In this document: positions 1 to 64,000 of the stretch, in pieces
Numbering within the stretch: position 1 is the stretch's first letter
Layout: each line of letters begins with the position of its first letter
DNA from: Gemmatimonadota bacterium
Lineage (GTDB): Bacteria; Gemmatimonadota; Gemmatimonadetes; Gemmatimonadales; GWC2-71-9
Reading direction: 5' to 3'
NCBI GenBank assembly: GCA_040388535.1
Contig: JAZKBR010000002.1
Location: 1,024,838 to 1,088,837, forward strand
DNA: 64,000 nt
Notes under the pieces: generated by a model
The model's database searches: none
What the model was told of the DNA's origin: nothing
What the model saw: the letters and a program-made list of their open reading frames with translations, nothing else
Made by a program: the position numbers and the translations under genes

Positions 1-80
1 AGACTATCGCGCCTCCCACCGATCACAGGGCGCGATACCCCTGAAGGTTGTGCATCATCACCCCCTAGTTCGAGGTACCC

Positions 81-1565
81 ATGTTGAGATCCCCCCCAAC
101 ACGCGTTGGCTGGTCCGTTGCGCTCGCGGCGTTTGCGGCGCTGACGTTTGGTTGCGGCAGCGAAGCGCCGGTGTCGTCAACAGAAGTGAGCCATGCCCCA
201 GTCGCAAACGCCGTTCTCTGTTCGACCCCTGCTGCCAATTACGGACCCGGGTCGAGTGGACATACGTCACCGTATGGCGATGAGGGTGAGGTGTTTGGTT
301 CCGTCTATGACGGTGGGCTAAGAACGTGTGGCGGCGAAGAAATCACGCTGACCCCGCTTTCTTATTCCGCCCCCGGTGGGTACAGCGCCACGGTCGAGAC
401 CGACGGGGCCTATCCCCTGATGTGGGAATTCTGGGATCCGGGTGCATGGGACGGACCGTGTCGCAGCGTCGCGCCGAATCCAGGCGATGCGCGTGGGCAC
501 TGCGCGATCCCTGGGCGGTATCAGTTCACCGGTCCGACGTATGGCGGTACTCGCACCTTCCAGGTCGACTACCTGAGCAGCCTCGGCTTCCTGCCTGGTA
601 GCAGCACAGACGGTATTGCGGATGAAAGCTATGGCGCGGCTGGCTACGTCGATCTAGTCATTAACAGTGACATTGGAGGGTCGGCATTCACCGAGACGCC
701 AGCGCTGGAAATCGACACTGCGACCGTCGCAATGGGCTCCGGGTTTAGCAACATCACCGGCTCACCGTCCGGCGAACGCTCAATGAACTTCCGATTCAAG
801 GTTTCGAATACAGCGACCAACTGGTATCCGACCGATCCGGACACCGGTCACATGAACGGGCGCGGACTGTATTTGACAAGGCTGTGGGTGCACCAAGTGG
901 GGACGTCAACTTGGGATCATCTTACTGAATTCTATCAGCCAGATCCATCGCTTATCCGGGCGTTCACCTTTTCCGCGCCCTGCGGCGGCGCGCAATACGA
1001 CATTGGGTTGGAAGTGATGCGCCCTGATGAGCTGCCAATTACCAGCGGTCATCCGTCGTACTATCGTACCATCAACGTGGTGCGTGACTGCGAGATTCTC
1101 CCGCCGCCACCGCCACCGCCACCGCCACCTCCGCCACCGCCGCCACCCCCACCGCCGCCACCGCCACCGCCGCCACCCCCACCGCCGCCACCGCCACCGC
1201 CACCACCACCGCCTGCGGTGCCCGAGATCAGTTCGTTCACATTCTCGTGCAACAAGGTGCAGTCCGGTGTGCATTGGTATAACGAGCTGTGGGGCAGCTG
1301 GACTGTGAGCGGCACCTCCGCTGCCTTCGTCTGGGAAGTGAGTGAATCTGGTTCGAGCTCACCACCAAGCCCGGGCACACTGAAGGCCAGTGCCAAGCCC
1401 GGCACGAGTTCGCTCCTTGAAGGCTTCGGGATCCTCCAGAACGGCGGGATTACCGACAATCGCTATTACTGGCTGCGCTACAAGAGTGCGACCGACAGCA
1501 CGAGCTGGTTCCCACTCAATGTGATGCCCGTGTCGGTCGCGGCGCCAACGCTGTGCGATTTGTAA
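81..1565 (+). CDS. Lipoprotein with 38-proline linker and C-terminal WEV/WFP domain
   Basis: The 494-residue product starts with a signal peptide ending in a lipobox (LTFGC, Cys about 25), so it is probably anchored to a membrane. Residues 26-340 form a Cys-containing region I do not recognise. Residues 341-378 are an uninterrupted run of 38 prolines, which should act as a rigid rod. Residues 380-494 form a compact domain with spaced signatures SFTFSC, WGSW, VWEV and SWFP and a final Cys. The same pattern recurs in the small secreted protein at 30061-30504. A GAGG lies 5-6 bases before the ATG. A strong hairpin follows the stop. The function is unknown; surface display of the C-terminal domain is inference. 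Confidence 0.85.
   Translation: MLRSPPTRVGWSVALAAFAALTFGCGSEAPVSSTEVSHAPVANAVLCSTPAANYGPGSSGHTSPYGDEGEVFGSVYDGGLRTCGGEEITLTPLSYSAPGGYSATVETDGAYPLMWEFWDPGAWDGPCRSVAPNPGDARGHCAIPGRYQFTGPTYGGTRTFQVDYLSSLGFLPGSSTDGIADESYGAAGYVDLVINSDIGGSAFTETPALEIDTATVAMGSGFSNITGSPSGERSMNFRFKVSNTATNWYPTDPDTGHMNGRGLYLTRLWVHQVGTSTWDHLTEFYQPDPSLIRAFTFSAPCGGAQYDIGLEVMRPDELPITSGHPSYYRTINVVRDCEILPPPPPPPPPPPPPPPPPPPPPPPPPPPPPPPPPPPPPPAVPEISSFTFSCNKVQSGVHWYNELWGSWTVSGTSAAFVWEVSESGSSSPPSPGTLKASAKPGTSSLLEGFGILQNGGITDNRYYWLRYKSATDSTSWFPLNVMPVSVAAPTLCDL
1101..1214 (+). repeat. CCN/CCA-CCG microsatellite encoding 38 prolines
   Basis: Codons 341-378 of the lipoprotein gene are all proline, mostly CCG and CCA with occasional CCC and CCT. 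The mixed codons show that the run is not a pure trinucleotide slippage product. It separates the N-terminal region from the C-terminal domain. Confidence 0.95.
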
Positions 1566-1587
1566 TTCGCTGAGGAGATCCGAATGA

Positions 1588-1631
1588 CAGAGCCCCCCGC
1601 ACCGGTCTCATCCCGGGGCGGGGGGCCTCTG
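1588..1631 (+). terminator. GC-rich hairpin after the first lipoprotein gene
   Basis: A 13-base arm at 1588-1600 pairs with 1618-1631 with one bulged C, around a 17-base loop. It lies 22 bases after the stop codon. No long T-tract follows, so it is a terminator-like hairpin rather than a canonical intrinsic terminator. Confidence 0.6.
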
Positions 1632-1684
1632 CTTTGCCGCAACTTTCCAACGCCGCGCCGGCGGCACCCCCCGCAAACCCGCAT

Positions 1685-2134
1685 TCACAGGCAGAAAATC
1701 TCAATCACGACCATCGTATGCATTTTCGCCTGCATAAACTCGGCGCACACCCTCAGTGCGCGGGTATTCACGACCATATCGCGACCGATCAGGACCATAT
1801 CACGGCCGTTCAGCACCATATCGCCATCATCACGCTCCATCTCGCGGCCGTCAGTCTCCAGAAACTCGACTGACGACACCATATCGCGACCATTCAGCTC
1901 CATCTCGCCGGCAATCACCACCATATCGCGGCTGTTCACCAGCATCTCGCCGCCGTTCAGCGGCAGAAGTCGAGGCGCGAGCCCCATCTCGGCAGCTCTC
2001 AGGGGCATAAACAGAAAAATCGCCGGCATATCGGCGACCTCAGACAGCATTTCTGTCGCGTGCAACAGCAACTCGGCAACGTTCACGACCATCTCTCGGC
2101 CGTCAGCCACCATAAAATCGGCGTGAAGTTGCAT
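1685..2134 (-). CDS. Possible heptad-repeat protein (20 x 7 residues)
   Basis: The minus-strand frame encodes 149 residues that divide without remainder into 20 heptads plus a nine-residue tail. The consensus is M-V-(V/L)-N-G-R-(D/E); MVLNGRD and MVLIGRD are typical units. The first residue is Met in about 17 of 20 units and Leu otherwise, and acidic residues usually close the unit. Unit-to-unit differences are often synonymous (GGC/GGT, CGT/CGC, GTG/GTC). I see no signal peptide and no ribosome-binding site before the first ATG. The frame stays open upstream for more than 20 codons without a start. It may be a real repeat protein, a decaying one, or a non-coding repeat. Confidence 0.35.
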   Translation of the reverse strand: MQLHADFMVADGREMVVNVAELLLHATEMLSEVADMPAIFLFMPLRAAEMGLAPRLLPLNGGEMLVNSRDMVVIAGEMELNGRDMVSSVEFLETDGREMERDDGDMVLNGRDMVLIGRDMVVNTRALRVCAEFMQAKMHTMVVIEIFCL

Positions 2135-2150
2135 AAAATCGGCGGTGATC
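1685..2150 (-). repeat. Degenerate 21-bp tandem repeat, about 20 units
   Basis: On the plus strand the unit approximates ACCATATCGCGACCGTTCAGC. It is best preserved at 1770-1960 and decays toward 2150. The period is 21, so every strand and frame shows a seven-residue repeat. Differences between units fall mostly at every third base. The C of the CAT triplet (Met on the minus strand) is nearly invariant, although it would be a free third position in the facing plus-strand frame. The tract fills most of the gap between the first lipoprotein gene and the AraC-type regulator. Confidence 0.85.
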
Positions 2151-2202
2151 GCGATTTTCGCCCTGGAAAGAGTGCTGCCCTGACCTCCGCCCCCTCGCTT
2201 CC

Positions 2203-2306
2203 CTTCGGCAAGCTCAGGGCAGGCTGCTCAGGGTGACAACCCCAGTTATCTGTCATCTGTCATCAGTCATCCGTGACCCATCACCCCTCACCCATCACCC
2301 CGTGAC
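2203..2306. repeat. Partial dispersed element plus ATCTGTC-type simple repeat
   Basis: It begins with a half copy of the dispersed element (GCTCAGGGTGACAAC-type arm, about 2203-2238). Short ATCTGTC, ATCAGTC and ACCCATC units follow to 2306. The same order, arm then simple repeat, is seen at 3838-4027. It occupies the promoter region of the AraC-type gene, and I see no clear promoter in it. Confidence 0.6.
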
Positions 2307-2335
2307 CTCCCCGACGCTCTCTGGGTCTCGTAGTG

Positions 2336-3187
2336 ATGCCTGTTCATATCGACGACCTGATCTTCTCCACCGCGACCGTCCGCGCGGGCCGCTTTCGGTG
2401 CGAGCCGGGCCACCCGGCCTTTCGTGACAGTGGCCCGATAACAGGGCACATCGTCGTCTTCCCGCGCACCGGCGTATGGATCCAGCACGCGGATTCGCGG
2501 CCGTTCGTTGCCGATCCGAACATTGCGACGATCTACAACCGTGGCCAGGAATATTCGCGACGCGTTCTCTCGCCGGCCGGCGACCGCTGCGAATGGTTCG
2601 GCGTCACGCCGGCCCTGGCATCCGAAATCGCAGTGCGCTGCTTGCCGCTCGATCGCATCACCGATGATCGGCCATTCACGGTCGAATCCGCGGCGTGTTC
2701 ACCGGCCTTGTACCTCCGTCAGCGCACCATTTACAGACTCCTGACATCAGGGGCACTTACTGGCCTCGCCGCCGAAGAGACGATCGTGTCAATCGTCAAC
2801 GACGTGATCTCGGCGGCGTCGACCGAAGGGCGCCGCATGTCGAAGCGCCGTGTCACTGCTCGGCATCGCGACCTCGCAATGAACGCGCGAATGCTGATCG
2901 CCCGGGATTCATTCGGGACCTCTGACCTCGCGCAACTGTCGGCGGAGCTTGGGGTTTCCCCCTTTCATCTCTGCCGGGTCTTCCGCGCCGTCACCGGTGC
3001 GACGATGCACGCCTGGCAGATGGACCTCCGGCTGCGGGCTGCGCTCGAGCAGCTCGAAGGTGCACCTGGTGCCATTTCACGGGTGGCCCACGCATGCGGA
3101 TTCTCGAGTCACAGCCATCTCGTGCTCTGGTGTCGTCGTCGATTCGGCGACACTCCCTCCCGCCTGCAGGAACGGCTCATCGCCTGA
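2336..3187 (+). CDS. AraC-family transcriptional regulator
   Basis: The 283-residue protein has the usual AraC length and layout. The N-terminal half (about 1-150) has a cupin-like ligand-binding character. The C-terminal 100 residues carry two helix-turn-helix units: the first around DLAQLSAELGVSPFHLCRVF, the second around VAHACGFSSHSHL followed by FGDTPSRLQ, the classic AraC ending. A GTG directly precedes the ATG and is an alternative start; neither has an obvious ribosome-binding site. The neighbours are a repeat locus and a lipoprotein gene. The target and effector cannot be read from the sequence. Confidence 0.85.
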   Translation: MPVHIDDLIFSTATVRAGRFRCEPGHPAFRDSGPITGHIVVFPRTGVWIQHADSRPFVADPNIATIYNRGQEYSRRVLSPAGDRCEWFGVTPALASEIAVRCLPLDRITDDRPFTVESAACSPALYLRQRTIYRLLTSGALTGLAAEETIVSIVNDVISAASTEGRRMSKRRVTARHRDLAMNARMLIARDSFGTSDLAQLSAELGVSPFHLCRVFRAVTGATMHAWQMDLRLRAALEQLEGAPGAISRVAHACGFSSHSHLVLWCRRRFGDTPSRLQERLIA

Positions 3188-3267
3188 CGAGCAATGACGT
3201 GGTAGCCGGGTGCTATTGGGCTCCACAGCTTGGTGGCACAATGGTCACCACTTCCACGGAGCATGCT

Positions 3268-3804
3268 ATGCAGACCCGTCAATTCGCAGTCGCCCTCGCC
3301 CTCGTCGTCTCCACCGCGTGTGCCACCGAGCAGGCGACCCTGCCCGACCAGGCCCCCGCCATTCGCGCATCAGTCGCCGGCCCGGTCGTTGGCTCTGCCT
3401 CGGGCGGCGGTCACTGGATCACCCCCGATGGCCTGCGTCGTCGCCTCGCCTTCTCGGTGCGGCGACACGACGACGGCTCTGTCGATGGGGAATGGCAACT
3501 CGTGGCAGGCGCCACGATCATGCACGGCCGCCTCACCTGCCTCTCCATCGAGGGGAACACGGCGCGCGTCGGTGGCGTGGTCGAGCAATCGAAATTTTCG
3601 CTCTTCCTGGTTGGAACCGATGTGGCGTGGTACGTCGTCGATAACGGCGAGGGGCAGAATGCAGAGGATGCGACGTCCAACCTCCGTGCCTTCCGCAACT
3701 CCGCACCGGGCACCGCGCAGGCCTTCTGTGATACCGGCGCAGCGCCGACGCCGGTGACGCCGGATGCGATCAGCTTCGGGAATGTGCAGGTGATGGGACG
3801 ATGA
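3268..3804 (+). CDS. Small predicted lipoprotein, unknown function
   Basis: The 178-residue product begins with a short signal peptide ending in a lipobox (VSTAC). I chose the ATG at 3268 because ACGGAG precedes it at good spacing and because the signal peptide then begins correctly; the open frame extends further upstream into the AraC gene. The mature part is rich in beta-type sequence: a GGGHWITPDGLRRRLAFSV segment, then a region with paired hydrophobic strands. I do not recognise the fold. It lies 80 bases downstream of the AraC-type gene on the same strand and could be its target or merely a neighbour. Confidence 0.7.
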   Translation: MQTRQFAVALALVVSTACATEQATLPDQAPAIRASVAGPVVGSASGGGHWITPDGLRRRLAFSVRRHDDGSVDGEWQLVAGATIMHGRLTCLSIEGNTARVGGVVEQSKFSLFLVGTDVAWYVVDNGEGQNAEDATSNLRAFRNSAPGTAQAFCDTGAAPTPVTPDAISFGNVQVMGR

Positions 3805-4023
3805 TGGATGATAGATGACAGATGACAGATGGCCGGCGTTGTCATCCTGAGCGAAGCGAGCCGCAGGCGAGCGCAGTCGAAGGAGTACCCACTTGCCGTC
3901 GAGACCAGCTCCTTCGACAACAGGCGCTTCGCGGCTTTCGCTCAGGACGACAACCATCAATCATCTGTCATCAATCATCTGTCATCTGTCATCTGTCATC
4001 TGTCATCTGTCATCCATCACCCA

Positions 4024-4027
<4 letters not shown>
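3802..4027. repeat. Composite dispersed repeat: inverted element flanked by GATGATAGATGA-type repeats
   Basis: The core at 3838-3953 is an imperfect inverted repeat. The left arm reads GTCATCCTGAGCGAAGC and the right arm is its near complement, GCTTTCGCTCAGGACGAC. The flanks are simple heptamer repeats: ATGACAG units at 3802-3835 and their complement, CATCTGT units, at 3954-4027. The flanks are also complementary to each other, so the whole 226-base gap could fold as one large hairpin. It lies between convergent genes. Relatives are at 2203-2306, 12510-12714 and 34905-34985. Confidence 0.8.
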
Positions 4028-5973
<1,946 letters not shown>

Positions 5974-6126
5974 CGGTGCCGGGATTCCGGAAGGAGATTC
6001 TCTCAATCTACTGCGGCTATGGCGCCACACTCCGGCCGACCAATTCCTTGACGAGCGGCTGTAGAAGGGCGGTGGCAAGGCCCTTGCTGATTCTAGCCCC
6101 CGAAGAATTTCCGGGCTGGAGGCCCT

Positions 6127-6447
6127 TTGACCGTGTCCACCGCGCAACCGCCGATGCGGGTGCTGCAAGCTCCCGAGAGTCTGGGTCTGGCGACCCGCGA
6201 AGCATTTCGCGTGTCGGCCAATGCCTTGCTCGACGAAATGTCGGAAGGCGCCGGCCAGCTCGTGGTCGACCTCGGCGGTACCCGCGAGGTCGACTCGTCG
6301 GGGCTGGGCGCGCTGGTGATGGTCCAGCGGCACGCCGCCGACCGTCGTCAGGATGTCGTCCTCCGCGGCGTCGGCGCCGAACTCGAATTCCTGCTGGTGC
6401 TCACCAAGCTCGACGACCTCTTCGTCTTCGCGCCCAGCGGACGCTGA
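6127..6447 (+). CDS. STAS-domain protein (anti-anti-sigma-factor-like)
   Basis: The 106-residue protein is a stand-alone STAS domain. It contains [20 protein letters not shown], whose DSSG serine is the phospho-acceptor in SpoIIAA/RsbV-type anti-anti-sigma factors. The TTG start at 6127 is supported by CTGGAGG six bases upstream; an in-frame GTG lies two codons later. It is divergent from acs and about 120 bases ahead of ccmA. No partner kinase/anti-sigma or phosphatase gene is in the window, so the pathway (general stress response or lipid/toluene-transport type STAS) is open. Confidence 0.85.
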
Positions 6448-6564
6448 TTCGCCGCCACTGAAGCCGCGCCCGGCGCGGCTTTCCCGTTCCTCCGGCTCGT
6501 CGCCCCTCTCCCTGCTGCCCGTCCCGCCGTATCTTCCGGCGATGCCCATCTACCAGACGTTGCG

Positions 6565-7278
6565 ATGACCCAGGATCTGGTACCGCTCGTGGCGGTACGT
6601 GGTGTCGAGCGACGCTTCGGCCGCGTGGTCGCACTCGCGACCGTGACCCTCGAGATCCAGGCCGGCGAAGTGGTGCTCCTGTTAGGACCCAACGGGGCGG
6701 GGAAGAGCACCTTGTTGCGTTGCATCGCCGGGCTCGCCCGACCGCTCCGCGGCTCCGTGCTGGTGTCGGGCCGCGACGTCCACGCCGACCCGGAGGCCCG
6801 CGCCCAGCTCGGCTTCCTCTCCCATCAGGCCTTCGTCTACGACGACCTCACGGCGCGTGAGAACCTGCGTTTCGCGGCGGCGTTGCACGGGCTCGACGGG
6901 GCCGAACGCCGTGTCCAGGATGCGCTCGATGGTGTCGGATTGTCGCGAGGTGCCGACACCACGGTCGGCGGCTTCTCGCGGGGGATGCTGCAGCGGCTGG
7001 CCATCGCCCGGGCGACCCTCCACCACCCGGCTCTCCTCCTCCTCGACGAACCGTTCACCGGGCTCGATGCCAGCTCCGCCAACGACCTCCGTCACCGGAT
7101 CGCTGCCGAGCGGAGCGCCGGCCGGGGCGTGGTCTGCGTGACCCACGAGCCCGGTGAAGCCTGGCTCCCGGCGACGCGCGTCGTGGTTCTCGTGGCCGGC
7201 CGGGTGGTGCTCGACATTCCGCGTCCTGATTCGCTCGAGGAATTCCGGGTCGCCTATGCCCGGGCGGTGGCCACGTGA
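6565..7278 (+). CDS. ccmA: Heme exporter ATP-binding subunit CcmA
   Basis: ATPase subunit of the CcmABCD complex of cytochrome c maturation system I, working at the inner membrane. The 237 residues show Walker A GPNGAGKST (41-49), signature FSRGMLQRLAIARA (about 133) and Walker B LLLLDEPFTGLD (about 156). ABC signatures alone would not give the specificity; the assignment to Ccm rests on the ccmB, ccmC and ccmD genes that follow without gaps. The start ATG lacks a convincing ribosome-binding site. The stop overlaps the ccmB start. Confidence 0.88.
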   Translation: MTQDLVPLVAVRGVERRFGRVVALATVTLEIQAGEVVLLLGPNGAGKSTLLRCIAGLARPLRGSVLVSGRDVHADPEARAQLGFLSHQAFVYDDLTARENLRFAAALHGLDGAERRVQDALDGVGLSRGADTTVGGFSRGMLQRLAIARATLHHPALLLLDEPFTGLDASSANDLRHRIAAERSAGRGVVCVTHEPGEAWLPATRVVVLVAGRVVLDIPRPDSLEEFRVAYARAVAT

Positions 7279-7952
7279 GTCTCTGGCGCGCCACCCGCGC
7301 GATCGCGGCCAAGGACCTGCGCATCGAGTGGCGCCACAAGACGGCGCTGCTCACGGCGACCCTCTTCGCCATTCTGGTCTTGCTGATCTTCGTCTTTGCC
7401 CGCGACCCGGCGACCCTCTCGCTCGCCGACGTCGCGCCGAGTGTGCTCTGGGTGACGCTCGCCCTCTCGGCATTGGTCGCGCTCAATCGCGCCTTCCTGC
7501 TCGAACGCGAACACGCCGCCCTCGAAGGAATTCTCCTCGCGCCAGTGCCGCGTCAGGCGATCTTCTGGGGAAAGTGGCTCGCCAATCTCACCTTCGTGCT
7601 CACGGTCCAGGCGGTGGCCTTCCCGCTCTGGATTCTCTTCTTCAATGTCACGCCGACGCTGTCGCTGCTGGCGGTGGCCGGCGTCGCGATTCTCGCGGCG
7701 ATCGGCTTCACCGCCGTCGGCACACTCTTCTCGGCCATGGCCGTCCGCACCCGCTTCGCCGAGCTGCTCCTGCCGGTGCTGCTGCTTCCGTTCATGATCC
7801 CACCGGTCTTTGCGGCGAGTGAAGCCACCCTCCGCCTGCTCGCGCATCGCCCGATGAGTGAACTCTGGGGATGGCTTAGATTGCTGACGCTCTACGATGT
7901 TGCCTTCCTCGTGCTCGCCAACCTGCTCTTCCCGGTGGTGGTGGACGAATGA
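7275..7952 (+). CDS. ccmB: Heme exporter membrane subunit CcmB
   Basis: The 225-residue protein is an integral membrane subunit with about six hydrophobic segments, beginning with the family-like RAIAAKDLRIEWR cytoplasmic start and a first membrane segment at about 25-45. CcmB pairs with CcmA to drive release of holo-CcmE from CcmC/D. The GTG start overlaps the ccmA stop (GTGA), and its own stop overlaps the ccmC ATG, so translation is probably coupled. Length and order match the family. Confidence 0.9.
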   Translation: MSLWRATRAIAAKDLRIEWRHKTALLTATLFAILVLLIFVFARDPATLSLADVAPSVLWVTLALSALVALNRAFLLEREHAALEGILLAPVPRQAIFWGKWLANLTFVLTVQAVAFPLWILFFNVTPTLSLLAVAGVAILAAIGFTAVGTLFSAMAVRTRFAELLLPVLLLPFMIPPVFAASEATLRLLAHRPMSELWGWLRLLTLYDVAFLVLANLLFPVVVDE

Positions 7953-8647
7953 CGACTGCCCTGGAAAACGCCCAAGCCCATATCCGTCGCGGCCGCATCA
8001 TCGCGTTCGTCGGATTGCTGGGCCTCGCCGGCATCTATCTGATGGCCTGGCGGTTCACGCCGGCCGAACGTTTCCAGGGGCTGGCCCAGAAGATCTTCTA
8101 CATCCATCCGCCGTCGGCCTACGCCTCGGAGATGGCATTCGTCTTCGCCGGCATCGCGTCGCTGCTCTACCTGCTGCTGAAGGACGATCGCTTCGATACC
8201 TTCGCCGAGGCGTCGGCCGAGGTGGGGCTCGCCTTCGCGCTGGTGCTCCTCACGACCGGTCCGATCTGGGCCAAGCCGATCTGGGGCGCCTGGTGGACCT
8301 GGGACGCGCGACTGACCTTCTCGCTGATCGAGTTCCTCCTCTTCTGCAGCTACTTCGCGCTGCGCTCTGCCGTGCGTGATCCGGCCGAGCGGGCGCGCTA
8401 CGCGGCCGTCGTCGCGATCATGGGAATGCTGCTGGTTCCCTTCATCCATCTCACGGTCTACCTCTTCAACACCACCCATCCGCAGCCGGTGGTGGTCAAG
8501 ACCGACAAGCCCTCACTGCCGTGGGAAATGCTGCGCACTTTCCTCACCTCGTTCGGCGTCTTCACGGTGATGTATCTGGGCTTCGTGATGACCCGCTACG
8601 GTATTGGCGCGCGTCGCGTCGCGCAGGAGCTTACCGATGCCGGATAA
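7949..8647 (+). CDS. ccmC: Heme-handling membrane protein CcmC
   Basis: The 232 residues have six predicted membrane segments and the tryptophan-rich heme-handling motif WGAWWTWDARLT in a periplasmic loop. It is flanked by the histidines of YIHPPSA and FIHLTVYLF, placed as in CcmC heme ligands. CcmC presents heme to the chaperone CcmE. No ccmE, ccmF, ccmG or ccmH is in this window, so the ligation half of the system must lie elsewhere. The start ATG overlaps the ccmB stop. Confidence 0.94.
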   Translation: MTTALENAQAHIRRGRIIAFVGLLGLAGIYLMAWRFTPAERFQGLAQKIFYIHPPSAYASEMAFVFAGIASLLYLLLKDDRFDTFAEASAEVGLAFALVLLTTGPIWAKPIWGAWWTWDARLTFSLIEFLLFCSYFALRSAVRDPAERARYAAVVAIMGMLLVPFIHLTVYLFNTTHPQPVVVKTDKPSLPWEMLRTFLTSFGVFTVMYLGFVMTRYGIGARRVAQELTDAG

Positions 8648-8744
8648 TGGCAGCTACGCGATTGCGGCGTATGTCGTGGCGGCGGTGATCTTACTCGGCT
8701 ATACAGCGTCGCTCTTCCGGAGATCTGGAAAGCCGCGCGGATAG
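8637..8744 (+). CDS. ccmD: CcmD-like small membrane protein
   Basis: A 35-codon frame starts at an ATG inside the last codons of ccmC and ends with TAG at 8742-8744. The product is one hydrophobic helix (YVVAAVILLGYTASLF) between an N-terminal MPDNGSYAIA and a basic tail RRSGKPRG. That is the size, topology and position of CcmD, which stabilises the CcmC/CcmE complex. It is short and easily missed in automatic annotation. Confidence 0.8.
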   Translation: MPDNGSYAIAAYVVAAVILLGYTASLFRRSGKPRG

Positions 8745-8761
8745 CGGCCCTGCACCCGGTG

Positions 8762-8869
8762 GTGCCGCGCTCGCGCGGCACCGGTCTGTCCGAACGCCAA
8801 AGGCCCCAAGGAGCAATTCCTCGGGGCCTTTGCGAGTCTTTGAAACCGGTGCCGCGCAAGCGCGGCACC
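8762..8869. terminator. Triple-hairpin element between convergent ccmD and aquaporin genes
   Basis: Three hairpins are visible. Hairpin 1 (8762-8781) is GTGCCGCGC/GCGCGGCAC. Hairpin 2 (8798-8832) has a CAAAGGCCCC/GGGGCCTTTG stem and is the likely bidirectional terminator. Hairpin 3 (8848-8869) is GGTGCCGCGC/GCGCGGCACC. Hairpins 1 and 3 share sequence, so they can also pair with each other around hairpin 2. Confidence 0.75.
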
Positions 8870-8874
8870 AACGG

Positions 8875-9546
8875 TCATTCCTTCAAGAGCACCTTATCCC
8901 ATAGAAGCGCCGCAATCACCGCTCCCACAATCGGCCCGATGAAATACGCGCCGAGCGAATCGAGGTTGCCACTGATCACCGCGGGGCCGAACGCGCGCGC
9001 CGGATTCAGTGCGGCACCGGTGAAGGGTCCACCGAACATGATCGCGAAGAAGAGCGTGAGGCCGATGCCGAATCCGGCGATCCTCGGTGCGGCGGTCGAG
9101 ACGGCCGTGCCCATCACCGCCGACATCAGGAAGAAGGTCAGCAGCGCTTCAATCGCGACGGCCGTGGTGAACGAGATGCCGTTGTAGATCGTCGGCGTGC
9201 CGTACAGCACGAACTTCGCGACACTCCCCGGCACCACCATCTTGAGCACCAGCGCGCCGAGCAGGCCACCGGCGAGCTGCGACAGCACATAGATGAAGGT
9301 GTCCTGCGCCTTGAGCCGGCCGGTCGCCCAGAGCCCGATGCTCACTGCTGGATTCAGATGACCGCCCGAGATGGCCATCGTCGACGAGATGGCGACCGAG
9401 AGCACCACGGCGTGGACGAGAGCGATCCCCATCAGGCCGTAGTGCGCCGTCGGGAACGACTCCATTACCACGGCACCGCACCCGAAGAAGATGAGGGCGA
9501 AGGTGCCGTAGACTTCGGCGACGGCGCGGCGAGCGAGTGACGGCAT
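8875..9546 (-). CDS. Aquaporin / MIP-family channel
   Basis: The 223-residue membrane protein has the two hallmark NPA boxes, GGHLNPAVSIG and GAALNPARAFGP, and six membrane segments, so it is a major-intrinsic-protein channel for water or small neutral solutes. I could not decide between the AqpZ and glycerol-facilitator groups by eye. I chose the ATG at 9546 (MPSLARRAVAEVYGT); the frame extends 17 codons further upstream. It is convergent with ccmABCD and separated from it by the triple hairpin. Confidence 0.92.
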   Translation of the reverse strand: MPSLARRAVAEVYGTFALIFFGCGAVVMESFPTAHYGLMGIALVHAVVLSVAISSTMAISGGHLNPAVSIGLWATGRLKAQDTFIYVLSQLAGGLLGALVLKMVVPGSVAKFVLYGTPTIYNGISFTTAVAIEALLTFFLMSAVMGTAVSTAAPRIAGFGIGLTLFFAIMFGGPFTGAALNPARAFGPAVISGNLDSLGAYFIGPIVGAVIAALLWDKVLLKE

Positions 9547-9609
9547 CGCTGGAACCCTGGGGTTGAGGACGGGGGAGCGGCCGCACCGGGCGGCCACGCG
9601 CCCAATCTA

Positions 9610-10848
9610 CTACGCCGGGGCGCGGAGCAGGAGCGTCGCGTTACTGCCGCCGAAGCCGAATGAATTCTTGAGAACCGCTCGCGGCCGCAGGGCGAGTCCG
9701 CCCGCGGGGACAAAGCTGAGCCCGCCTGCCGGCTCGGGCTCGGCACAGTTGAGCGTGTCCGGAATCCAGCCCCGCGAGATCGAGAGCGCAGCGATCGCGG
9801 TCTCGATCGCGCCGCTCGCGCCGAGGGCGTGGGCGTGCCACCCCTTGGTGCCGCTGACCGGGAGCCGGTCGGTATGCTCGCCAAAGACCTCCCGGATCGA
9901 TCGCGCTTCGGTGCTGTCGTTGAGCGTGGTCGATGACCCGTGCGCGTTCACCCACTCGACATCCTCGGGCGCGCACTCGGCCTCGGCCAGCGCGAGCCGC
10001 ATCGCGCGCACGGCCTCACGACCGTCGGGGCGGGGCTGCGTCATATGGAAGGCATCGTTGGTGAGTCCGAAACCGGCGATCTCGGCGTAGATCGGAGCGC
10101 CCCGCGCCACCGCGTGCTCCAGCGATTCGATCACCAGGATCGCGGCGCCCTCGGCCATCACGAAACCGTCGCGGCCGATGTCGAACGGACGCGACGCCGT
10201 GGCCGGGTCGTCGTTGCGGGTGCTCATCGCGCGGATGAGCGAGAAGGAGCCGTAGCAGAGCGGGTAGAGCGGTGCTTCGCTGCCACCGGCGAGTACCACA
10301 TCGGCCTGGCCACTCGCAATCGCGCGGAATGCTTCACCGATCGCGAGCGTTCCCGAGGCGCAGCTCATGGCGTTGGTGGCGTTGACGCCGGAGACACCGT
10401 GGGTGATGGCGATGTTGCACGAGAGCGCGCCAGCGAACACCGTGAGCGCGAGCAACGGGTCGACTTCGCGTGGGCCGCCCTGCACGTACTTGGTGTTTTC
10501 CTGTTCAGCGAAGCCGATGCCGCCGAGCGCGGTGCCCATCATCACGCCGACGCGATCGGGTGTCTCATCGGCAAGCGAGAGATCGGCGTCCTCGAGTGCC
10601 AGCCGTGCTGCGGCGAGGCCGAGCTGCGAACAGCGGTCGGTGCGGCGCGCCTGTTTGGCCGAGAGCATCGCCACGGCGTCGAAGTCATTGACCTCGGCGG
10701 CGATGTGCGAACGAAACGGCGTCGAATCGAAACGGGAGATGGTGGTCACAGCAGATTGCCGCGTGTGCAGTCGCTGCCACACCGCCTCCTTGCCGATGCC
10801 GATCGGGGTCACCAGACCGACGCCGGTGATGACAACGCGACGCTTCAC
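9610..10848 (-). CDS. Beta-ketoacyl-ACP synthase, FabF-like
   Basis: The 412-residue condensing enzyme keeps the Cys-His-His set: Cys in NAMSCASGTLAIG, His in VNAHGSSTTLND and His in KGWHAHALGASG (preceded by the conserved TK). It should condense acyl units with malonyl-ACP. The GTG start at 10848 overlaps the TGA of the SRPBCC gene (GTGA). Primary fatty-acid fabF genes usually sit with acpP/fabG; here the neighbours are a cyclase-like protein, a methyltransferase and flavoenzymes. A role in a secondary lipid or polyketide product is therefore plausible but inferred. Confidence 0.88.
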   Translation of the reverse strand: MKRRVVITGVGLVTPIGIGKEAVWQRLHTRQSAVTTISRFDSTPFRSHIAAEVNDFDAVAMLSAKQARRTDRCSQLGLAAARLALEDADLSLADETPDRVGVMMGTALGGIGFAEQENTKYVQGGPREVDPLLALTVFAGALSCNIAITHGVSGVNATNAMSCASGTLAIGEAFRAIASGQADVVLAGGSEAPLYPLCYGSFSLIRAMSTRNDDPATASRPFDIGRDGFVMAEGAAILVIESLEHAVARGAPIYAEIAGFGLTNDAFHMTQPRPDGREAVRAMRLALAEAECAPEDVEWVNAHGSSTTLNDSTEARSIREVFGEHTDRLPVSGTKGWHAHALGASGAIETAIAALSISRGWIPDTLNCAEPEPAGGLSFVPAGGLALRPRAVLKNSFGFGGSNATLLLRAPA

Positions 10849-11309
10849 CCGGCACGCTCCGCCGCGCGGGCGACACCAGCGAGCGTGCGCGCGGCGATGC
10901 CATGCACGAAGACGGGGCCGATCACCAGCTCGGCCGCCGGCACGCGCAACAGCGACCAGGGCGGGCCGGACCATTCGTGCACGATTATCACGTCACTCAA
11001 TCCTTCGGCAGTCGGTGTCATGGTCCAGAGGACGTCCATCCCCGTGGTGATACCACCGATGTGGCGATATCGGATCTCTTTGGCCTCGGTGTTCACCCAC
11101 ATCTGCGACAGCCACCAGGTGGGCCACTGGAGCGGTCCGAAGGGGCGATTCGCCGACATCTCCACGATACCATCGCCGCCGGGCGCGCCTTCGCGGCGTT
11201 TCACGAAGCGATAGTGCGGCAGGATCGCCGGCCACTGTTCCACCATGACGGCGTGCGGCCAGACCGCATCGGGGGTGGCGCGAATCAGCAGGCGATCGAC
11301 AATGCGCAT
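10845..11309 (-). CDS. SRPBCC-superfamily protein (cyclase/aromatase-like)
   Basis: The 154-residue protein has START/SRPBCC features: a start like MRIVDRLLIRATPDAVWPHA, a central WP...HYRFVKRREG segment and a C-terminal helix. Polyketide cyclases/aromatases and many lipid-binding proteins share this fold, and the superfamily does not fix the ligand. An in-frame GTG one codon earlier (11312) is the other possible start; both overlap the stop of the methyltransferase gene. Its place between a methyltransferase and a ketosynthase suggests handling of a biosynthetic intermediate. Confidence 0.75.
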   Translation of the reverse strand: MRIVDRLLIRATPDAVWPHAVMVEQWPAILPHYRFVKRREGAPGGDGIVEMSANRPFGPLQWPTWWLSQMWVNTEAKEIRYRHIGGITTGMDVLWTMTPTAEGLSDVIIVHEWSGPPWSLLRVPAAELVIGPVFVHGIAARTLAGVARAAERAG

Positions 11310-12007
11310 CACGGCGAGGTCCGCCAGCAGAGGAGAATCCGGGCGAAGGGGAGCGCCTGGAGGTGGATCGGTGCCGAATGTGCCCGCGCGGCGAGCGCCC
11401 GGAGTCGTTCAGCGGTCAAGCCCCGCTGCAGCGACGTCACGCCGTCGAGCACCGTGGTCGCGTGCAGGCCGAGCAGCGCGCCGCCAACGCGGAAGGCGAC
11501 AGCCGCAAGGCGCGATGGCCGCAGGTCGGCGATGATCACGCCGCGACGGGCGACGCGATGGCACTCGGTGAAGAGCTGGACGATTCCCTCATCGTCGAGG
11601 TGATGCGCAACCTGGCTCACCAGCACGACATCGACACTCCGGTTCGCGAGCGGTAGTGCACTGGCACAGCCGAGCAGGGTGGGGACTCCGTTGTCGCGCG
11701 CGAGGGCTGCCGCCGCCGGAATCCGCTCGAGGCCGCAGGGTCGCAGCGTCACGCCCCGTCGGGCAGCCCACGCAGCCGCATCGCGCGGGAGATCGCCGGC
11801 GCCGGTGCCGACATCGAAGAGCGAGAGGGTCTGCCCCTGGTCGGCGGGAGTGAGCAGCCACGCGAGGCCCGTGTGCACTGCGGCGGTGCCGCCAAACCAG
11901 CGATTGGCCCGCGCGATGTCGCGCAGCATCCGCACCACCAGCGCCGGGTCGGTGGCGGGGTCGTCGAGTGCTTCCACCCCGATGCGCGACAGCGCGATGC
12001 CGGTCAC
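11309..12007 (-). CDS. Class I SAM-dependent methyltransferase
   Basis: The 232-residue product contains the SAM-binding glycine-rich motif SLFDVGTGAGDLP at about 70-82. An acidic/hydrophobic SVDVVLVSQVAHHLDDE block follows, as in class I methyltransferases. I chose the GTG at 12007, seven bases before the upstream gene's stop is completed, because it gives normal family length and matches the overlapping starts of this series; an ORF start at 12079 would lie inside the flavin reductase gene. The substrate is not visible. Confidence 0.82.
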   Translation of the reverse strand: MTGIALSRIGVEALDDPATDPALVVRMLRDIARANRWFGGTAAVHTGLAWLLTPADQGQTLSLFDVGTGAGDLPRDAAAWAARRGVTLRPCGLERIPAAAALARDNGVPTLLGCASALPLANRSVDVVLVSQVAHHLDDEGIVQLFTECHRVARRGVIIADLRPSRLAAVAFRVGGALLGLHATTVLDGVTSLQRGLTAERLRALAARAHSAPIHLQALPFARILLCWRTSP

Positions 12008-12011
12008 CCGA

Positions 12012-12488
12012 TCACATCGGCTCGAGATCGGCGTAGCCGCCGCGATAGTAGAGCAGCGGCCGGCCGTGGTCGGCAGCACTCCCGCCGACGACCGTGCCGA
12101 TCAAGATGGTATGATCGCCCGCCGGAAGCGTCGTCAACGGTTCACAGATGATGTGCGCGAGCGCCCCATCGAGCAGCACCTGATCGTCGGGGCCACGATG
12201 CCAGCCGACACCCTCGAAGCGGTCGGCGACGCCGCTGGCGAAGCGACGCGACAGCGCCTCCTGGTGCGACTCGAGGATGTTGATGGCGAAGCGCGGCGCG
12301 GTGAGCAGCACCTCGTGCACTGACGCGCTCAGTTCAATCGCAATCGACACCAGCGGCGGGTCGAGCGACACCGACGCAAACGAGTTCGCCGTCATTCCCA
12401 CCGGCACGCCGCTGCTGTCCAGCGCGGTCACGACGGTGACACCGGTGGCGAAGCGACCGCAGAGTTGTCGGAATTCGAATGGGTCCAT
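12012..12488 (-). CDS. Flavin reductase-like FMN-binding protein
   Basis: The 158-residue protein matches the HpaC/flavin-reductase pattern: CGRFATGVTVVT near the N-terminus, GMTANSFASVSLDPPLVSI, then a C-terminal GDHTILIGTV block. Such proteins supply reduced flavin to a monooxygenase or act as FMN oxidoreductases. The ATG at 12488 follows GAAGGAAC at good spacing; a GTG at 12512 lies in the repeat element and is less likely. A 200-base repeat separates it from the FAD oxidoreductase gene upstream. Confidence 0.88.
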   Translation of the reverse strand: MDPFEFRQLCGRFATGVTVVTALDSSGVPVGMTANSFASVSLDPPLVSIAIELSASVHEVLLTAPRFAINILESHQEALSRRFASGVADRFEGVGWHRGPDDQVLLDGALAHIICEPLTTLPAGDHTILIGTVVGGSAADHGRPLLYYRGGYADLEPM

Positions 12489-12509
12489 CGTTCCTTCGTG
12501 TTGTGTTGT

Positions 12510-12714
12510 CACCCTGAGCGCAGCGAGGGGGCGGAGCTTCGTGCTGTCACCCTGAGCGAAGCGAGGGGGCGAAGCTCCGTGCTGTCATCCTGAGCGGAGC
12601 GAGCCGCAGGCTCGCGTAGTCGAAGGAGCGGCGCTCCGCCCCCTCGACTTCGTCCGCTTCGCGGACTCCGCTCAGGGTGACAACCCTTCGGCTCGCTGCG
12701 CTCAGGGCGACAAC
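12510..12714. repeat. Three-copy dispersed inverted element
   Basis: Three successive left arms of the type GTCACCCTGAGCGAAGCGAG begin at about 12510, 12547 and 12584. The third is followed by a GTCGAAGGAG section and a complementary right arm ending in CCGCTCAGGGTGACAAC. The second and third arms differ at several positions, so this is a diverged tandem array rather than a recent duplication. It breaks an otherwise tightly packed gene series. Confidence 0.8.
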
Positions 12715-12715
12715 G

Positions 12716-13930
12716 TCAAACCAGCATCCTCGTCAAGAAACCCGGATTCAGCACCCGCCACGGCGAAACGAAATCTCCCGTCACACCGATCAGCGTGTCC
12801 GCCATCCCGCGACGCTCAAGCCGACCCACTGCGCGATCGAAGAGCGCCGGCGTGAGCATCGAATAGCCAATCAGCCGCTCGACGATCCACTTGCCGAGAA
12901 AGCGCTGGCGACGCAGGGTGCGATAGTGCGCGAGTCGTGCGGCGGTCAGCGGCGTATCGCTTGCGAGTACTTCATCGAGCACGCCCGCGGCCAGCTCGGC
13001 TCCGGCGAGCGCGGCACAGATCCCTTCGCCGGTGAAGGGATCGAAAAAATCTGCGGCATCGCCCACCAGCAGCGCGCCATCGGTCACGCTGCGCCGCGAC
13101 ATCGCATCGAACGGTCCGGTGACCATCACTTCGCGCACGATCCGCTCGCGATGAATCCGGCCACGAATTCCGGGGAAACGCTCGAGCGCCTCGAGGAAGA
13201 ATGTCGTGGCATCACCCCGTGCTCCTGCCGCGGCCTTCGCAGAAACAACCAGCGCCACATTGGTCACGCCATCGCCCATAGGATTGAGTCCGACATAGCC
13301 ATCGCGACTCACGTGCATATCTGCCGCACCACCCAGTCCGGGCACATCCGTCACGTGCGCGACGAACGCCATCCGCTTGAGCCAGCCCTGACGCCGGAGA
13401 CCGGTGCGCCGGGCGACCACGCTGCCGAGGCCGTCGGCGCCCACCACCACACGTGCCATCGCGGTCGACAGCTGGCCCCCTTCGTCGCGCAGTTGCACAC
13501 CGCAAACACCGTCGCGACCGCGGACCAGATCCACGACCTGCTGTCGCTCCATCACCGTGACGCCAGCCGCGCCTGCCGCGTCGAGCAGCGTCGCATCGAG
13601 CACGCGGCGCGGCAGCGAAATCCCGGTGGCCCGGAACGGTGCGCCACCCGCCTCGGCGAAGCGGCCACTGAGTGCCGCGCCGTAGGCGGCCGTGACGTTG
13701 GTGCCGACGAGAGGAGCCGAGGTGTGATGCTGATCGAGCGTGGTGAGCACGCCGAGCAGATCGAGATGGCGCACGCTTTCGGGGGAGAGATACTCGGAGC
13801 AGACTTTTTCGCGCGGGAAGACGGCCTTGTCGAGCAGCAGCACGCGCCGGTTGGCGCGCGCGAGCCGGAGTGCCGTCGCACTTCCCGCCGGACCACCGCC
13901 CACCACCAGCACATCGAACACGTCAGTCAC
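12716..13930 (-). CDS. FAD-dependent oxidoreductase (geranylgeranyl-reductase/UbiH-like)
   Basis: The 404-residue flavoprotein starts with the dinucleotide-binding fold DVLVVGGGPAGSATALRLA and an acidic-end strand VLLLDK. It also has the GD motif GADGLGSVVAR (middle) and LLVGDAADFFDPFTGEGI, typical of the geranylgeranyl-reductase/aromatic-hydroxylase superfamily. The enzyme could hydroxylate or reduce a hydrophobic substrate. The GTG at 13930 overlaps the anti-sigma stop; a GTG four codons upstream (13942) is the alternative. It is read directly after the sigma/anti-sigma pair. Confidence 0.85.
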   Translation of the reverse strand: MTDVFDVLVVGGGPAGSATALRLARANRRVLLLDKAVFPREKVCSEYLSPESVRHLDLLGVLTTLDQHHTSAPLVGTNVTAAYGAALSGRFAEAGGAPFRATGISLPRRVLDATLLDAAGAAGVTVMERQQVVDLVRGRDGVCGVQLRDEGGQLSTAMARVVVGADGLGSVVARRTGLRRQGWLKRMAFVAHVTDVPGLGGAADMHVSRDGYVGLNPMGDGVTNVALVVSAKAAAGARGDATTFFLEALERFPGIRGRIHRERIVREVMVTGPFDAMSRRSVTDGALLVGDAADFFDPFTGEGICAALAGAELAAGVLDEVLASDTPLTAARLAHYRTLRRQRFLGKWIVERLIGYSMLTPALFDRAVGRLERRGMADTLIGVTGDFVSPWRVLNPGFLTRMLV

Positions 13931-14165
13931 CCTTGCAGCCACACGCCTGCATCACGCGGCGCCGGAGTTCTTCCGGGCAGCAGTTGCGGCAGGTGGCGCG
14001 GAGCCGTTCGAGCAGCGCCTGCTGCTGTTTCTCCTCGCAGAGGCACTTGCGACACTCGGCCAGGTGGGCGCAGAAGGCGTCGGTTTCCGACGCGCTCAGC
14101 TCGCCGAGGCGGTAGGCATCCAGGCGATCGAGTACGGCCTGGCAATCGAAAGACAGCTCGCTCAT
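13923..14165 (-). CDS. Cysteine-rich zinc-finger anti-sigma factor
   Basis: The 80-residue protein carries the H-x3-C-x2-C zinc-binding motif of ZAS/RsrA-type anti-sigma factors (His34, Cys38, Cys41). It has ten cysteines in all, including CRNCC at 59-63 and CGC near the end. In RsrA-like proteins such cysteines sense oxidants by disulfide formation and zinc loss, freeing the sigma factor. There is no membrane segment, so it is cytoplasmic. Its ATG overlaps the sigma-factor stop (ATGA), a usual arrangement for a cognate pair. Confidence 0.86.
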   Translation of the reverse strand: MSELSFDCQAVLDRLDAYRLGELSASETDAFCAHLAECRKCLCEEKQQQALLERLRATCRNCCPEELRRRVMQACGCKGD

Positions 14166-14719
14166 GACTCCCCTCCCCCCGACGGGAGGATCCCCGTCTC
14201 CTCGGCATAACGTCGGAGACGCCCCTGAAGGATCCGCCGGGCACGAAAGAGCCGCGATTTCACGGTTCCCACCGGGATCCCCAGCGCCTCGGCCACGTCG
14301 GCGTAGGGGAGGCCTTCCATGTCACTGAGCACGAGCACTTCCCGGAAATCGGTGGGCAGGGCATCGACCGCGGCCAGCACCTCATCGTCCACGAGCTCGC
14401 GGAAGAAGCGCCCTTCCGGGTCGGGGTCCTTGAGGTCGACCGGTTCGGGGATCGCTTCCATATCGACGGCCTGAGGCGCCCGCTTCCGGCTGCGATAGCC
14501 GTTGATGAACTGGTTGCGCAGAATGGTGACCAGCCAGGCCCGGGCGTTCGAGCCGGGGCGGAAGGAGCTCCACCCGCGGAGGGCGCGCAGCATGGTGTCC
14601 TGCACCAGATCTTCGGCGGCGGCGGGGTCGCCGGTGAGCCGGAGGGCCACTCGATACAGGGTATCGAGATGGGGCAGCGCTTCGTCTTCGAAGGCGGCCG
14701 GGGCGAGGGTATCGGACAT
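14162..14719 (-). CDS. ECF-type RNA polymerase sigma factor (SigR/RpoE-like)
   Basis: The 185-residue protein has sigma region 2 (RVALRLTGDPAAAEDLVQDT through AWLVTILRNQFINGYR) and region 4 (LPTDFREVLVLSDMEGL through VGTVKSRLFRARR). It has no region 1 or 3, which defines the ECF group. Pairing with a cysteine-rich zinc anti-sigma factor points to redox or thiol stress sensing. The genes behind the pair encode flavoenzymes, so they are the most immediate candidate targets. A divergent V4R-like gene starts 59 bases away; its promoter and this one share that gap. Confidence 0.93.
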   Translation of the reverse strand: MSDTLAPAAFEDEALPHLDTLYRVALRLTGDPAAAEDLVQDTMLRALRGWSSFRPGSNARAWLVTILRNQFINGYRSRKRAPQAVDMEAIPEPVDLKDPDPEGRFFRELVDDEVLAAVDALPTDFREVLVLSDMEGLPYADVAEALGIPVGTVKSRLFRARRILQGRLRRYAEETGILPSGGGES

Positions 14720-14778
14720 CCCGGAAGGTAAGCACTGCTACCCGGTCACGATCGCTCCGGGTTACGTTGTTCCCCCCA

Positions 14779-15399
14779 ATGTCATTAACGCCAGCCATCC
14801 TGCCCCTCGCCCTGCTCGAGGCCGTGCAGAACATCGATACCCCGCCCGATGACGGCCTGGGCGCCCTCGAACACGAGCTCGCGGCCAAGCGTCTCGGCCT
14901 CTCGCCCACGGTGGCGGCACAGGTCGCCCGCTATCGCGAACGCGCCGCCGCCGGTGGCGACCTTCCCGAAGATGAAGCGCTCGCCGTTTTCCGGCTGGTT
15001 GGCCGACGGCCCGATGCCGCGCTGGTCTATGCCGACGCGGGCCGCCGTGCGGCGCGCTATGCCGCGCGCCGCCTCGGCATCGCGACGCGCGGGCTGATCG
15101 CCGCCGCACCGGGGAAGCTCGGGACCCGACTCGGCCTGCGAGCGTCGGCAAAGCTTGCCCGACGCTGGCTATTGATCGAGATGAGTTCCGAGGCCGGCGT
15201 CGCGCGTGCCGAAGCCGCCGATTCGCTCGGGCTCAGGGCGCGTGAAGATGGCGTCGGCTGTCAGTTCTACTCGGTGGCCCTGGCCGAGCTGCTGCGGCTC
15301 GTTGCGGGCTTTGAAGGGTCGATGGTCCACGAATCGTGCCGCGGACGCGGCGATCGCACCTGTCGCTGGCTCGCCGCCAGGGGAGAGGGTTACGAATGA
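14779..15399 (+). CDS. V4R-like domain protein
   Basis: The 206-residue protein has an Ala-rich helical N-terminal half. The C-terminal part ends in the pattern HESCRGRGDRTCRWLA, close to the Cys-x-(A/G)-x-G-(D)-x-x-C ending of V4R (4-vinyl-reductase-type) small-molecule-binding domains. The ATG at 14779 is chosen; a TTG four codons upstream is less likely. The stop overlaps the start of the M24 gene (ATGA). It may be a sensor or chaperone for a hydrophobic ligand. The V4R reading rests on a short motif. Confidence 0.55.
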   Translation: MSLTPAILPLALLEAVQNIDTPPDDGLGALEHELAAKRLGLSPTVAAQVARYRERAAAGGDLPEDEALAVFRLVGRRPDAALVYADAGRRAARYAARRLGIATRGLIAAAPGKLGTRLGLRASAKLARRWLLIEMSSEAGVARAEAADSLGLRAREDGVGCQFYSVALAELLRLVAGFEGSMVHESCRGRGDRTCRWLAARGEGYE

Positions 15400-16568
15400 A
15401 GGGTCTCACCGCAATCGATCGTGCTCGCCTCACGGCATCACTGGAGCAGATCAACGCCGATGGCTGGTTGTTGTTCGACTTCCACGGCTGCAATCCGGTG
15501 GCGCAACAGCTCTTGCCCGGTGGGATGGGGACGCGCCGCGTTTTCGTCTGGATCCCGCGCGAGGGGCCGATGACAGCGATTGTGCACCGCATCGAGATGC
15601 AGCCGTTCGACGGCTTTCCCGGCACCATCATTCCATTCTCGCGTCACGCCGAATTGCACGCGGCACTCACGCAAGTGGTCGGCGGCAAGATCGCGGCGAT
15701 GGAAATTTCGGCACGCGATGCGGTGCCGTATCTCGACCGGATTCCGTGGGGGGTGATCGACCTGCTGCAGTCGCTCGGCGTGAAGGTGGTGCCGAGCGCG
15801 CGGCTGGTGACCGAGTTCGTGTCGACCTGGTCGGCGGCGGAGACGGCGGAGCACCAGACCGCGGCCGAACTGCTGCGTGACATCGCCCTCAAGGCGCTGG
15901 CCCGGGCGGTCACGCTGGGGGGCACCGGCTACAGCGAAAGCGCGATGCAGCAGGAGGTCGTGCGGGCGATGGAGGGGGCGGGGATGTACCTCACGACCCA
16001 CCCGATCGTGGGGTTCGGGCCGAACGCCGCCAACCCGCATTACGAGCCGCATCCGGGCGCCGATCGCACGCTGGCGAACGATGAGGTCATTCTGCTCGAT
16101 CTCTGGGGCGGCATGCGCGAGGGGGCGATCTTCGCCGACCAGACGTGGATGGGGTTCAGCGGAACGGCGGTGCCGGCCCGGGTCCAGCAGGTCTGGGAAA
16201 CGGTCCGCGACGCGCGGGATGCCGCGATCCATACTCTGCAGGCGCTGGTCGCGGCGGGTGAGCCGGTGCCGGGCTATCGCGGCGACCGGGCGGCCCGGGA
16301 AGTCATTGAGCGCGCGGGTTTCGGCGAGTGGTTCGTCCATCGGACCGGTCACAGCATCGATCGGGATCTCCACGGCAGTGGACCGCACCTCGACGATTAC
16401 GAGACCCACGACGACCGGCTCCTGCTGCAGGGAAGCGGTTTTTCGGTCGAACCGGGGATCTATCTGCCAGGTGACTTCGGGTTGCGTAGCGAGGTCAACC
16501 TGTACTGGGGCCCGTCAGGACTGGTCGTGACCCCCCGGGAGCCACAACGCGAGCTGGTGACGGCATAG
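15396..16568 (+). CDS. M24-family (Xaa-Pro aminopeptidase-like) metallopeptidase
   Basis: The 390-residue protein has an N-terminal creatinase-like domain (to about 160) and a C-terminal pita-bread domain. All five metal-ligand positions look filled: Asp in ILLDLWG, Asp in IFADQT, His in HRTGHSID, Glu in SVEPGIY and Glu in LRSEVN. This favours an active dinuclear metal peptidase of the Xaa-Pro type. GGGAGAGGG precedes the ATG at 15396, and the start overlaps the stop of the V4R-like gene, so the two are translationally coupled. I see no signal peptide. Confidence 0.9.
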   Translation: MKGLTAIDRARLTASLEQINADGWLLFDFHGCNPVAQQLLPGGMGTRRVFVWIPREGPMTAIVHRIEMQPFDGFPGTIIPFSRHAELHAALTQVVGGKIAAMEISARDAVPYLDRIPWGVIDLLQSLGVKVVPSARLVTEFVSTWSAAETAEHQTAAELLRDIALKALARAVTLGGTGYSESAMQQEVVRAMEGAGMYLTTHPIVGFGPNAANPHYEPHPGADRTLANDEVILLDLWGGMREGAIFADQTWMGFSGTAVPARVQQVWETVRDARDAAIHTLQALVAAGEPVPGYRGDRAAREVIERAGFGEWFVHRTGHSIDRDLHGSGPHLDDYETHDDRLLLQGSGFSVEPGIYLPGDFGLRSEVNLYWGPSGLVVTPREPQRELVTA

Positions 16569-16569
16569 T

Positions 16570-16590
16570 CCCCCGGGGGTAACCCGGGGG
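16570..16590 (+). terminator. Palindromic hairpin after the M24 gene
   Basis: CCCCCGGG (16570-16577) pairs with CCCGGGGG (16583-16590) around a five-base loop, directly after the TAG stop. No T-tract follows. Confidence 0.6.
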
Positions 16591-16679
16591 GTTGCAGGGC
16601 AGGGGGGAGTGGGTCATCTCATTGCGTTCCACCCAGTTACAGCCAGGTACCGGGTCGGAAGCGGTTCGGTGACAGTTGC

Positions 16680-16708
16680 TTGACACTCGTACGAAGGGCG
16701 GGCATATT
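16680..16708 (+). promoter_or_regulatory. Sigma70-like promoter for the TonB-receptor series
   Basis: A perfect TTGACA (16680-16685) is followed after 17 bases by CATATT (16703-16708), a four-of-six match to TATAAT. It lies about 257 bases before the receptor start, so the transcript would have a leader of roughly 250 bases. I see no known riboswitch in the leader. Confidence 0.55.
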
Positions 16709-16964
16709 CTTCCCAGCCCGGCAACCCGCTGGGATTTTCCTTTCGTTAATACAACTGACCGACTGTAGACCGGAACACACGGTTTTCGTGACCGGTCGTC
16801 GCGAATCTCGCGGCGTTCGTGTCGCCATGGGCGCCTCCTCGGGCGCTCTCCTACGCAGCATTATTCCCGTTGCAGGCCAGGCGGGGCGTGGGTTTCCGAG
16901 GAATACCTCAGTACCTGCTGGTGAAGGAAGTCTCTCTGTGATCTCGCCTTCGGAGGACGGTTCC

Positions 16965-19900
16965 ATGAAGCAAACTGTTGTGAAGGCCCTCGCACGTTCG
17001 GCGCGCGCAGTCGCGCTGGCGGCGGTGGTATCCGGGCTCGGCGCTACGGCGCTCGTTGCCCAGTCCACCGGCAAGCTCGAGGGACGTGTTCGCGACCCGG
17101 GCGGTCAGCCCGTCGCCAATGCGCGCGTCGCCATCGTCGGTAGTGCGGCATCTGCCGTGGCAAACCCGCAAGGGTACTACTTCATCAACAACGTACCTGC
17201 GGGCGACTTCTCGATCCGGGTCTCTTACGTCGGCTACAAGCCGGTGGAAGTCTCGAACGTGAAGATGCTCTCCGGTCAGACCATCACCCAGGACATCACG
17301 CTGACGCAGACGGCCGTGACGGTGCAGGAAATCACCGTCGTCGCCGCGCAGAACGCGCTGGTGCCTCGCGACAAGGTCACCTCGAAGCAGCTCGTCGACG
17401 GGTCCTACACCGACAAGCTGCCGGTCGACCGCATCGGTAGCGTCCTGGCCTTGCAGCCGGGCGTCGCTTCTTCGCCTGGCGGCGGCACGCTCTCCGTGCG
17501 CGGTGGCCGTGGCGACGAAAACGCCACGTACATCGACGGTGTCCCGGTCGCCCAGGGTAACCGCGGCACGGGCGCCGGTCGTGGCCTTACCGCCACCGGA
17601 AGCCAGCAGGGCAACCTGAACGCGCCGAGCACCGGCACCGGCACCGTCGGCGTCGGCACCAACTCCTTCGAAGACGCCTCGGTCACCACCGGCGCCTCCT
17701 CGGCCGAGTTCGGTGGCGCGCAGGGCGGCGTGATCTCGATCACCACCAAGACCGGTGGTTCGCGCTTCGCCGGCAACGTCGGCTACGAAACCGACGAACT
17801 CGCCGGTCAGCGCTACGGCCAGGGCTACAACCGCCTGCAGGCCTCGCTCGGCGGCCCGATCATGAAGGACTTCACCTTCTTCGTCGGTGGCGTCCTCGAA
17901 GGCGCGAAGTCCGGTCTCCGCGGCTACAACGGCTGGGAAGTGCCGAACTTCGTCCGTACCACGGTCGACACCACCTACGCGGTGCCGCGCACGCGTAACT
18001 CGGCGACCTCCGACACCTTCCAGGTCCCGGTCTACAAGTATGCGATGTTCCGCGGTGAGTGCGACAACGCGGTCGTGGCGAATGCCTCCGACCCGGACAT
18101 GCGCGATAACTACGGCTACGAGTGCCACGGCAACCGCAGCGCGTACGCACCGACCACGAACATCCAGCTGACCAGCAAGCTGAACTACTCGTTCGGTCAG
18201 GGTTCGCGGGTGTCGCTCTCGTACATCACGAGCAGCAACCAGAACCGTGGCCAGCGTGGCGCGGACGGAACGGCCGGCACGCTCACGCGCAACAACGTGG
18301 CGACGCTGAACTGGACCCAGACGCTGAGCAAGAATGCATCGCGCGCCATCGCGCTCGATGCCTACCTCTCGTATCAGTGGGATCGCTCGATCAACTCGAC
18401 GCTCACTGCGGCGTCGGAAGAGAGCACCCGCAATCCGTTCAACGGCTGGCTGCTCAAGAACTTCGATTTCATCTATGACATGAAGACCTTCCCGGTCACC
18501 GATGAACTCGTGCGCAACTACCGCATCCAGCAGGCCGGGACGCCGATCACGGTCTACGACCGCTTCAATACCTCCCAGTACAACGGCAACACGGGCTGGG
18601 GCGGCGCGCCGGACGGCGTCGGTATGGGCGCTGGCGGCGGCGGTACCGCGCCGGGCGTCCTGAGCACGGCCTCGGAAAACCGCCTCGTCGGCAAGGCCAA
18701 CCTCGACTGGCAGCTCGACCGCTACAACCGCGTGAAGTTCGGCGGCGAGTACACCAAGTACACCACGAGCACCTACAACATCGGCGCCACCGGTCAGTCG
18801 TTCTCCGACATCTGGCTGGCCAAGCCGATTCGCTACAACGTCTTCGCCGAAGATCGTCTCGACCTCGGTGACGTCGTCCTCGTCGGCGGCCTGCGCTACG
18901 ACTATTTCGATGTCGGCGCGAGCCACTGGAAGGACTTCCCGCGGATCTCGTCGGCGCCGGGCTTCACGCCCGAGACCGTCGACAATTACCTGACGCCGTT
19001 CAAGAGCCACAACTACCTGTCGCCGCACATCCAGGTCGCCTTCCCGGTGACCGAGCGGACCAACTTCCGCCTCTCGTACGCGCAGCAGGTGCAGCAGCCG
19101 GACTTCTCGGTGGTGCTCTTCGGGTCGAACACCGACCTCTCGATCACCAACACGAACAACAACTACGGATCGGACCTCGACTTCGGCAAGTCGATCCTGT
19201 TCGAGTTCGGCGTCTCGCACGCGTTCAGCGATGACATGGTCCTCGACCTGACCGTGTACAACAAGGACAACCTGGCCAACCCGGCCGGTCGTCTGATTCC
19301 GCTGACCGACCCGATCGGCAACGACCGCAACGACATCCGCCTCACGGTGAACCAGGACTTCGGTAACACCCGCGGACTCGACCTGCGCCTCGATCGTCGC
19401 TTCGGCAACATCTTCAACGGCACCATCAGCTACTCGTTCCAGGATGCCAAGAACACCGGCTCCGATCCGTACTCGTACATCAACTACGGTTCGCGCATCC
19501 TCTCCGGCCTGGGCGGCACCAACGCCTCGCCGCCGCAGCAGGCCCAGCCGGTCGGCACCTCGCGTCCGCACAACATCGCGGGTCAGGCGGCGTTCAACTT
19601 CCCGGCCGACTACAAGTCCGGCTCGCTGGTTGGCTCCATCATGAAGCGCGTCGGCATCTTCAGCACCTTCCGTTACGCGGCCGGCACGCCGTACACGCGC
19701 TGCCCGGCGACCGAAGAAGCCTCGATCAACGTCACCTCGGGCAACCCCTGCGGACGTGAACTCGCCGGCGACTTCAACGCGGCGCGGCTCCCGGCCTACA
19801 AGGAGTTCAACCTCCGCGTGACCAAGGGCTTCGCGGTCGGCAAGCTCGACTTCACTGCCTATGCCGACGGCCGGAACATCCTGAACCTGAAGAACATCGG

Positions 19901-20267
19901 CACCGTGTTCACGACCACTGGCTCGATCCAGAACGTGACCTCGCAGGACCGCGCCTGGACGGGCGACTCCACGACCTTCGCGAACTTTGCGAAGGGCAAC
20001 GGCGCCTACAACAACGCCAGCGGCACCATTTCGCTGCCGACGTCCAACGCCGGCTGCGCCAACTACGCCGACGCCTCGGGCAACTCTGCCGGACCGAGCT
20101 GCTACTACTACCGCAAGTCGGAACAGCGCTTCGGTAACGGCGATGGCGTCTACACGCTGGCAGAACAGCGCCGCGCGTCGGACAACAACCAGCTCGGTAA
20201 CTACCACGTGTCGCGGTTTGCCTTCGCTGGTCGGACGGTACGCTTCGGTATGGAAGTGAATTTCTGA
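16965..20267 (+). CDS. Oar-like TonB-dependent outer-membrane receptor with carboxypeptidase-regulatory domain
   Basis: The 1100-residue protein begins with a signal peptide (to about 33, ALVAQ). Next come a carboxypeptidase-regulatory-like domain (36-120, GRVRDPGGQPVANARVAIVG), then a TonB plug (about 130-270, with RIGSVLALQPGV, RGGRGDE and YIDGVPV), and a long beta-barrel ending in Phe. It lacks a SusD partner, unlike true SusC systems. GGAGG at 16952-16956 supports the ATG at 16965 over an upstream frame extension. It should import a large or scarce ligand using TonB energy; the ligand is unknown. It is first in a five-gene series. Confidence 0.93.
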   Translation: MKQTVVKALARSARAVALAAVVSGLGATALVAQSTGKLEGRVRDPGGQPVANARVAIVGSAASAVANPQGYYFINNVPAGDFSIRVSYVGYKPVEVSNVKMLSGQTITQDITLTQTAVTVQEITVVAAQNALVPRDKVTSKQLVDGSYTDKLPVDRIGSVLALQPGVASSPGGGTLSVRGGRGDENATYIDGVPVAQGNRGTGAGRGLTATGSQQGNLNAPSTGTGTVGVGTNSFEDASVTTGASSAEFGGAQGGVISITTKTGGSRFAGNVGYETDELAGQRYGQGYNRLQASLGGPIMKDFTFFVGGVLEGAKSGLRGYNGWEVPNFVRTTVDTTYAVPRTRNSATSDTFQVPVYKYAMFRGECDNAVVANASDPDMRDNYGYECHGNRSAYAPTTNIQLTSKLNYSFGQGSRVSLSYITSSNQNRGQRGADGTAGTLTRNNVATLNWTQTLSKNASRAIALDAYLSYQWDRSINSTLTAASEESTRNPFNGWLLKNFDFIYDMKTFPVTDELVRNYRIQQAGTPITVYDRFNTSQYNGNTGWGGAPDGVGMGAGGGGTAPGVLSTASENRLVGKANLDWQLDRYNRVKFGGEYTKYTTSTYNIGATGQSFSDIWLAKPIRYNVFAEDRLDLGDVVLVGGLRYDYFDVGASHWKDFPRISSAPGFTPETVDNYLTPFKSHNYLSPHIQVAFPVTERTNFRLSYAQQVQQPDFSVVLFGSNTDLSITNTNNNYGSDLDFGKSILFEFGVSHAFSDDMVLDLTVYNKDNLANPAGRLIPLTDPIGNDRNDIRLTVNQDFGNTRGLDLRLDRRFGNIFNGTISYSFQDAKNTGSDPYSYINYGSRILSGLGGTNASPPQQAQPVGTSRPHNIAGQAAFNFPADYKSGSLVGSIMKRVGIFSTFRYAAGTPYTRCPATEEASINVTSGNPCGRELAGDFNAARLPAYKEFNLRVTKGFAVGKLDFTAYADGRNILNLKNIGTVFTTTGSIQNVTSQDRAWTGDSTTFANFAKGNGAYNNASGTISLPTSNAGCANYADASGNSAGPSCYYYRKSEQRFGNGDGVYTLAEQRRASDNNQLGNYHVSRFAFAGRTVRFGMEVNF

Positions 20268-20290
20268 TCCACGCTTCGCCCTGGGTAGAA

Positions 20291-20314
20291 CGGATGGGCC
20301 TTCCGGCCCATCCG
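20291..20314 (+). terminator. Intercistronic hairpin
   Basis: CGGATGGGCC (20291-20300) pairs perfectly with GGCCCATCCG (20305-20314) around TTCC. It stands between the receptor and the secreted-protein gene without a T-tract, so it may attenuate or protect the transcript instead of ending it. Confidence 0.6.
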
Positions 20315-20354
20315 CTCCACTCCGGTCGCCAGTTTCCATTCTCGAGAGGTCGCA

Positions 20355-23300
20355 ATGCATTCACTGCGTGGTAAGCGGGGCAGGATCGCGACGCTTTTGT
20401 TCGCGCTCGCGGCGGCAACGGCACTGCCGAGCCCGGCTGCAGCAGGTCCGGAGCCAGGCGCCAAGTCTGGGTCACGGTTCCGGCTCCTGGCCGGTTCCCT
20501 CGGCGCCATGACCATCAACCGCGTGTACTACGGTCTCAGCACCGGCGGTCTCGTCGGCGTTGACTCCACCAACTCGTCCACCATCGGCGGCGGTTTCTGG
20601 CCGAAGGGCACGGGCGACCAGTACATGTTCAATTCCGGTCTGCAGGTGTCCGGCATCATCAAGGGCGCCAAGTCGGCTTCCAACCCGTGGGGTGGCGACA
20701 CCACCGGCGGCTTCTTCTTCGATCCGAAGGGAACCACCGAGCACGGTATCGGCCTCACCGACCTCTACAACGCTGGCAATCCTGGCGACGTAGCGAACTG
20801 GCCCTCCTACGGCTTCGTGCCGCAGGGCGACACCAGCGAAGTGCTCTTCGACCCGCTGCTCCGCGGCCGGCTCTCCGGTTCGCAGGGCGACGTCTGGTTC
20901 CTGACCTGGGAAGGCGATCCGGGCGTCAACGCCGGCCGTCCACACCCGCTCGGCATCGTTGCCGAGTACCGCGGTCTGGGCTGGAACTATCCAGCCGGTA
21001 ACGAAGACATCCTCTACTTCATCATCACCTTCTACAACGTCACGTCGGTCAATCCGGCGGACTACGCGAATGTCCGTGACGGGCTCCGCGAGAAGCTGGT
21101 CGAAGCGGCAGGAAACTTCCAGCGCCTCAACAACGCGAAGTTCGGCATCACGCTGCCGACTGCGGGCTACACCATCAATCCGTTCTATGCCGCCTTCGCT
21201 GCCGACGCCGACGTCGCTGCAGCCGGCGCCAACTTCGCCTCGGTGAACCTGCCGTTCGCGATGGGTTACGTCTACGACGGTACCTTCTCGAAGCCGGCCG
21301 GCTGGCAGTTCGACCCGGCCATCTTCGGCAAGCCGTTCTTCGCCGGCTCAGGCTTCGTCGGCGTGAAGTACCTCAAGGCGCCGAGCGGCGCTGGTCAGAT
21401 TCAGCTCTTCTCGCTGACGACCAACGGCGGCTCGTTCCCGGACCCGGCCAACACCACTCGCCTCTTCCGCTACATGTCGGGCGATGTCGGACCGGACCTT
21501 GGCGTCGCCTGTAACCAGGGCGTCGTGCAGGTCACCCACATCTGCTACGTCAAGTCCGACGCCGGTTCGGACGTCCGCATCCTGCAGTCGGCCTCGGCCG
21601 ACTCGCTGAAGCCGGGCGAATCGAAGTCGATCGTGGTGGCGTACATCCACGCGGCTCCGGTGGCTCTTGCGGCCTACCAGGGTGGCGCGCCGTTCGTGCC
21701 GCCGGGCGATCCGACCCGCCTCAGCAACCCGGGCCTCCTCGTTGCCGGCGCCAACAAGATCGACTCGCTGACCGGTTTCAACGGCTACACCGACGCCAAC
21801 AACGACGGCATCGTGCAGCAGTCGGAAATCAAGACGATCCCGGGCTCGCTGCTCAACAAGGGCCTCACGGCGCAGGCCGTGTTCGATGCCAAGTTCCTGC
21901 TCCCGTTCTCCCCGGAAGTGCCTGAATTCTTCCTGATCCCGGGCGACGAACAGGTCACCGTGCTCTGGAAGCCGTCGGCATCGGAAGCGCAGGGCGACGC
22001 GTACTTCCAGATCGCGAGCACTCCGACCGTCACGCCTCCGGGCGGCGGCGCGCCGGTACCGAATCCGCTCTACGATCCGAACTACCGCAAGTTCGACGTC
22101 GAAGGCTACCGCATCTATCGCGGCCGCATCGACTCGCCGAACTCACTCAAGCTGATCGCCCAGTACGACTATGCCGGTACCGAGTTCAAGGACTTCGGCG
22201 GCCAGGTGCCGCTCGGCTCGGCCTGCGCCCCTGAAATCAGCGTCACCACGTCGTGCGCTGGTGTCTTCGACCCGATCGTCTCGGGTGTGGGTCGCACCAA
22301 GTTCCGTTCGTACGACATCAGTGGCGAGTTCTTCCAGGTCAAGTTCGGTAACCGCGTCCAGCTCATCTCGGGCGACATCCTGAACCTGACGACCGACACG
22401 CTCATCACCGGCAAGAACAGCGGCTTCCCCGCGCTGGCCAACACCGGTGTCCCGTTCGTCTACCACGACCATGACGTCCATAACGGCCTGGTCTACTACT
22501 ACGCCGTCACGGCGTTCGACGTCAACTCGATTCAGTCTGGTCCGTCCAGCCTCGAATCGCCGCGCATCACGCGGCGTGTGACACCGAACACCAACTCGGC
22601 GAACTACGTCTCCAGCGCCACGCTGACCACGACGATTGAAGGCCGCGGCGTGAATCAGACCGCGAAGTTCCCGACCGCTCCGACGCTCGACGGCACGACC
22701 GGCATCTTCTCCGGTCCGCAGCAGCCGATGAACGCTGGTGTGCTCGGCTTCGTGGGTGACCTGGCGAAGGAAGTGGTCAAGACTGGCGGCGCACTCCGCG
22801 TCAAGCTCGACTCGATTGACATGGGCCAGATGGATCTCTCTGGCTGCTGCGGTGGTGGTTCACCGGCGATCGCGCAGAACTTCTACGTCTCGCTCACGGC
22901 CGATGGCGCGACCACGAAGGTGAAGATCCCGGTCACCAACCGTCTCGAGTTCGACGTCACGTCGGCTCAGTTCTTCGACGCACTCACGGTCGATCCGGTG
23001 CTGGCGGCCAAGTTCGGCGCCAACACGGCCTTCAAGGCGAAGGGTTCGTTCGCGATCACGATGCCTGAGGGGCCGAAGACCGGCGCCTGGAGCCTTGGCG
23101 CTGCGCTGGCCGAGCCTGGCTTCGCCGCGGGCGACCTGCCGGCCGGAACGACCAACTTCCGGTACAACGGTGCCCGCTGGTTCGACGGTCCTTCGATCAC
23201 CAAGAACGAAGTCACCGCTGATCCAATCAACGGCTCCTGTGGTGGCACTGGTCTGACGGCCGCGTGCTCCTCCACAACCTCGTTCGCCAATGCCGGCAAG

Positions 23301-24323
23301 CTGACCGGCGTGACCACGGTGTACCAGCCGATGGCGTACACGATGTTCAACCGTGAGTGGCGCAACATGGAGTCGCCGCTCTCGACTGTCCGTCGTGCCG
23401 CCGACTACAACATCTACTGGGGCGCCGCGGGCAAGGTCGACTCGGTCATCGACGTGACGCACAACGTCGTGGTGCCGTTCCAGGCCAACACCGTGACGGC
23501 TGGCTGGGGCATCCTGAACCAGGCTGCAACCAACGCGGCGGGCTTCTTCGACAACCGTCCCGGCGTCCTCACGCCGACCGACTGGGTCTGTGTCGAACCG
23601 TTCCGCAGCAAGATTTCGCAGCCGACCAACACGTTCTTCTCGTGCACGGCTCCGGCAGTTCCGCTGAGCCAGACGGCGACGCTCGGTCCGATTGCCTTCG
23701 GTGCCGGCGACAACCAGGCCACCACGGGCCAGTCGGTCCGTAACCCGGCCAACCTGCAGGCCAATCCCGGTTTCTCGATGATCGTTGCCGGTGTCATCTC
23801 GATGTTCGAAATGGCGGCACTGCCGGCGCAGGGGACGGTCTGGGCGCTGCGCGACTACGCTGGTGGCATCATCGCCGGCGGCAAGGGAACGGGTGGGTCG
23901 GGTAATGCTGGTCCATATCGCTTCGTCGCGGGTGTTCGCCCGTTCACAGCGGTCGGAGCCGAGGTCGTGGTCTCCTACGCGGTCGAGAACACTGTGGGAG
24001 CCTCCACGGCGGCCTCGCTGGCGAAGGTGCACACGGTGCCGGACCCGTACTACGTGACCAGCGCCTTCGAGGCAACAACCACGAGCAAGATCATCCGCTT
24101 CGTGAACCTGCCGGAGAAGGCCACCGTCCGCATCTACACGTCGAGCGGTGTGCTGACCCGTGTTCTGAAGCAGGACTCGGGGATCTTCGGTGGCGAACTC
24201 ACCTGGGACGTCCGTAACCGGAACAACCAGTTCGTCGCCAGCGGTGTGTACTTCTACCACGTCACGGCGGAGAACGGTGAAACCACCGTTGGCCGCATGA
24301 CTATCGTCAACTACGCCCAGTAG
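20355..24323 (+). CDS. Large secreted protein with fibronectin-like region and T9SS-type C-terminal domain
   Basis: The 1322-residue protein has a signal peptide (about 1-31, ALPSPAAAG). A fibronectin-III-like stretch around 515-740 contains FFLIPGDEQVTVLWK and VEGYRIYRGRI. The final ~100 residues resemble a type-A T9SS sorting domain: VPDPYYV, a KATVRIYTSSGVLTRVL strand pair, LTWDVRNRNNQ and ASGVYFYHV. The middle is unrecognised. GAGAGG precedes the ATG. With a PorV-like gene next and sprA in the window, secretion to the surface by a T9SS-like route is a reasonable inference. The ligand or substrate is unknown. Confidence 0.85.
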   Translation: MHSLRGKRGRIATLLFALAAATALPSPAAAGPEPGAKSGSRFRLLAGSLGAMTINRVYYGLSTGGLVGVDSTNSSTIGGGFWPKGTGDQYMFNSGLQVSGIIKGAKSASNPWGGDTTGGFFFDPKGTTEHGIGLTDLYNAGNPGDVANWPSYGFVPQGDTSEVLFDPLLRGRLSGSQGDVWFLTWEGDPGVNAGRPHPLGIVAEYRGLGWNYPAGNEDILYFIITFYNVTSVNPADYANVRDGLREKLVEAAGNFQRLNNAKFGITLPTAGYTINPFYAAFAADADVAAAGANFASVNLPFAMGYVYDGTFSKPAGWQFDPAIFGKPFFAGSGFVGVKYLKAPSGAGQIQLFSLTTNGGSFPDPANTTRLFRYMSGDVGPDLGVACNQGVVQVTHICYVKSDAGSDVRILQSASADSLKPGESKSIVVAYIHAAPVALAAYQGGAPFVPPGDPTRLSNPGLLVAGANKIDSLTGFNGYTDANNDGIVQQSEIKTIPGSLLNKGLTAQAVFDAKFLLPFSPEVPEFFLIPGDEQVTVLWKPSASEAQGDAYFQIASTPTVTPPGGGAPVPNPLYDPNYRKFDVEGYRIYRGRIDSPNSLKLIAQYDYAGTEFKDFGGQVPLGSACAPEISVTTSCAGVFDPIVSGVGRTKFRSYDISGEFFQVKFGNRVQLISGDILNLTTDTLITGKNSGFPALANTGVPFVYHDHDVHNGLVYYYAVTAFDVNSIQSGPSSLESPRITRRVTPNTNSANYVSSATLTTTIEGRGVNQTAKFPTAPTLDGTTGIFSGPQQPMNAGVLGFVGDLAKEVVKTGGALRVKLDSIDMGQMDLSGCCGGGSPAIAQNFYVSLTADGATTKVKIPVTNRLEFDVTSAQFFDALTVDPVLAAKFGANTAFKAKGSFAITMPEGPKTGAWSLGAALAEPGFAAGDLPAGTTNFRYNGARWFDGPSITKNEVTADPINGSCGGTGLTAACSSTTSFANAGKLTGVTTVYQPMAYTMFNREWRNMESPLSTVRRAADYNIYWGAAGKVDSVIDVTHNVVVPFQANTVTAGWGILNQAATNAAGFFDNRPGVLTPTDWVCVEPFRSKISQPTNTFFSCTAPAVPLSQTATLGPIAFGAGDNQATTGQSVRNPANLQANPGFSMIVAGVISMFEMAALPAQGTVWALRDYAGGIIAGGKGTGGSGNAGPYRFVAGVRPFTAVGAEVVVSYAVENTVGASTAASLAKVHTVPDPYYVTSAFEATTTSKIIRFVNLPEKATVRIYTSSGVLTRVLKQDSGIFGGELTWDVRNRNNQFVASGVYFYHVTAENGETTVGRMTIVNYAQ

Positions 24324-24336
24324 TCCACGGAGCCGG

Positions 24337-24364
24337 GACGGCGCGCCGCTTGCGACGCGCCGCC
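24337..24364 (+). terminator. Intercistronic GC-rich hairpin
   Basis: A 13-base stem with two imperfect pairs (24337-24349 with 24352-24364) lies between the large secreted protein gene and the porin-like gene. The Shine-Dalgarno AGGAG of the next gene follows eight bases later. Confidence 0.5.
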
Positions 24365-24384
24365 CCACCTCAGGAGAACGACGC

Positions 24385-25509
24385 ATGATGCGCTTCACCA
24401 AGTCTCGCTGGATCTTTGCCCTCGCCCTCGTCGGCTTCGCGCCGGCGGTTGCCGTGGCCCAGGAATCCAACGCCGACAACGTGGGCTACGGGACGACTTC
24501 CGCGGAGTTCCTGCTCCTCGGTGCCAACGCCCGCGGCACCGCTCTCGGCGGATCCTACGTTGCCGTCGCCACTGATGTCGGTGGTGTCAACGCCAACCCC
24601 TCGGCCATCGCACTGATGACCCGGCCCGGCGTGCAATTCTCGCAGTTCAACTACGTCGCCGACACCAAGCTCAATTGGGGCGCAGTCGCGTTCCCGTTCG
24701 GCGGCGGGTCGAAGGCGTTCGGCATGCAGATCGGGACCTTCGGGTTCCACGACCAGCCGGTGTACACCCCGTCCAACCCGGAAGGGAACGGCGAGCTGTA
24801 CGACGTCTCCGAAACGTTCGCGGCACTGACCTTCGCCCAGAACTTCTCGGATCGCTTCTCGGTCGGTATCACGGCCAAGGGCGTCTTCGACCAGCTCGGC
24901 CAGGCCTCGGGAACGGCGTTCGCACTCGACTTCGGCACGCACTTCCATTCGAACCTGAATGGCAAGCCGATCCGCTTCGCCTTCACGCTGACCAACCTCG
25001 GTACCTCGCTCAAGTACGAAGGCGACGCCATTCGCACCACGGCGCCGCGCGACTCGATCGAAGGCGTCGACCCGATCGCCACGCTGCCGCAGCCGGCGAC
25101 TCTCCGCACCAGCGGGTTCTCGCTGCCGACCACGTTCCGCGTGGGTCTGGCATACGATATCCTCGCCGCGGGGAACAATCGCTTCACCCTCATGGGTGAG
25201 TTCAACCAGCAGCGCTCCAACAAGGCCGCCTTCGGCTTTGCCGGTGAGTTCGCGGCCAACAAGCTCGGCGGCTCGGGCTTCGGCGTCGCGGTTCGCGGAT
25301 CGTACTCCTCAACGCCTGCCAACTCGTACAATTCCGACTTCTTCGGAGTCGGCGTCGAGAAGGCCAGCGCCGAGAAGACCCAGGGCCTCGCCTTTGGTGG
25401 CGGCCTGAACTACAGCAGTGCCAACTTCTCGCTCGGCTTCGACTACGCCTATCGCAAGATGGGCCTGCTCGGCACGACGAACTTCTTCACCGTGTCGCTG
25501 GGCTGGTAA
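24385..25509 (+). CDS. PorV/PorQ-like outer-membrane protein
   Basis: The 374-residue protein has a signal peptide (FAPAVAVAQ) and the N-terminal PorV/PorQ pattern: FLLLGANARGTALGGSYVAV, then a VNANPSAIA block like the NPA(G/A)(L/I) motif. A 14-strand-type barrel region ends FFTVSLGW. In T9SS, PorV shuttles cargo from the SprA translocon to the surface. AGGAG lies eight bases before the first of two ATGs. It directly follows a gene with a T9SS-like tail, which strengthens the reading. A plain FadL-like barrel is the alternative. Confidence 0.82.
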   Translation: MMRFTKSRWIFALALVGFAPAVAVAQESNADNVGYGTTSAEFLLLGANARGTALGGSYVAVATDVGGVNANPSAIALMTRPGVQFSQFNYVADTKLNWGAVAFPFGGGSKAFGMQIGTFGFHDQPVYTPSNPEGNGELYDVSETFAALTFAQNFSDRFSVGITAKGVFDQLGQASGTAFALDFGTHFHSNLNGKPIRFAFTLTNLGTSLKYEGDAIRTTAPRDSIEGVDPIATLPQPATLRTSGFSLPTTFRVGLAYDILAAGNNRFTLMGEFNQQRSNKAAFGFAGEFAANKLGGSGFGVAVRGSYSSTPANSYNSDFFGVGVEKASAEKTQGLAFGGGLNYSSANFSLGFDYAYRKMGLLGTTNFFTVSLGW

Positions 25510-25512
25510 GCA

Positions 25513-26958
25513 ATGCTTTACGGTCTGCTTCTCTCGTTCGGCGCCCTGGGTGCCACCGTTCCCGCACCGCCGCGTCTGGCAGTGCAGGCCATCCGGTATT
25601 ACGTGCCGTCGGTGAAGCAGACGCAGGTGATCGGGTTCCTTCAGGTGCCCTATTCGCTGACGGAACCCGCCGGTAACCGGATCGCCTGGCAAGTCTCTCT
25701 GGTCATCAAGGATGCTGCCGGCACCACGCTCGGCAGCCAGAGCTGGTGGTCGGGCGCACCGGCGGCAGCTCGTTCCGCCGACGCCATGGGGATGGAACCG
25801 CTGCGCTTCCCACCGATGGCACCGGGGTCTTATCTGGTGCAGGTCACGGTGAAAGACAGTGTCAGCGGCAAGACCGCCACGACACAAACGGCGGTCGAGG
25901 CATTCGCGACGTCACCAGGAGTTTCCGACCTGTTGCTCGCCAGTGCCATGCGCCGCGCTGCGCCGGGCGACAGCACCTCCGGCATCGGGGAATTCGGTCG
26001 CGGTTCGTATCGCTTCATCACCGCGCCCGACCTGAAGCTCGATGGTGCCAATCCCGTGCTGTCGTATCTGCTCGAGGCATATACCGATGCCGAGGCGTCG
26101 GCGGCCACCACGATTGACGTGCGTGACGCTGCGGGCAAGAGCATCTACAAGCTGCCGGCTACCCGGCAGATGATCCCGGCTGGCGGCGGAGTCATCGCCG
26201 GTCAGCTGCCGCTGGAAGGTCTGGGCGAAGGGAACTACAAGTTCGTGGTTTCCGTGGCGCTTGGCGGCCGGACCATCGAACGGAGCGGCGACTTCGCCGT
26301 CGGCGGGCTGCAGGCGTCATTGGCGCGGGACATCGCGACTCGGTCGGCGTCACGCGGGCTCGACGAAGCCTACTTCGGCGGCATGACCGAAGAGCAGCTC
26401 GACGAAGCTGCCGAAGTCTTGCAGCTGATCGCGACCAACAAGCAACTCGCCGTCTACAAGAAGACCGGGGCCGACAAACTTTCCCCCACGGCCAAGCGGG
26501 CGTTCCTCGTCTCCTTCTGGGCCGAACGAGACCAGAACAAGGCGACGCCGGAGAACGAAAACCGGATCGCCTTCTACGACGCGGTCGATTACGTCAACAA
26601 GACCTACGGTGAGCGCGGTCGCGCGGCCCGGCCAGGCTGGAAGACCGATCGTGGCCGGATCTGGGCTCGCAACGGTGCACCGGATGACAACTACAAGCGG
26701 GCGCAGGAAGGTCGGGCGCCCAATATCGAAGTCTGGCGCTACACCCGCGGGCGGATGCGCTACTACATCTTCGCCGATCGCAACGGGCTGAGCCAGTATC
26801 AGCTGATGAATTCGAACGATCTCAAGGAGCAGGGCCTCTCCGACTGGAGAGAGATCGTGACCTACGAAGCGGCCCACGATCTGGGTACCTACCTCGGGGT
26901 CAACTTCTCCGGTGCCATTCCTGGCTCCGGCGGGGGAACCACGTCGCCGCCGCAATAG
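25513..26958 (+). CDS. GWxTD-domain protein
   Basis: The 481-residue protein starts three bases after the porin stop and has a hydrophobic N-terminus. Its C-terminal part (about 330-455) carries the GWxTD signature PGWKTDRGRIW followed by RNGAPDD, and an aromatic WRY...YYIFAD segment. GWxTD proteins are known almost only as a family of unknown function in FCB and related bacteria, and they often sit with surface-protein genes. The N-terminal half is beta-type and probably envelope-located. Function unknown; the tight spacing suggests it works with the porin. Confidence 0.85.
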   Translation: MLYGLLLSFGALGATVPAPPRLAVQAIRYYVPSVKQTQVIGFLQVPYSLTEPAGNRIAWQVSLVIKDAAGTTLGSQSWWSGAPAAARSADAMGMEPLRFPPMAPGSYLVQVTVKDSVSGKTATTQTAVEAFATSPGVSDLLLASAMRRAAPGDSTSGIGEFGRGSYRFITAPDLKLDGANPVLSYLLEAYTDAEASAATTIDVRDAAGKSIYKLPATRQMIPAGGGVIAGQLPLEGLGEGNYKFVVSVALGGRTIERSGDFAVGGLQASLARDIATRSASRGLDEAYFGGMTEEQLDEAAEVLQLIATNKQLAVYKKTGADKLSPTAKRAFLVSFWAERDQNKATPENENRIAFYDAVDYVNKTYGERGRAARPGWKTDRGRIWARNGAPDDNYKRAQEGRAPNIEVWRYTRGRMRYYIFADRNGLSQYQLMNSNDLKEQGLSDWREIVTYEAAHDLGTYLGVNFSGAIPGSGGGTTSPPQ

Positions 26959-27043
26959 GACCAGTACAAGTAGTGACCCACCGGTCGCCTGCGGCCGGCA
27001 TTCGAAAGTGCAGCAATCCATCACATTTCGTGAGGAGCAGCGT

Positions 27044-28453
27044 ATGAAGGGACTGATTCGTGGGGCCGCAGGACTCGCCGTCGTGTTGGCAATGTCGGCC
27101 TGCAGCAAGGACGAAACCATCGACCTGATGGGTGCGCCGACCGGCGTTCAAGCGACTCCGATCTCGGCATTTACCACCAAGGGCGACTCCGTGGCGATCC
27201 TGCTCCGCCTCGTGAACGACCGGAACCAGTCGATTCCGACCGAGTTCACGGTCGGCAACGCCGGACCGGCGCTTACGATCCACTATGACGACAAGTACCG
27301 CCCCGACTACACCTCGGGCGAATTGGTACCGCCTGCCGTGAAGCCGCAGCAGCGCTACTTCGCGCTGGGCACGAACAATGGGACGTCGACGTTCACCGCG
27401 ACCGCTGGCGGCTTCACCAGCACGATCACCGTGGTGGTGTTGCCGAAGACGCTTGAGGCCGCACTGAACAAGACCGCGAACCTCGTTGCCGGCGATACGG
27501 TAATCATCAATGCACCTGCAGGGCTCAAGTTCACGCCGACCTCGGCGGTCTCCTTTGCGACTGGCGCGAATGCCATCGCATCCCGGGCGGCAGACTCGAG
27601 CAGCATCAGCGTCATTCTCGGGCCTGGCACCGGCGGAATCGCCACGGTGACCAACGTCTTCCTGAACTACGCTCCGACGCTCGCAGTGAAGACCTATACC
27701 ACCACCAACGCGGTCGCTAGCACACCGGCCATCACCGTTGCCCCGACCACGGTCTCCAATGCGGCGCCGAACATCGGCGACACGATTGCCGTGACGCTTG
27801 GTGGGAACCTGCGTTTCCTCGCGGATTCCAAGGTGCTGATCGGCGGAACCGAGGCAGGCATTGCCAGCGTAAACGCTGACAGCTCCGTGGCGATGGTCAT
27901 CCCGGTGCGCAATTCGACCGGTAAGGTCACCTACACCAACATCGCCCTGAAGTACCTGAACGTCGTGAAGCTGGCTGTGGATGGCGACAAGAATGTTGCG
28001 GTCACCAACACCTACGCCGGGCCGACGCTCGCCGGGACCGGCTCGCCGGCCACCGCCCCGTCCATCTTCGTTCCCGCCAAGCTCGGCAGGACGGTTGTGC
28101 TGACTGACATCGGTAATGGCGGCACGTTCAACGTCGGTGGCGCCTGCACCCACGCCGGCGAGAACAGCTGCAAGATCTACAAGATGGTCCTGCCGGTCGC
28201 CGCAACCCTGGACATGAAGCTTTACTGGAAGGGTTCGGCCGACCTTGGGCTCTACTTGATCAACGCAGCCGGTACGACTGCGTCGAACATCAGCTCGGGC
28301 GCCAACATTCCAGACCAGTTCGGGCCGCAGACCGATGGTCCGGAAGTGTCGGCCGCAGTCGCTTTCGCGGCGGGCACCTACTACTTCCTGGTCGCGAACT
28401 ACAGTGGGCTCAACGCAATCTCGAGCCTGCAGATCGCGTTCACGATCCGGTAA
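27044..28453 (+). CDS. Lipoprotein with Ig/TIG-like repeats and PPC-like C-terminus
   Basis: The 469-residue product has a lipoprotein signal peptide (LAMSAC, Cys about 22). GAGGAG at 27032-27037 supports the ATG at 27044 over longer upstream frames. Residues 30-330 are repetitive beta-type sequence rich in Thr, Val and Gly, with repeated GDT(I/V) turns like Ig/TIG-type domains. The last ~110 residues (GGACTHAGENSCKIYKM through AAGTYYFLVANYSG) resemble a bacterial pre-peptidase C-terminal/PPC-type domain. It closes the five-gene series and may bind the same ligand or surface. A strong terminator follows. Confidence 0.75.
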   Translation: MKGLIRGAAGLAVVLAMSACSKDETIDLMGAPTGVQATPISAFTTKGDSVAILLRLVNDRNQSIPTEFTVGNAGPALTIHYDDKYRPDYTSGELVPPAVKPQQRYFALGTNNGTSTFTATAGGFTSTITVVVLPKTLEAALNKTANLVAGDTVIINAPAGLKFTPTSAVSFATGANAIASRAADSSSISVILGPGTGGIATVTNVFLNYAPTLAVKTYTTTNAVASTPAITVAPTTVSNAAPNIGDTIAVTLGGNLRFLADSKVLIGGTEAGIASVNADSSVAMVIPVRNSTGKVTYTNIALKYLNVVKLAVDGDKNVAVTNTYAGPTLAGTGSPATAPSIFVPAKLGRTVVLTDIGNGGTFNVGGACTHAGENSCKIYKMVLPVAATLDMKLYWKGSADLGLYLINAAGTTASNISSGANIPDQFGPQTDGPEVSAAVAFAAGTYYFLVANYSGLNAISSLQIAFTIR

Positions 28454-28474
28454 CCGCTGGACAGCAGGTAAACG

Positions 28475-28510
28475 AACCACCCCCGTCCGGGATTCCGGGC
28501 GGGGGTGGTT
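28475..28510 (+). terminator. Terminator after the receptor/porin series
   Basis: AACCACCCCCG (28475-28485) pairs perfectly with CGGGGGTGGTT (28500-28510), followed by TGCTTTT. It is the clearest intrinsic-type terminator in this half of the window and marks the end of the five-gene series. Confidence 0.85.
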
Positions 28511-28594
28511 TGCTTTTGGTAAGGGAGCCGCTGACCGACTGACACTCAAGGGTACCAGCTGCGTATGTTCGGCCGACTCACACCCGGACCACGA

Positions 28595-29458
28595 ATGCGC
28601 CGCCTCGCCCTCCTGCTTCTCGCTGCACCACTCGCCGCCCAGTCTCCCTCGGCCCACGAACGGCTCCTCGAAGCCGATCACGCCACCTCCGACGCGGTCT
28701 ACACCACGGGTGCCGCAGCGGCGCTGCCCGCAGCGCTCACCGACGACGCAGTCCTGGTCTGGCCAGGAGCGGCTGTGCTCAAGGGGGCACCGGCGGTCAC
28801 CCGTTTCCTGGGGCTGCAGAAGGCGGTTGTCGGCGCGAAGATCTCCTGGCAGACCCAGCATCTCGAAGTGTCGCGCGATTCGTCGCTCGGCCTCGCTTGG
28901 GGTGTCGCGATCATCGATCGGGCGGCCGGAGCCGGGCTGCCCGGGTCGCACCGGATCGCCCGCTTCCTCGCGGCCTGGAAGCCGGTGAACGGCGCCTGGC
29001 GCATCAGCGCGCTCGCGTTCAGCGGGCTCCTCAATGGCGCCGAGACCGTGTGGGGCGATTCGCTCGGGGTGAAGGAGTGGCCGCTGCTTCCCTCAACGGG
29101 CGCGGCAGCCAAGTTCATCGCCGCCGATTCATCCTTTGCGGCGCTGGCGGGGAAGGAAGGAGCGGGGAAAGCCTTCGGCTACTGGGCAACACCGGATGCC
29201 GTCACCTTCTCCGCGAGCGGCGAACTCACCATGGGGCCCCGATCGATCGCCGCCGGCTTCGATGGGGATGCGAATCACTGGTCGTGGGGTGCGGTGGCCG
29301 CAGGCGCGTCTACCGACGGCACCCTGGGCTGGACCGTGGGTCAGGCAGTGATCGCGGGAAAGGATCGCTCGAGCAAGTCGAAGTACCTCACGCTCTGGCG
29401 GCGTGACGCGAACGGCAGCGTGCGGTTCATTTCCGATGGGGGGAATGGGAGGCCCTAG
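28595..29458 (+). CDS. Secreted SnoaL/DUF4440-like protein
   Basis: The 287-residue protein begins with a signal peptide (MRRLALLLLAAPLAAQ); this fixes the ATG at 28595, and an in-frame ATG ten codons upstream is less likely. The body looks like two SnoaL/NTF2-like halves. Each has the helix-plus-sheet pattern ending in a W(K/R)...G.W.I strand: WKPVNGAWRISAL near 130 and LTLWRRDANGSVRFI near the end. No catalytic set could be assigned. The stop shares the CTAG palindrome with the convergent gene. Confidence 0.65.
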   Translation: MRRLALLLLAAPLAAQSPSAHERLLEADHATSDAVYTTGAAAALPAALTDDAVLVWPGAAVLKGAPAVTRFLGLQKAVVGAKISWQTQHLEVSRDSSLGLAWGVAIIDRAAGAGLPGSHRIARFLAAWKPVNGAWRISALAFSGLLNGAETVWGDSLGVKEWPLLPSTGAAAKFIAADSSFAALAGKEGAGKAFGYWATPDAVTFSASGELTMGPRSIAAGFDGDANHWSWGAVAAGASTDGTLGWTVGQAVIAGKDRSSKSKYLTLWRRDANGSVRFISDGGNGRP

Positions 29459-29892
29459 TCACCGCTCCGCGCGCGGTCACAGCGCGCGCAGGTCATCCGC
29501 ACCACTTCATAGGAGCTCAGGCCCCTGAGTTCCTTCCAGCCTCGACCCGTCAATCGCTTGAGCGACCGGTAGACCCACGCCGGGTCGAAGCCAGCGCGTT
29601 GTGACGCCGAGCAGAGTGAGCCACGAATCGCTCCTGCATCGGCGAGCAGCGAAGTCAGCCGGACCGCCGTCGCCAGCGTCCGAAATGGTGGCAAGCCGGC
29701 TTCGCGCAGCAATCGATTTAGGTGATGTCGATTACGCAGCCCGAGCTTACGCGCGAAGCCATCAGCTGAATGGAACGCGTGCGGATTGGCGAGCACTGCC
29801 GCAAGCAACGAGCTGCGCCGGTTCTCATCGGGCTGATTGCGTCCAGGGTCGGAGTCGTTCGGGTCAGAACCACGTCGCAGGGGGGGCTGCAC
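29455..29892 (-). CDS. AraC-type HTH protein without a ligand domain
   Basis: The 145-residue product corresponds almost entirely to an AraC-type DNA-binding domain. The first HTH is around GFARKLGLRNRHHLNRLLRE; the second is around SQRAGFDPAWVYRSLKRL followed by GRGWKEL. No effector domain precedes it. The C-terminal tail has a CARCDR Cys-x2-Cys. The start is GTG at 29892, without a clear ribosome-binding site. It could be a small regulator like MarA/SoxS-type single-domain proteins; the match to AraC is weaker than for the gene at 2336. Confidence 0.55.
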   Translation of the reverse strand: MQPPLRRGSDPNDSDPGRNQPDENRRSSLLAAVLANPHAFHSADGFARKLGLRNRHHLNRLLREAGLPPFRTLATAVRLTSLLADAGAIRGSLCSASQRAGFDPAWVYRSLKRLTGRGWKELRGLSSYEVVRMTCARCDRARSGD

Positions 29893-30010
29893 GGATTCCT
29901 CATTGGGGGATGAGAAGGCTGTCCCCTTAAGTATCCGGCTTTCGAATCCTGGCGGAAGGGTGCTGCTCAGCCGAGCATAAATTCGGACAGATTCTTGACA
30001 CTGCTGCAGG

Positions 30011-30044
30011 CCAGCGGCGCCCCATGCGATCCAGGCGCCGCTGG
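30011..30044 (-). terminator. Hairpin downstream of the small secreted protein gene
   Basis: CCAGCGGCGCC (30011-30021) pairs perfectly with GGCGCCGCTGG (30034-30044) around a 12-base loop, 16 bases after the minus-strand stop. There is no T-run on either side. Confidence 0.65.
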
Positions 30045-30060
30045 TCTGACAGGGACATGG

Positions 30061-30504
30061 CTAGTTCAAGCCACCGGCGCAGGCATTCGTATTGGTGAAG
30101 GCGTTCCCTTCGAATGGAAACCAACCCGTATCTTCATCTTCCCCAACCGCACGAATCCAGATGTACATAGAGTAGGGCGCGCCCGCGTAGTCGATCGGTA
30201 CATCAACGCTCCCAACATTTGCACCCGCCGAAAAAGTGCCACCCGCCAAGTAGGTCCCCGTCGCAGGGTTATCCGTTGCTCCGGAAGTGCTCCGGACCTC
30301 CCAAACGTTCCCGGTGTGAGTCCAACCAGTCCAGCCGAAAGTATACTGGTTGTAACCGTGTACGGTATGCTCACACGCCGTCATCGAGAATGACGTGAAT
30401 TCCGCCGGGTGCTTGATCGGCGAGCGCCCCGTGAATGCCGAAGTCCCGATCAGCCCCGCAAGAAAAATTCCCGCGACTCCGGTCCTGCCAATTCTGTTGA
30501 GCAT
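30061..30504 (-). CDS. Small secreted protein made of the WEV/WFP domain
   Basis: The 147-residue product has a signal-like N-terminus (GVAGIFLAGLIGTSAF). The mature part is one domain with SFSMTAC, WTGW, VWEV, PATGT, TGWFP and a final Cys, in the same order and spacing as residues 380-494 of the lipoprotein at 81-1565. The ATG at 30504 follows GAGG at six bases. It lies just downstream of the ABC exporter gene, in the same direction. I do not know the domain; a disulfide between the two conserved cysteines and a carbohydrate- or cell-wall-binding role are guesses. Confidence 0.75.
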   Translation of the reverse strand: MLNRIGRTGVAGIFLAGLIGTSAFTGRSPIKHPAEFTSFSMTACEHTVHGYNQYTFGWTGWTHTGNVWEVRSTSGATDNPATGTYLAGGTFSAGANVGSVDVPIDYAGAPYSMYIWIRAVGEDEDTGWFPFEGNAFTNTNACAGGLN

Positions 30505-30584
30505 ACTCGCCTCAGAGGTGAGATGGGTGAGGTTGAGAGTATGCTGGTGGTCGATCAGAAATCGTAGGACTGATTGAGCGAGAA

Positions 30585-32399
30585 TCAACCAGGCTGCCCC
30601 ACCCCCTGCAGCGCACTCAGCGCGGTGGCGAGATCCTCGCCATCGCGCCATTGCATCTGGAACAGCTTGGCGTACACACCACCCCGGCGCAGCAATTCCG
30701 CGTGGGTCCCCTGTTCCACGATCTTCCCCTTCTCGAGCACCACCAGCCGGTCGGCGCGCTGCACCGTACTGAGCCGGTGCGCGATGATCAGCGTGGTGCG
30801 CCCCACCAGCAGCCGCTCGAGCGCGGCCTCTACCAGTCGCTCACTCTCGTTGTCGAGTGAACTGGTGGCCTCGTCGAGGACCAGCACCGCCGGATTCTTG
30901 AGCACCGCCCGGGCAATCGCGATCCGCTGACGCTGGCCGCCCGAGAGCTTCACGCCGCGTTCGCCCACCAGCGTGTCATAGCCCTCGGGGAGGCGCTCGA
31001 TGAACTCGTGCGCGTTTGCCACCTTCGCGGCCGCCTCGACATCGGCATCCGACGCCTCGGGGCGCGCGTAGGCGATGTTCTCCTTCACCGAGCCGCTGAA
31101 GAGCGTCGGCTCCTGCGGCACCACCCCGATCGCGCGCCGCAGATCGTGCAACGCGAGGTCGCGGACATCGATGCCGTCTAGCAGCACGGTGCCGTCTTCC
31201 ACGTCCCAGAAGCGCGGCAACAGCGACGCAATGGTGGTCTTGCCGGCACCCGACGGCCCGACGATGGCGACGATTTCGCCCGGCGCGATGTGGAGCGAGA
31301 GCCCCTCAAGCGTCGGTGTCGCGTCGTCAATCAGCCGATAGCGGAACGAGACGTTGCGGAACTCCACCTCGCCGCGAATCGGCAACGGCAACGCCTTCGG
31401 CACCGGCGGGTCGGCAATCGGTGACGCGCTCTCGAGCAGCTCGAACACCCGCTCGGCCGCGCCGATCGATTCCTGGAACGCCGAGAAGAAGGTCGCGATC
31501 GCACCAATCGACGCGGCGATCGTCACCGTGTATAACAGGAACGACACCAGCTGCCCCGCCGTCACCTGGCCCGAGAGCACCATCCGGCCACCCTCCCAGA
31601 GCACTGCCGTGATGCCGCCGAAAGTCGTGAAGGTGATCACGCCAAAGAAAAGCGCCCGCACTCGTGCCCGCTTGAGCGCCTTCTCCACCACTTCGGCGAT
31701 GCGCGAGCCGAACCTCGCGATCTCGTGCGGCTCCTGCGCAAAGCCCTGGACCACCCGGATCTGTGAGAAGGCCTCTTCCGCCGTAGCTGTGGCCTCGGCC
31801 ACCTGGTCCTGCACTTTGGTCGAGATCCGACGCAACCGGATGCCGAAGAAGAGCGCCGAGCCGATGATCACCGGCATCACGCCAATCGCCGTGAGCATCA
31901 GCTTCGGCTGCATCAGGAAGAGCATCACGATGCTCCCCACCAGTGCCAGCGCCTGCCGCGAGAACTCGGCGAGCTGGTGGCTCATCATCCCTTGCAGCTG
32001 GGTGATGTCGGTGGTGAGCCGCGAGGTCAGCTCGCCGGTGCGTCGGTCGGCGAAGAATCCCGGCGGCATCTCGAGCAGCTTGGCGAAGAGTTCGCGCCGG
32101 AGCCCCGCCACGGCACGTTCACCGGTGGCCGAGAGGTAGTAGGTCTGGATGTAGTTGAGGATCGCCTGCGTCGCGAAGAGCACCAGCAGACCGACGGCGA
32201 TTCGGTCGAGCAGCGCCTTGTCGTGCTGCTGGAAGGCAGCGTCGAGCAGGTAGCGCACCACCAGCGGGAAGGCGAGCGAAATCACCGATGCCAGGATCAG
32301 CGTGATCGCAGCAATGATGAGCCCGCCGCGATACGGCTTGATCCGCGGCCAGAGCCGCAAGAGCGGTCTGGCGGAGGTGCGGCGGGTGGTCTTCAGCAA
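30585..32399 (-). CDS. ABC exporter, fused membrane and ATPase domains (MsbA/LmrA type)
   Basis: The 604-residue half-transporter has a six-helix membrane domain (about 20-310) and a nucleotide-binding domain (about 340-590). The latter has Walker A GPSGAGKTT, signature LSGGQRQRIAIARA and Walker B VLVLDEATSSLD, then the H-loop in IIAHRLST. It should export a hydrophobic molecule or peptide as a homodimer. The TTG at 32399 has no clear ribosome-binding site, so the start is uncertain. The upstream heme o synthase gene is 42 bases away in the same direction. The gene at 30061-30504 follows at 80 bases and could be its cargo, though this is speculative. Confidence 0.92.
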   Translation of the reverse strand: MLKTTRRTSARPLLRLWPRIKPYRGGLIIAAITLILASVISLAFPLVVRYLLDAAFQQHDKALLDRIAVGLLVLFATQAILNYIQTYYLSATGERAVAGLRRELFAKLLEMPPGFFADRRTGELTSRLTTDITQLQGMMSHQLAEFSRQALALVGSIVMLFLMQPKLMLTAIGVMPVIIGSALFFGIRLRRISTKVQDQVAEATATAEEAFSQIRVVQGFAQEPHEIARFGSRIAEVVEKALKRARVRALFFGVITFTTFGGITAVLWEGGRMVLSGQVTAGQLVSFLLYTVTIAASIGAIATFFSAFQESIGAAERVFELLESASPIADPPVPKALPLPIRGEVEFRNVSFRYRLIDDATPTLEGLSLHIAPGEIVAIVGPSGAGKTTIASLLPRFWDVEDGTVLLDGIDVRDLALHDLRRAIGVVPQEPTLFSGSVKENIAYARPEASDADVEAAAKVANAHEFIERLPEGYDTLVGERGVKLSGGQRQRIAIARAVLKNPAVLVLDEATSSLDNESERLVEAALERLLVGRTTLIIAHRLSTVQRADRLVVLEKGKIVEQGTHAELLRRGGVYAKLFQMQWRDGEDLATALSALQGVGQPG

Positions 32400-32441
32400 G
32401 TCGGCCTGACGGGGCGGGAGAGGAGGGCTCCTGCCCGGTGG

Positions 32442-33425
32442 TCAGTGCGCATGCGGCGTTGTCGTGGCCACTTCGGGTGAGTCGAGAATCAGCATCTGCG
32501 GCGGCGGTGCGCGGTGACCGAACGGAATCCAGCGATCGACAGCCATCGCCACGAAGAGCAGCGCCAGATACGAGAGCGAGTACTTGTACATCCGCCACGT
32601 CGTGGGCGTCACGCCCTCTTCGCGCAGGATCATCCAGCAGAACTGCAGGAAGCGCACGCCGAGAAGGAGTGCCGCGACACCATAGAGGAGCCCGGAGATG
32701 CCGACCACCGTGGGCATGATGGTGAGCGGAATCAGCATCAGGGTGTAGAGCAGCATCTGCCGCTTGGTCTCGGGCACGCCGTGTACGTTCGGCATCATCG
32801 GCACGCCGGCGTTGCCGTAATCGCGCTGCTTGTTGAGTGCCAGCGCCCAGAAGTGCGGCGGCGTCCAGAAGAAGATGATCGCGAAGAGGTAGAGCGCGCC
32901 GAGATCGATCGAGCCGGTCATCGCCGCCCAGCCCACCAGCGGCGGGAAGGCGCCGGCCGCGCCACCGATGACGATGTTCTGCGGCGAGATCCGCTTCAAC
33001 CAGATGGTATAGATGAAGACGTAGAAGAGCAGCCCGCTGAGCGCGAGCCACGCCGCGAGCGGATTCACGAAATGCCAGAAGAGAGTGAAGGCCACTGCGC
33101 CGAGGGTGATGCCGAAGAGCAACACGGCGCCGGGCGTCATCCGGCCCGACGGAATCGGCCGCAGCTTGGTGCGAGCCATCTTGTCGTCGATGTCCCGGTC
33201 GAACCACATGTTGATCGCGTTCGCGCCGCCGGCCATCAGGTAGCCCGCGAGGGCGACCCAGCCGATCAGCCCCCACGATGGCATCCCCGCCGGCGTGATG
33301 AACATCGGCGCGATGGTGGTAACCAGTAGCAGCGAGATGATCCGCGGCTTGGTCAGCGTGACCAGGTCGGCGGCAAGCGATGGGGCACGCACGGCAACGG
33401 CCGCTGCGGGGGTCGCGTCAGACAT
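32442..33425 (-). CDS. ctaB: Heme o synthase (protoheme IX farnesyltransferase)
   Basis: This UbiA-family membrane enzyme attaches farnesyl to heme b to give heme o for heme-copper oxidases. The 327 residues show several membrane segments and the diphosphate/Mg motif NMWFDRDIDDKMARTKLRP (about 93-111), specific for CtaB/CyoE. The loop AFPPLVGW between later helices also fits. No cytochrome oxidase subunit genes are in the window. It is divergent from the APC permease and probably read together with the ABC exporter gene. Confidence 0.94.
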   Translation of the reverse strand: MSDATPAAAVAVRAPSLAADLVTLTKPRIISLLLVTTIAPMFITPAGMPSWGLIGWVALAGYLMAGGANAINMWFDRDIDDKMARTKLRPIPSGRMTPGAVLLFGITLGAVAFTLFWHFVNPLAAWLALSGLLFYVFIYTIWLKRISPQNIVIGGAAGAFPPLVGWAAMTGSIDLGALYLFAIIFFWTPPHFWALALNKQRDYGNAGVPMMPNVHGVPETKRQMLLYTLMLIPLTIMPTVVGISGLLYGVAALLLGVRFLQFCWMILREEGVTPTTWRMYKYSLSYLALLFVAMAVDRWIPFGHRAPPPQMLILDSPEVATTTPHAH

Positions 33426-33533
33426 CCAGAATATTGCCTCGCAGGCCGCGCCCCTAGGCGGGACGGCCGAGTGGTGTCAGTTTTCCAGAGCCGCAACATA
33501 CCAGCGCCGGACACCCCCCTCAAGGAATTGCCA

Positions 33534-34868
33534 ATGGAAGAGCGCCTGCCCCGCAACCTGGGCCTCTGGAGTGCCGCTGCCGTCCTGGTAGGGACGACCA
33601 TCGGGAGCGGAATTTTCCGGGTCCCCCGTGAGGTAGCTGCCGCCCTCGGCGAACCCGGGCCGATGCTCCTGCTCTGGGTGATCGGCGGGGTCATCACCCT
33701 CACCGGGGCGCTCACCATCGCCGAATTGGCGGCGGCGTATCCGCGGTCGGGGGGGATCTTCGCCTATATCCTCGAGGCGTACGGGCCGCTGCCGGCGTTT
33801 CTCTACGGCTGGGCCGAGCTCACGGTGATCCGCGCCGCGGCCATCGGCGGGATCTCGCTGGTCTTCGCCTCCTACCTGGGGGAGTTCATCGCCCTCACCC
33901 CCCAGACCGAGCGCTACGTGGCAGCCGTGGTGATCGTCCTCATCGCGCTGCTCAACTATCTCGGCGTCGCCTACGCCTCGGCGCTGATGAATGTCACCAC
34001 CATCCTCAAGTACGGTGCGATGCTCGGGCTGGGGCTCTTCGCCTTCACCTTCGGGGTGGGGGGGAGCTTCGCCAACTTCTCGACCCCGGCGCCGGGGGCC
34101 ACGGTCACGGTCTCGCTGATGCTGACGGCCCTGGTGCCGATCATGTGGACCTACGACGGCTGGTCAAACCTCTCCTTTGTGGGTGGTGAGGTGAAGGATC
34201 CGGGCCGGAACCTCCCGCGCGCCCTGATCCTCGGGACCTCGGCGATCGTGGTGATCTACCTGCTGGTCAACGCGGCCTACCTCTACCTGCTGCCGATCAC
34301 CGAGATGGCCGGCGCGGCCCGGGTGGCCTCCGAGGCCGCCAAGAAGATCTCGATCTTCGGCACCGCCGGCGCGGCAATCATCTCTGGGGTGGTGATGGTC
34401 TCCTGCTTCGGGTCGGTCAACGGCTCGATCCTCACCGGCCCAAGGATCTTCTTCGCCATGGCCGAGCAGCGGCTCTTCTTCCCCGCGATTGCCCGGGTCT
34501 CGCCGCGATTCAAGACGCCATCGACCGCGATCTGGCTCGCGGCGGCGCTGGGCGTCACCTACGTGCTCCAGAACGACTTCGCCGCCCTCGCCGACCGCTT
34601 CGTGCTGGGGGCGTGGCCCTTCTACGCGATGGCCGTGATGGCGGTCTTCACCCTCAGGAAGCGCGACCCCGACGCGGTGCGCCCCTACCGCACGTTGGGG
34701 TACCCGGTGGTGCCGGCGATCTTCCTGCTCGCGTCGGTCGGGATGGTCGGCAATGCGCTGATTGCCCACCCCAAGGAGAACGGCTTCACCTTCGGGGTGA
34801 TTCTGGCTGGATTGCCGGTGTATTACGCCTGGCAGTGGTGGGAGAAGCGGAGTCGGGTAGCAGGGTGA
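33534..34868 (+). CDS. APC-family amino acid permease
   Basis: The 444-residue membrane protein begins with the APC signature of helix 1 (VLVGTTIGSGIFRVP). It has the usual ~12 hydrophobic segments; further family-like pieces are MLLLWVIGGVITL, FAYILEAYG and LPIMWTYDGW-type text near 225. It should carry amino acids or amines by cation symport or exchange. The ATG at 33534 follows AAGGAATT; the frame extends upstream without a better start. A dispersed repeat follows the stop. Confidence 0.92.
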   Translation: MEERLPRNLGLWSAAAVLVGTTIGSGIFRVPREVAAALGEPGPMLLLWVIGGVITLTGALTIAELAAAYPRSGGIFAYILEAYGPLPAFLYGWAELTVIRAAAIGGISLVFASYLGEFIALTPQTERYVAAVVIVLIALLNYLGVAYASALMNVTTILKYGAMLGLGLFAFTFGVGGSFANFSTPAPGATVTVSLMLTALVPIMWTYDGWSNLSFVGGEVKDPGRNLPRALILGTSAIVVIYLLVNAAYLYLLPITEMAGAARVASEAAKKISIFGTAGAAIISGVVMVSCFGSVNGSILTGPRIFFAMAEQRLFFPAIARVSPRFKTPSTAIWLAAALGVTYVLQNDFAALADRFVLGAWPFYAMAVMAVFTLRKRDPDAVRPYRTLGYPVVPAIFLLASVGMVGNALIAHPKENGFTFGVILAGLPVYYAWQWWEKRSRVAG

Positions 34869-34904
34869 AACGGGGGAATGGGGAAGGGGGAAGCGGGACC
34901 ACCT

Positions 34905-34985
34905 TGTCACCCTGAGCGAAGCGAGGGGGCGGAGCTCCGTCTCCCTCGACTTCGCAGCCCTGCGGGCTGCTTCGCTCAGGATGAC
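34905..34985. repeat. Dispersed inverted element, single copy
   Basis: The left arm GTCACCCTGAGCGAAGCGAG (from 34905) and right arm GCTTCGCTCAGGATGACAT (to 34985) are complementary around a GC-rich centre. This is the same family as 3838-3953 and 12510-12714. It follows the permease stop by 36 bases. Confidence 0.8.
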
Positions 34986-34988
34986 ATG

Positions 34989-35034
34989 CCCTTCCCCCTT
35001 CCCCCTTCCCCCCTCCCCCTTCCCCCGTCCCCGT
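34989..35034. repeat. Homopyrimidine tract (G-quadruplex motif on the minus strand)
   Basis: The plus strand holds an unbroken 38-base pyrimidine run with six C-blocks of three to six bases separated by one or two T. After one G it continues with CCCC. The complementary strand therefore has six G-runs with short loops. It lies 150-200 bases upstream of the second receptor gene. Confidence 0.8.
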
Positions 35035-35187
35035 CTGATTCGTACCCAACCGTCGCTCCCCCGTGACCTTCCCCAGGAATTTTCCAGCAGTTCCAGGCTG
35101 GTTGCTTGCGTACCTCACTCTCGGGGACGACATTTGTGCCGCTGCCAGTCTCGGGGCACCCCTCACCACGGAATCACAGGAGTTGCA

Positions 35188-38100
35188 ATGAAGCGATTTG
35201 TGCGTTTGGCACTCACGGTGTCGAGCGTCCTCGTGACGATGCTGGCATTGCCAGCGGTCGTCGCGGCACAGGGCGTGACGACGTCCTCGATCCACGCGGT
35301 CGTCACCGATCCGTCGGGCGCGCCAGTGGCCGGGGCGCGCGTCACTGCCGTGCACACCGAGTCGGGCACGTCCTACTCCGCGATCACGCGCGCCGATGGC
35401 CGTGCGACGATCCCGGGCATGCGCGTCGGTGGACCGTACAAGGTCACCTCCACCGCCATCGGCTTCACGCCGACGTCGAAGGACAACATCTACCTGCAGC
35501 TCGGTGTCGCCTCCGATGTGGCGCTCGTCGCCAGTCGCCAGGCCGTCACGCTGGGTGAGCTGACGGTCACGGCGCAAAAGGACCAGGTGTTCTCTTCGGA
35601 CCGCACCGGCGCCGCCACGTCAGTCGACAAGGAAGTCTTCGCGGCCCTGCCGACGATCTCGCGCGGCCTCGAGAACTTCACGCGTCTGTCGCCGCAGTCG
35701 AGCGGCACGTCGTTCGTGGGTCAGGACAACCGCCTCAACAACATCACGGTTGACGGCTCCTACTTCAACAACTCCTTCGGTCTCGGATCGCAGCCGGGCG
35801 GCCGTACTGGCGTGGCCCCGATCTCGATCGATGCCATCGAGCAGGTGCAGGTCAACGTGGCGCCGTTCGACGTCCGCCAGGGCAACTTTGCCGGCGCCGG
35901 CGTCAACACCGTGACCAAGTCGGGCACCAACTCGTTCAGCGGTTCGCTCTACTACCTCGGCCGTAACCAGGACCTGGTCGGCACCAAGGCGGGCGCGCTG
36001 ATCTTCAATCCGGGCACGTTCAACTTCCACCAGTTCGGTGCGTCGCTGGGTGGCCCGATCATCAAGAACAAGCTCTTCTTCTTCGGCAGCTACGAAGACG
36101 ACGCCCAGACCCAGCCGGCCACGACCTTCGTGGCGAACAACGGCGGCGAGACCGTTGCGGGCAACACGACGCGCGTGCTCAAGTCAGACCTCGAGACCTT
36201 CTCGACCTACCTCAAGACCAACTTCGGCTACGACACCGGCCCGTACACCGGCTGGAACCTCGAGGTGCCGTCGCGCCGCTTCCTCGGCAAGCTCGACTAC
36301 AACCTGAACGAGCACAACAAGATCGCGGTCCGCTACAACCTGCTGAATTCGTCGTCCGGGCAGGCGGTCTCGAACTCGAACTCGCTCGGCAACCTCGGCA
36401 ACCGCCGCGACAACGCGAACTCGATGTCGTTCCAGAACAGCGGCTACAACATTCTCGAAAACAACCGCTCGTTCGGCACCGAGTGGACGTCGACGTTCGG
36501 CGGCAACATGGCCAACGACCTCATCATCGGCTACACCAAGAGCGATGAGAGCCGCGCCGCGCTGCAGACGATTTTCCCGCTCATCGACATCCAGAAGGAC
36601 GGCCTCACCTACATGTCGGCCGGGTCGGAGCCGTTCACCCCGAACAACGAACTCCGTTACAACAGCTATCAGCTGCAGAACAACTTCACGATCTACGGCA
36701 ACAAGCACGACCTGACCTTCGGCGTCACGGCCGAGAAGTACCACTCCGACAACGTCTTCTACTCGGGGTCGCAGAGCGTCTACGTCTACAACTCGCTCGA
36801 AGACTTCTACACCGACGCGAACGACTTCCTCGCGAATCCGGCGCGCACGGCATCGCCGGTCACACTGAACCGTTTCCAGGTCCGCTACAACAACATCCCG
36901 GGCCAGGAGAAGCCGTTGCAGCCGCTCGACGTGAAGTCGTACGGTGGCTACCTCCAGGATTCGTGGCGTCCGAATGATCGCTGGCGCTTCACCCTCGGTC
37001 TCCGCGCCGACGTGCACCACTTCGACGAAACCGGCCTCGAAAACCCGGTTGCCGCGGCGATGACGTTCCGCGATGCCGATGGCAACCCGGTGCAGTACTC
37101 CACGAGCAAGATGCCGAAGGCGTCGCCGCTCTGGTCGCCGCGTTTCGGCTTCAACTGGGACGTGAAGGGTGACCGCAGCACGCAGATCCGCGGTGGTACC
37201 GGCGTCTTCTCCGGCACGCCGCCGTACGTCTGGATCTCGAACCAGATCGGCCAGAACGGCATCCTGACGGGCTTCGACCAGCAGAGCAACACCAAGGCCC
37301 GGCCGTTCAACCCGAGCCCGGCTGCCTACAAGCCGACCAACGTCACCGGCGCCCCGGCGGCGAGCTACGAGCTCGACATCACCAGCGACAACTACAAGTT
37401 CTCGCAGCTCTGGCGCACCGACATCGCGATCGACAAGCGGCTGCCGTGGAACCTCGTCGGCACCGCCGAGTTCATCTACGACAAGGACGTGAATGGCGCG
37501 TCGTACATCAACGCCAACCTGCCTGCGTCGCAGACCAACTTCGTCGGCGCCGATAACCGCCCGCGCTACACCAGCAACAAGCTCAACAGCAGCATCACGG
37601 GCGCGATGGTCCTCGGCAACGAAGCCGTGGGCCATTCGTGGAATGCCGCTGCATCCCTCGAGCGGGCGTTCAGGAACGGCTTCTACGCCAAGGCGGCGTA
37701 CAGCTATGGCGAGTCGAAGAACACCATCGACCCGGGTTCGGTCGCGCTGGGCAGCTGGAACGGCAATCCGATCTCCAGCAACCCGAACAAGCCTGAGGCA
37801 GCGTTCTCGGCCAACTCGCCGGGCAAGCGTCTGTTCGCGGCGCTGTCCTACCGTGCGGAATACTTCAACTTCGGCGCGACGACGCTGTCGCTCTACTTCG
37901 AAGGCCGCACCATCGGCAACTCGAGCTACGTCTTCTCCGGCGACCTCAACGGCGACGGCGCTTCGACCAACGACCTGATCTACATTCCCAAGGACGTGTC
38001 GGAGATGAACTTCCAGCAGTACAACAGCACGGTGAACGGCGTCACCAAGACCTTCACCGTGGCCGACCAGAACGCTGCCTGGGAAGCGTACATCAATCAG

Positions 38101-38466
38101 GACAAGTACCTCTCGGCCCACCGCGGCGAGTATGCCAAGCGTGGCGCGGTCTGGCTGCCGATGGTCTGGCGCACTGACCTCAGCGTGGTGCAGGAAGCCT
38201 TCGGGCGCGGTTTCGGGAAGAAGAACACCGTCTCGTTCCGCCTCGACATCCTGAACGTCGGCAACATGATCAACAAGGATTGGGGCCTCTCGCAGCGCCT
38301 CGTCTCCAACTCGCCGCTGCTGGCGCAGACCACCGGCGCCGACGGCAAGGCGCTCTACCGTCTCCGCGCCATCAGCAACGTCCTGATGGATCACTCGCTC
38401 GAAAAGACCGCTGGCAACAGCGACGTCTGGCGCATTCAGCTCGGCGCGCGCTACACCTTCAACTAG
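35188..38466 (+). CDS. Second Oar-like TonB-dependent receptor
   Basis: The 1092-residue protein has a signal peptide (PAVVAAQG). A carboxypeptidase-regulatory-like domain follows (28-110, VVTDPSGAPVAGARVTAVHT), then a plug with DNRLNNITVDGSYFNN and a barrel ending LGARYTFN with terminal Asn. It belongs to the same family as the receptor at 16965 but the two diverge strongly in the barrel, which suggests different ligands. AGGAG at 35178-35182 supports the ATG at 35188. It stands alone: the next gene is on the other strand and a strong terminator follows. Confidence 0.92.
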   Translation: MKRFVRLALTVSSVLVTMLALPAVVAAQGVTTSSIHAVVTDPSGAPVAGARVTAVHTESGTSYSAITRADGRATIPGMRVGGPYKVTSTAIGFTPTSKDNIYLQLGVASDVALVASRQAVTLGELTVTAQKDQVFSSDRTGAATSVDKEVFAALPTISRGLENFTRLSPQSSGTSFVGQDNRLNNITVDGSYFNNSFGLGSQPGGRTGVAPISIDAIEQVQVNVAPFDVRQGNFAGAGVNTVTKSGTNSFSGSLYYLGRNQDLVGTKAGALIFNPGTFNFHQFGASLGGPIIKNKLFFFGSYEDDAQTQPATTFVANNGGETVAGNTTRVLKSDLETFSTYLKTNFGYDTGPYTGWNLEVPSRRFLGKLDYNLNEHNKIAVRYNLLNSSSGQAVSNSNSLGNLGNRRDNANSMSFQNSGYNILENNRSFGTEWTSTFGGNMANDLIIGYTKSDESRAALQTIFPLIDIQKDGLTYMSAGSEPFTPNNELRYNSYQLQNNFTIYGNKHDLTFGVTAEKYHSDNVFYSGSQSVYVYNSLEDFYTDANDFLANPARTASPVTLNRFQVRYNNIPGQEKPLQPLDVKSYGGYLQDSWRPNDRWRFTLGLRADVHHFDETGLENPVAAAMTFRDADGNPVQYSTSKMPKASPLWSPRFGFNWDVKGDRSTQIRGGTGVFSGTPPYVWISNQIGQNGILTGFDQQSNTKARPFNPSPAAYKPTNVTGAPAASYELDITSDNYKFSQLWRTDIAIDKRLPWNLVGTAEFIYDKDVNGASYINANLPASQTNFVGADNRPRYTSNKLNSSITGAMVLGNEAVGHSWNAAASLERAFRNGFYAKAAYSYGESKNTIDPGSVALGSWNGNPISSNPNKPEAAFSANSPGKRLFAALSYRAEYFNFGATTLSLYFEGRTIGNSSYVFSGDLNGDGASTNDLIYIPKDVSEMNFQQYNSTVNGVTKTFTVADQNAAWEAYINQDKYLSAHRGEYAKRGAVWLPMVWRTDLSVVQEAFGRGFGKKNTVSFRLDILNVGNMINKDWGLSQRLVSNSPLLAQTTGADGKALYRLRAISNVLMDHSLEKTAGNSDVWRIQLGARYTFN

Positions 38467-38487
38467 TCGCCGCTGCTGCAGCAAAAG

Positions 38488-38517
38488 AGGCCGCCTCCCC
38501 GTCGGGGAGGCGGCCTT
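38488..38517 (+). terminator. Terminator after the second receptor gene
   Basis: AGGCCGCCTCCCC pairs with GGGGAGGCGGCCT around GTC-type loop bases (38488-38517), followed by TGCTGTTT. A long, nearly perfect stem 20 bases after the stop. Confidence 0.85.
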
Positions 38518-38573
38518 GCTGTTTGAGCCAGCGTTGACTCACCTGGCGCACTCCTTCGTCATCCCGATCCGGA

Positions 38574-39020
38574 ATGACGATGGCGCGTGCCCTGATTCGC
38601 CTCACCCTCGCGAGGAGTGCGCCGGCACTCCTCACGCACCACTGTCCCGATGCCGCCCTGGTCCTGACCCCCTTCGGCCGCTGGCTCCGCAATCAGCTGC
38701 ACGTCAGCGTGAGCCACTGTCATGGCATCGTGATGGAGCGGCTGCTGCTACGTCGCCTGGAGCTGGTGATCGTGCTGACCTGCCGAGCGACAGCCGCCCC
38801 GCTGGTGTCCACGCTTGCGTGCGTCGGCCGGGTGCGAGGAGAAGCCGCGCGCCGGGCTGTGGCGCACGGGTGGCTCACCAGCGCCGATCAGCTCTGGGGG
38901 TCGCAGGAACTCATTGTGGAGGTGCCCCCGCTGGTCAGGAGCGGACGCGTTTCAGCAGCACCAGCGCCAGCAGCAGGAAGAGTCCGTTCATTGACCACGC
39001 CGCGAGTTCGGGCGAGATGA
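38574..39020 (+). CDS. Unknown protein, possible real gene overlapping the lptG end
   Basis: The 148-codon frame has a strong G/C bias at third positions through about codon 122, as expected for genes in this genome. The product is basic and helical, with HWGTSAD-like HGWLTSADQLWGSQE and several Arg-rich stretches. I recognise no family. There is no convincing ribosome-binding site. The last ~85 bases lie opposite the 3' end of lptG, and the third-position bias fades there, so the true end may differ. It may be a small DNA/RNA-binding or membrane-associated protein, or a chance frame. Confidence 0.35.
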   Translation: MTMARALIRLTLARSAPALLTHHCPDAALVLTPFGRWLRNQLHVSVSHCHGIVMERLLLRRLELVIVLTCRATAAPLVSTLACVGRVRGEAARRAVAHGWLTSADQLWGSQELIVEVPPLVRSGRVSAAPAPAAGRVRSLTTPRVRAR

Positions 39021-40020
39021 TCTCCTTGCCACCGAGCGCTTTCATGATCTGGGTGCCGGTGAGGTACACCAGCGTCGTACCGAGGGCGAAGGCGAGACCG
39101 AGCGCGGCGCCAGCGCGCGGCGCGGTGAGGGCGAGTGGTGCACCAAACAGGGCGATCACGATGCAGGCGAACGGCACCGCGTACTTGAGTGGCAGGTCCA
39201 CCGCGAGCGATCCGGGCGGCTTCCCCGAGCGGCTCAATTGCGCCAGATAGCCGCGGAATTCCTCCATCGTCATTTCTTCGGCCTTCTTCTCCTGGTCGAG
39301 CAGCGTGTTCGGCGTCTCGACCAGCTGGCGATGCCGCAGGGAGAGATAGCGGAAGCTTGTGGTGGCCCCGGCACTGTCGGTCACCACGCTGACGCCGGAG
39401 AAGAAGCGCCAGCTCGCACGGGGGCCGAGCCAGAGAGCGCTGTCGGCGGCGATGGTCCAGTGCGGCTGGTGCGCCACGATCGGTCCTTCGATCAGGAGCC
39501 CGCCCTGCGCGCGAGCGGGTACCCGCGTCATCTCCTTGATGACCCAGGTCCACTTCGTGGGCGAGCTGTAACCGAACTGGAAGCGCTGCACATCCTTTGG
39601 TGAGGTCCGGTCGCCTTGCAGGGTGCGCTGGCGCGAGGTGCTCACGGCGGCGGCCTCCTGCAGCCCGAAGGTCAGTGGCACCGCAAGCAGGGCGAGCAGG
39701 AGCATCGGCGCGATCAGCCGGTAGAACGAAACGCCGCCCGCTTTCGCGGCCGTCAGTTCGCTGTGACGGCCCATCCCGTTGATGGTAAAGACGGTGGCGA
39801 AGAGCACGGCGGCCGGGAGGTACTGCGCCATCTGCCACGGGAAGAGATAGAGCTGGCCGAGGAAGATGTCGGGAATCGGGATGTGACGGTCGGTGAGCTT
39901 GCCGAAGCGGTCGGCGGTATTGATCAGCACCGAGATCGCCGGGATCCCGATCGCCGACAGCAGGAAGATGCCGGTCCACTGCCGCAGCACGTAGCGGTCG
40001 AGGATGCCGAAGACCTTCAC
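38935..40020 (-). CDS. lptG: LPS export permease LptG
   Basis: The 361-residue inner-membrane protein is of the YjgP/YjgQ type: three N-terminal and three C-terminal membrane helices around a periplasmic beta-jellyroll domain (about 130-270). The start MKVFGILDRYVLRQW and the C-terminal PFACIVIALFGAPLAL fit LptG. With LptF and the ATPase LptB it extracts lipopolysaccharide and feeds the LptA/LptD bridge. The GTG start overlaps the lptF stop (GTGA). No lptB, lptC or lptA is in the window. Confidence 0.9.
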   Translation of the reverse strand: MKVFGILDRYVLRQWTGIFLLSAIGIPAISVLINTADRFGKLTDRHIPIPDIFLGQLYLFPWQMAQYLPAAVLFATVFTINGMGRHSELTAAKAGGVSFYRLIAPMLLLALLAVPLTFGLQEAAAVSTSRQRTLQGDRTSPKDVQRFQFGYSSPTKWTWVIKEMTRVPARAQGGLLIEGPIVAHQPHWTIAADSALWLGPRASWRFFSGVSVVTDSAGATTSFRYLSLRHRQLVETPNTLLDQEKKAEEMTMEEFRGYLAQLSRSGKPPGSLAVDLPLKYAVPFACIVIALFGAPLALTAPRAGAALGLAFALGTTLVYLTGTQIMKALGGKEIISPELAAWSMNGLFLLLALVLLKRVRS

Positions 40021-41918
40021 GTCTTCCTCCGGAACGGCCAGCGGATGATCGAGAGCAATCCGTCGAGAATGCCGCCGGTGCGTGCCGTCCCCATCTCGCG
40101 ATTGGCCACGATCACGCCGACGAGGCCGAGGATGGTGAAGAGCACGACCGGGCCGTGCATCGCAGTGATCGGCGAGATGTACCCCTTGTTGGCGACATTC
40201 TCGCCGCCGATGAGCAGGACATAGAACGCCATGAAGATCACCAGCGACGCCCCGATGACCAGGCCGATTCCGCTCCGCGGGAAACGAAGCGCCAGTGCGA
40301 CGCCGAGCAGCACGAAACAGAAGGACGCCAGGGGAATCGAGAACTTCTTGTGATACTCGACTTCGTACTGACGAATCAGCGAGGTGGCACGACCGATCTG
40401 GATCGATCGGCTGCGCACTTCCTCGATTGTGCCCACGGGCCCCGGGATCTGCTGCACCACCGGCGGGACCAGGAAGTTGCGGTTGCCCGTGTCGGCGACC
40501 TGCGGTAGTAGCGCGCCGTTGCTCTGGGGGATCGGCGTGTTCATCGCGCGTTGCCGGAGCGCGAGCGCCAACGCGGAGTCGGCGCCCGGGGTGTGCTCAT
40601 TGGTTGGCACCACGGCGGAGAGAATCGCCTTCGCCGAGTCTGGTGAGAGCGGGGCATTGCTGTCGGCCGGAGGCGCGCCATCTCCCGGCTTCTTCACGGG
40701 CGGCGTGCCCGCGGCCGATGAATCCGCGGCCGCTTTTCCGGCGGCGACTTCCGGCGAAACTGCGGGAGCAGGCACCGGTGCTGGCGGCAGCTGTTGCGGC
40801 ATCGGTGGCACGACCGCGACGGTGCCGCGTGGCAAGCGTGCGCGCGTCGGCTCCGGATCGGTGGTCGGTTGCGGCTGCTTCAGTCGCTCATCGGGTGGCA
40901 TCGGTGTGGTATCACGCGGCTTGAGGTTAGGCACCATCAAGTGCCCGAACCATTCCTCGAAGTCGCGATACTTGCCACAGTGCGGCGGCAGCTTCGGTTG
41001 CGTCGGCGATGCCGGCGAGATGACCGGCGAGAGCCCGGCCAGATGGCGCAGGTCGCGTCGCGTGAAATACTCCTGCTGGCGCCGCTGCTCGGCGACTTCC
41101 CATTCCTGGTCGGCCACGCCATCGAGCAGTTGGCAGCCGCTCATCTCGCGGTCGCCTCGTTCGTTGGACCGGTCATCGCTGCGTTGCAGTTCGTTGGCGA
41201 CGCCGCGAATGGTGATCCGGTTCTCGAGGAAGCGGGTGACTTCGATCCGTCCCGGATCGGCACTCTTGATATCGAGTTGCTCGCCGCGTCGCAGGGTCAG
41301 CAGCAGGTCGGTGCCGTTGGGCGATTCCGCCATCCGGCCGCTATCGGCGTGGAGAACCTTGCGCCCCTCATAGGAGGAGAGGTCGTAGATCGTCACGCCG
41401 GTCATCCGGCCGGTGCTGCCATCGATGGTGGCGGCCCGCAGGATATATGAGGTATTGCCGAGCGGGTTGAGCAGCGCCGGCCGCAGTGCCAGCGTCGGGG
41501 TCTTGTTCATCACGTCGATCTTGAGCGCCCGGAAGCGGATGTTGCTGCGCGGGACGACCTGATCGAAGAGGATGAAGTTCACCAGCGCCACGCCGACGGC
41601 GGCGACGAGTGCCGGCCGGACCATCCGCCAGACCGAGATGCCGTTGGCGTACATCGCGACCATTTCCTGGTCGGCGGCGAGCTGGCTGTAGCCGTACAGG
41701 GTACTGACCAGGACGGCCATCGGGATGGTCAGGGTCAGCAGGGCCGGCAGGGCCAGGATGACCGCCTCCAGCATCACATCAAAGGGGAGTCCCTTCCCGC
41801 CGAACTGGTTGATCAGCTCGCTGATCTGATTCAGGAGCAGCAGTCCCGTCAGCGCCACAATCCCCCAGAGAAAGGGGGCGGCAAGCGCGCGTACGATGTG
41901 ACGGGTGATCAGGCGCAT
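40017..41918 (-). CDS. lptF: LPS export permease LptF with a long Pro-rich insert
   Basis: The 633-residue protein is about 270 residues longer than ordinary LptF. The N-terminal membrane part (MRLITRHIVRALAAPFLWG) and the C-terminal helices (from about 519) are normal. The periplasmic domain is present from about 105 to 260. Between about 270 and 485 there is an extra segment, rich in Pro, Ala and Gln (for example VVPPMPQQLPPAPVPAPAVS), with charged flanks. It could be a flexible extension reaching toward the outer membrane. The ATG at 41918 is chosen by homology; an upstream frame extension into the sprA side is noise. It is coupled to lptG. Confidence 0.88.
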   Translation of the reverse strand: MRLITRHIVRALAAPFLWGIVALTGLLLLNQISELINQFGGKGLPFDVMLEAVILALPALLTLTIPMAVLVSTLYGYSQLAADQEMVAMYANGISVWRMVRPALVAAVGVALVNFILFDQVVPRSNIRFRALKIDVMNKTPTLALRPALLNPLGNTSYILRAATIDGSTGRMTGVTIYDLSSYEGRKVLHADSGRMAESPNGTDLLLTLRRGEQLDIKSADPGRIEVTRFLENRITIRGVANELQRSDDRSNERGDREMSGCQLLDGVADQEWEVAEQRRQQEYFTRRDLRHLAGLSPVISPASPTQPKLPPHCGKYRDFEEWFGHLMVPNLKPRDTTPMPPDERLKQPQPTTDPEPTRARLPRGTVAVVPPMPQQLPPAPVPAPAVSPEVAAGKAAADSSAAGTPPVKKPGDGAPPADSNAPLSPDSAKAILSAVVPTNEHTPGADSALALALRQRAMNTPIPQSNGALLPQVADTGNRNFLVPPVVQQIPGPVGTIEEVRSRSIQIGRATSLIRQYEVEYHKKFSIPLASFCFVLLGVALALRFPRSGIGLVIGASLVIFMAFYVLLIGGENVANKGYISPITAMHGPVVLFTILGLVGVIVANREMGTARTGGILDGLLSIIRWPFRRKT

Positions 41919-42011
41919 GGCGGGGGGATGGCCGTCCGGTTGTGGTGCCCCACGTGAGGGGCGTAGGTTACTGTCGTCCGGTCTCCAAGCTAATCCCCCG
42001 ACTCCCCATCC

Positions 42012-45000
42012 GTGGCGCCACTCGCCCTCTTTCTCCTTCTCGCCAGCCTTCTCGCACCATGGTCCGCCGGGGCCCAGCTTCCCGCGGATACCATTCGTGC
42101 CAGAATGGGCGTTCACGGCACTCTCCCCGGCGCGCTGCCGACGGTGGGGGAGCCGGCGGTCCTGCGCGCACCCTGGCTCTTTCCGGCCGGGCGTTCCGTG
42201 GCGGGTCGGGTCGCACGTTTCGATACCGCCACCACGGCGGCCGTCGAGGCCCAGCGTCTTGCGGCGGCCCATCAGCGTCTGTTGATGGCGCTGTACCGTG
42301 GCCGCGGGTTCGGAGCGAGCCCGCGTGCCGACGGTGGCATCGCTGCCGAGGCGGCCCCTCGCGGCCTTTTCGGGCTCAACCGCAACGTTGCCGACCTGCA
42401 GTTTGATGGGGCGTTGCAACTCACCATCGGGACCGACCGTTTCAAGAACCTGCGCTGCACACCCTCGCAGCTGCAGGATCCCAATTCGGGGTGTCGCCCG
42501 AAGTTCAAGCCGCCGCGCATCGACAACCAGTTACGCTTCCAGGCGAGTGGACTGATCTCGCAGCGGCTCCGGGTCGACATCGATCTCGACAACACGCGCG
42601 AGTTCAATAACGCCAATAACATCCGCGTCTCGTACACCGGTCTCGAGGACGAGGTGCTGAAGCGGATCGATGTCGGCACGGTGCAGTTCCGGCCGCCGCT
42701 CTCCCGCTTCCTGACCGCCGGCATCCCGACCAACAACTTCGGCATCAACACCACGGTGGAACTCGGTCCGGTCGAGGTGCAGGCGCTCGCGGCCACGCAG
42801 TCGGGGAGCCAGGTCGGAACCAGGACCTATACCATCGGGTCGGAGACGACCGAGCCGCAGGACCGCGAAGTCGCCGACCTCAATTTCGAGGCGCGGCGCT
42901 TCTTCTGGGCCGTCGATCCGCGCACCCTCCCGGGCTACCCCGCGATCGATGCCCTTTCACTGCAGGGGCTGACGCTCGCGCCGTCGCTCAAGCCGACTGA
43001 AGTGCGGATCTACAAGTACCGCTCGGTCGCGGCCGGCGGGACCGGGGCCAACCCGAACCTTGACGGCATCACCGCGCTCGGCCTCAATCAGAGTGGCACC
43101 ACCATCGAGAAAATCGGCCCCCTCCGCTGGCAGCTGCTCCAGCAGGGACGCGACTACTGGCTCGATCCGTCGGGGCTCTGGTTCGTGCTCACGGCCAAGC
43201 TCGATCCGAATGACCTACTCGCGGTGAGCTATACCACTGCGGATGGTGGCCGCGTCGGGACCTTCCCCGCGACCGACGATCCGACGCGCAGCGATACCCT
43301 GCGCCTGATCCTGCAGCCCAATCGCGGCCCCGACGCTGGCTCGTTTGCGCACTCGATGCGCAATGTCTATCGCGTCACAGGGAGTGATCTCCAGGCGGGC
43401 TCGCTCGCCGTTGCGATCACGCTGAATCGCTCGGAGCTGCCGCCCGACGGGGTCGGCACCTGGCTCTCGCGCTTCGGCCTCGCGCTGCCCAACGACGCCA
43501 AGTTCTTCGACACCGACAATCGCCTCTTTCCGCGAAGCCGCGATCCCGGTGCGACGGCAACGATCCTCGATCATTTCATCTTCTTTCCGTCCCAGCAGCC
43601 GTTTGCCGACGCGGCGCGGATACCGGACCCGCAGTTCCGGAACGATTCGCTCTATCGCACACCGGAATACCTGCTCTTCGAGCAGGGGCCGCCGGCGAAA
43701 TATCAGATCCGCCTCCAGTACGCGGCGCGGGGCGGCGGCGACAAGGGATCGATCAACCTCAACGCAATCCAGATTCGCGAAGGGACCGAACAGCTCACCG
43801 TTGACGGGCTCCGGCTCACCCGGGGTGTCGACTATTCCATCAGCTACGGCACCGGAATGGTCACCTTCCTCGAGCCGGAACGTCTCTTCAGTCGCGGCAC
43901 GTCCACCGTGACCGCGAGCTTCGAGCAGCAGGGTTTCTTCGCAATCGCACCGACATCGATTTTCGGCCTCACCGCGCGCTACCGCGTCGGCTCCATCGGC
44001 AGCGTGAACCTGGTCGGCCTCTATCAGTCGGAAGCCACAGCCTTCACCCGACCTCAGCTCGGATTCGAGCCCACGGCCTCGCTGCTCGCAGGCGTGACCG
44101 GACAATTCAATTTCCGTCTCCCGGCGGTCTCGCGCTTCCTCAAGGGGCTCGCGCGCGGCGGCGTGGTGGCGCCGTCGTCACTCGAGCTCAATGCCGAACT
44201 CGCGTTCTCGCGACCGGATGCGAATCGCTCGGGTGAGGCCTACCTCGAAGAATTCGAGAACGATGCCGGGATTCCGATCCGGCTCGGTGAAGGGAACTGG
44301 CAGATCTCCTCGATGCCGCAATCGTCGGCGGGCGTGGAAGCCCTCGGCTTTCCGAGCGGGTTCGACTCGACCAGCGCCGTCCAGCTCAGCTGGCAGAACC
44401 TGGTGCCGAATCGTCTCGGCCTCGCCAACGAGATCACGGCCGAGGCCATCGACCCGAACATTCAGATCGTCGGCGGCAAGAGCACCAGCCCCGAGACCGT
44501 CGCCTACATCACCTTCCACGCCGATACCGCTGGCGGCATCGTCGCGCGCAACAACCACTCGCACTGGAGCCTGCCACCGCGACCGTTCCAGCCACGCTGG
44601 CGCTCGGTGGTGACGCCGCTCTCGCTCACCGGTGTCGACCTCACCCGCAACGAGTTCCTCGAGTTCTGGGTCTTCGAAGGCGAAGACGACAAGCCGGTCG
44701 AATCCTCGGAAATGCGCTTCATGCTCGACCTCGGCAGTGTCAGCGAGGACGCGCTGGCGATTGCGCCGACGGCCTTCACGGTGAGTGGGACTGATACGAC
44801 CTGGACCGGGCGGCAGTATGTCGGCGCGGGCCGACTCGACACCGAACGCAATGCCACGGGCACCTATTCCGCCGTCACTGATGATGTCGGGATTCTCGGC
44901 GACCGTCCCGACCAGGTCACCGGACCGCTGGGCCCGGTGCTTCGGCCAGCGCTCTGTCGGCGCACGGTCACCGCGTCCGTCGAGATCTTCCCCTGGGGCG

Positions 45001-48000
45001 ATCTCTCGGCCCGCTGCTCCAATGGCAACGGCCTGCTCGATACCGAAGATCTCGATGCCGACCTGCTCCTCAACGCGCGCGGCCCCGATGAGGATGCCTT
45101 CCGCTACATCATCGATCTGCGCGATCCCAAGTACTTCGTCCGCACCGGCGTGGTCTCCACCGACAACGCAACCGGGCGGAAGGCCGCGTGGAAGCTCTAC
45201 CGCGTGCCGCTGCGTCAGTGGGATCGTCAGGTTGGCCAGCCCAACATGCGGCTGATCAAGCACCTCCGCTTCACCTTCCTGACGCCGCCCGACAAGGGGG
45301 GCTCCGACCCGGTGGTGCGCTTCGCTCTGGCGCGCATGCGGCTCATTGGCGCGCCCTGGGTCCGCCGGGCCGAGACGCCGATCGCAGGGATCAGCGGGTC
45401 GACCGGAGTCAGCCACGGTGATGTGTCGGTGTCGGCGATCACCACCGAGAACCTCGAACTCGGCTACGTCCCGCCACCGGGCGTGGTGAGCGCGACGAAG
45501 GACGTGGCGGGAGGCCAGTCGAGCCTCGGCCAGCAGATCAACGAAAAGGCCCTCCGTGTGGTTGCCAAGGATCTCCGCTCGGGCGAGCGGGCTGAGGCGT
45601 ACTTTCGTTTCCTCGGCGACGCGCGCAATCTCCTGTCATATCGCGAGCTGCGGCTCTGGCTGCGCGGTCGTGGCACCGGCTGGGAAGACGGCACGCTGCG
45701 AGGCTACATCAAGGTCGGCGCCGACGCACGCAACTTCTACTGGTTCGACGCGAGTGCATTGACCACGACCTGGGAGCCCGAGGTCGTCGTCAATCTCGAC
45801 ACCTGGCGCAAGCTGCGTGCGCAGGTTCAGGAGCGCTATCTCCGTGGCGAAGCACCGAGTGGATCGCTTGAATGCGGCGGCGATCCCGAGGCGTACGTGG
45901 CGTGCGAAGGGCCGTACATCGTGCACCTGCGCGATCCGGGGATCAGCGAACCGAACCTCGCGAAGGTGCAGGAGATTGCCACGGGCATCTATCACAAGGC
46001 CGGTGGCGCAGCGCCAGCGGCAGCCGAGCTCTGGATTGATGACATCCGGCTCGCGACTCCCATCACCGAGGTCGGTCGTGCTGCGGCCATCAACGCGCGG
46101 CTCCTGGCCACGGACCTCGGCGATGTCACCCTGGACTATGTCTATCAGGACGGCCAGTTCCGGCAGATTTCGGCGGCCCCCTCCTATCGCACGACCGGCA
46201 CCTTGCAGGCGAGTACGAACCTCCGACTCGATCGCTTTCTGCCGGCGTCCTTCGGCCTCGCGATGCCGTTGTCGCTCGGCTACAACGCCAGCAGCACCGA
46301 TCCCGAGCTGATTGCCGGTTCGGATTTACGGGCCGCCGAGCTGGTCGATCTGCGACGCCCGCGGAGCAACAACTCCTCGTTCTCGCTCAACGTGCGCCGC
46401 GTCGTGAACACCGGAAGCTTCCTGACTCGACTGCTGCTGAATCCGCTCTCGTTCAGCGCCAACTTCGCCGGCGCCGACGCAACCACCGAATTGAGCGACG
46501 CGAATTCCTCGTTGTTCAACTATTCGCTGGGATGGTCGGTCGCCGGGGGGCGGCGAACGCGTTCACTCGGATTCGGGCGACTGGCGCGAGGGCTGCCGCG
46601 CTGGCTCCGCGAGAGTGAGAGTGGTCGGGCGCTGGGTCGCGCGAACATTGCGCTGCTGCCGACGGCACTGCGACTCAACACGACGCTCTCGCGCACCCAG
46701 GGTGACTACACCTCCTTCCTGGTGCCGATCCATCGCGCCTCCGACACGCTGCTGAAGCCGGTGACCTCGTTGCAGTATCTCTGGCGCAACAATGTCGGTA
46801 CCAGCTGGCAGCCACTGCAGATGATCACCCTGAACGCCGACTGGACCAGCACGCGCGATCTCCGGAACTATCCCGATTCCACCTCCATCGGGCGGCTCGC
46901 CGGCGCCTCGCGCCGCCAGTTTCTCGGCACGGATGTCGGTGTCGAGCGCGATCGCAACGTGACCTCGGGGATCTCGCTCAATCCGACACTCGCGTCATGG
47001 CTGCGCCCGCGCATCTCGACCGTGTCGTCGTTCATCCTCTCGCGGTCTCTCACGAGCCGCAATCCGGTGCGAACCGATGGGGATACTCTCGGGGAATACA
47101 TTCTTCCCCAGACGCTCAACAACGCCCGCATCTCCGAGATCGGCGCCACCATCGATCCCGCTCTGCTGCTGCGACGCGTGCTCGGCGATTCCAGCAAGAC
47201 CGCCAGGTATTTCTCCCGCCTCCGACAGCTCGATGTCACCCGCCGCCGGACCCGGCAGTCCACCTTCGACCTGGCCGCCTTCGATCCGTCGATCGGCTAC
47301 CAGCTCGGCACCGGTAGCTTCGATTCCTTCCTCCATCAGGGGAGTGATGTCGCGCTCGGGGCGAGTCAGTACTGGGAGACATCCTTCACCGCTGGACTCG
47401 AGTTGCCGCTCGGCCTGTCGGTGACCTCGACCTATCAGGAAAACCACAACGATCGCTACCAGCGTGCCACCGCCGATGCCTTCATGGTGACCGAGACCCG
47501 CTCCCGTGACTGGCCGTACGGCTCGGTGAGTTGGAGCAGAGTCTTCCGTGGTGGCCCCCTCTCCCTGGTCACCCTGTCGTCGTCGCTGCGCCAGCGGCAG
47601 AGTTCAACCCGGACCCCGCGGCTCGACGGTGCCTCAGCGGCAACGAGCGCAACCACCAACCGGACGTTCGGCCCCGAGGTGCGTCTCACCTTTCGCAACG
47701 GCATCAGCCTGCTGACCCGTGCGACTATGGACCGCTCCGAGAGCCGCGACAACGGCTCGCTCCGGCGCGGGAATATCGATAACCTGAGCGGCGAGCTATT
47801 CTGGAGCGTCCGGCTGCCGCGCGCCCTGTCGGAACTCCGTAAGCCGCTGCGGACGCAGCTGTATGCCACCATCCGACGCAGCAATGACTGTCTGCTGCGC
47901 GCCGAGGGCCAGGAGTGCGAAACGGTTTCGGATATCCGCGGGCACGACATTCACGGCTCCCTGACGACCGACGTCTTCGGGCGGGTGACAGGCGGGCTCG

Positions 48001-48107
48001 TCTTCGGTTGGGTAGTGAATGACTTGCGATATCTCGATCGGAAGACGTCGACGATTTCGGCCGCCCTCAACTTCAATATTCCGCTCACCATGCCGGGGAA
48101 TCGCTGA
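42012..48107 (+). CDS. sprA: SprA-like T9SS outer-membrane translocon protein
   Basis: The 2031-residue protein has a signal peptide (LAPWSAGAQ) and SprA-like segments. Examples are an early NTREFNNANNIRVSYTGLED block, like the SprA region before the barrel, and FGINTTVELGPVEV soon after. SprA forms the 36-strand outer-membrane channel of the T9SS in Bacteroidota. The start is GTG at 42012, with no obvious ribosome-binding site. It is divergent from lptF/lptG by 93 bases. The length is a little under the Bacteroidota type (~2300-2500). The M28 gene overlaps its stop (TGATG). Confidence 0.85.
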   Translation: MAPLALFLLLASLLAPWSAGAQLPADTIRARMGVHGTLPGALPTVGEPAVLRAPWLFPAGRSVAGRVARFDTATTAAVEAQRLAAAHQRLLMALYRGRGFGASPRADGGIAAEAAPRGLFGLNRNVADLQFDGALQLTIGTDRFKNLRCTPSQLQDPNSGCRPKFKPPRIDNQLRFQASGLISQRLRVDIDLDNTREFNNANNIRVSYTGLEDEVLKRIDVGTVQFRPPLSRFLTAGIPTNNFGINTTVELGPVEVQALAATQSGSQVGTRTYTIGSETTEPQDREVADLNFEARRFFWAVDPRTLPGYPAIDALSLQGLTLAPSLKPTEVRIYKYRSVAAGGTGANPNLDGITALGLNQSGTTIEKIGPLRWQLLQQGRDYWLDPSGLWFVLTAKLDPNDLLAVSYTTADGGRVGTFPATDDPTRSDTLRLILQPNRGPDAGSFAHSMRNVYRVTGSDLQAGSLAVAITLNRSELPPDGVGTWLSRFGLALPNDAKFFDTDNRLFPRSRDPGATATILDHFIFFPSQQPFADAARIPDPQFRNDSLYRTPEYLLFEQGPPAKYQIRLQYAARGGGDKGSINLNAIQIREGTEQLTVDGLRLTRGVDYSISYGTGMVTFLEPERLFSRGTSTVTASFEQQGFFAIAPTSIFGLTARYRVGSIGSVNLVGLYQSEATAFTRPQLGFEPTASLLAGVTGQFNFRLPAVSRFLKGLARGGVVAPSSLELNAELAFSRPDANRSGEAYLEEFENDAGIPIRLGEGNWQISSMPQSSAGVEALGFPSGFDSTSAVQLSWQNLVPNRLGLANEITAEAIDPNIQIVGGKSTSPETVAYITFHADTAGGIVARNNHSHWSLPPRPFQPRWRSVVTPLSLTGVDLTRNEFLEFWVFEGEDDKPVESSEMRFMLDLGSVSEDALAIAPTAFTVSGTDTTWTGRQYVGAGRLDTERNATGTYSAVTDDVGILGDRPDQVTGPLGPVLRPALCRRTVTASVEIFPWGDLSARCSNGNGLLDTEDLDADLLLNARGPDEDAFRYIIDLRDPKYFVRTGVVSTDNATGRKAAWKLYRVPLRQWDRQVGQPNMRLIKHLRFTFLTPPDKGGSDPVVRFALARMRLIGAPWVRRAETPIAGISGSTGVSHGDVSVSAITTENLELGYVPPPGVVSATKDVAGGQSSLGQQINEKALRVVAKDLRSGERAEAYFRFLGDARNLLSYRELRLWLRGRGTGWEDGTLRGYIKVGADARNFYWFDASALTTTWEPEVVVNLDTWRKLRAQVQERYLRGEAPSGSLECGGDPEAYVACEGPYIVHLRDPGISEPNLAKVQEIATGIYHKAGGAAPAAAELWIDDIRLATPITEVGRAAAINARLLATDLGDVTLDYVYQDGQFRQISAAPSYRTTGTLQASTNLRLDRFLPASFGLAMPLSLGYNASSTDPELIAGSDLRAAELVDLRRPRSNNSSFSLNVRRVVNTGSFLTRLLLNPLSFSANFAGADATTELSDANSSLFNYSLGWSVAGGRRTRSLGFGRLARGLPRWLRESESGRALGRANIALLPTALRLNTTLSRTQGDYTSFLVPIHRASDTLLKPVTSLQYLWRNNVGTSWQPLQMITLNADWTSTRDLRNYPDSTSIGRLAGASRRQFLGTDVGVERDRNVTSGISLNPTLASWLRPRISTVSSFILSRSLTSRNPVRTDGDTLGEYILPQTLNNARISEIGATIDPALLLRRVLGDSSKTARYFSRLRQLDVTRRRTRQSTFDLAAFDPSIGYQLGTGSFDSFLHQGSDVALGASQYWETSFTAGLELPLGLSVTSTYQENHNDRYQRATADAFMVTETRSRDWPYGSVSWSRVFRGGPLSLVTLSSSLRQRQSSTRTPRLDGASAATSATTNRTFGPEVRLTFRNGISLLTRATMDRSESRDNGSLRRGNIDNLSGELFWSVRLPRALSELRKPLRTQLYATIRRSNDCLLRAEGQECETVSDIRGHDIHGSLTTDVFGRVTGGLVFGWVVNDLRYLDRKTSTISAALNFNIPLTMPGNR

Positions 48108-49030
48108 TGCGCTCCAGGCTCTCGCTCGCTACCGCCTCTTTTCTGTTGCTTGCCGTGGCCTGTGGCCGCGACACCAGCAGTTCGCTGCCACGTGAATTTG
48201 ATGGTGCCGCCGCGCTCAAGTCGGTCGAGACGCAGGTCGCCTTCGGCCCACGGATTCCAGGCACGGCCCCGCACGCGGCGATGGCACACTGGCTCGACTC
48301 GCTGGTCCGCACCAAGACCGACTCGGTTGTGCTGCAGCGCTGGTGGCATCACCCGGCCGTGGGCGATTCGATCGAGATGATCAACGTGATCGCGCGAGTG
48401 AATCCGGCGGCCACCAATCGCGTGCTCTATCTGGCGCACTGGGATACCCGGCCGCGCTCCGATGGCCCGACCTCGATCGACAAGGTGGCGCCGGTGCCGG
48501 GCGCCAACGATGGCGGCTCTGGTGTCGCCGTACTCCTCGGCGTGCTTGATGCGCTCAAGAAGCAGCCCACCACGGTGGGCGTCGATCTCGTCTTCCTCGA
48601 TGGCGAGGACTACGGCTTCTTCGGCCCGCCGCGCGTCGATGTGCTGATCGGATCGGAGTATTACGCGAAGAATCCGATCGTGGCCGAGAAGCCGAGCTTC
48701 GCGGTGCTCTGGGATATGGTGGGTGACAAGGATCTGCGGATTCCGAAGGAGCCCGGCTCGCAGGTCGCCGCGCCCGACGTGGTCGATCGCGTCTGGAGTG
48801 TTGCGGCGCAGATGGGGTACGGCCACATCTTCGTCGATGCGTCGTACGGTGGCCCGATCACCGACGATCACACGCCGCTCATCGCCGCCGGCTTCAAGGC
48901 GATCGACATCATCGATATCGATTACGGCTCCTGGCACACCAAGCACGACACCCCCGACAAGCTCAGCAAGGCGGCGCTCGAGGCAGTGGGCAATGTCGCC
49001 GTCGGTGTGATTCGCGGCGCCACCAAGTAA
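48107..49030 (+). CDS. Lipoprotein M28-family zinc peptidase (glutaminyl-cyclase-like)
   Basis: The 307-residue protein has a lipobox (LLAVAC, Cys about 20) and the M28 zinc-ligand set: His/Asp in LAHWDTRP, Asp in GANDGGSG, Glu-Asp in LDGEDYG, Asp in WDMVGDKD, and His in TKHDTPDK. This order fits aminopeptidases and glutaminyl-peptide cyclotransferases alike. Its start overlaps the sprA stop. T9SS cargo in Bacteroidota often carries N-terminal pyroglutamate made by a glutaminyl cyclase, so a cyclase role beside sprA is attractive but inferred. It is probably anchored in the envelope. Confidence 0.86.
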   Translation: MRSRLSLATASFLLLAVACGRDTSSSLPREFDGAAALKSVETQVAFGPRIPGTAPHAAMAHWLDSLVRTKTDSVVLQRWWHHPAVGDSIEMINVIARVNPAATNRVLYLAHWDTRPRSDGPTSIDKVAPVPGANDGGSGVAVLLGVLDALKKQPTTVGVDLVFLDGEDYGFFGPPRVDVLIGSEYYAKNPIVAEKPSFAVLWDMVGDKDLRIPKEPGSQVAAPDVVDRVWSVAAQMGYGHIFVDASYGGPITDDHTPLIAAGFKAIDIIDIDYGSWHTKHDTPDKLSKAALEAVGNVAVGVIRGATK

Positions 49031-49091
49031 TTCGCGCCGGCGCGCGTCGCCGTGTGCCGGTACCTCCCACGGCAGGTCGCCATTCTCGGTG

Positions 49092-49706
49092 ATGTCTCCC
49101 GCCGAGCGCAGGTCGCTCACGATTCTCCTCGCCCTCGGGGTGGCCGGACACCTGATCCGCGCCGTCTCGGGGGCCGCGAACGTTCCGGCTCCGGTGTCGC
49201 TCGGGCTCGATCCGGCCGCCGATGGCAACCCGCTCGCCCATCGTGACTCGGCCCGGGCCCTCGCCCGGCCCATCGACGCGACCGAACGGATCGACGTGGA
49301 ACGGGCGACGCCCCCCGAGCTCGCGCGGCTTCCCGGGGTCGGCCCCGCCCTCGCCAAACGGATCGTGGCGGATCGCCAGATTCACGGTGCGTTCGGCGGC
49401 ATCGCGGGGCTCGACCGGGTGGCCGGCATCGGCCCGGCAATGCTTCGCCGCCTCGCGCCGCATCTATCCTTTGGTGGCGTCGTGGCCGATACTCAGGCCG
49501 TCGGCGGTGATCCCATTGTCGACCTGAACCGCGCCGGCGTGGCGGAATTGGACGCCTTGCCGGGGATCGGGGAGGGTCGAGCTCGCGCCATCGTGGCATT
49601 TCGCGATAGCGCAGGGCAATTTCGCCAAGTCACTGACCTGATCCGGGTCCGTGGCTTCTCCCTGGCCCTGATCGGCCGACTCGCCGCTCGACTCGTGGTT
49701 CGGTGA
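49092..49706 (+). CDS. ComEA-like protein with two helix-hairpin-helix motifs
   Basis: The 204-residue protein has an N-terminal membrane/signal segment (LTILLALGVAGHLI) and two HhH regions: LPGVGPALAKRI (about 80) and LPGIGEGRARAI (about 160). HhH pairs bind DNA without sequence specificity, as in ComEA, which receives DNA at the cell surface or periplasm in natural transformation. It is immediately upstream of pilB, pilT and pilC in the same direction, which fits a DNA-uptake function. A GTG one codon earlier is an alternative start. Confidence 0.8.
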   Translation: MSPAERRSLTILLALGVAGHLIRAVSGAANVPAPVSLGLDPAADGNPLAHRDSARALARPIDATERIDVERATPPELARLPGVGPALAKRIVADRQIHGAFGGIAGLDRVAGIGPAMLRRLAPHLSFGGVVADTQAVGGDPIVDLNRAGVAELDALPGIGEGRARAIVAFRDSAGQFRQVTDLIRVRGFSLALIGRLAARLVVR

Positions 49707-49748
49707 CTTTTTACTCGATCACGGCCCCGTGGCCGCGAGGCATCCCCC

Positions 49749-51512
49749 TTGCACCCTCGCCAAGGGATGACCGGCCCTAACGCGACTCTCAACGCCCCCT
49801 CGGGCGATCCGGCCCACGCCGACCGGCTCGGCGACCTCCTGCTTGCCCAGGGGTTGCTGACCCGGGAGCAGCTCGCGCACGCCCTCCACGAGCAGCGGAC
49901 CACCCACCAGCGCCTCGGCTTCGTGCTGGTCCGCCTCGGGCTGATCGACGAACTCGAGCTGACCAAGGTGCTGGCGCGCCAGTACCGGATGCCGGCCGTC
50001 GACCTCTCGAAGTTCGAGGTCGACCCGCGGATGCTCCGACTGGTCCCGGCCGACCTCGCCATCAAGCGGATGGTGCTGCCGCTCAAGCGCGAGGGACGCA
50101 CCCTCACGGTCGCTGTGGCCGATCCGGCAGACCAGGGTCTCCTCGAGGACCTCAAGTTCATCACCCGGTTCGATCTCTTCCCGGTGCTGGCAGGCGAGCA
50201 GACCCTGCGCGCCCTCATCGAGAAGCACTACGAGACCAGTGACGAGCAGCTGCAGACGATCCTCAAGGAGATGGAGGGGATCTCCGAGGACATCGAGGTC
50301 GTCAACGACGAGGAAGACGAAACTGCGCTCGCGATGCAGGCGCTCGTCGATGATGCCCCCGTCGTCAAGCTCATCAACGGCATCCTCACCGACGCCGTGA
50401 AGCGGGGTGCCTCCGACATCCACGTCGAGCCGTTCGAGCACGAGATCCGGATCCGTTACCGCGTCGATGGCGCGCTGCTCGAAGTGATGAAGCCGCCGCT
50501 CAAGATGAAGGCGGCGCTCACCTCGCGCATCAAGATTCTCTCGCAGCTCAACATCGCCGAGCGCCGGGTGCCGCAGGACGGCCGCCTCAAGCTCAAGATG
50601 GGGAGCCGGGTCATCGACTTCCGCGTCTCGACGCTGCCGGTGCTCTTCGGCGAGAAGATCGTGCTCCGAATTCTCGACAAGGGAAACCTGACCCTCGACC
50701 TGACCAAGTTCGGCTTCGAGCCCAAGGCCGAAGCGGACCTGATGAAGGCGATCCTGAATCCGTACGGGATGGTGCTGGTCACCGGCCCGACGGGCTCCGG
50801 CAAGACGACCACGCTCTATTCCGCGCTGCAGCGGATCAATACGGTCGACACCAACATCATGACGGCGGAAGATCCGGTCGAGTACAACCTCCCCGGCATC
50901 AACCAGGTCCCCGTGCGGAACGAGATCGGCCTGACGTTCGCGGCGGCGCTGCGCGCCTTCCTGCGCCAGGACCCGAACATCATCATGATCGGCGAAATTC
51001 GAGACCTGGAAACCGGCGGCATCGCCATCAAGGCGGCACTCACCGGTCACCTGGTGCTCTCGACGCTGCACACCAATGACGCGCCCAGCACGATCACCCG
51101 CATGATCGACATGGGGATCGAGGCCTTCAACGTGGCCAGCGCGGTGAATCTCGTGGTGGCCCAGCGACTGGTCCGGCGCGTCTGCACCCAGTGCAAGGCG
51201 TCGCACCATTACACCGACGTCGAGCTTTCGGCACTCCACGCCGACATCGCGACGCTGCGCCAGATCGATTTCAAGAAGGGCACCGGCTGCGACAACTGCG
51301 GCGGGACCGGCTATCGTGGCCGGGCAGGTCTGTATGAAGTGATGGCAATGTCCCCCACATTGCGCCGAATGATCCTGACCGGCGACTCCGTAGCCGACCT
51401 GCGCGAGCAGGCGGTGTCGGAGGGGATGCTGACGCTCCGAATGGATGGCATGAAGAAACTGGAGCGGGGTATCACCACCCTTGAGGAAGTCGTGAAGGAG
51501 ACTGCCGAATGA
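49749..51512 (+). CDS. pilB: Type IV pilus assembly ATPase PilB
   Basis: The 587-residue hexameric ATPase has an N-terminal MshEN/T2SSE-N domain (about 20-150) and a C-terminal motor domain with Walker A GPTGSGKTT (about 345), the Asp/His box and Walker B IIMIGEIRD. The zinc tetracysteine of extension ATPases is also present (CTQC near 480 and CDNC near 515). The TTG start at 49749 has GAGG eight bases upstream; an in-frame ATG at 49767 has no room for a ribosome-binding site but may be used. It powers pilus extension. Its stop overlaps the pilT start (ATGA). Confidence 0.95.
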   Translation: MHPRQGMTGPNATLNAPSGDPAHADRLGDLLLAQGLLTREQLAHALHEQRTTHQRLGFVLVRLGLIDELELTKVLARQYRMPAVDLSKFEVDPRMLRLVPADLAIKRMVLPLKREGRTLTVAVADPADQGLLEDLKFITRFDLFPVLAGEQTLRALIEKHYETSDEQLQTILKEMEGISEDIEVVNDEEDETALAMQALVDDAPVVKLINGILTDAVKRGASDIHVEPFEHEIRIRYRVDGALLEVMKPPLKMKAALTSRIKILSQLNIAERRVPQDGRLKLKMGSRVIDFRVSTLPVLFGEKIVLRILDKGNLTLDLTKFGFEPKAEADLMKAILNPYGMVLVTGPTGSGKTTTLYSALQRINTVDTNIMTAEDPVEYNLPGINQVPVRNEIGLTFAAALRAFLRQDPNIIMIGEIRDLETGGIAIKAALTGHLVLSTLHTNDAPSTITRMIDMGIEAFNVASAVNLVVAQRLVRRVCTQCKASHHYTDVELSALHADIATLRQIDFKKGTGCDNCGGTGYRGRAGLYEVMAMSPTLRRMILTGDSVADLREQAVSEGMLTLRMDGMKKLERGITTLEEVVKETAE

Positions 51513-52624
51513 GCCTGAACCTCCGTGGACTGCTGGAAGAGATGCTGTCGCGCGACGCGTCCGACCTGCATATCACCGCCGGCGAGCGCCCCAAGCTTCG
51601 TGTCGACGGCGAGATCGTCGACGCCTCGGTCGAGGACATCCTCTCGCCGAAGGACACCCTTTCGCTGGCCTACTCGGTTCTCACCGAGGCCCAGAAGAAG
51701 CGGTTCGAGCAGGAAGACGAACTCGACTTCTCCTTCGGCATCCAGAACCTCGCGCGCTTCCGCGGCAACGTGTTCAAGCAGCGCGGCTGCATCTCGATGG
51801 CGATCCGGATGATCCCGTTCTCGGTCAAGTCGTTCGAGGAGCTGAAGCTGCCGCCGATCGTGGCCAAGCTCGCCGAAAAGCCGCGCGGCCTGGTGCTGGT
51901 CACCGGCCCCACGGGCTCCGGCAAGAGCACCACGCTTGCCGCGATGATCGACAAGATCAATCGCGAGCGGCGCGGGCACATCATCACGGTCGAAGATCCG
52001 ATCGAGTTCATCCATCGCCACCAGAAGTGCATCGTCAACCAGCGTGAGGTCGGTACCGACACGCGCTCCTTCGCCTCGGCGCTGAAGTACGCCCTGCGTG
52101 AAGATCCGGACGTCATCCTCGTCGGCGAAATGCGCGACCTCGAGACCATCTCCTCCGCGCTCACCATCGCCGAGACGGGCCACCTTGCGCTCGCGACGCT
52201 GCACACCAATTCGGCGCCCGAGGCGATCAACCGCATCATCGACGTCTTCCCGAGCAATCAGCAGTCGCAGGTGCGGGCCCAGCTCGCGTTCGTGCTCGAG
52301 GGAGTCATCACCCAGACCCTGCTGCCGAAGGCCAGTGGTCGCGGCCGCGCGATGGTCGCCGAGATCATGGTGGCGACGCCGGCGATCCGGTCGGTGATTC
52401 GTGACGACAAGGTGCACCAGATCTACTCGCTGATGCAGGCGGGCAAGAAGCACGGGATGCAGACGATGAACGACGGCCTCTACCAGCTCTACATGAGCCG
52501 GGAGGTCGCGAAGGAAGAGTGTCTTCGCGTCTCGCCCAACCCGGCGGAGTTTCTCCGGGCGATCGGCGAGACGCCCATGGAAGAGCAGGCCTTCGGCGAG
52601 TCCAAGCTCGCCGGTTCGCGCTAA
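51509..52624 (+). CDS. pilT: Pilus retraction ATPase PilT
   Basis: The 371-residue protein shows the PilT layout: N-terminal PAS-like domain, Walker A GPTGSGKST (about 132), Walker B VILVGEMRD and the family-typical HTNSAPEAINRIIDVFP. It retracts pili that PilB extends, giving twitching motility and DNA uptake force. The start overlaps pilB; pilC follows after 12 bases with its own GGGAGAG, so pilB-pilT-pilC is one operon. No C-terminal extension is present. Confidence 0.96.
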   Translation: MSLNLRGLLEEMLSRDASDLHITAGERPKLRVDGEIVDASVEDILSPKDTLSLAYSVLTEAQKKRFEQEDELDFSFGIQNLARFRGNVFKQRGCISMAIRMIPFSVKSFEELKLPPIVAKLAEKPRGLVLVTGPTGSGKSTTLAAMIDKINRERRGHIITVEDPIEFIHRHQKCIVNQREVGTDTRSFASALKYALREDPDVILVGEMRDLETISSALTIAETGHLALATLHTNSAPEAINRIIDVFPSNQQSQVRAQLAFVLEGVITQTLLPKASGRGRAMVAEIMVATPAIRSVIRDDKVHQIYSLMQAGKKHGMQTMNDGLYQLYMSREVAKEECLRVSPNPAEFLRAIGETPMEEQAFGESKLAGSR

Positions 52625-52636
52625 GGGAGAGTCCGC

Positions 52637-53842
52637 ATGCCAGTGTTCGAGTATACCGCGAAAAACGCCACGACCGGTCAGATCCTGAAAGGGACCTATG
52701 ACGCCCCCAACCGGGACGAACTCATCGGTCACCTGCGCAAGAACCGGCTCCTCCTCGTGTCGTTGCGCGAGGCGTCGCGCGACATCAAGATCTCGCTGCC
52801 AGGCGGCGGCGTGGGTACCCGCGACGTCGTGATCTTCACGCGGCAGTTCGCCACGATGATCAACTCCGGCCTGCCGCTCGTGCAGTCGCTGAACATCCTG
52901 GCGCAGCAGACCGAGAACCAGAAGCTGAAAGACACCACCAAGGCGGTGGTCTTCGACGTCGAGGCCGGCAACACCCTGGCCGACGCCTTCGGCAAGCACC
53001 CTACGGTCTTCCCGGCCCTCTACGTCAACATGGTCGCGGCCGGCGAAGCGGGCGGTATTCTCGACACGATTCTGCTCCGCCTCGCGACCTTCCTCGAGAA
53101 GAACGACAAGCTGATCCGCAAGGTGAAGAGCGCCATGATCTATCCTGGCGTCATTCTCACCGTGGCGATGGGCGCCATCGTCATCCTGCTCGTCTTCGTC
53201 ATCCCGGTCTTCCAGGACATGTTCGCCTCGGTGTCGATGGAATTGCCGCTGCCGACCCGCATCGTGATCGGGCTCTCCGACTTTCTGCAGAGCTTCTGGT
53301 GGGCGTTGATCCTGTTCATTGGCGCCGCCGGTTTTGGCCTCAAGCAGTTCTACGCCACCACGCAGGGGCGCCGGCGTATCGACGGCCTGCTGCTCGCCTT
53401 CCCGGTACTCGGCGACGTGCTCCGCAAGTCGGCCGTGTCGCGCTTCACCCGTACCCTCGGCACGCTCATTTCATCGGGCGTCTCGATTCTCGATGGCCTC
53501 GAGATCACCGCAAAGACCGCCGGTAACGCGGTCATCCAGGACGCCATCATGGCGTCGCGGTCGTCGATCGCTGGTGGTGATACCATCGCGGCGCCGCTCG
53601 AGAAGTCGGGCGTCTTCCCGCCGATGGTGATTTCGATGATCGCCGTCGGTGAACAGACCGGTGGTCTCGACGAAATGCTCAGCAAGATCGCCGACTTCTA
53701 CGATGATGAGGTGGACGTCGCCGTCGGCGGCCTCCTCTCGCTGATGGAGCCGGTGATGATTCTCTTCCTCGGCGTCATCGTCGGCGGGATGATCATCGCG
53801 ATGTACCTGCCGATCTTCGGGATGATGCAGACGATTCAGTAA
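52637..53842 (+). CDS. pilC: Type IV pilus inner-membrane platform protein PilC
   Basis: The 401-residue protein has the duplicated GSPII-F/T2SF domain: each half has the helical bundle seen in RQFATMINSGLPLVQSLNIL and RTLGTLISSGVSILDGL. There are three membrane helices, and the family-typical ending VIVGGMIIAMYLPIFGMMQ. It couples the PilB/PilT motors to the pilin pseudo-helix. Pilin and prepilin-peptidase genes are not in this window. A terminator-like hairpin follows. Confidence 0.96.
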   Translation: MPVFEYTAKNATTGQILKGTYDAPNRDELIGHLRKNRLLLVSLREASRDIKISLPGGGVGTRDVVIFTRQFATMINSGLPLVQSLNILAQQTENQKLKDTTKAVVFDVEAGNTLADAFGKHPTVFPALYVNMVAAGEAGGILDTILLRLATFLEKNDKLIRKVKSAMIYPGVILTVAMGAIVILLVFVIPVFQDMFASVSMELPLPTRIVIGLSDFLQSFWWALILFIGAAGFGLKQFYATTQGRRRIDGLLLAFPVLGDVLRKSAVSRFTRTLGTLISSGVSILDGLEITAKTAGNAVIQDAIMASRSSIAGGDTIAAPLEKSGVFPPMVISMIAVGEQTGGLDEMLSKIADFYDDEVDVAVGGLLSLMEPVMILFLGVIVGGMIIAMYLPIFGMMQTIQ

Positions 53843-53886
53843 CCGCCGGACGGGGTTTCGCTCGATTCCCCGCTCGGTTCCCACGC

Positions 53887-53916
53887 AGCCCTCGATGTCA
53901 GACGACATCGGGGGCT
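53887..53916 (+). terminator. Hairpin after pilC
   Basis: AGCCCTCGATGTC (53887-53899) pairs with GACATCGGGGGCT (53904-53916) with one T-G pair; the loop is four bases. It lies 45 bases after the stop. Confidence 0.75.
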
Positions 53917-53960
53917 TCGTGACATTCGGGAACCTCTGTTCCCCGGACGGTGTTGCGTTG

Positions 53961-54000
53961 AGGATGATGGATGATGGATCATGGATGATTGATGGATGAT
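53961..54000. repeat. GATGGATGA-type simple repeat
   Basis: Tandem ATGG, GATG and ATGATT units of the same simple-repeat type as 3802-3835 fill the space before the flavin oxidoreductase. They create several spurious ATGs, so the start of that gene must be judged by other signals. Confidence 0.7.
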
Positions 54001-54018
54001 CTCGCCTCGGAGTTCCAC

Positions 54019-55116
54019 GTGTCCCAGCTTTTCACCCCACTCGCCACGCGCGCCATCACACTTCCCAACCGGATCGTGGTGTCGCCGATGTGCCAGTACT
54101 CCTACACCGATGGCCTCAGCAACGAGTGGCAATACATCCATCTCGGAACCCGTGCCGTTGGCGGCGCCGGGCTGGTCTTTACCGAGGCCACTGCGGTGCT
54201 CCCCGAGGGGCGGATCTCGCCGGACGATGCCGGCATCTGGAGCGAGGCGCACATCCCGGGTCTCCGGCGAATCACCGACTTCATCAAGGCGCAGGGAAGC
54301 GTGGCCGGGATCCAGCTGGCGCACGCTGGGCGCAAGGCGAGCACCTTTGCGCCGTGGCGCGGGCACGGCGCAGTGCCGATTGACGCCGGCGGCTGGGAAG
54401 TGGTGGGGCCGAGTGCCATCGCCTTCTCGTCCGACTATCCCTTGGTCACCGCGCTCGATCAGGCGGGGATCGACCGGGTCATCACGGCGTTCGTCGATGC
54501 GGCCACTCGCGCCGTGCGGGCGGGCTTCGAAGTGATCGAGATCCATGCCGCGCACGGCTACCTGCTGCACCAGTTCCTCTCGCCGCTGAGCAACGCTCGC
54601 ACCGATGCCTACGGCGGCACTCTCGAAAACCGCAGCCGCCTGGTGATGCAGGTGATCGCTTCGGTGCGTGCGGCGATTGGCGACACCTTGCCGCTCTGGG
54701 TCCGTCTCTCGGCCACCGACTGGACCGAAGGAGGCTGGGACATCGAGGAGTCGGTGACGCTGTCACGAATGATGAAGGCCGCTTCGGTCGACCTCGTGGA
54801 TGTCACCACTGGCGGCAATGTCGCCAAGGTGAAGATTCCCGTTGGCCCCGGCTATCAGGTCCCCTTTGCGGCGCAGATCCGGCGTTACGCAGAGATCGCC
54901 ACCGGGGCCGTCGGCTTGCTGACCGACCCCCACCAGGTCGAGGCGGTGTTGACGGCCGGAGAGGCCGACGTGGTCCTGCTCGCGCGCGAGTTGCTGCGAG
55001 ATCCGTATTGGCCGCTGCACGCGGCGCAGGCCCTCGGTGAGAGCGTCGCCTGGCCGTCCCAGTACCTCCGGGCCGCCCCCGCTGGCACCCCTGCCCGCAA
55101 CGAGACGGGCGGCTGA
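54019..55116 (+). CDS. Old yellow enzyme-family flavin oxidoreductase (YqjM-like)
   Basis: The 365-residue FMN-dependent ene-reductase starts SQLFTPLATRAITLPNRIVV, the usual OYE beginning. It has CQYSY (thermophilic-like/YqjM Cys near 25), the substrate-binding HAAHGYLLHQFLSP pair and the FMN-phosphate region near the C-terminus. GGAG six bases before GTG at 54019 supports that start over an ATG at 53992 in the simple repeat. It reduces activated C=C bonds using NAD(P)H. The natural substrate is unknown, and the nearest neighbours do not suggest one. Confidence 0.88.
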   Translation: MSQLFTPLATRAITLPNRIVVSPMCQYSYTDGLSNEWQYIHLGTRAVGGAGLVFTEATAVLPEGRISPDDAGIWSEAHIPGLRRITDFIKAQGSVAGIQLAHAGRKASTFAPWRGHGAVPIDAGGWEVVGPSAIAFSSDYPLVTALDQAGIDRVITAFVDAATRAVRAGFEVIEIHAAHGYLLHQFLSPLSNARTDAYGGTLENRSRLVMQVIASVRAAIGDTLPLWVRLSATDWTEGGWDIEESVTLSRMMKAASVDLVDVTTGGNVAKVKIPVGPGYQVPFAAQIRRYAEIATGAVGLLTDPHQVEAVLTAGEADVVLLARELLRDPYWPLHAAQALGESVAWPSQYLRAAPAGTPARNETGG

Positions 55117-55150
55117 AGCGTATCTGCGCGAATCCCTACTCGGAGAACAG

Positions 55151-55945
55151 GTGACCCTACGGACCTGCTGGCTTCCCCTGCTGGTGCTCTCGCTCGCGGC
55201 TATTCCGGCCGCCGCCCAGGACAACTACGAGGTGCAGGTCTACGGCGCCGAGCTGGTGCCGGTGGGCCGGACGATCTTCGAGCTGCACAGCAATTTCACC
55301 AGCAAGGGAAGCCGGGTCGCGACGGGCGGCATCTCGCCAAGTTATCACGCGCTCCACGAGACCCTCGAGATCACCCACGGCTTCACCGACTGGTTCGAGA
55401 TCGGCTTCTACGCCTTTGCCGCGGTGCCGAAGGGCGGCGGACTCGAATACGTCGGCAATCACATCCGGCCCCGCGTGTCTGTTCCAGAGCGCTGGAACTG
55501 GCCGGTGGGACTCTCGCTGTCGCAGGAAGTCGGCTATCAGCGCCGCGCCTTCTCCGAGGATACCTGGAGCTGGGAGATCCGTCCGATCATTGACCAGCAG
55601 ATTGGCCGCTTCTACTGGGCGGTGAATCCCACGGTAGAAGTCGCACTCAAGGGTGAGAACGCAGGGAAGGGCATCGAGTTCGCGCCCAATGTGCAGGTGA
55701 ATCTCGACGTGTCGCGCCGGCTCAATATCGCGCTGGAGTACTACGGCGGCCTCGGCAAGCTCAACAACCTGTTGCCGGCGAACGAAACCGATCAGCAGCT
55801 CATTCCCGCCATCAACATCGACTTCGGCCCCGACTGGGAATTCAATCTCGGTACCGGCATCGCGCTCACGCCCAACACCGACCGCCTCGCCTTCAAGATG
55901 ATCTTCGGTCGCCGGATCGGTCGCGCACCCGGCGGAGCGAAGTAG
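55151..55945 (+). CDS. Secreted beta-barrel-like protein, unknown
   Basis: The 264-residue product has a signal peptide (LAAIPAAAQ). It then alternates short amphipathic strands with tight turns, as in an outer-membrane barrel (for example VGRTIFELHSNF, WFEIGFYAFAA, WEFNLGTGIAL). I do not recognise the family. GGAGAA precedes the GTG at 55151; the frame runs on upstream into the flavin oxidoreductase gene. It ends six bases from the convergent deaminase gene. A small-molecule porin or pore-lining role is plausible but unproved. Confidence 0.65.
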   Translation: MTLRTCWLPLLVLSLAAIPAAAQDNYEVQVYGAELVPVGRTIFELHSNFTSKGSRVATGGISPSYHALHETLEITHGFTDWFEIGFYAFAAVPKGGGLEYVGNHIRPRVSVPERWNWPVGLSLSQEVGYQRRAFSEDTWSWEIRPIIDQQIGRFYWAVNPTVEVALKGENAGKGIEFAPNVQVNLDVSRRLNIALEYYGGLGKLNNLLPANETDQQLIPAINIDFGPDWEFNLGTGIALTPNTDRLAFKMIFGRRIGRAPGGAK

Positions 55946-55951
55946 CGTCGC

Positions 55952-57469
55952 TCAGCGCGTAGTCGTCGCGCTCGACTCGAACGTCGAGAAGTCTCGCTCG
56001 AGCTGCCACTGCAGCCGCGCCCGGGGGTTCGCTGCCACATAGGCGGCACACCGGGCGCTCTGCATTCCGCCGAGCACTCCGCCACAGGCGGCCACCGACT
56101 TCAACCGGGCGAAGTCCTGCCAGAGCGATGCACCCTCCACGAAGGCGAACTGCAACGAGGTGCGCGCCATCCGCTTGAGCACCTGGTAGCTCAGGCCCTG
56201 GTCCCGCACCGCGCGGAGATACTCCTGGGTCATCTCCGACCGGTTGACCCCTTCGTCGTCGGTAGAGAGCGCGACCGGCACGCCTGCCGCGAGATAGCTC
56301 CTGAGTGGGTGATCGGCTCCGCGCACACCGAGGATGCCGTCGTTGCTGGTGAGGTTGATCTCGACCATCACCTGGCGCTTCGCCATCTCGGCGAGCAGCG
56401 CATCGGGGTGATCCTCGTACATGACGCTCACGCCATGGCCGATTCGCTGGGCGCCGGCAACTTCCACCGCTTCACGGACGTGAAACCGGAGCCCCTCGGG
56501 CGGCACCAGTCCGGCCGCGAGCTCACCCGCATGCAGCGTGAGCTTCGTCTTCGGGTACCGCTGGCGCAGCCACTGGAGCATTCGCATATGCAGCGAGTAG
56601 TCCTGCATCGGGACGCGCCAGTCTTCGGGCTGCACCAGGTTGATGCTCACCACCCGGCTGTCGACCTCGGCGAGCCGCAGGCCAAGCAGCATCTGGCCGA
56701 ACACCTGTGCCGGCGCACCTGCGCGCAGCACCTGATAGATCCAGCGCACGGTCACGGCGCACCCCGGCCTCGCTGCCGCCGTACCGCAGTGCAGCACCGT
56801 GTCGCGACGCGCCTCGATGCTGTCGATCTGCGCGCGGGCCTGCTGCACCACGCGCTCCAGGCCGAGCGTGAACATCGTGTCGCGCAGCGCGGCCCAGTCA
56901 TCGCGATAGCCCGAGGCCGCGGCGAGGGCACCGACGCTCCTCCCCTCGAAGGTGTTCATCAATTCCAGATACGCCACCTTGCCGTCGGCCGCGCGCTGCG
57001 CCACCTCGGCCACCATGTCGCCGGTGCGCCGTGACGTCGCATCGAGATGCGCGAACGTCTCGAAGAAGTGATCGTGTCCGGCCCCGTTCGCTGGCGGCCA
57101 GTTGCGCATCGACGTCGCGTCGATCACGGCATCGTAGAGTGCCTGGTCGTCGAGTGCCCGAGTCGCGCGAACCCGTGTGGAATCCTGCGCGCACGGCGGT
57201 GCCACCACGCCCGGCGAGCGTGTGGTTACGCAACCGCCATCCTCCGCTGCCCATCGCAGGAAGCTCTCGGAGTACACAGCGCCGCCGAGGTGACTGTGCA
57301 GGTCCCCGCCCTTTGGCATCTGGCGCAGGAAGGCGTAGAGGGCAGGGGTGTTGCCCCGGAGCGATTCCATTCGTTGCGCCGTGCGCGCTTCGGCACGGGG
57401 AGATTGTGCCTGCGCCGGGAGGGCGAAGCACGCGAGTGCACCGAGGAGCGCGAAGCGAGTGAAGGTCAT
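55952..57469 (-). CDS. Secreted adenosine-deaminase-family protein
   Basis: The 505-residue protein has a signal peptide (CFALPAQAQ), unusual for bacterial adenosine deaminase but normal for the ADGF/CECR1-type secreted branch. Metal and catalytic motifs are present: HSH in DLHSHLGG (about 55), HAGE in LTLHAGELAAG, and STDDEGVN. The active set looks complete, so deamination of adenosine or a related purine in the periplasm is likely. The ATG at 57469 gives the signal peptide. It is 35 bases downstream of the TonB-like gene in the same direction. Confidence 0.85.
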   Translation of the reverse strand: MTFTRFALLGALACFALPAQAQSPRAEARTAQRMESLRGNTPALYAFLRQMPKGGDLHSHLGGAVYSESFLRWAAEDGGCVTTRSPGVVAPPCAQDSTRVRATRALDDQALYDAVIDATSMRNWPPANGAGHDHFFETFAHLDATSRRTGDMVAEVAQRAADGKVAYLELMNTFEGRSVGALAAASGYRDDWAALRDTMFTLGLERVVQQARAQIDSIEARRDTVLHCGTAAARPGCAVTVRWIYQVLRAGAPAQVFGQMLLGLRLAEVDSRVVSINLVQPEDWRVPMQDYSLHMRMLQWLRQRYPKTKLTLHAGELAAGLVPPEGLRFHVREAVEVAGAQRIGHGVSVMYEDHPDALLAEMAKRQVMVEINLTSNDGILGVRGADHPLRSYLAAGVPVALSTDDEGVNRSEMTQEYLRAVRDQGLSYQVLKRMARTSLQFAFVEGASLWQDFARLKSVAACGGVLGGMQSARCAAYVAANPRARLQWQLERDFSTFESSATTTR

Positions 57470-57504
57470 GCTGCAATGTACGTCACGCACCCGCTTCGGA
57501 GCAG

Positions 57505-58203
57505 TCAACCTCCTGACTTCAGCGAGAAGCGGATCAACTGGCGTACCAGCTGACGCACGGCGACGCCCCGGCGCTTCGCGGGCGTGAAGCGCGCGGCGCT
57601 GATCGCTACGGTTGCCGCCGCTCCGAACTCGGGGCGCGAGGCGCCGATCACGATGATGCTCCCTGGCTCGACCCGCCCGGTGCTGTCGACGATGTACTGC
57701 AGTGTGGCTTCACCACTGATGCCGCTGCGGGCGAGCACCGCGGGGTAGAGCGGCTGCGGACCGCGCTGGTCACTCACGGTTTCGTCGACCTCGCTGGCGC
57801 GCCACGGCGTACCGCCAGCTCCGGCGTCGCCGTCACCGGTCGTTGGTAGTGTGATGCGCTCGCCCGATCCGCTGCCGCCGTAACGACCCGGCGCCGCGGG
57901 CAGATTGACCGCGGGAAGCGAGGTCGCGATGTCGAGCGGGGCCGGCGTGGGGAGCAGGTTCGGAGCGGCAACAGCAGCAGTTGCCGGAGCACCGGCGCTC
58001 GCTGGCAACGCGGCCGCCGCCGGGAGTCGTGGTGCCAGATAGAGTTCCGATGCCACTGCATTGCGCGGGGACGGGGCTGCCGTGAGCCCCCGAGTCACCT
58101 GAATGGCCAGTGCAATCAGGACGAGATGGACCAGCCCGCTGATGATGGTCGGGCGGGCAGTGGCGTCGTGGCTCGGCGCCGAGGCGGTGAGCTGGGCAAA
58201 CAT
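57505..58203 (-). CDS. TonB-family energy-transducing protein
   Basis: The 232-residue protein has one N-terminal membrane helix (about 22-42), an Ala/Pro-rich periplasmic linker and a C-terminal TonB domain (about 150-232: PLYPAVLARSGISGEATLQYIV, split here by function, then RFTPAKRRGVAVRQ). Such proteins energise outer-membrane receptors; two receptors are in this window, though they are not adjacent. GGAGG lies five bases before the ATG at 58203. No exbB or exbD is nearby. Confidence 0.87.
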   Translation of the reverse strand: MFAQLTASAPSHDATARPTIISGLVHLVLIALAIQVTRGLTAAPSPRNAVASELYLAPRLPAAAALPASAGAPATAAVAAPNLLPTPAPLDIATSLPAVNLPAAPGRYGGSGSGERITLPTTGDGDAGAGGTPWRASEVDETVSDQRGPQPLYPAVLARSGISGEATLQYIVDSTGRVEPGSIIVIGASRPEFGAAATVAISAARFTPAKRRGVAVRQLVRQLIRFSLKSGG

Positions 58204-58314
58204 GGGCTTCCTCCGTGATGTTGCGGATGCGGAAATCACCCTGTCTCGACAATCGCCCCCACAACTGACGCCCCTCGCTCGAACAGATGACAAAACGGAA
58301 TCATGGGGGTGACG

Positions 58315-58377
58315 AGAGGTGACGGGTCATGGGTGATGGGTGATGGGGAGGTTGTCACCCGTCACCCCTCGTCTCGC
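58315..58377. repeat. Inverted repeat with GGGTGATG units
   Basis: CGAGAGGTGACGGG near 58315 is complementary to CCCGTCACCCCTCGTC near 58360, around tandem TGGGTGATGGG units. It lies between divergent tonB and M1-peptidase genes and resembles the simple-repeat tracts elsewhere in the window. Confidence 0.65.
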
Positions 58378-58414
58378 GTGGTATATTCAGCCACCTTTTT
58401 CGCCCGGATTTCCG

Positions 58415-60367
58415 ATGTCTCGCCTTGCGTTGCTCGCCCTCGTTCTCTCCGTGTCCACCGCCGCCCAGGCGCAACAGCCCGGGGCCGTTGCTCCGCTGCC
58501 GGTGGCCGATACGTCCATTTTCGCGCCGCTCTTGCTGCCCACGGCCACCACCGTGCGCAACGCTGCCGGCGCACCCGGCTCGACCTACTGGCAAAACCGC
58601 GCCGATTACGACCTCAGCGCGACGCTCGATACCGCGAGCAAGACGCTGCGCGGACAGCTCACCCTGCGATACACCAACCATTCGCCAGACACGCTCCGCT
58701 ATGTCTGGTTGCAAACCGAGCAGAATGCCTTCAAGGCGAACTCGCTCAACTCGTTCATCTTTCCGCAGGACTCCCGGTTCGGCGCACGCGGCTTCGAAGG
58801 CGGCGATGTCTTCGATCGCTTCGAGCAAGTCGTGGGTGGTGCAGCGAAGAGTCCGGCGAAGCGCGTGAGTGTCGCGCGCCGCGCCAACGAGACGATGATG
58901 AAGGTCGATCTCGCGGAACCGCTCGCACCCGGGAAGACGGCCACCTTCGATATCGCGTGGCACTTCCTGATTCCCGAACATGGTGCCGACCGGATGGGTC
59001 GCGATGGCCCGCTCTACGAGCTGGCACAGTGGTATCCGCGCATGGCGGTGTATGACGACGTGCGGGGCTGGAACACTGACCCGTATCTTGGGCAAGGCGA
59101 GTTCTACCTCGACTACGGCGACTACAACCTCGCCATCACCGTGCCGGCCGGCTACATCGTCGCGGCCACTGGTGCCCTGATGAACGGCGCCGAAGTTCTC
59201 ACGCCAGCGCAGCAGGCACGCATCGCCCGCGCGGCCAAGTCCGACAGCGTGATCCGCATCATCACGGCGGACGAGCTGAAGAATGGCACGGCCCGGATGC
59301 GGACCAGCGGCACGCTGACCTGGAAGTTCGCGGCGAAGAATGTTCGGGACGCGGTCTTCGCGGCGTCACCCGATTATCAGTGGGATGCCTCGAGCTACAA
59401 GGGAATCCTCGCGATGGGCTATTACCGCCCAAGCGCGTCGGCCAACTGGAGTGATGCCGCCGATCAGTCGCGGATGTCGATCCAGGAATACTCCGAGCGC
59501 TGGTTCCCGTACCCTTGGCCGCACATCTCGGCCGTCGAAGGCCCGATCAGCGGCATGGAATACCCGATGATCGCGATGGAAGCGAAGGGCGATGACGTGT
59601 TCGATCTCTACAACGTCGTCACCCACGAGATCGGGCACATGTGGTTCCCGATGATCGTCGGCTCCAACGAGCGACTCTACATGTGGCAGGACGAAGGCTT
59701 CAACACCTTCATCAACACCTTCTCCGAAGGGCGCCGCTATCCCGCCAAGGGCGATCAGATGGCGCGTGCGGCCGAGGAGCGAGGGCTCATCGAGCAGGTG
59801 ATGAAGGCCGGCGCCGACAAGCCGGTCGACATCAATCCCGATCGGATCAATCCGCAGTTCCTCGGTTTCTCGGCGTATCTCAAGCCGAGTGTCGGCCTGC
59901 AGCTGTTGCGCCAGGAGATTCTCGGGCCGGAGGCGTTCGACGACGCGTTCCGCACCTACACCGCGCGCTGGGCCTTCAAGCATCCGACGCCAACCGACTT
60001 CTATCGCACCATGATGGACGTCAGCGGCCGGCGACTCGACTGGTTCTTCCGTCAATGGTTCATCGAGAACGCCCGCTTCGACCAGAGCGTCGACCTGGTG
60101 TCGTCGCGCGCGGTCGGAGACAGCACCCAGATCACTGTCGTGTACGGCAACAAGCAGCGCGGCGTCCTGCCGATCATCGCCCGCTTCTCCTACACCGACG
60201 GCACCACGCAGGACTTCCGCTACCCGGCCGAAGTCTGGAGCACCAATTCGGTGAAATATCTCCGCCGCTATACCGTCACGGGGAAGCAGCTCATGAAGGT
60301 CGAGCTCGATCCCGAGAAGCGACTGCTCGATATCGACCGCAGCAACAACGTCTGGACCAAGCAGTAG
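58415..60367 (+). CDS. Secreted M1-family metallopeptidase
   Basis: The 650-residue protein has a signal peptide (VSTAAQAQQ). It also has the M1 zinc motif: HEIGHMWFP (about 405) with the third ligand Glu in WQDEGFNTF 19 residues later. The exopeptidase GxMEN-type box is GMEYPM, with Tyr in place of Asn, which differs from canonical aminopeptidases. The N-terminal beta domain (to about 300) is normal. A TATATT occurs 28 bases before the start. The stop overlaps the helicase start. It probably trims peptides outside the cytoplasm. Confidence 0.9.
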   Translation: MSRLALLALVLSVSTAAQAQQPGAVAPLPVADTSIFAPLLLPTATTVRNAAGAPGSTYWQNRADYDLSATLDTASKTLRGQLTLRYTNHSPDTLRYVWLQTEQNAFKANSLNSFIFPQDSRFGARGFEGGDVFDRFEQVVGGAAKSPAKRVSVARRANETMMKVDLAEPLAPGKTATFDIAWHFLIPEHGADRMGRDGPLYELAQWYPRMAVYDDVRGWNTDPYLGQGEFYLDYGDYNLAITVPAGYIVAATGALMNGAEVLTPAQQARIARAAKSDSVIRIITADELKNGTARMRTSGTLTWKFAAKNVRDAVFAASPDYQWDASSYKGILAMGYYRPSASANWSDAADQSRMSIQEYSERWFPYPWPHISAVEGPISGMEYPMIAMEAKGDDVFDLYNVVTHEIGHMWFPMIVGSNERLYMWQDEGFNTFINTFSEGRRYPAKGDQMARAAEERGLIEQVMKAGADKPVDINPDRINPQFLGFSAYLKPSVGLQLLRQEILGPEAFDDAFRTYTARWAFKHPTPTDFYRTMMDVSGRRLDWFFRQWFIENARFDQSVDLVSSRAVGDSTQITVVYGNKQRGVLPIIARFSYTDGTTQDFRYPAEVWSTNSVKYLRRYTVTGKQLMKVELDPEKRLLDIDRSNNVWTKQ

Positions 60368-62016
60368 TGACCACCTTCGCGGAACTCGGGCTCGCGCCCG
60401 CCGTCACCGAGGCGCTTACCGCCCTGGGCTACGAAGAGCCGACGCCGATCCAGGTCGAGGCGATTCCGCCGCTGCTGCAGGGGCGGGATGTGCTCGGTCA
60501 GGCAGCGACCGGCACCGGCAAGACGGCGGCCTTCGCGTTGCCGCTGCTGCAGCGGTTGCCGACCGGGGCAGCGCGCGCGTCGAAGCCGGCCGTGCTGGTG
60601 CTGGTCCCGACCCGCGAATTGGCAATGCAGGTCGCCGAGGCGTTCCATCGCTACGGCCGGCCGTTCGGCGCAATCGTGGTACCGATCTACGGCGGCCAGG
60701 CCTTCGATCAGCAGATTCGCGCGCTCCGACGCGGCGTTCACGTGGTGGTGGCGACCCCGGGTCGTGCGCTCGATCATATCCGTCGCAGCACGCTCGATCT
60801 GAGCGGACTGATGGCGGTCGTCCTCGACGAAGCCGATGAGATGCTCGACATGGGCTTTGCCGACGAGCTCGAGACCATTCTCGAGGCGGTGCCCGAAGTG
60901 CGCCAGACGGCGCTCTTCTCGGCCACCCTTGCGCCGCGGATCGCGAAGATTGCCGAACGGCATCTCAAGAATCCTGAACGGATCCTGGTCGCGCGTCAGG
61001 CAGCAGTCGCCGGGGCCGAGCCACGGGTGCGGCAAACGGCGTACGTGGTAGCCCGCGCCCACAAGGTGCAGGCGCTCGCGCGGATTCTCGATCTCGAGGC
61101 GCCGACGCTGGCGCTGGTGTTCTGTCGTACCCGGACCGAGGTCGATACCCTCGGCGAGACCCTGGGCGGACACGGGATGCGCGTCGAGATGCTGCACGGC
61201 GGCATGACGCAGGATCAGCGCGATCGGGTGATGAAGAAGACTCGCGCCGGCAAGATCGATTTGCTGGTGGCGACCGATGTCGCCGCGCGCGGGCTCGACA
61301 TCGACCACCTTTCGCACGTGGTCAACTTCAATGTGCCGGAGTCACCGGCGGCGTATGTCCACCGGATCGGCCGCACCGGCCGCGCTGGGCGTGAGGGCGT
61401 CGCAATCACGCTCATCGAGCCGCGTGAACATCGCCTGCTTCGCAACATCGAAGCGGCGACCCGGCAGAAGATCGTCACCGCGCAGCTCCCCACCGTGATG
61501 GATGTGCAGGCGCGGCGTCTCGAGGTCACCACGGCGACAATTCGCGAGGCACTGCTCGCGGGCGAGACGGATCGGTATCGCGTGGTCGTGGAGTCGCTCT
61601 CCAACGAATTTGATGTCATGGACATCGCGATGGCCGCGGTGCAGCTGGTGCACGCAGCGGGTGCCGGAGCCGGCGCGGCCGATGACGCCGATATCCCGGC
61701 GCCGATGGAGCGCTCCGAACGCCCCAAGGATTCCGCCAAGAAGCCGCGGCCGCCTCGGACAGCCGGGATGTCACGGATCTATGTCGGAGCCGGGCGGAAG
61801 AACAACCTGCGACCCACCGATCTGGTGGGGGCGATTGTCAATGAAGCGAAGGTCGATGCACGTGCCATCGGTACCATCGAGATTACCGACAAGTTTGCGT
61901 TGGTGGAACTGCCGGAAGAATTGATCGAGAAGGTGGTCGCCGCGTTGCGCGCCAGCACGATCAAGGGAAAGCGCTTGACCGTGCGGCGCGACATGGCGGG
62001 GGGCCGACGGGCCTAG
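60367..62016 (+). CDS. deaD: DEAD-box RNA helicase with DbpA-type C-terminal domain
   Basis: The 549-residue protein has all helicase motifs: Q motif EPTPIQVEAIP, I ATGTGKT (48-54), II DEAD in VVLDEADEMLD, III SAT, and VI HRIGRTGRAG. The last ~80 residues form a DbpA-type RNA-binding domain (IYVGAGRKNNLRPTDLVGAI). Such helicases act in ribosome assembly and cold adaptation. The GTG at 60367 shares its G with the preceding TAG stop, giving tight coupling to an M1 peptidase, which is an unusual partner. The longer frame upstream lies inside that gene and is spurious. Confidence 0.93.
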   Translation: MTTFAELGLAPAVTEALTALGYEEPTPIQVEAIPPLLQGRDVLGQAATGTGKTAAFALPLLQRLPTGAARASKPAVLVLVPTRELAMQVAEAFHRYGRPFGAIVVPIYGGQAFDQQIRALRRGVHVVVATPGRALDHIRRSTLDLSGLMAVVLDEADEMLDMGFADELETILEAVPEVRQTALFSATLAPRIAKIAERHLKNPERILVARQAAVAGAEPRVRQTAYVVARAHKVQALARILDLEAPTLALVFCRTRTEVDTLGETLGGHGMRVEMLHGGMTQDQRDRVMKKTRAGKIDLLVATDVAARGLDIDHLSHVVNFNVPESPAAYVHRIGRTGRAGREGVAITLIEPREHRLLRNIEAATRQKIVTAQLPTVMDVQARRLEVTTATIREALLAGETDRYRVVVESLSNEFDVMDIAMAAVQLVHAAGAGAGAADDADIPAPMERSERPKDSAKKPRPPRTAGMSRIYVGAGRKNNLRPTDLVGAIVNEAKVDARAIGTIEITDKFALVELPEELIEKVVAALRASTIKGKRLTVRRDMAGGRRA

Positions 62017-62627
62017 TTGTCCCCTGCAGGGCGGGCGGGCTGAGCCGGCGGTGCCGGCCTGGCCCGGCGCATCGCAGGGCGCGCGGGGGCCTCGGGCGCG
62101 CCATCCATCGCCCGACGCGGCATCGGCATCATCATGCCACGCCCGCCCACCACCCCCGGGGCCATTCGGCCGCGCATTCCCATCCTGCCTTCCATAGCGG
62201 CACCCATCCGGCCGCGCATCTGCATCGGGGCCATGCCACGCATCCCGCGCCCCCTGCCGTTCCCTCGCATTCCGCGTGGCTGGGCCATCCGGGCCCGCAT
62301 CCCGGGACCGCGATCCTGCATCATTTCACGACGGCGATCGAGCCGGGCTCGCTGCTCCGCCGTCAGGACCCCGCGGACCTCGTCGCGCATCTTTTCGCGG
62401 CGGGCTCGCGAGGCTTCGCGGGCGCTGCGGGCTTCCTTGCTGTAGCGGCTCCGGATGGCTTCGAGGCGGTCGCGCTGGGCCTCGGTGAGGCGATCCGCTG
62501 CCCGGTCCGCAGCGGCTGCGGCCTCGGCGGCCCGACGCGGCGCGGCCTGCGGCCTGGGTGCGTCCTGCGCGACCAGCGGCAGGGCTAGGAATGTGGCGGC
62601 GATCAGACTCAGCGTCGTGGTGCGCAT
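62013..62627 (-). CDS. Periplasmic Spy/LTxxQ-like protein with Met/Arg/Gly-rich tail
   Basis: The 204-residue protein has a signal peptide (FLALPLVAQD). Its helical part has two LTxxQ-like motifs, LTEAQRDRLEAI (about 48) and LTAEQRARLDRR (about 89), as in Spy/CpxP-type chaperones. The tail (about 110-204) is very rich in Met, Arg and Gly (GRGRGMRGM, GRGMMMPMPR), with many MR and RG pairs. GGAGG lies five bases before the ATG. A copper- or stress-related envelope chaperone is plausible; a coordination role for the methionines is inference. The stop shares CTAG with the convergent helicase gene. Confidence 0.7.
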   Translation of the reverse strand: MRTTTLSLIAATFLALPLVAQDAPRPQAAPRRAAEAAAAADRAADRLTEAQRDRLEAIRSRYSKEARSAREASRARREKMRDEVRGVLTAEQRARLDRRREMMQDRGPGMRARMAQPRGMRGNGRGRGMRGMAPMQMRGRMGAAMEGRMGMRGRMAPGVVGGRGMMMPMPRRAMDGAPEAPARPAMRRARPAPPAQPARPAGDN

Positions 62628-62780
62628 CGGTGCCTCCGGAAACAGTATGTCGTGACGTGCTTCGGAGGTACTACGCGCCCACAGGGGGCGCAGGTTGCAG
62701 CGGAAATTGCCACTTAACAAGCACTCCCGTGCTCCGTCTTGAACCCTTTTCGGTCGCGGGTCCGATTCCTGCCTAGATTG

Positions 62781-64000
62781 ATGCCAATGCTTCTGCTCGC
62801 TCCTGCCCTGATGATTGCGCTGCTCACGCCACCGGCTGACACCGGCAGTGCGGAGCTGCACACCGCCCTCGATACGCCGACCAACTCCCTGATGCGCTGG
62901 GGCGACCTCGGTGATGTCCGCGTTGCATTGCGGACCGCCTACGATGGGCACCTCTGGGAGCCGTACTGGCTGGTTGGGGGGAAGCCGACGCCCGCCGCGC
63001 GCCTGGTGCTCAAGGAAATCGGCAGCGCCCGGGACCGCGGCCTCGATCCACTCGATTATGACGCCACGCGACTCGCCGCCGAAGTCGACTCACTCACGGG
63101 CCGAGACGACAGCCGGGCGGCGCGCTTCGATATCGCGCTGAGCGCCGCCGTCGTCCGCTACGCGCTCGCGCTCGACCGCGGCCGTGTCGATCCACGCACA
63201 CTGCATCCGACGCTGATGCTCAAGCGCGAAGCCTTCGATGCGACGGCGTTTCTCGCCGACGCAAGTCAGGCCGCCCAGCCGGCCGCGAGTTTTCGCGCGC
63301 TCGAGCCCCGGTTCTATCAGTACCGCCGGCTGCAGGCCGCGCTGGTGACCTATCGGATCCTGGCGCAGGACTCCACGCTGCTGTCGTTGCCGGAATTGCC
63401 GCGCAAGCTCAAGGTCGGCACCACGTATGCCGGGGCGCCGCAACTGCGCCGCCTGCTCACGCTGATCGGCGACCTCAGCGACAGCTCGGCGGTGCATCGC
63501 GCAGGAGAAGGTGATTCGATCTACGACAAGTCACTCGAGCAGGCGATCCGTCGTTTTCAGCGCCGGCAGGGCTTCTCCGCCGATGGCGTCGTGGGCGATT
63601 CCACCCGTGCGCGCCTGTTGCATCCTTTCGATGAGCGGGTCCGTTCGATCGAGTTGACGCTGGAACGGTGGCGCTGGCTGCCGCGACGCTTCGATGTGCC
63701 GCCGATCATCGTCAACATTCCGGGCTATCGGCTGACCGCGTTCAGCACCGCGCAGGATGTCGAGGCCGACATGCTCGCGATGAACGTGGTAGTCGGTGCA
63801 GCCGTGAAGCACGACACCCCGCTGCTCGCCGTGGATCTCGTCGCGGTCCAGTTTCACCCGTCGTGGAATGTTCCGAAGTCGATCGCCAAGGACGAGATCC
63901 TTCCCAAGGCGCGGAAGGACCCGGGCTATCTCGCGAAGGAACACTACGAACTGCTGCGCGGCCGGACTGTGGTGCCCGCGGTCGATTCGAATATCCGGCG
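62781..64000 (+). CDS. L,D-transpeptidase-family (YcbB-like) protein, cut by window edge
   Basis: The frame is open from an ATG at 62781 (or 62787) to the end of the window, giving at least 406 residues. The N-terminal signal-like segment (MLLLAPALMIALL) is followed by an L,D-transpeptidase scaffold domain. A peptidoglycan-binding segment then follows (SLEQAIRRFQRRQGFSADG, about 250), and the beginning of a YkuD-type domain with VNIPGYRL and FHPSWNVP. The catalytic His/Cys region lies beyond 64000 and cannot be judged. It probably cross-links peptidoglycan. No good ribosome-binding site is visible. Confidence 0.8.
   Translation, partial: MPMLLLAPALMIALLTPPADTGSAELHTALDTPTNSLMRWGDLGDVRVALRTAYDGHLWEPYWLVGGKPTPAARLVLKEIGSARDRGLDPLDYDATRLAAEVDSLTGRDDSRAARFDIALSAAVVRYALALDRGRVDPRTLHPTLMLKREAFDATAFLADASQAAQPAASFRALEPRFYQYRRLQAALVTYRILAQDSTLLSLPELPRKLKVGTTYAGAPQLRRLLTLIGDLSDSSAVHRAGEGDSIYDKSLEQAIRRFQRRQGFSADGVVGDSTRARLLHPFDERVRSIELTLERWRWLPRRFDVPPIIVNIPGYRLTAFSTAQDVEADMLAMNVVVGAAVKHDTPLLAVDLVAVQFHPSWNVPKSIAKDEILPKARKDPGYLAKEHYELLRGRTVVPAVDSNIR

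Follow-up and report, generated by a model that had tools for sequence, protein, structure and literature searches.

SusCD systems explain much of the feeding of Bacteroidota. Surface display of proteins belongs to the biology of the T9SS (PMC8754138, PMC10994853). The C-terminal domain (CTD) of the T9SS protein PorZ is reported to be retained, uncleaved and bound to PorQ (reviewed in PMC10202324), and barrels of the PorP/SprF type collect and anchor type B cargoes that are encoded beside them (PMC9143113, PMC12618676); TonB does not appear in the main text of either of the latter two papers.

Here, we analyzed a 64,000-nucleotide stretch of Gemmatimonadota DNA (the window), which carries a run of five genes. 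The conserved core of this run is a triad of genes for a TonB-dependent receptor (TBDR), a CTD protein of ∼1,300 aa (the giant), and a barrel of the PorV/PorQ family; the five genes are not one system. The triad resembles the pairs of type B CTD cargo and PorP/SprF barrel (SprB-SprF; PG1035-PorP-PorE) in that the cargo gene adjoins the gene of its own FadL-type barrel and in that such pairs are multiplied within genomes, but it differs from them in the PorV/PorQ affiliation of its barrel, in a CTD of the PorZ or type A kind, and in a TBDR that accompanies every unit tested. With PorZ-PorQ it shares the best-scoring model of its CTD (PorZ) and the best equivalog model of its barrel (PorQ). However, PorZ delivers A-LPS to PorU, a protein that was not recognized in the genomes of the genus, and the scores of the triad proteins fall well short of the equivalog cut-offs. 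The SprA channel, a PorV-family barrel, and a related CTD are common to the triad and the canonical type A pathway with PorV and PorU, from which the triad is set apart by a barrel within its own operon, the lack of a recognized sortase, and the low number of cargoes in the genus of the window, where each genome has one or two. Finally, the triad is reminiscent of SusC-SusD, since a TBDR with an extra N-terminal domain lies beside a predicted surface partner and the unit is multicopy in some genomes. Unlike SusC-SusD, it has no SusD-like gene, its receptor falls outside the NCBIfam models, and a T9SS-type cargo takes the place of the surface lipoprotein as partner. The triad may work like SusCD, but it is not a SusCD member. 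All its parts come from known families. No description of their combination as a conserved unit was found in the open-access literature searched; one may exist in subscription journals or preprints.

Gene content and T9SS background of the locus

The preliminary description had proposed five co-directional envelope genes that end at one strong terminator (Table 1). All five ORFs were confirmed on the same strand, with intergenic gaps of 87, 61, 3, and 85 bases, and so was the hairpin behind them, in which 13 of the pairs are G-C. Its stem is by far the longest among nine terminator-like sites in the scan, a number equal to that expected from shuffled sequences. The promoter scan returned nothing prominent (1 found versus 1.4 expected). 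Two details of the initial picture changed. The hydrophobic N terminus of the GWxTD protein has no basic n-region, either in the window or in five relatives of the genus, and its export is therefore uncertain; the start of the lipoprotein gene was moved from 26912 to 27044 because the relatives begin there and a lipobox follows. After the lipobox cysteine, the window protein reads S-K-D-E (within 27044-27140), a motif that is not conserved in the relatives and that resembles the surface-export signal of Bacteroidota lipoproteins.

Table 1. Positions of the five-gene run and associated features in the window
Feature	Position	Strand	Basis
TonB-dependent receptor (TBDR), 1,100 aa, triad gene 1	16965..20267	+	Pfam PF13620, PF13715, PF07715
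Giant (cargo) of 1,322 aa with signal peptide, triad gene 2	20355..24323	+	CTD of PorZ/type A kind
Cargo C-terminal export/anchoring domain, residues 1218-1322 (predicted)	24006..24320	+	NF052228, TIGR04183
PorV/PorQ-family barrel, 374 aa, triad gene 3	24385..25509	+	NF033709
GWxTD-domain protein, 481 aa	25513..26958	+	TIGR04514
Predicted lipoprotein, 469 aa, weak PPC domain	27044..28453	+	Pfam; start of relatives; lipobox LAMSAC
Intrinsic terminator-like hairpin, 18 pairs	28473-28512	+	Terminator scan
Second TBDR, 1,161 aa, downstream of APC transporter	34981-38466
SprA, T9SS outer-membrane channel, 2,031-aa listed ORF, start codon provisional	42012..48107	+	TIGR04189

An N-terminal CarboxypepD_reg domain followed by Plug is all that Pfam recognized in the receptor, which does not place it in the SusC/RagA family; the NCBIfam search returned zero matches, SusC included, and no SusD-like gene was found among the five genes or the scanned neighbours. 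The barrel is a member of the PorV family by its score of 132.6 bits against NF033709 (cut-off, 90). It scored higher with the PorQ model (60.9 bits; cut-off, 220) than with the PorV model (41.8 bits; cut-off, 250), reaching neither equivalog cut-off. Consistently, 15 of 15 aligned triad barrels matched the family model, with PorQ ahead of PorV as the next best E value, and a profile of triad barrels aligned with the solved structure of PorV (6h3i_F; E = 2e-15). The barrel is probably the cognate shuttle and anchor of the giant.

The giant is a predicted T9SS cargo by virtue of a signal sequence, identified by inspection, a CTD, and the presence of SprA in the same genome. The best match of its CTD was the PorZ model NF052228 (37.8 bits, E = 7.8e-10, residues 1247-1319), a score far under the equivalog cut-off that involves only the C-terminal 70 positions of the model; the rest of PorZ has no match in the giant. 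TIGR04183 was matched at E = 8e-5; the complete protein scored 22.5 bits against a cut-off of 23, and the genome search gave 27.6 bits. PorZ is also the most frequent match of the giant and its relatives (7/7 in the genus and 13/14 in other lineages, only 2 of these 14 matching TIGR04183). Homology extends over the full length in Glassbacteria relatives (hhalign, E = 2e-58) and over the C-terminal part in Ignavibacteria relatives (E = 7e-30). The body of the window giant has zero Pfam matches and no relative in the PDB, and none of seven triad giants examined had any Pfam match; nearly all of ten ordinary cargoes neighbouring triads match Por_Secre_tail, with E values down to 2e-13. An AlphaFold model of the giant built from 17 sequences was too poor for a fold search (mean pLDDT, 38). 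Some type A cargoes that lie beside triads in Ignavibacteria-type genomes and other lineages carry CBM20 (starch-binding) or FG-GAP domains. One Ignavibacteria locus (L120, 10995-15830) has three tandem T9SS cargoes of ∼500 aa directly after the triad, which resemble the starch-binding-like ones.

T9SS parts were searched family by family across genomes. Each of four genomes profiled in the genus has one SprA and one PorV/PorQ member, and the giant is the sole type A CTD match in the window's genome and in two of the three others; G009 has a second one. Two Glassbacteria genomes hold 25 to 35 CTD proteins and 15 to 25 PorV/PorQ matches, and both exceed the cut-off of the PorU model. Genomes of the genus match only the CTD part of that model, which a divergent sortase could escape. 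The GldM and GldN models, used to look for the PorL/PorM motor and the PorK/PorN ring, gave no match at all, and the Rhodothermales genome that served as a control for GldN was no exception.

Conservation of the receptor-cargo-barrel order

Querying public genomes with barrels from Glassbacteria yielded 80 loci. Triads occur in Ignavibacteriota, Rhodothermales, Calditrichota, KSB1, Marinimicrobia, and other lineages, in the same order of receptor, cargo, and barrel: the CTD gene is present at 49/49 of these loci, a count that is partly selected because the query barrels were themselves taken from triads, and the receptor, which was not among the search criteria, at 34/34 of those with enough flank. 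At Gemmatimonadota loci, the CTD gene lies directly upstream of the barrel in 38/38 cases and the receptor is in place in all 30 with enough flank. Glassbacteria carry multiple PorV/PorQ genes, and all their barrels with enough flank except one sit in triads. A Glassbacteria-like barrel with a CTD gene was also read on a contig labelled Planctomycetota (L069, QNCA01000242.1), which may reflect a wrong label or misbinning.

The remaining two genes behave differently. Within the genus, gene order is kept at all loci that reach far enough, which says little since the flanks are syntenic too; among several families of the class, the order of the first four is unchanged. GWxTD is attached to the triad within Gemmatimonadota (families f1, f3, f4, f7, and f8), with a divergent GWxTD-domain protein a few kilobases away on the opposite strand at four of the loci read in family f2, and it is absent from all 80 scanned loci (52 triad barrels of other lineages plus the Glassbacteria loci). 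The lipoprotein is limited to the genus and near genera, apart from a weak match in one f3 genome. Both are lineage-specific additions, the former local and the latter restricted to close relatives.

Joint loss with SprA and the fate of GWxTD

SprA lies ∼14 kb downstream of the five-gene run and exceeds the TIGR04189 cut-off (G000:C2:1067971-1072011, i.e., window 43134-47174). SprA was matched in 106 of 150 Gemmatimonadota genomes and the giant in 45, every one of which has SprA (Fisher P = 6e-9; restricted to the family of the window, P = 4e-5; both values are overstated because the genomes are related). Seven SprA-less genomes of this family served as natural knockouts. At their module site, the M24 peptidase is followed by GWxTD and this in turn by the far-flank genes; receptor, giant, barrel, and lipoprotein are all missing. 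In those that were read to the SprA site, LptF directly adjoins the M28 peptidase and SprA is cleanly gone. In the window, SprA sits between LptF/LptG (38935-42419, minus strand) and an M28-type peptidase, a site that makes a useful marker of T9SS loss. A tree of fragments of four flanking genes, some of which are missing in some taxa, gave the SprA-less genomes at least two separate placements, namely a group and G025, which pairs with the SprA-positive G017 (support, 0.99). The triad and SprA thus disappeared together on at least two occasions, and this clean joint loss, with GWxTD left behind, indicates that triad and SprA belong together and that GWxTD depends on neither. The second TBDR of the window is kept in three genomes without the triad and is not part of it.

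The dependence is not reciprocal. SprA is kept without the triad in G020, G022, G029, and G150, which rules out a SprA dedicated to the giant alone. No CTD cargo was recognized in G020 (L138) or G022 (L140) despite SprA, so SprA has other work.

The GWxTD protein is a member of its family (72.5 bits against TIGR04514; cut-off, 28). Its gene is open in four of the SprA-less relatives, with a dN/dS of ∼0.2 among three of them (dS of 1.2 to 1.5, near saturation); in the SprA-less L021, L022, and L023 it is truncated in two cases and frameshifted in one. GWxTD is therefore under purifying selection where intact, decaying in some lineages and conserved in others. Its presence shows no association with that of SprA in the family (P = 1), and its survival without SprA led us to reject a role as an export part. 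No paper on GWxTD was found in the open-access literature, and its single-sequence AlphaFold model was too poor for a fold search (pLDDT, 40). A weak profile match in the PDB to ribosomal protein L15e (E = 6e-4) was judged a coincidence. Two more GWxTD-domain proteins are encoded in the window's genome (L015, 8351-9199; L016, 7912-8283), one of them in an 871-aa frame.

These findings redraw the preliminary description. Its central proposal, that a TBDR without SusD, a T9SS-tailed giant, and a likely shuttle form a unit, is borne out by the invariant order, by SprA in every giant-bearing genome, and by the joint losses. Conservation of the five families and of their order, which it had suggested examining, held for the triad across lineages, with GWxTD and the lipoprotein dropping out beyond the relatives. 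The inclusion of these two proteins in the core did not survive their distribution and the retention of GWxTD without SprA. Likewise, the idea that the context hints at a GWxTD function was not supported; the context argues against a role in this export.

Proposed role of the triad and alternative readings

Our preferred reading, to which we assign about an even chance, is that the triad makes a T9SS-displayed surface binder, anchored by its own barrel and partnered by a TBDR for ligand import, in a SusCD-like manner. The working unit would be the triad (16965-25509). Sec would export the giant to the periplasm, from where it would pass SprA by means of its CTD and emerge in complex with the PorV/PorQ-type barrel of its own triad. 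As no PorU sortase was recognized, the CTD would probably remain uncut and the barrel serve as a permanent anchor, as proposed by analogy with PorZ, which stays on PorQ, and with type B cargoes and their PorP/SprF barrels. Beside the TBDR of the same operon, the giant thus anchored would capture or present a ligand that the receptor would import. The job of GWxTD would be independent of the T9SS. Export of the giant through SprA is supported by its CTD, the barrel, and the joint loss. The receptor in every triad tested, its co-loss, the multicopy state, and the CBM20 and FG-GAP neighbours point to ligand capture and import. The conservation of the triad, its tie to SprA, the small numbers of cargoes and shuttles, the failure to recognize a sortase, and the independence of GWxTD were observed; we infer that the giant is exposed on the surface, stays anchored without cleavage, and contacts the receptor, and that a ligand is imported.

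A long giant body without known catalytic or binding domains would also suit a coat or adhesin, and type B cargoes with barrels of their own are known or predicted adhesins (PMC12618676). The receptor would then supply a nutrient or ion for the coat, or sense it, instead of taking up a ligand of the giant. We consider this unlikely, given that every triad tested has a receptor next to its cargo, that the receptor was co-lost in at least two lineages, and that starch-binding cargoes neighbour triads elsewhere. Loss of the receptor along with SprA and the cargo, together with the failure to recognize GldM in these genomes, would fit a receptor that aids export instead, by TonB-driven release or placement of the cargo-barrel pair, and that perhaps substitutes for the PorL/PorM motor. 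However, the motor searches gave no positive at all, so that absence is not implied, and no precedent was found in the literature searched; a receptor with this task appears improbable.

Co-directional genes with short gaps, a single terminator, and an order of the first four that persists through several families of the class would be expected of a single system dedicated to export and uptake whose core includes GWxTD and the lipoprotein. This is quite improbable in view of triad loci that lack GWxTD in other lineages, of GWxTD genes maintained without triad and SprA at a dN/dS of about 0.2, and of a lipoprotein confined to close relatives. As to shared ancestry as the sole cause of the gene order, with functions unrelated, the syntenic flanks in the genus speak for it, but the triad order holds across divergent lineages and many paralogous copies and the three genes were lost together. 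The conservation across lineages and copies refutes this explanation, which retains next to no probability.

We extend the preferred reading, more tentatively and at somewhat less than an even chance, to a SusCD counterpart across the superphylum (Gemmatimonadota, Ignavibacteriota, Calditrichota, and Rhodothermales), in which a TBDR works with a giant T9SS partner held permanently on its own PorQ-type barrel. This unit would have been multiplied in some genomes, and the genus of the window would have been left with hardly anything beyond SprA and a single triad. The triad context is no ground for annotating GWxTD as a component of the T9SS or of uptake, and a misleading clue to its function is thereby removed. 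Lineages of the superphylum other than Bacteroidota need an answer to feeding that is not SusCD. If the proposal is true, the combination of TBDR, T9SS cargo, and own barrel would link secretion with nutrient uptake in one unit, a PorV-family barrel could serve as a dedicated and lasting anchor, and the genus would make it possible to study a T9SS that has very few clients.

Follow-up and report, generated by a model that had tools for sequence, protein, structure and literature searches.

The stretch of DNA analysed here (64,000 nucleotides of a Gemmatimonadota contig, hereafter the window) carries lptF on the minus strand (40017..41918; start codon ATG at 41918, stop at 40017-40019), which encodes a 633-residue permease of the LptF/LptG family. 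LptF is a membrane protein that takes part in extracting lipopolysaccharide from the inner membrane. The gene adjoins lptG (38935..40020, minus strand), whose product of normal length (361 aa) matches Pfam PF03739 over profile positions 1-353 with 173.9 bits. In the window LptF, the PF03739 match (255.9 bits; cut-off 27.9) is split in two stretches around an insert, the best covering residues 6-282 (profile positions 1-268) and the second, from the genome search, covering profile positions 258-349. The NCBIfam equivalog for LptF, TIGR04407, gave 181.9 bits, below its curated cut-off of 230, compared with 131.8 bits for the LptG model TIGR04408, and the neighbouring lptG gave 138.4 bits as LptG versus 103.3 as LptF. 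Since the equivalog cut-off was not reached, the name LptF is based on relative score and on the gene pair. A match to AbiEi_4 at residues 277-298 (E 0.081; 13.5 of 25 bits) was taken as chance. An AlphaFold2 model of the single chain, built from an alignment of 74 rows (mean pLDDT 81.1), displayed three helices, a periplasmic jellyroll and three further helices, and its top structural matches were LptF/LptG chains (5x5y_F, Z 23.7, 8.3 Å rmsd, 348 residues aligned; 6mjp_G, Z 25.7, 12.0 Å, 339 aligned). The LptFs of solved LptB2FGC complexes from E. coli, Klebsiella, Vibrio, Acinetobacter and Enterobacter share PF03739, the TM1-3/jellyroll/TM4-6 order and an adjacent lptG, whereas the matched PDB LptF chains have 362-375 residues.

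The extra residues lie between the jellyroll and TM4, from an RE motif (residues 257-258) to a VExxKK motif (520-525), and amount to 261-263 depending on the cut points. The first-pass annotation had described a Pro/Ala-rich insertion at 40440-41110, which corresponds to LptF residues 270-493. Profile matches, the AlphaFold2 model and the relatives show that an in-frame periplasmic enlargement past the jellyroll, with the flanking helices retained, is real. Proline and alanine make up 36% of residues 345-495 and 13% of the protein outside 257-517; the Pro/Ala clusters are thus present as described, but the long glutamine run that had been included with them is absent (9 Gln in 151 residues). 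The insert contains just three direct repeats, of two copies each and 13-23 nt long, and repeat expansion was dropped as its origin because these repeats are so short and few.

A search with the window LptF matched 148 of 150 Gemmatimonadota genomes, the window's own among them, and full-length LptF was read for 91 of the 148, again including its own. An alignment of LptF across Gemmatimonadota, proposed in the first-pass annotation, showed the enlargement in all 91 (444-664 aa), and the insertion is therefore not confined to one strain. A frameshift or assembly error was also ruled out, since 90 other full-length LptFs are enlarged too, GC3 is coding-like throughout the insert (0.65-0.93) and there is no in-frame stop. 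The spacing from REM to YxVExxKK ranged from 83 to 279 residues among the 91 LptFs (median 137), that of the window (261) being the second longest. These counts leave out 16 of 107 rows, namely L001-L003, which are copies of the window's gene, and L008, L022, L024, L094, L095, L097, L099, L102-L104, L106, L108 and L109, which were truncated at the end of a contig or locus, fragmentary, uncertain in frame, LptG or duplicate views of a gene already included; L100, L107, L110 and L111 have no row among the 107. L022 (404 aa) seems broken, and the frame of L024 is uncertain. The two genomes of the 150 with no match to the window LptF, G039 and G094, are 99% and 91% complete; PF03739 found a sub-cut-off match in G039 and none in G094. 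The lack of an LptF/LptG over the family cut-off in these two genomes would reflect either an assembly gap or real loss, and G039 nevertheless carries LptC.

In the predicted structure, the extra residues form an arm whose parts, all encoded on the minus strand, follow the periplasmic beta-jellyroll strands (residues 158-237; 41208..41447; block pLDDT 91-97). The RE motif at the arm base (41145..41150) is invariant in the 74-row alignment and conserved at 98-100% in 57 LptFs of the window's order and at 97-100% in the other 34. Arm helix 1 (residues 261-293; 41040..41138; block pLDDT 94-97), with Cys262 (41133-41135) at its start, is followed by a return segment without regular secondary structure (residues 294-313; 40980..41039; block pLDDT 90-94) and by a short helix that begins at Cys314 (residues 314-328; 40935..40979). 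A Pro/Ala-rich linker (residues about 330-494; 40437..40931) is mostly disordered as judged from pLDDT, composition and length range, with pLDDT below 50 at residues 349-351, 356-447 and 464-481, inside a low-confidence stretch of residues about 331-490. The returning arm helix (residues 495-545; 40284..40436), which carries VExxKK at 40344-40361, is modelled as one helix with TM4 (block pLDDT 92-98 over residues 501-550); E521, K524 and K525 are invariant in the 74-row alignment. A LptF of Zixibacteriota, modelled as a single chain on 41 rows (mean pLDDT 90.1), displayed the bare arm: residues 258-285 are helical, a mini-helix (294-301) lies in the turn, and the second helix (303-353) continues through TM4. 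From the models we infer that the two helices of the arm are packed together. The predictions separate three layers: a hairpin common to both models, a return segment with two cysteines specific to the window's order, and the disordered Pro/Ala-rich linker. The earlier description of the insertion as one Pro/Ala-rich piece accordingly captured the Pro/Ala part and had not separated out the helical hairpin common to the relatives compared.

Since the second arm helix is in one piece with TM4, the arm might be a mechanical strut that passes TM4 movement to the LptF jellyroll in the ATP cycle, without binding LptC. The continuity of this helix is predicted with high confidence in both the window and Zixibacteriota, RE and VExxKK at the arm base are nearly invariant, and rigid-body jellyroll motion is reported for P. 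aeruginosa structures in the available part of PMC12738788. On the other hand, one would expect both permeases to carry a general strut, and the window's LptG, of the same family, has no arm; we regard this role as rather unlikely.

The two cysteines distinguish the window's order from the rest of the phylum. Cys262 and Cys314 were both present in 57 of 57 LptFs of this order (families f1, f2 and f3) and neither was present in the other 34 of 34. In a quick core tree from which the insert was left out, the pair maps to one change (SH-aLRT 96%), indicating a single origin with strict retention rather than repeated covariation. Across the columns occupied by the window, they are the sole fully invariant positions from RE to VE in the 57 proteins, in which 45-69 residues separate them. 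Judging from this conservation pattern, a Cys262-Cys314 disulfide probably clamps the return segment. Past Cys314 (residues 314-340), many relatives from the window's order have a short amphipathic segment with a P..A.AQ-like end, and the column of residue 335 holds Ala in 89% of the 57.

The linker behaves differently. With its ends set at constant distances from Cys314 and VE, it measures 15-175 residues in the 57 relatives (161 in the window), with a similar composition (median P+A 39% among members longer than 15 residues), and three LptFs from the same genus (L005-L007) have connectors of 149-162 residues versus 261 in the window. Such variation in length points to flexibility and a weak constraint on length. 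It would also fit an arm that merely stabilises LptF, with the linker as near-neutral low-complexity growth. However, a long connector is retained in every full-length LptF read, and the full invariance of the two cysteines, shared by no other window-occupied column from RE to VE in the 57 proteins, indicates selection on at least this part, so that we consider this explanation unlikely.

To extend the comparison beyond Gemmatimonadota, genome contigs were scanned with a Glassbacteria-led alignment. The best 80 of 147 relatives, 444-546 aa long, include records of Zixibacteriota, Neomarinimicrobiota, Eisenbacteria and Cloacimonadota; 15 of the 80 proteins are identical to members of the first (Gemmatimonadota) set. 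For L146, the regular expression gave a spacing of 41, which probably reflects a spurious motif match and was set aside; six of the 80 loci have no such value. By alignment, the RE-to-VE connector has 103 residues in Glassbacteria, 74 in Zixibacteriota, 98 and 104 in Neomarinimicrobiota, 82 in Eisenbacteria and 74 in Cloacimonadota. Short connectors were observed in the LptFs of E. coli (17), Azospirillum (25) and Fusobacterium (24) and in the window's LptG (26), compared with 263 in the window LptF; outside the solved structures, the short form is represented by three LptFs of other phyla. The value for E. coli LptG, 55 residues, comes from a poorly aligned row. Of 30 genomes drawn from the phylum to which the Cloacimonadota locus belongs, all have one long family member (spanning 1191-1215 nt; in two pieces in one genome) and 29 also a short one (1050-1077 nt), which places the arm on a single permease there.

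Three Bacteroidales proteins from plasmid records have a connector of 106-109 residues at the matching place. It differs from that of the window in having neither the cysteines nor a Pro/Ala-rich linker, nor RE, with A or S in place of its E. In the absence of the RE motif, position is the sole basis on which the Bacteroidales arm is matched and a common origin argued. In the 632-residue permease of Bacteroides finegoldii (WP_007756989.1), which has the long connector in the same place as the window LptF, most of the remaining extra size is a long C-terminal extension. The Bacteroidales permeases L217, L218 and L221 (632-636 aa) extend well over 100 residues past the last membrane helices. The phyla with armed LptF belong to the FCB group. 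Taken together, the armed LptF of Gemmatimonadota and its relatives is a real and old feature.

The first-pass annotation had raised the idea that the insertion replaces or reinforces the LptC/LptA bridge as a tether, and had proposed a search for lptC. The gene was found in the window's own genome with a TIGR04409 match of 74.7 bits (cut-off 38), refuting a missing LptC, in one cluster with lptB (TIGR04406, 343.4 bits; cut-off 240). Between the two, an ORF of 460 aa (L122:6993-8375, minus strand) is a candidate for LptA by its position; neither Pfam nor NCBIfam models matched it within the limits applied. E. coli LptA has about 185 residues and is far shorter. The genome also encodes an LptD of the Bacteroides type (LptD_2, PF19838; E 6.8e-33, over the cut-off), a profile that among 14 control genomes matched in Bacteroides only, and PF04453, the E. 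coli-type LptD, had no match in the genome. A search of 61 genomes detected LptC in 54, with 41 hits among the 43 better assemblies; all 12 of the wider set had it as well. Because LptB, LptC, a candidate LptA and an LptD are present, a replacement of the bridge is not supported. The arm is periplasmic and long, and a loop 160 residues long, if extended, might in principle span a large distance in the periplasm; a linker of 15-175 residues, whose length is not conserved, nevertheless speaks against a measured tether, and we consider a tether very unlikely.

The neighbour upstream of lptF is sprA (ORF 42012-48107, plus strand; TIGR04189, E 1.3e-147), which encodes the outer-membrane translocon of the type IX secretion system (T9SS). 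The two genes diverge at window positions 41918-42120. Among Gemmatimonadota loci of the first set, 89 have 900 nt or more upstream, and 57 of these show the same head-to-head arrangement, a lower bound given the short flanks; both Eisenbacteria loci show it too. This recurrent pairing hints that LPS export and T9SS are linked, and the arm could be imagined to couple LPS extraction to T9SS through SprA. With the window's SprA as query, which diverged copies may escape, sprA was not matched next to lptF in any of the nine Neomarinimicrobiota loci with sufficient flank or in the Zixibacteriota and Cloacimonadota loci, even though these LptFs have long connectors. Gene order by itself, moreover, shows no contact, and such coupling by the arm appears highly improbable.

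The anchor of LptC offers another view of the arm. In 42 of 42 loci inspected by eye, a cysteine closes the N-terminal hydrophobic stretch of LptC, and a strict lipobox was found in 32 of the 42 compared with 63 of 2100 shuffles. The 32 comprise 27 of 30 from the window's order and 5 of 12 from the wider set, although in L206, one of the five, the match may be to the wrong Cys. Within the window's class, these anchors were examined for its order and for one further genome (L214). From its N-terminus, LptC looks like a lipoprotein without a TM helix. Arm and lipoprotein-like LptC occurred together in every genome where both were examined, so that the co-occurrence is without an independent contrast. 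Fusobacterium LptC was uninformative as a contrast, its match lying inside a long frame (909 residues open; 643-aa ORF), and no LptC match was found in the three Bacteroidales records, which come from a plasmid collection and are not whole genomes.

The TM helix of LptC in complexes of the E. coli type sits between LptG TM1 and LptF TM5 and contacts mostly LptF, according to the available sections of PMC6744409 and PMC9972910, with LptF TM5 given as its main packing partner in those of PMC6744409. The LptC jellyroll also touches LptF, as described in the parts accessible of PMC9972910 and PMC12738788. The window's system differs from the solved LptB2FGC complexes in its helical arm, Cys pair and predicted disordered linker, and in its LptC, whose anchor looks like a lipid and not a TM helix. 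LptC here resembles its ortholog in Borrelia burgdorferi, which is predicted to be an inner-membrane lipoprotein in the available text of PMC10353723; that text makes no mention of an arm on Borrelia LptF. Nor does such an arm appear in the portions available of PMC9972910, PMC6744409, PMC8871954, PMC12738788 and PMC10353723, and no arm of this kind was described among the matches listed from the open-access literature (titles and abstract openings).

With a confidence that falls somewhat short of even, we propose that the arm positions the lipoprotein-like LptC on LptF and that the Pro/Ala-rich linker is a length-tolerant flexible loop, based on the predicted anatomy and on co-occurrence in related lineages. 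In this reading, the window's LptF belongs to a lipopolysaccharide extractor of the LptB2FG type and has a form common to Gemmatimonadota and several neighbouring phyla. Its predicted arm is a periplasmic helical hairpin running from the jellyroll to TM4, the descending helix being in one piece with TM4, to which the window's order has added the folded return segment, with its probable disulfide clamp, and the disordered linker. Since LptC looks lipid-anchored and lacks the TM helix that packs on LptF TM5 in E. coli, the arm may help LptF to hold or orient LptC, bringing both jellyrolls into line. This positioning role is favoured because the arm is on the subunit that meets LptC, at the junction of jellyroll and TM4, with nearly invariant charged residues at its base. 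Its main rival is the transmission of TM4 movement to the jellyroll considered above.

A broader form of the LptC-positioning proposal, which we regard as doubtful, is a second extractor architecture across the FCB phyla, in which a lipoprotein LptC lost its TM helix and is held by the LptF arm, with the disulfide-clamped segment and the linker as additions of the window's order. The matched LptB2FG structures with a named organism all come from Pseudomonadota genera, and in the Pseudomonadota structures the LptC TM helix occupies the lateral gate. If whole phyla, including Bacteroidota, do use a lipoprotein LptC together with an armed LptF, the role of the LptC TM helix would not be universal, and the arm would be a lineage-specific handle on LPS transport.
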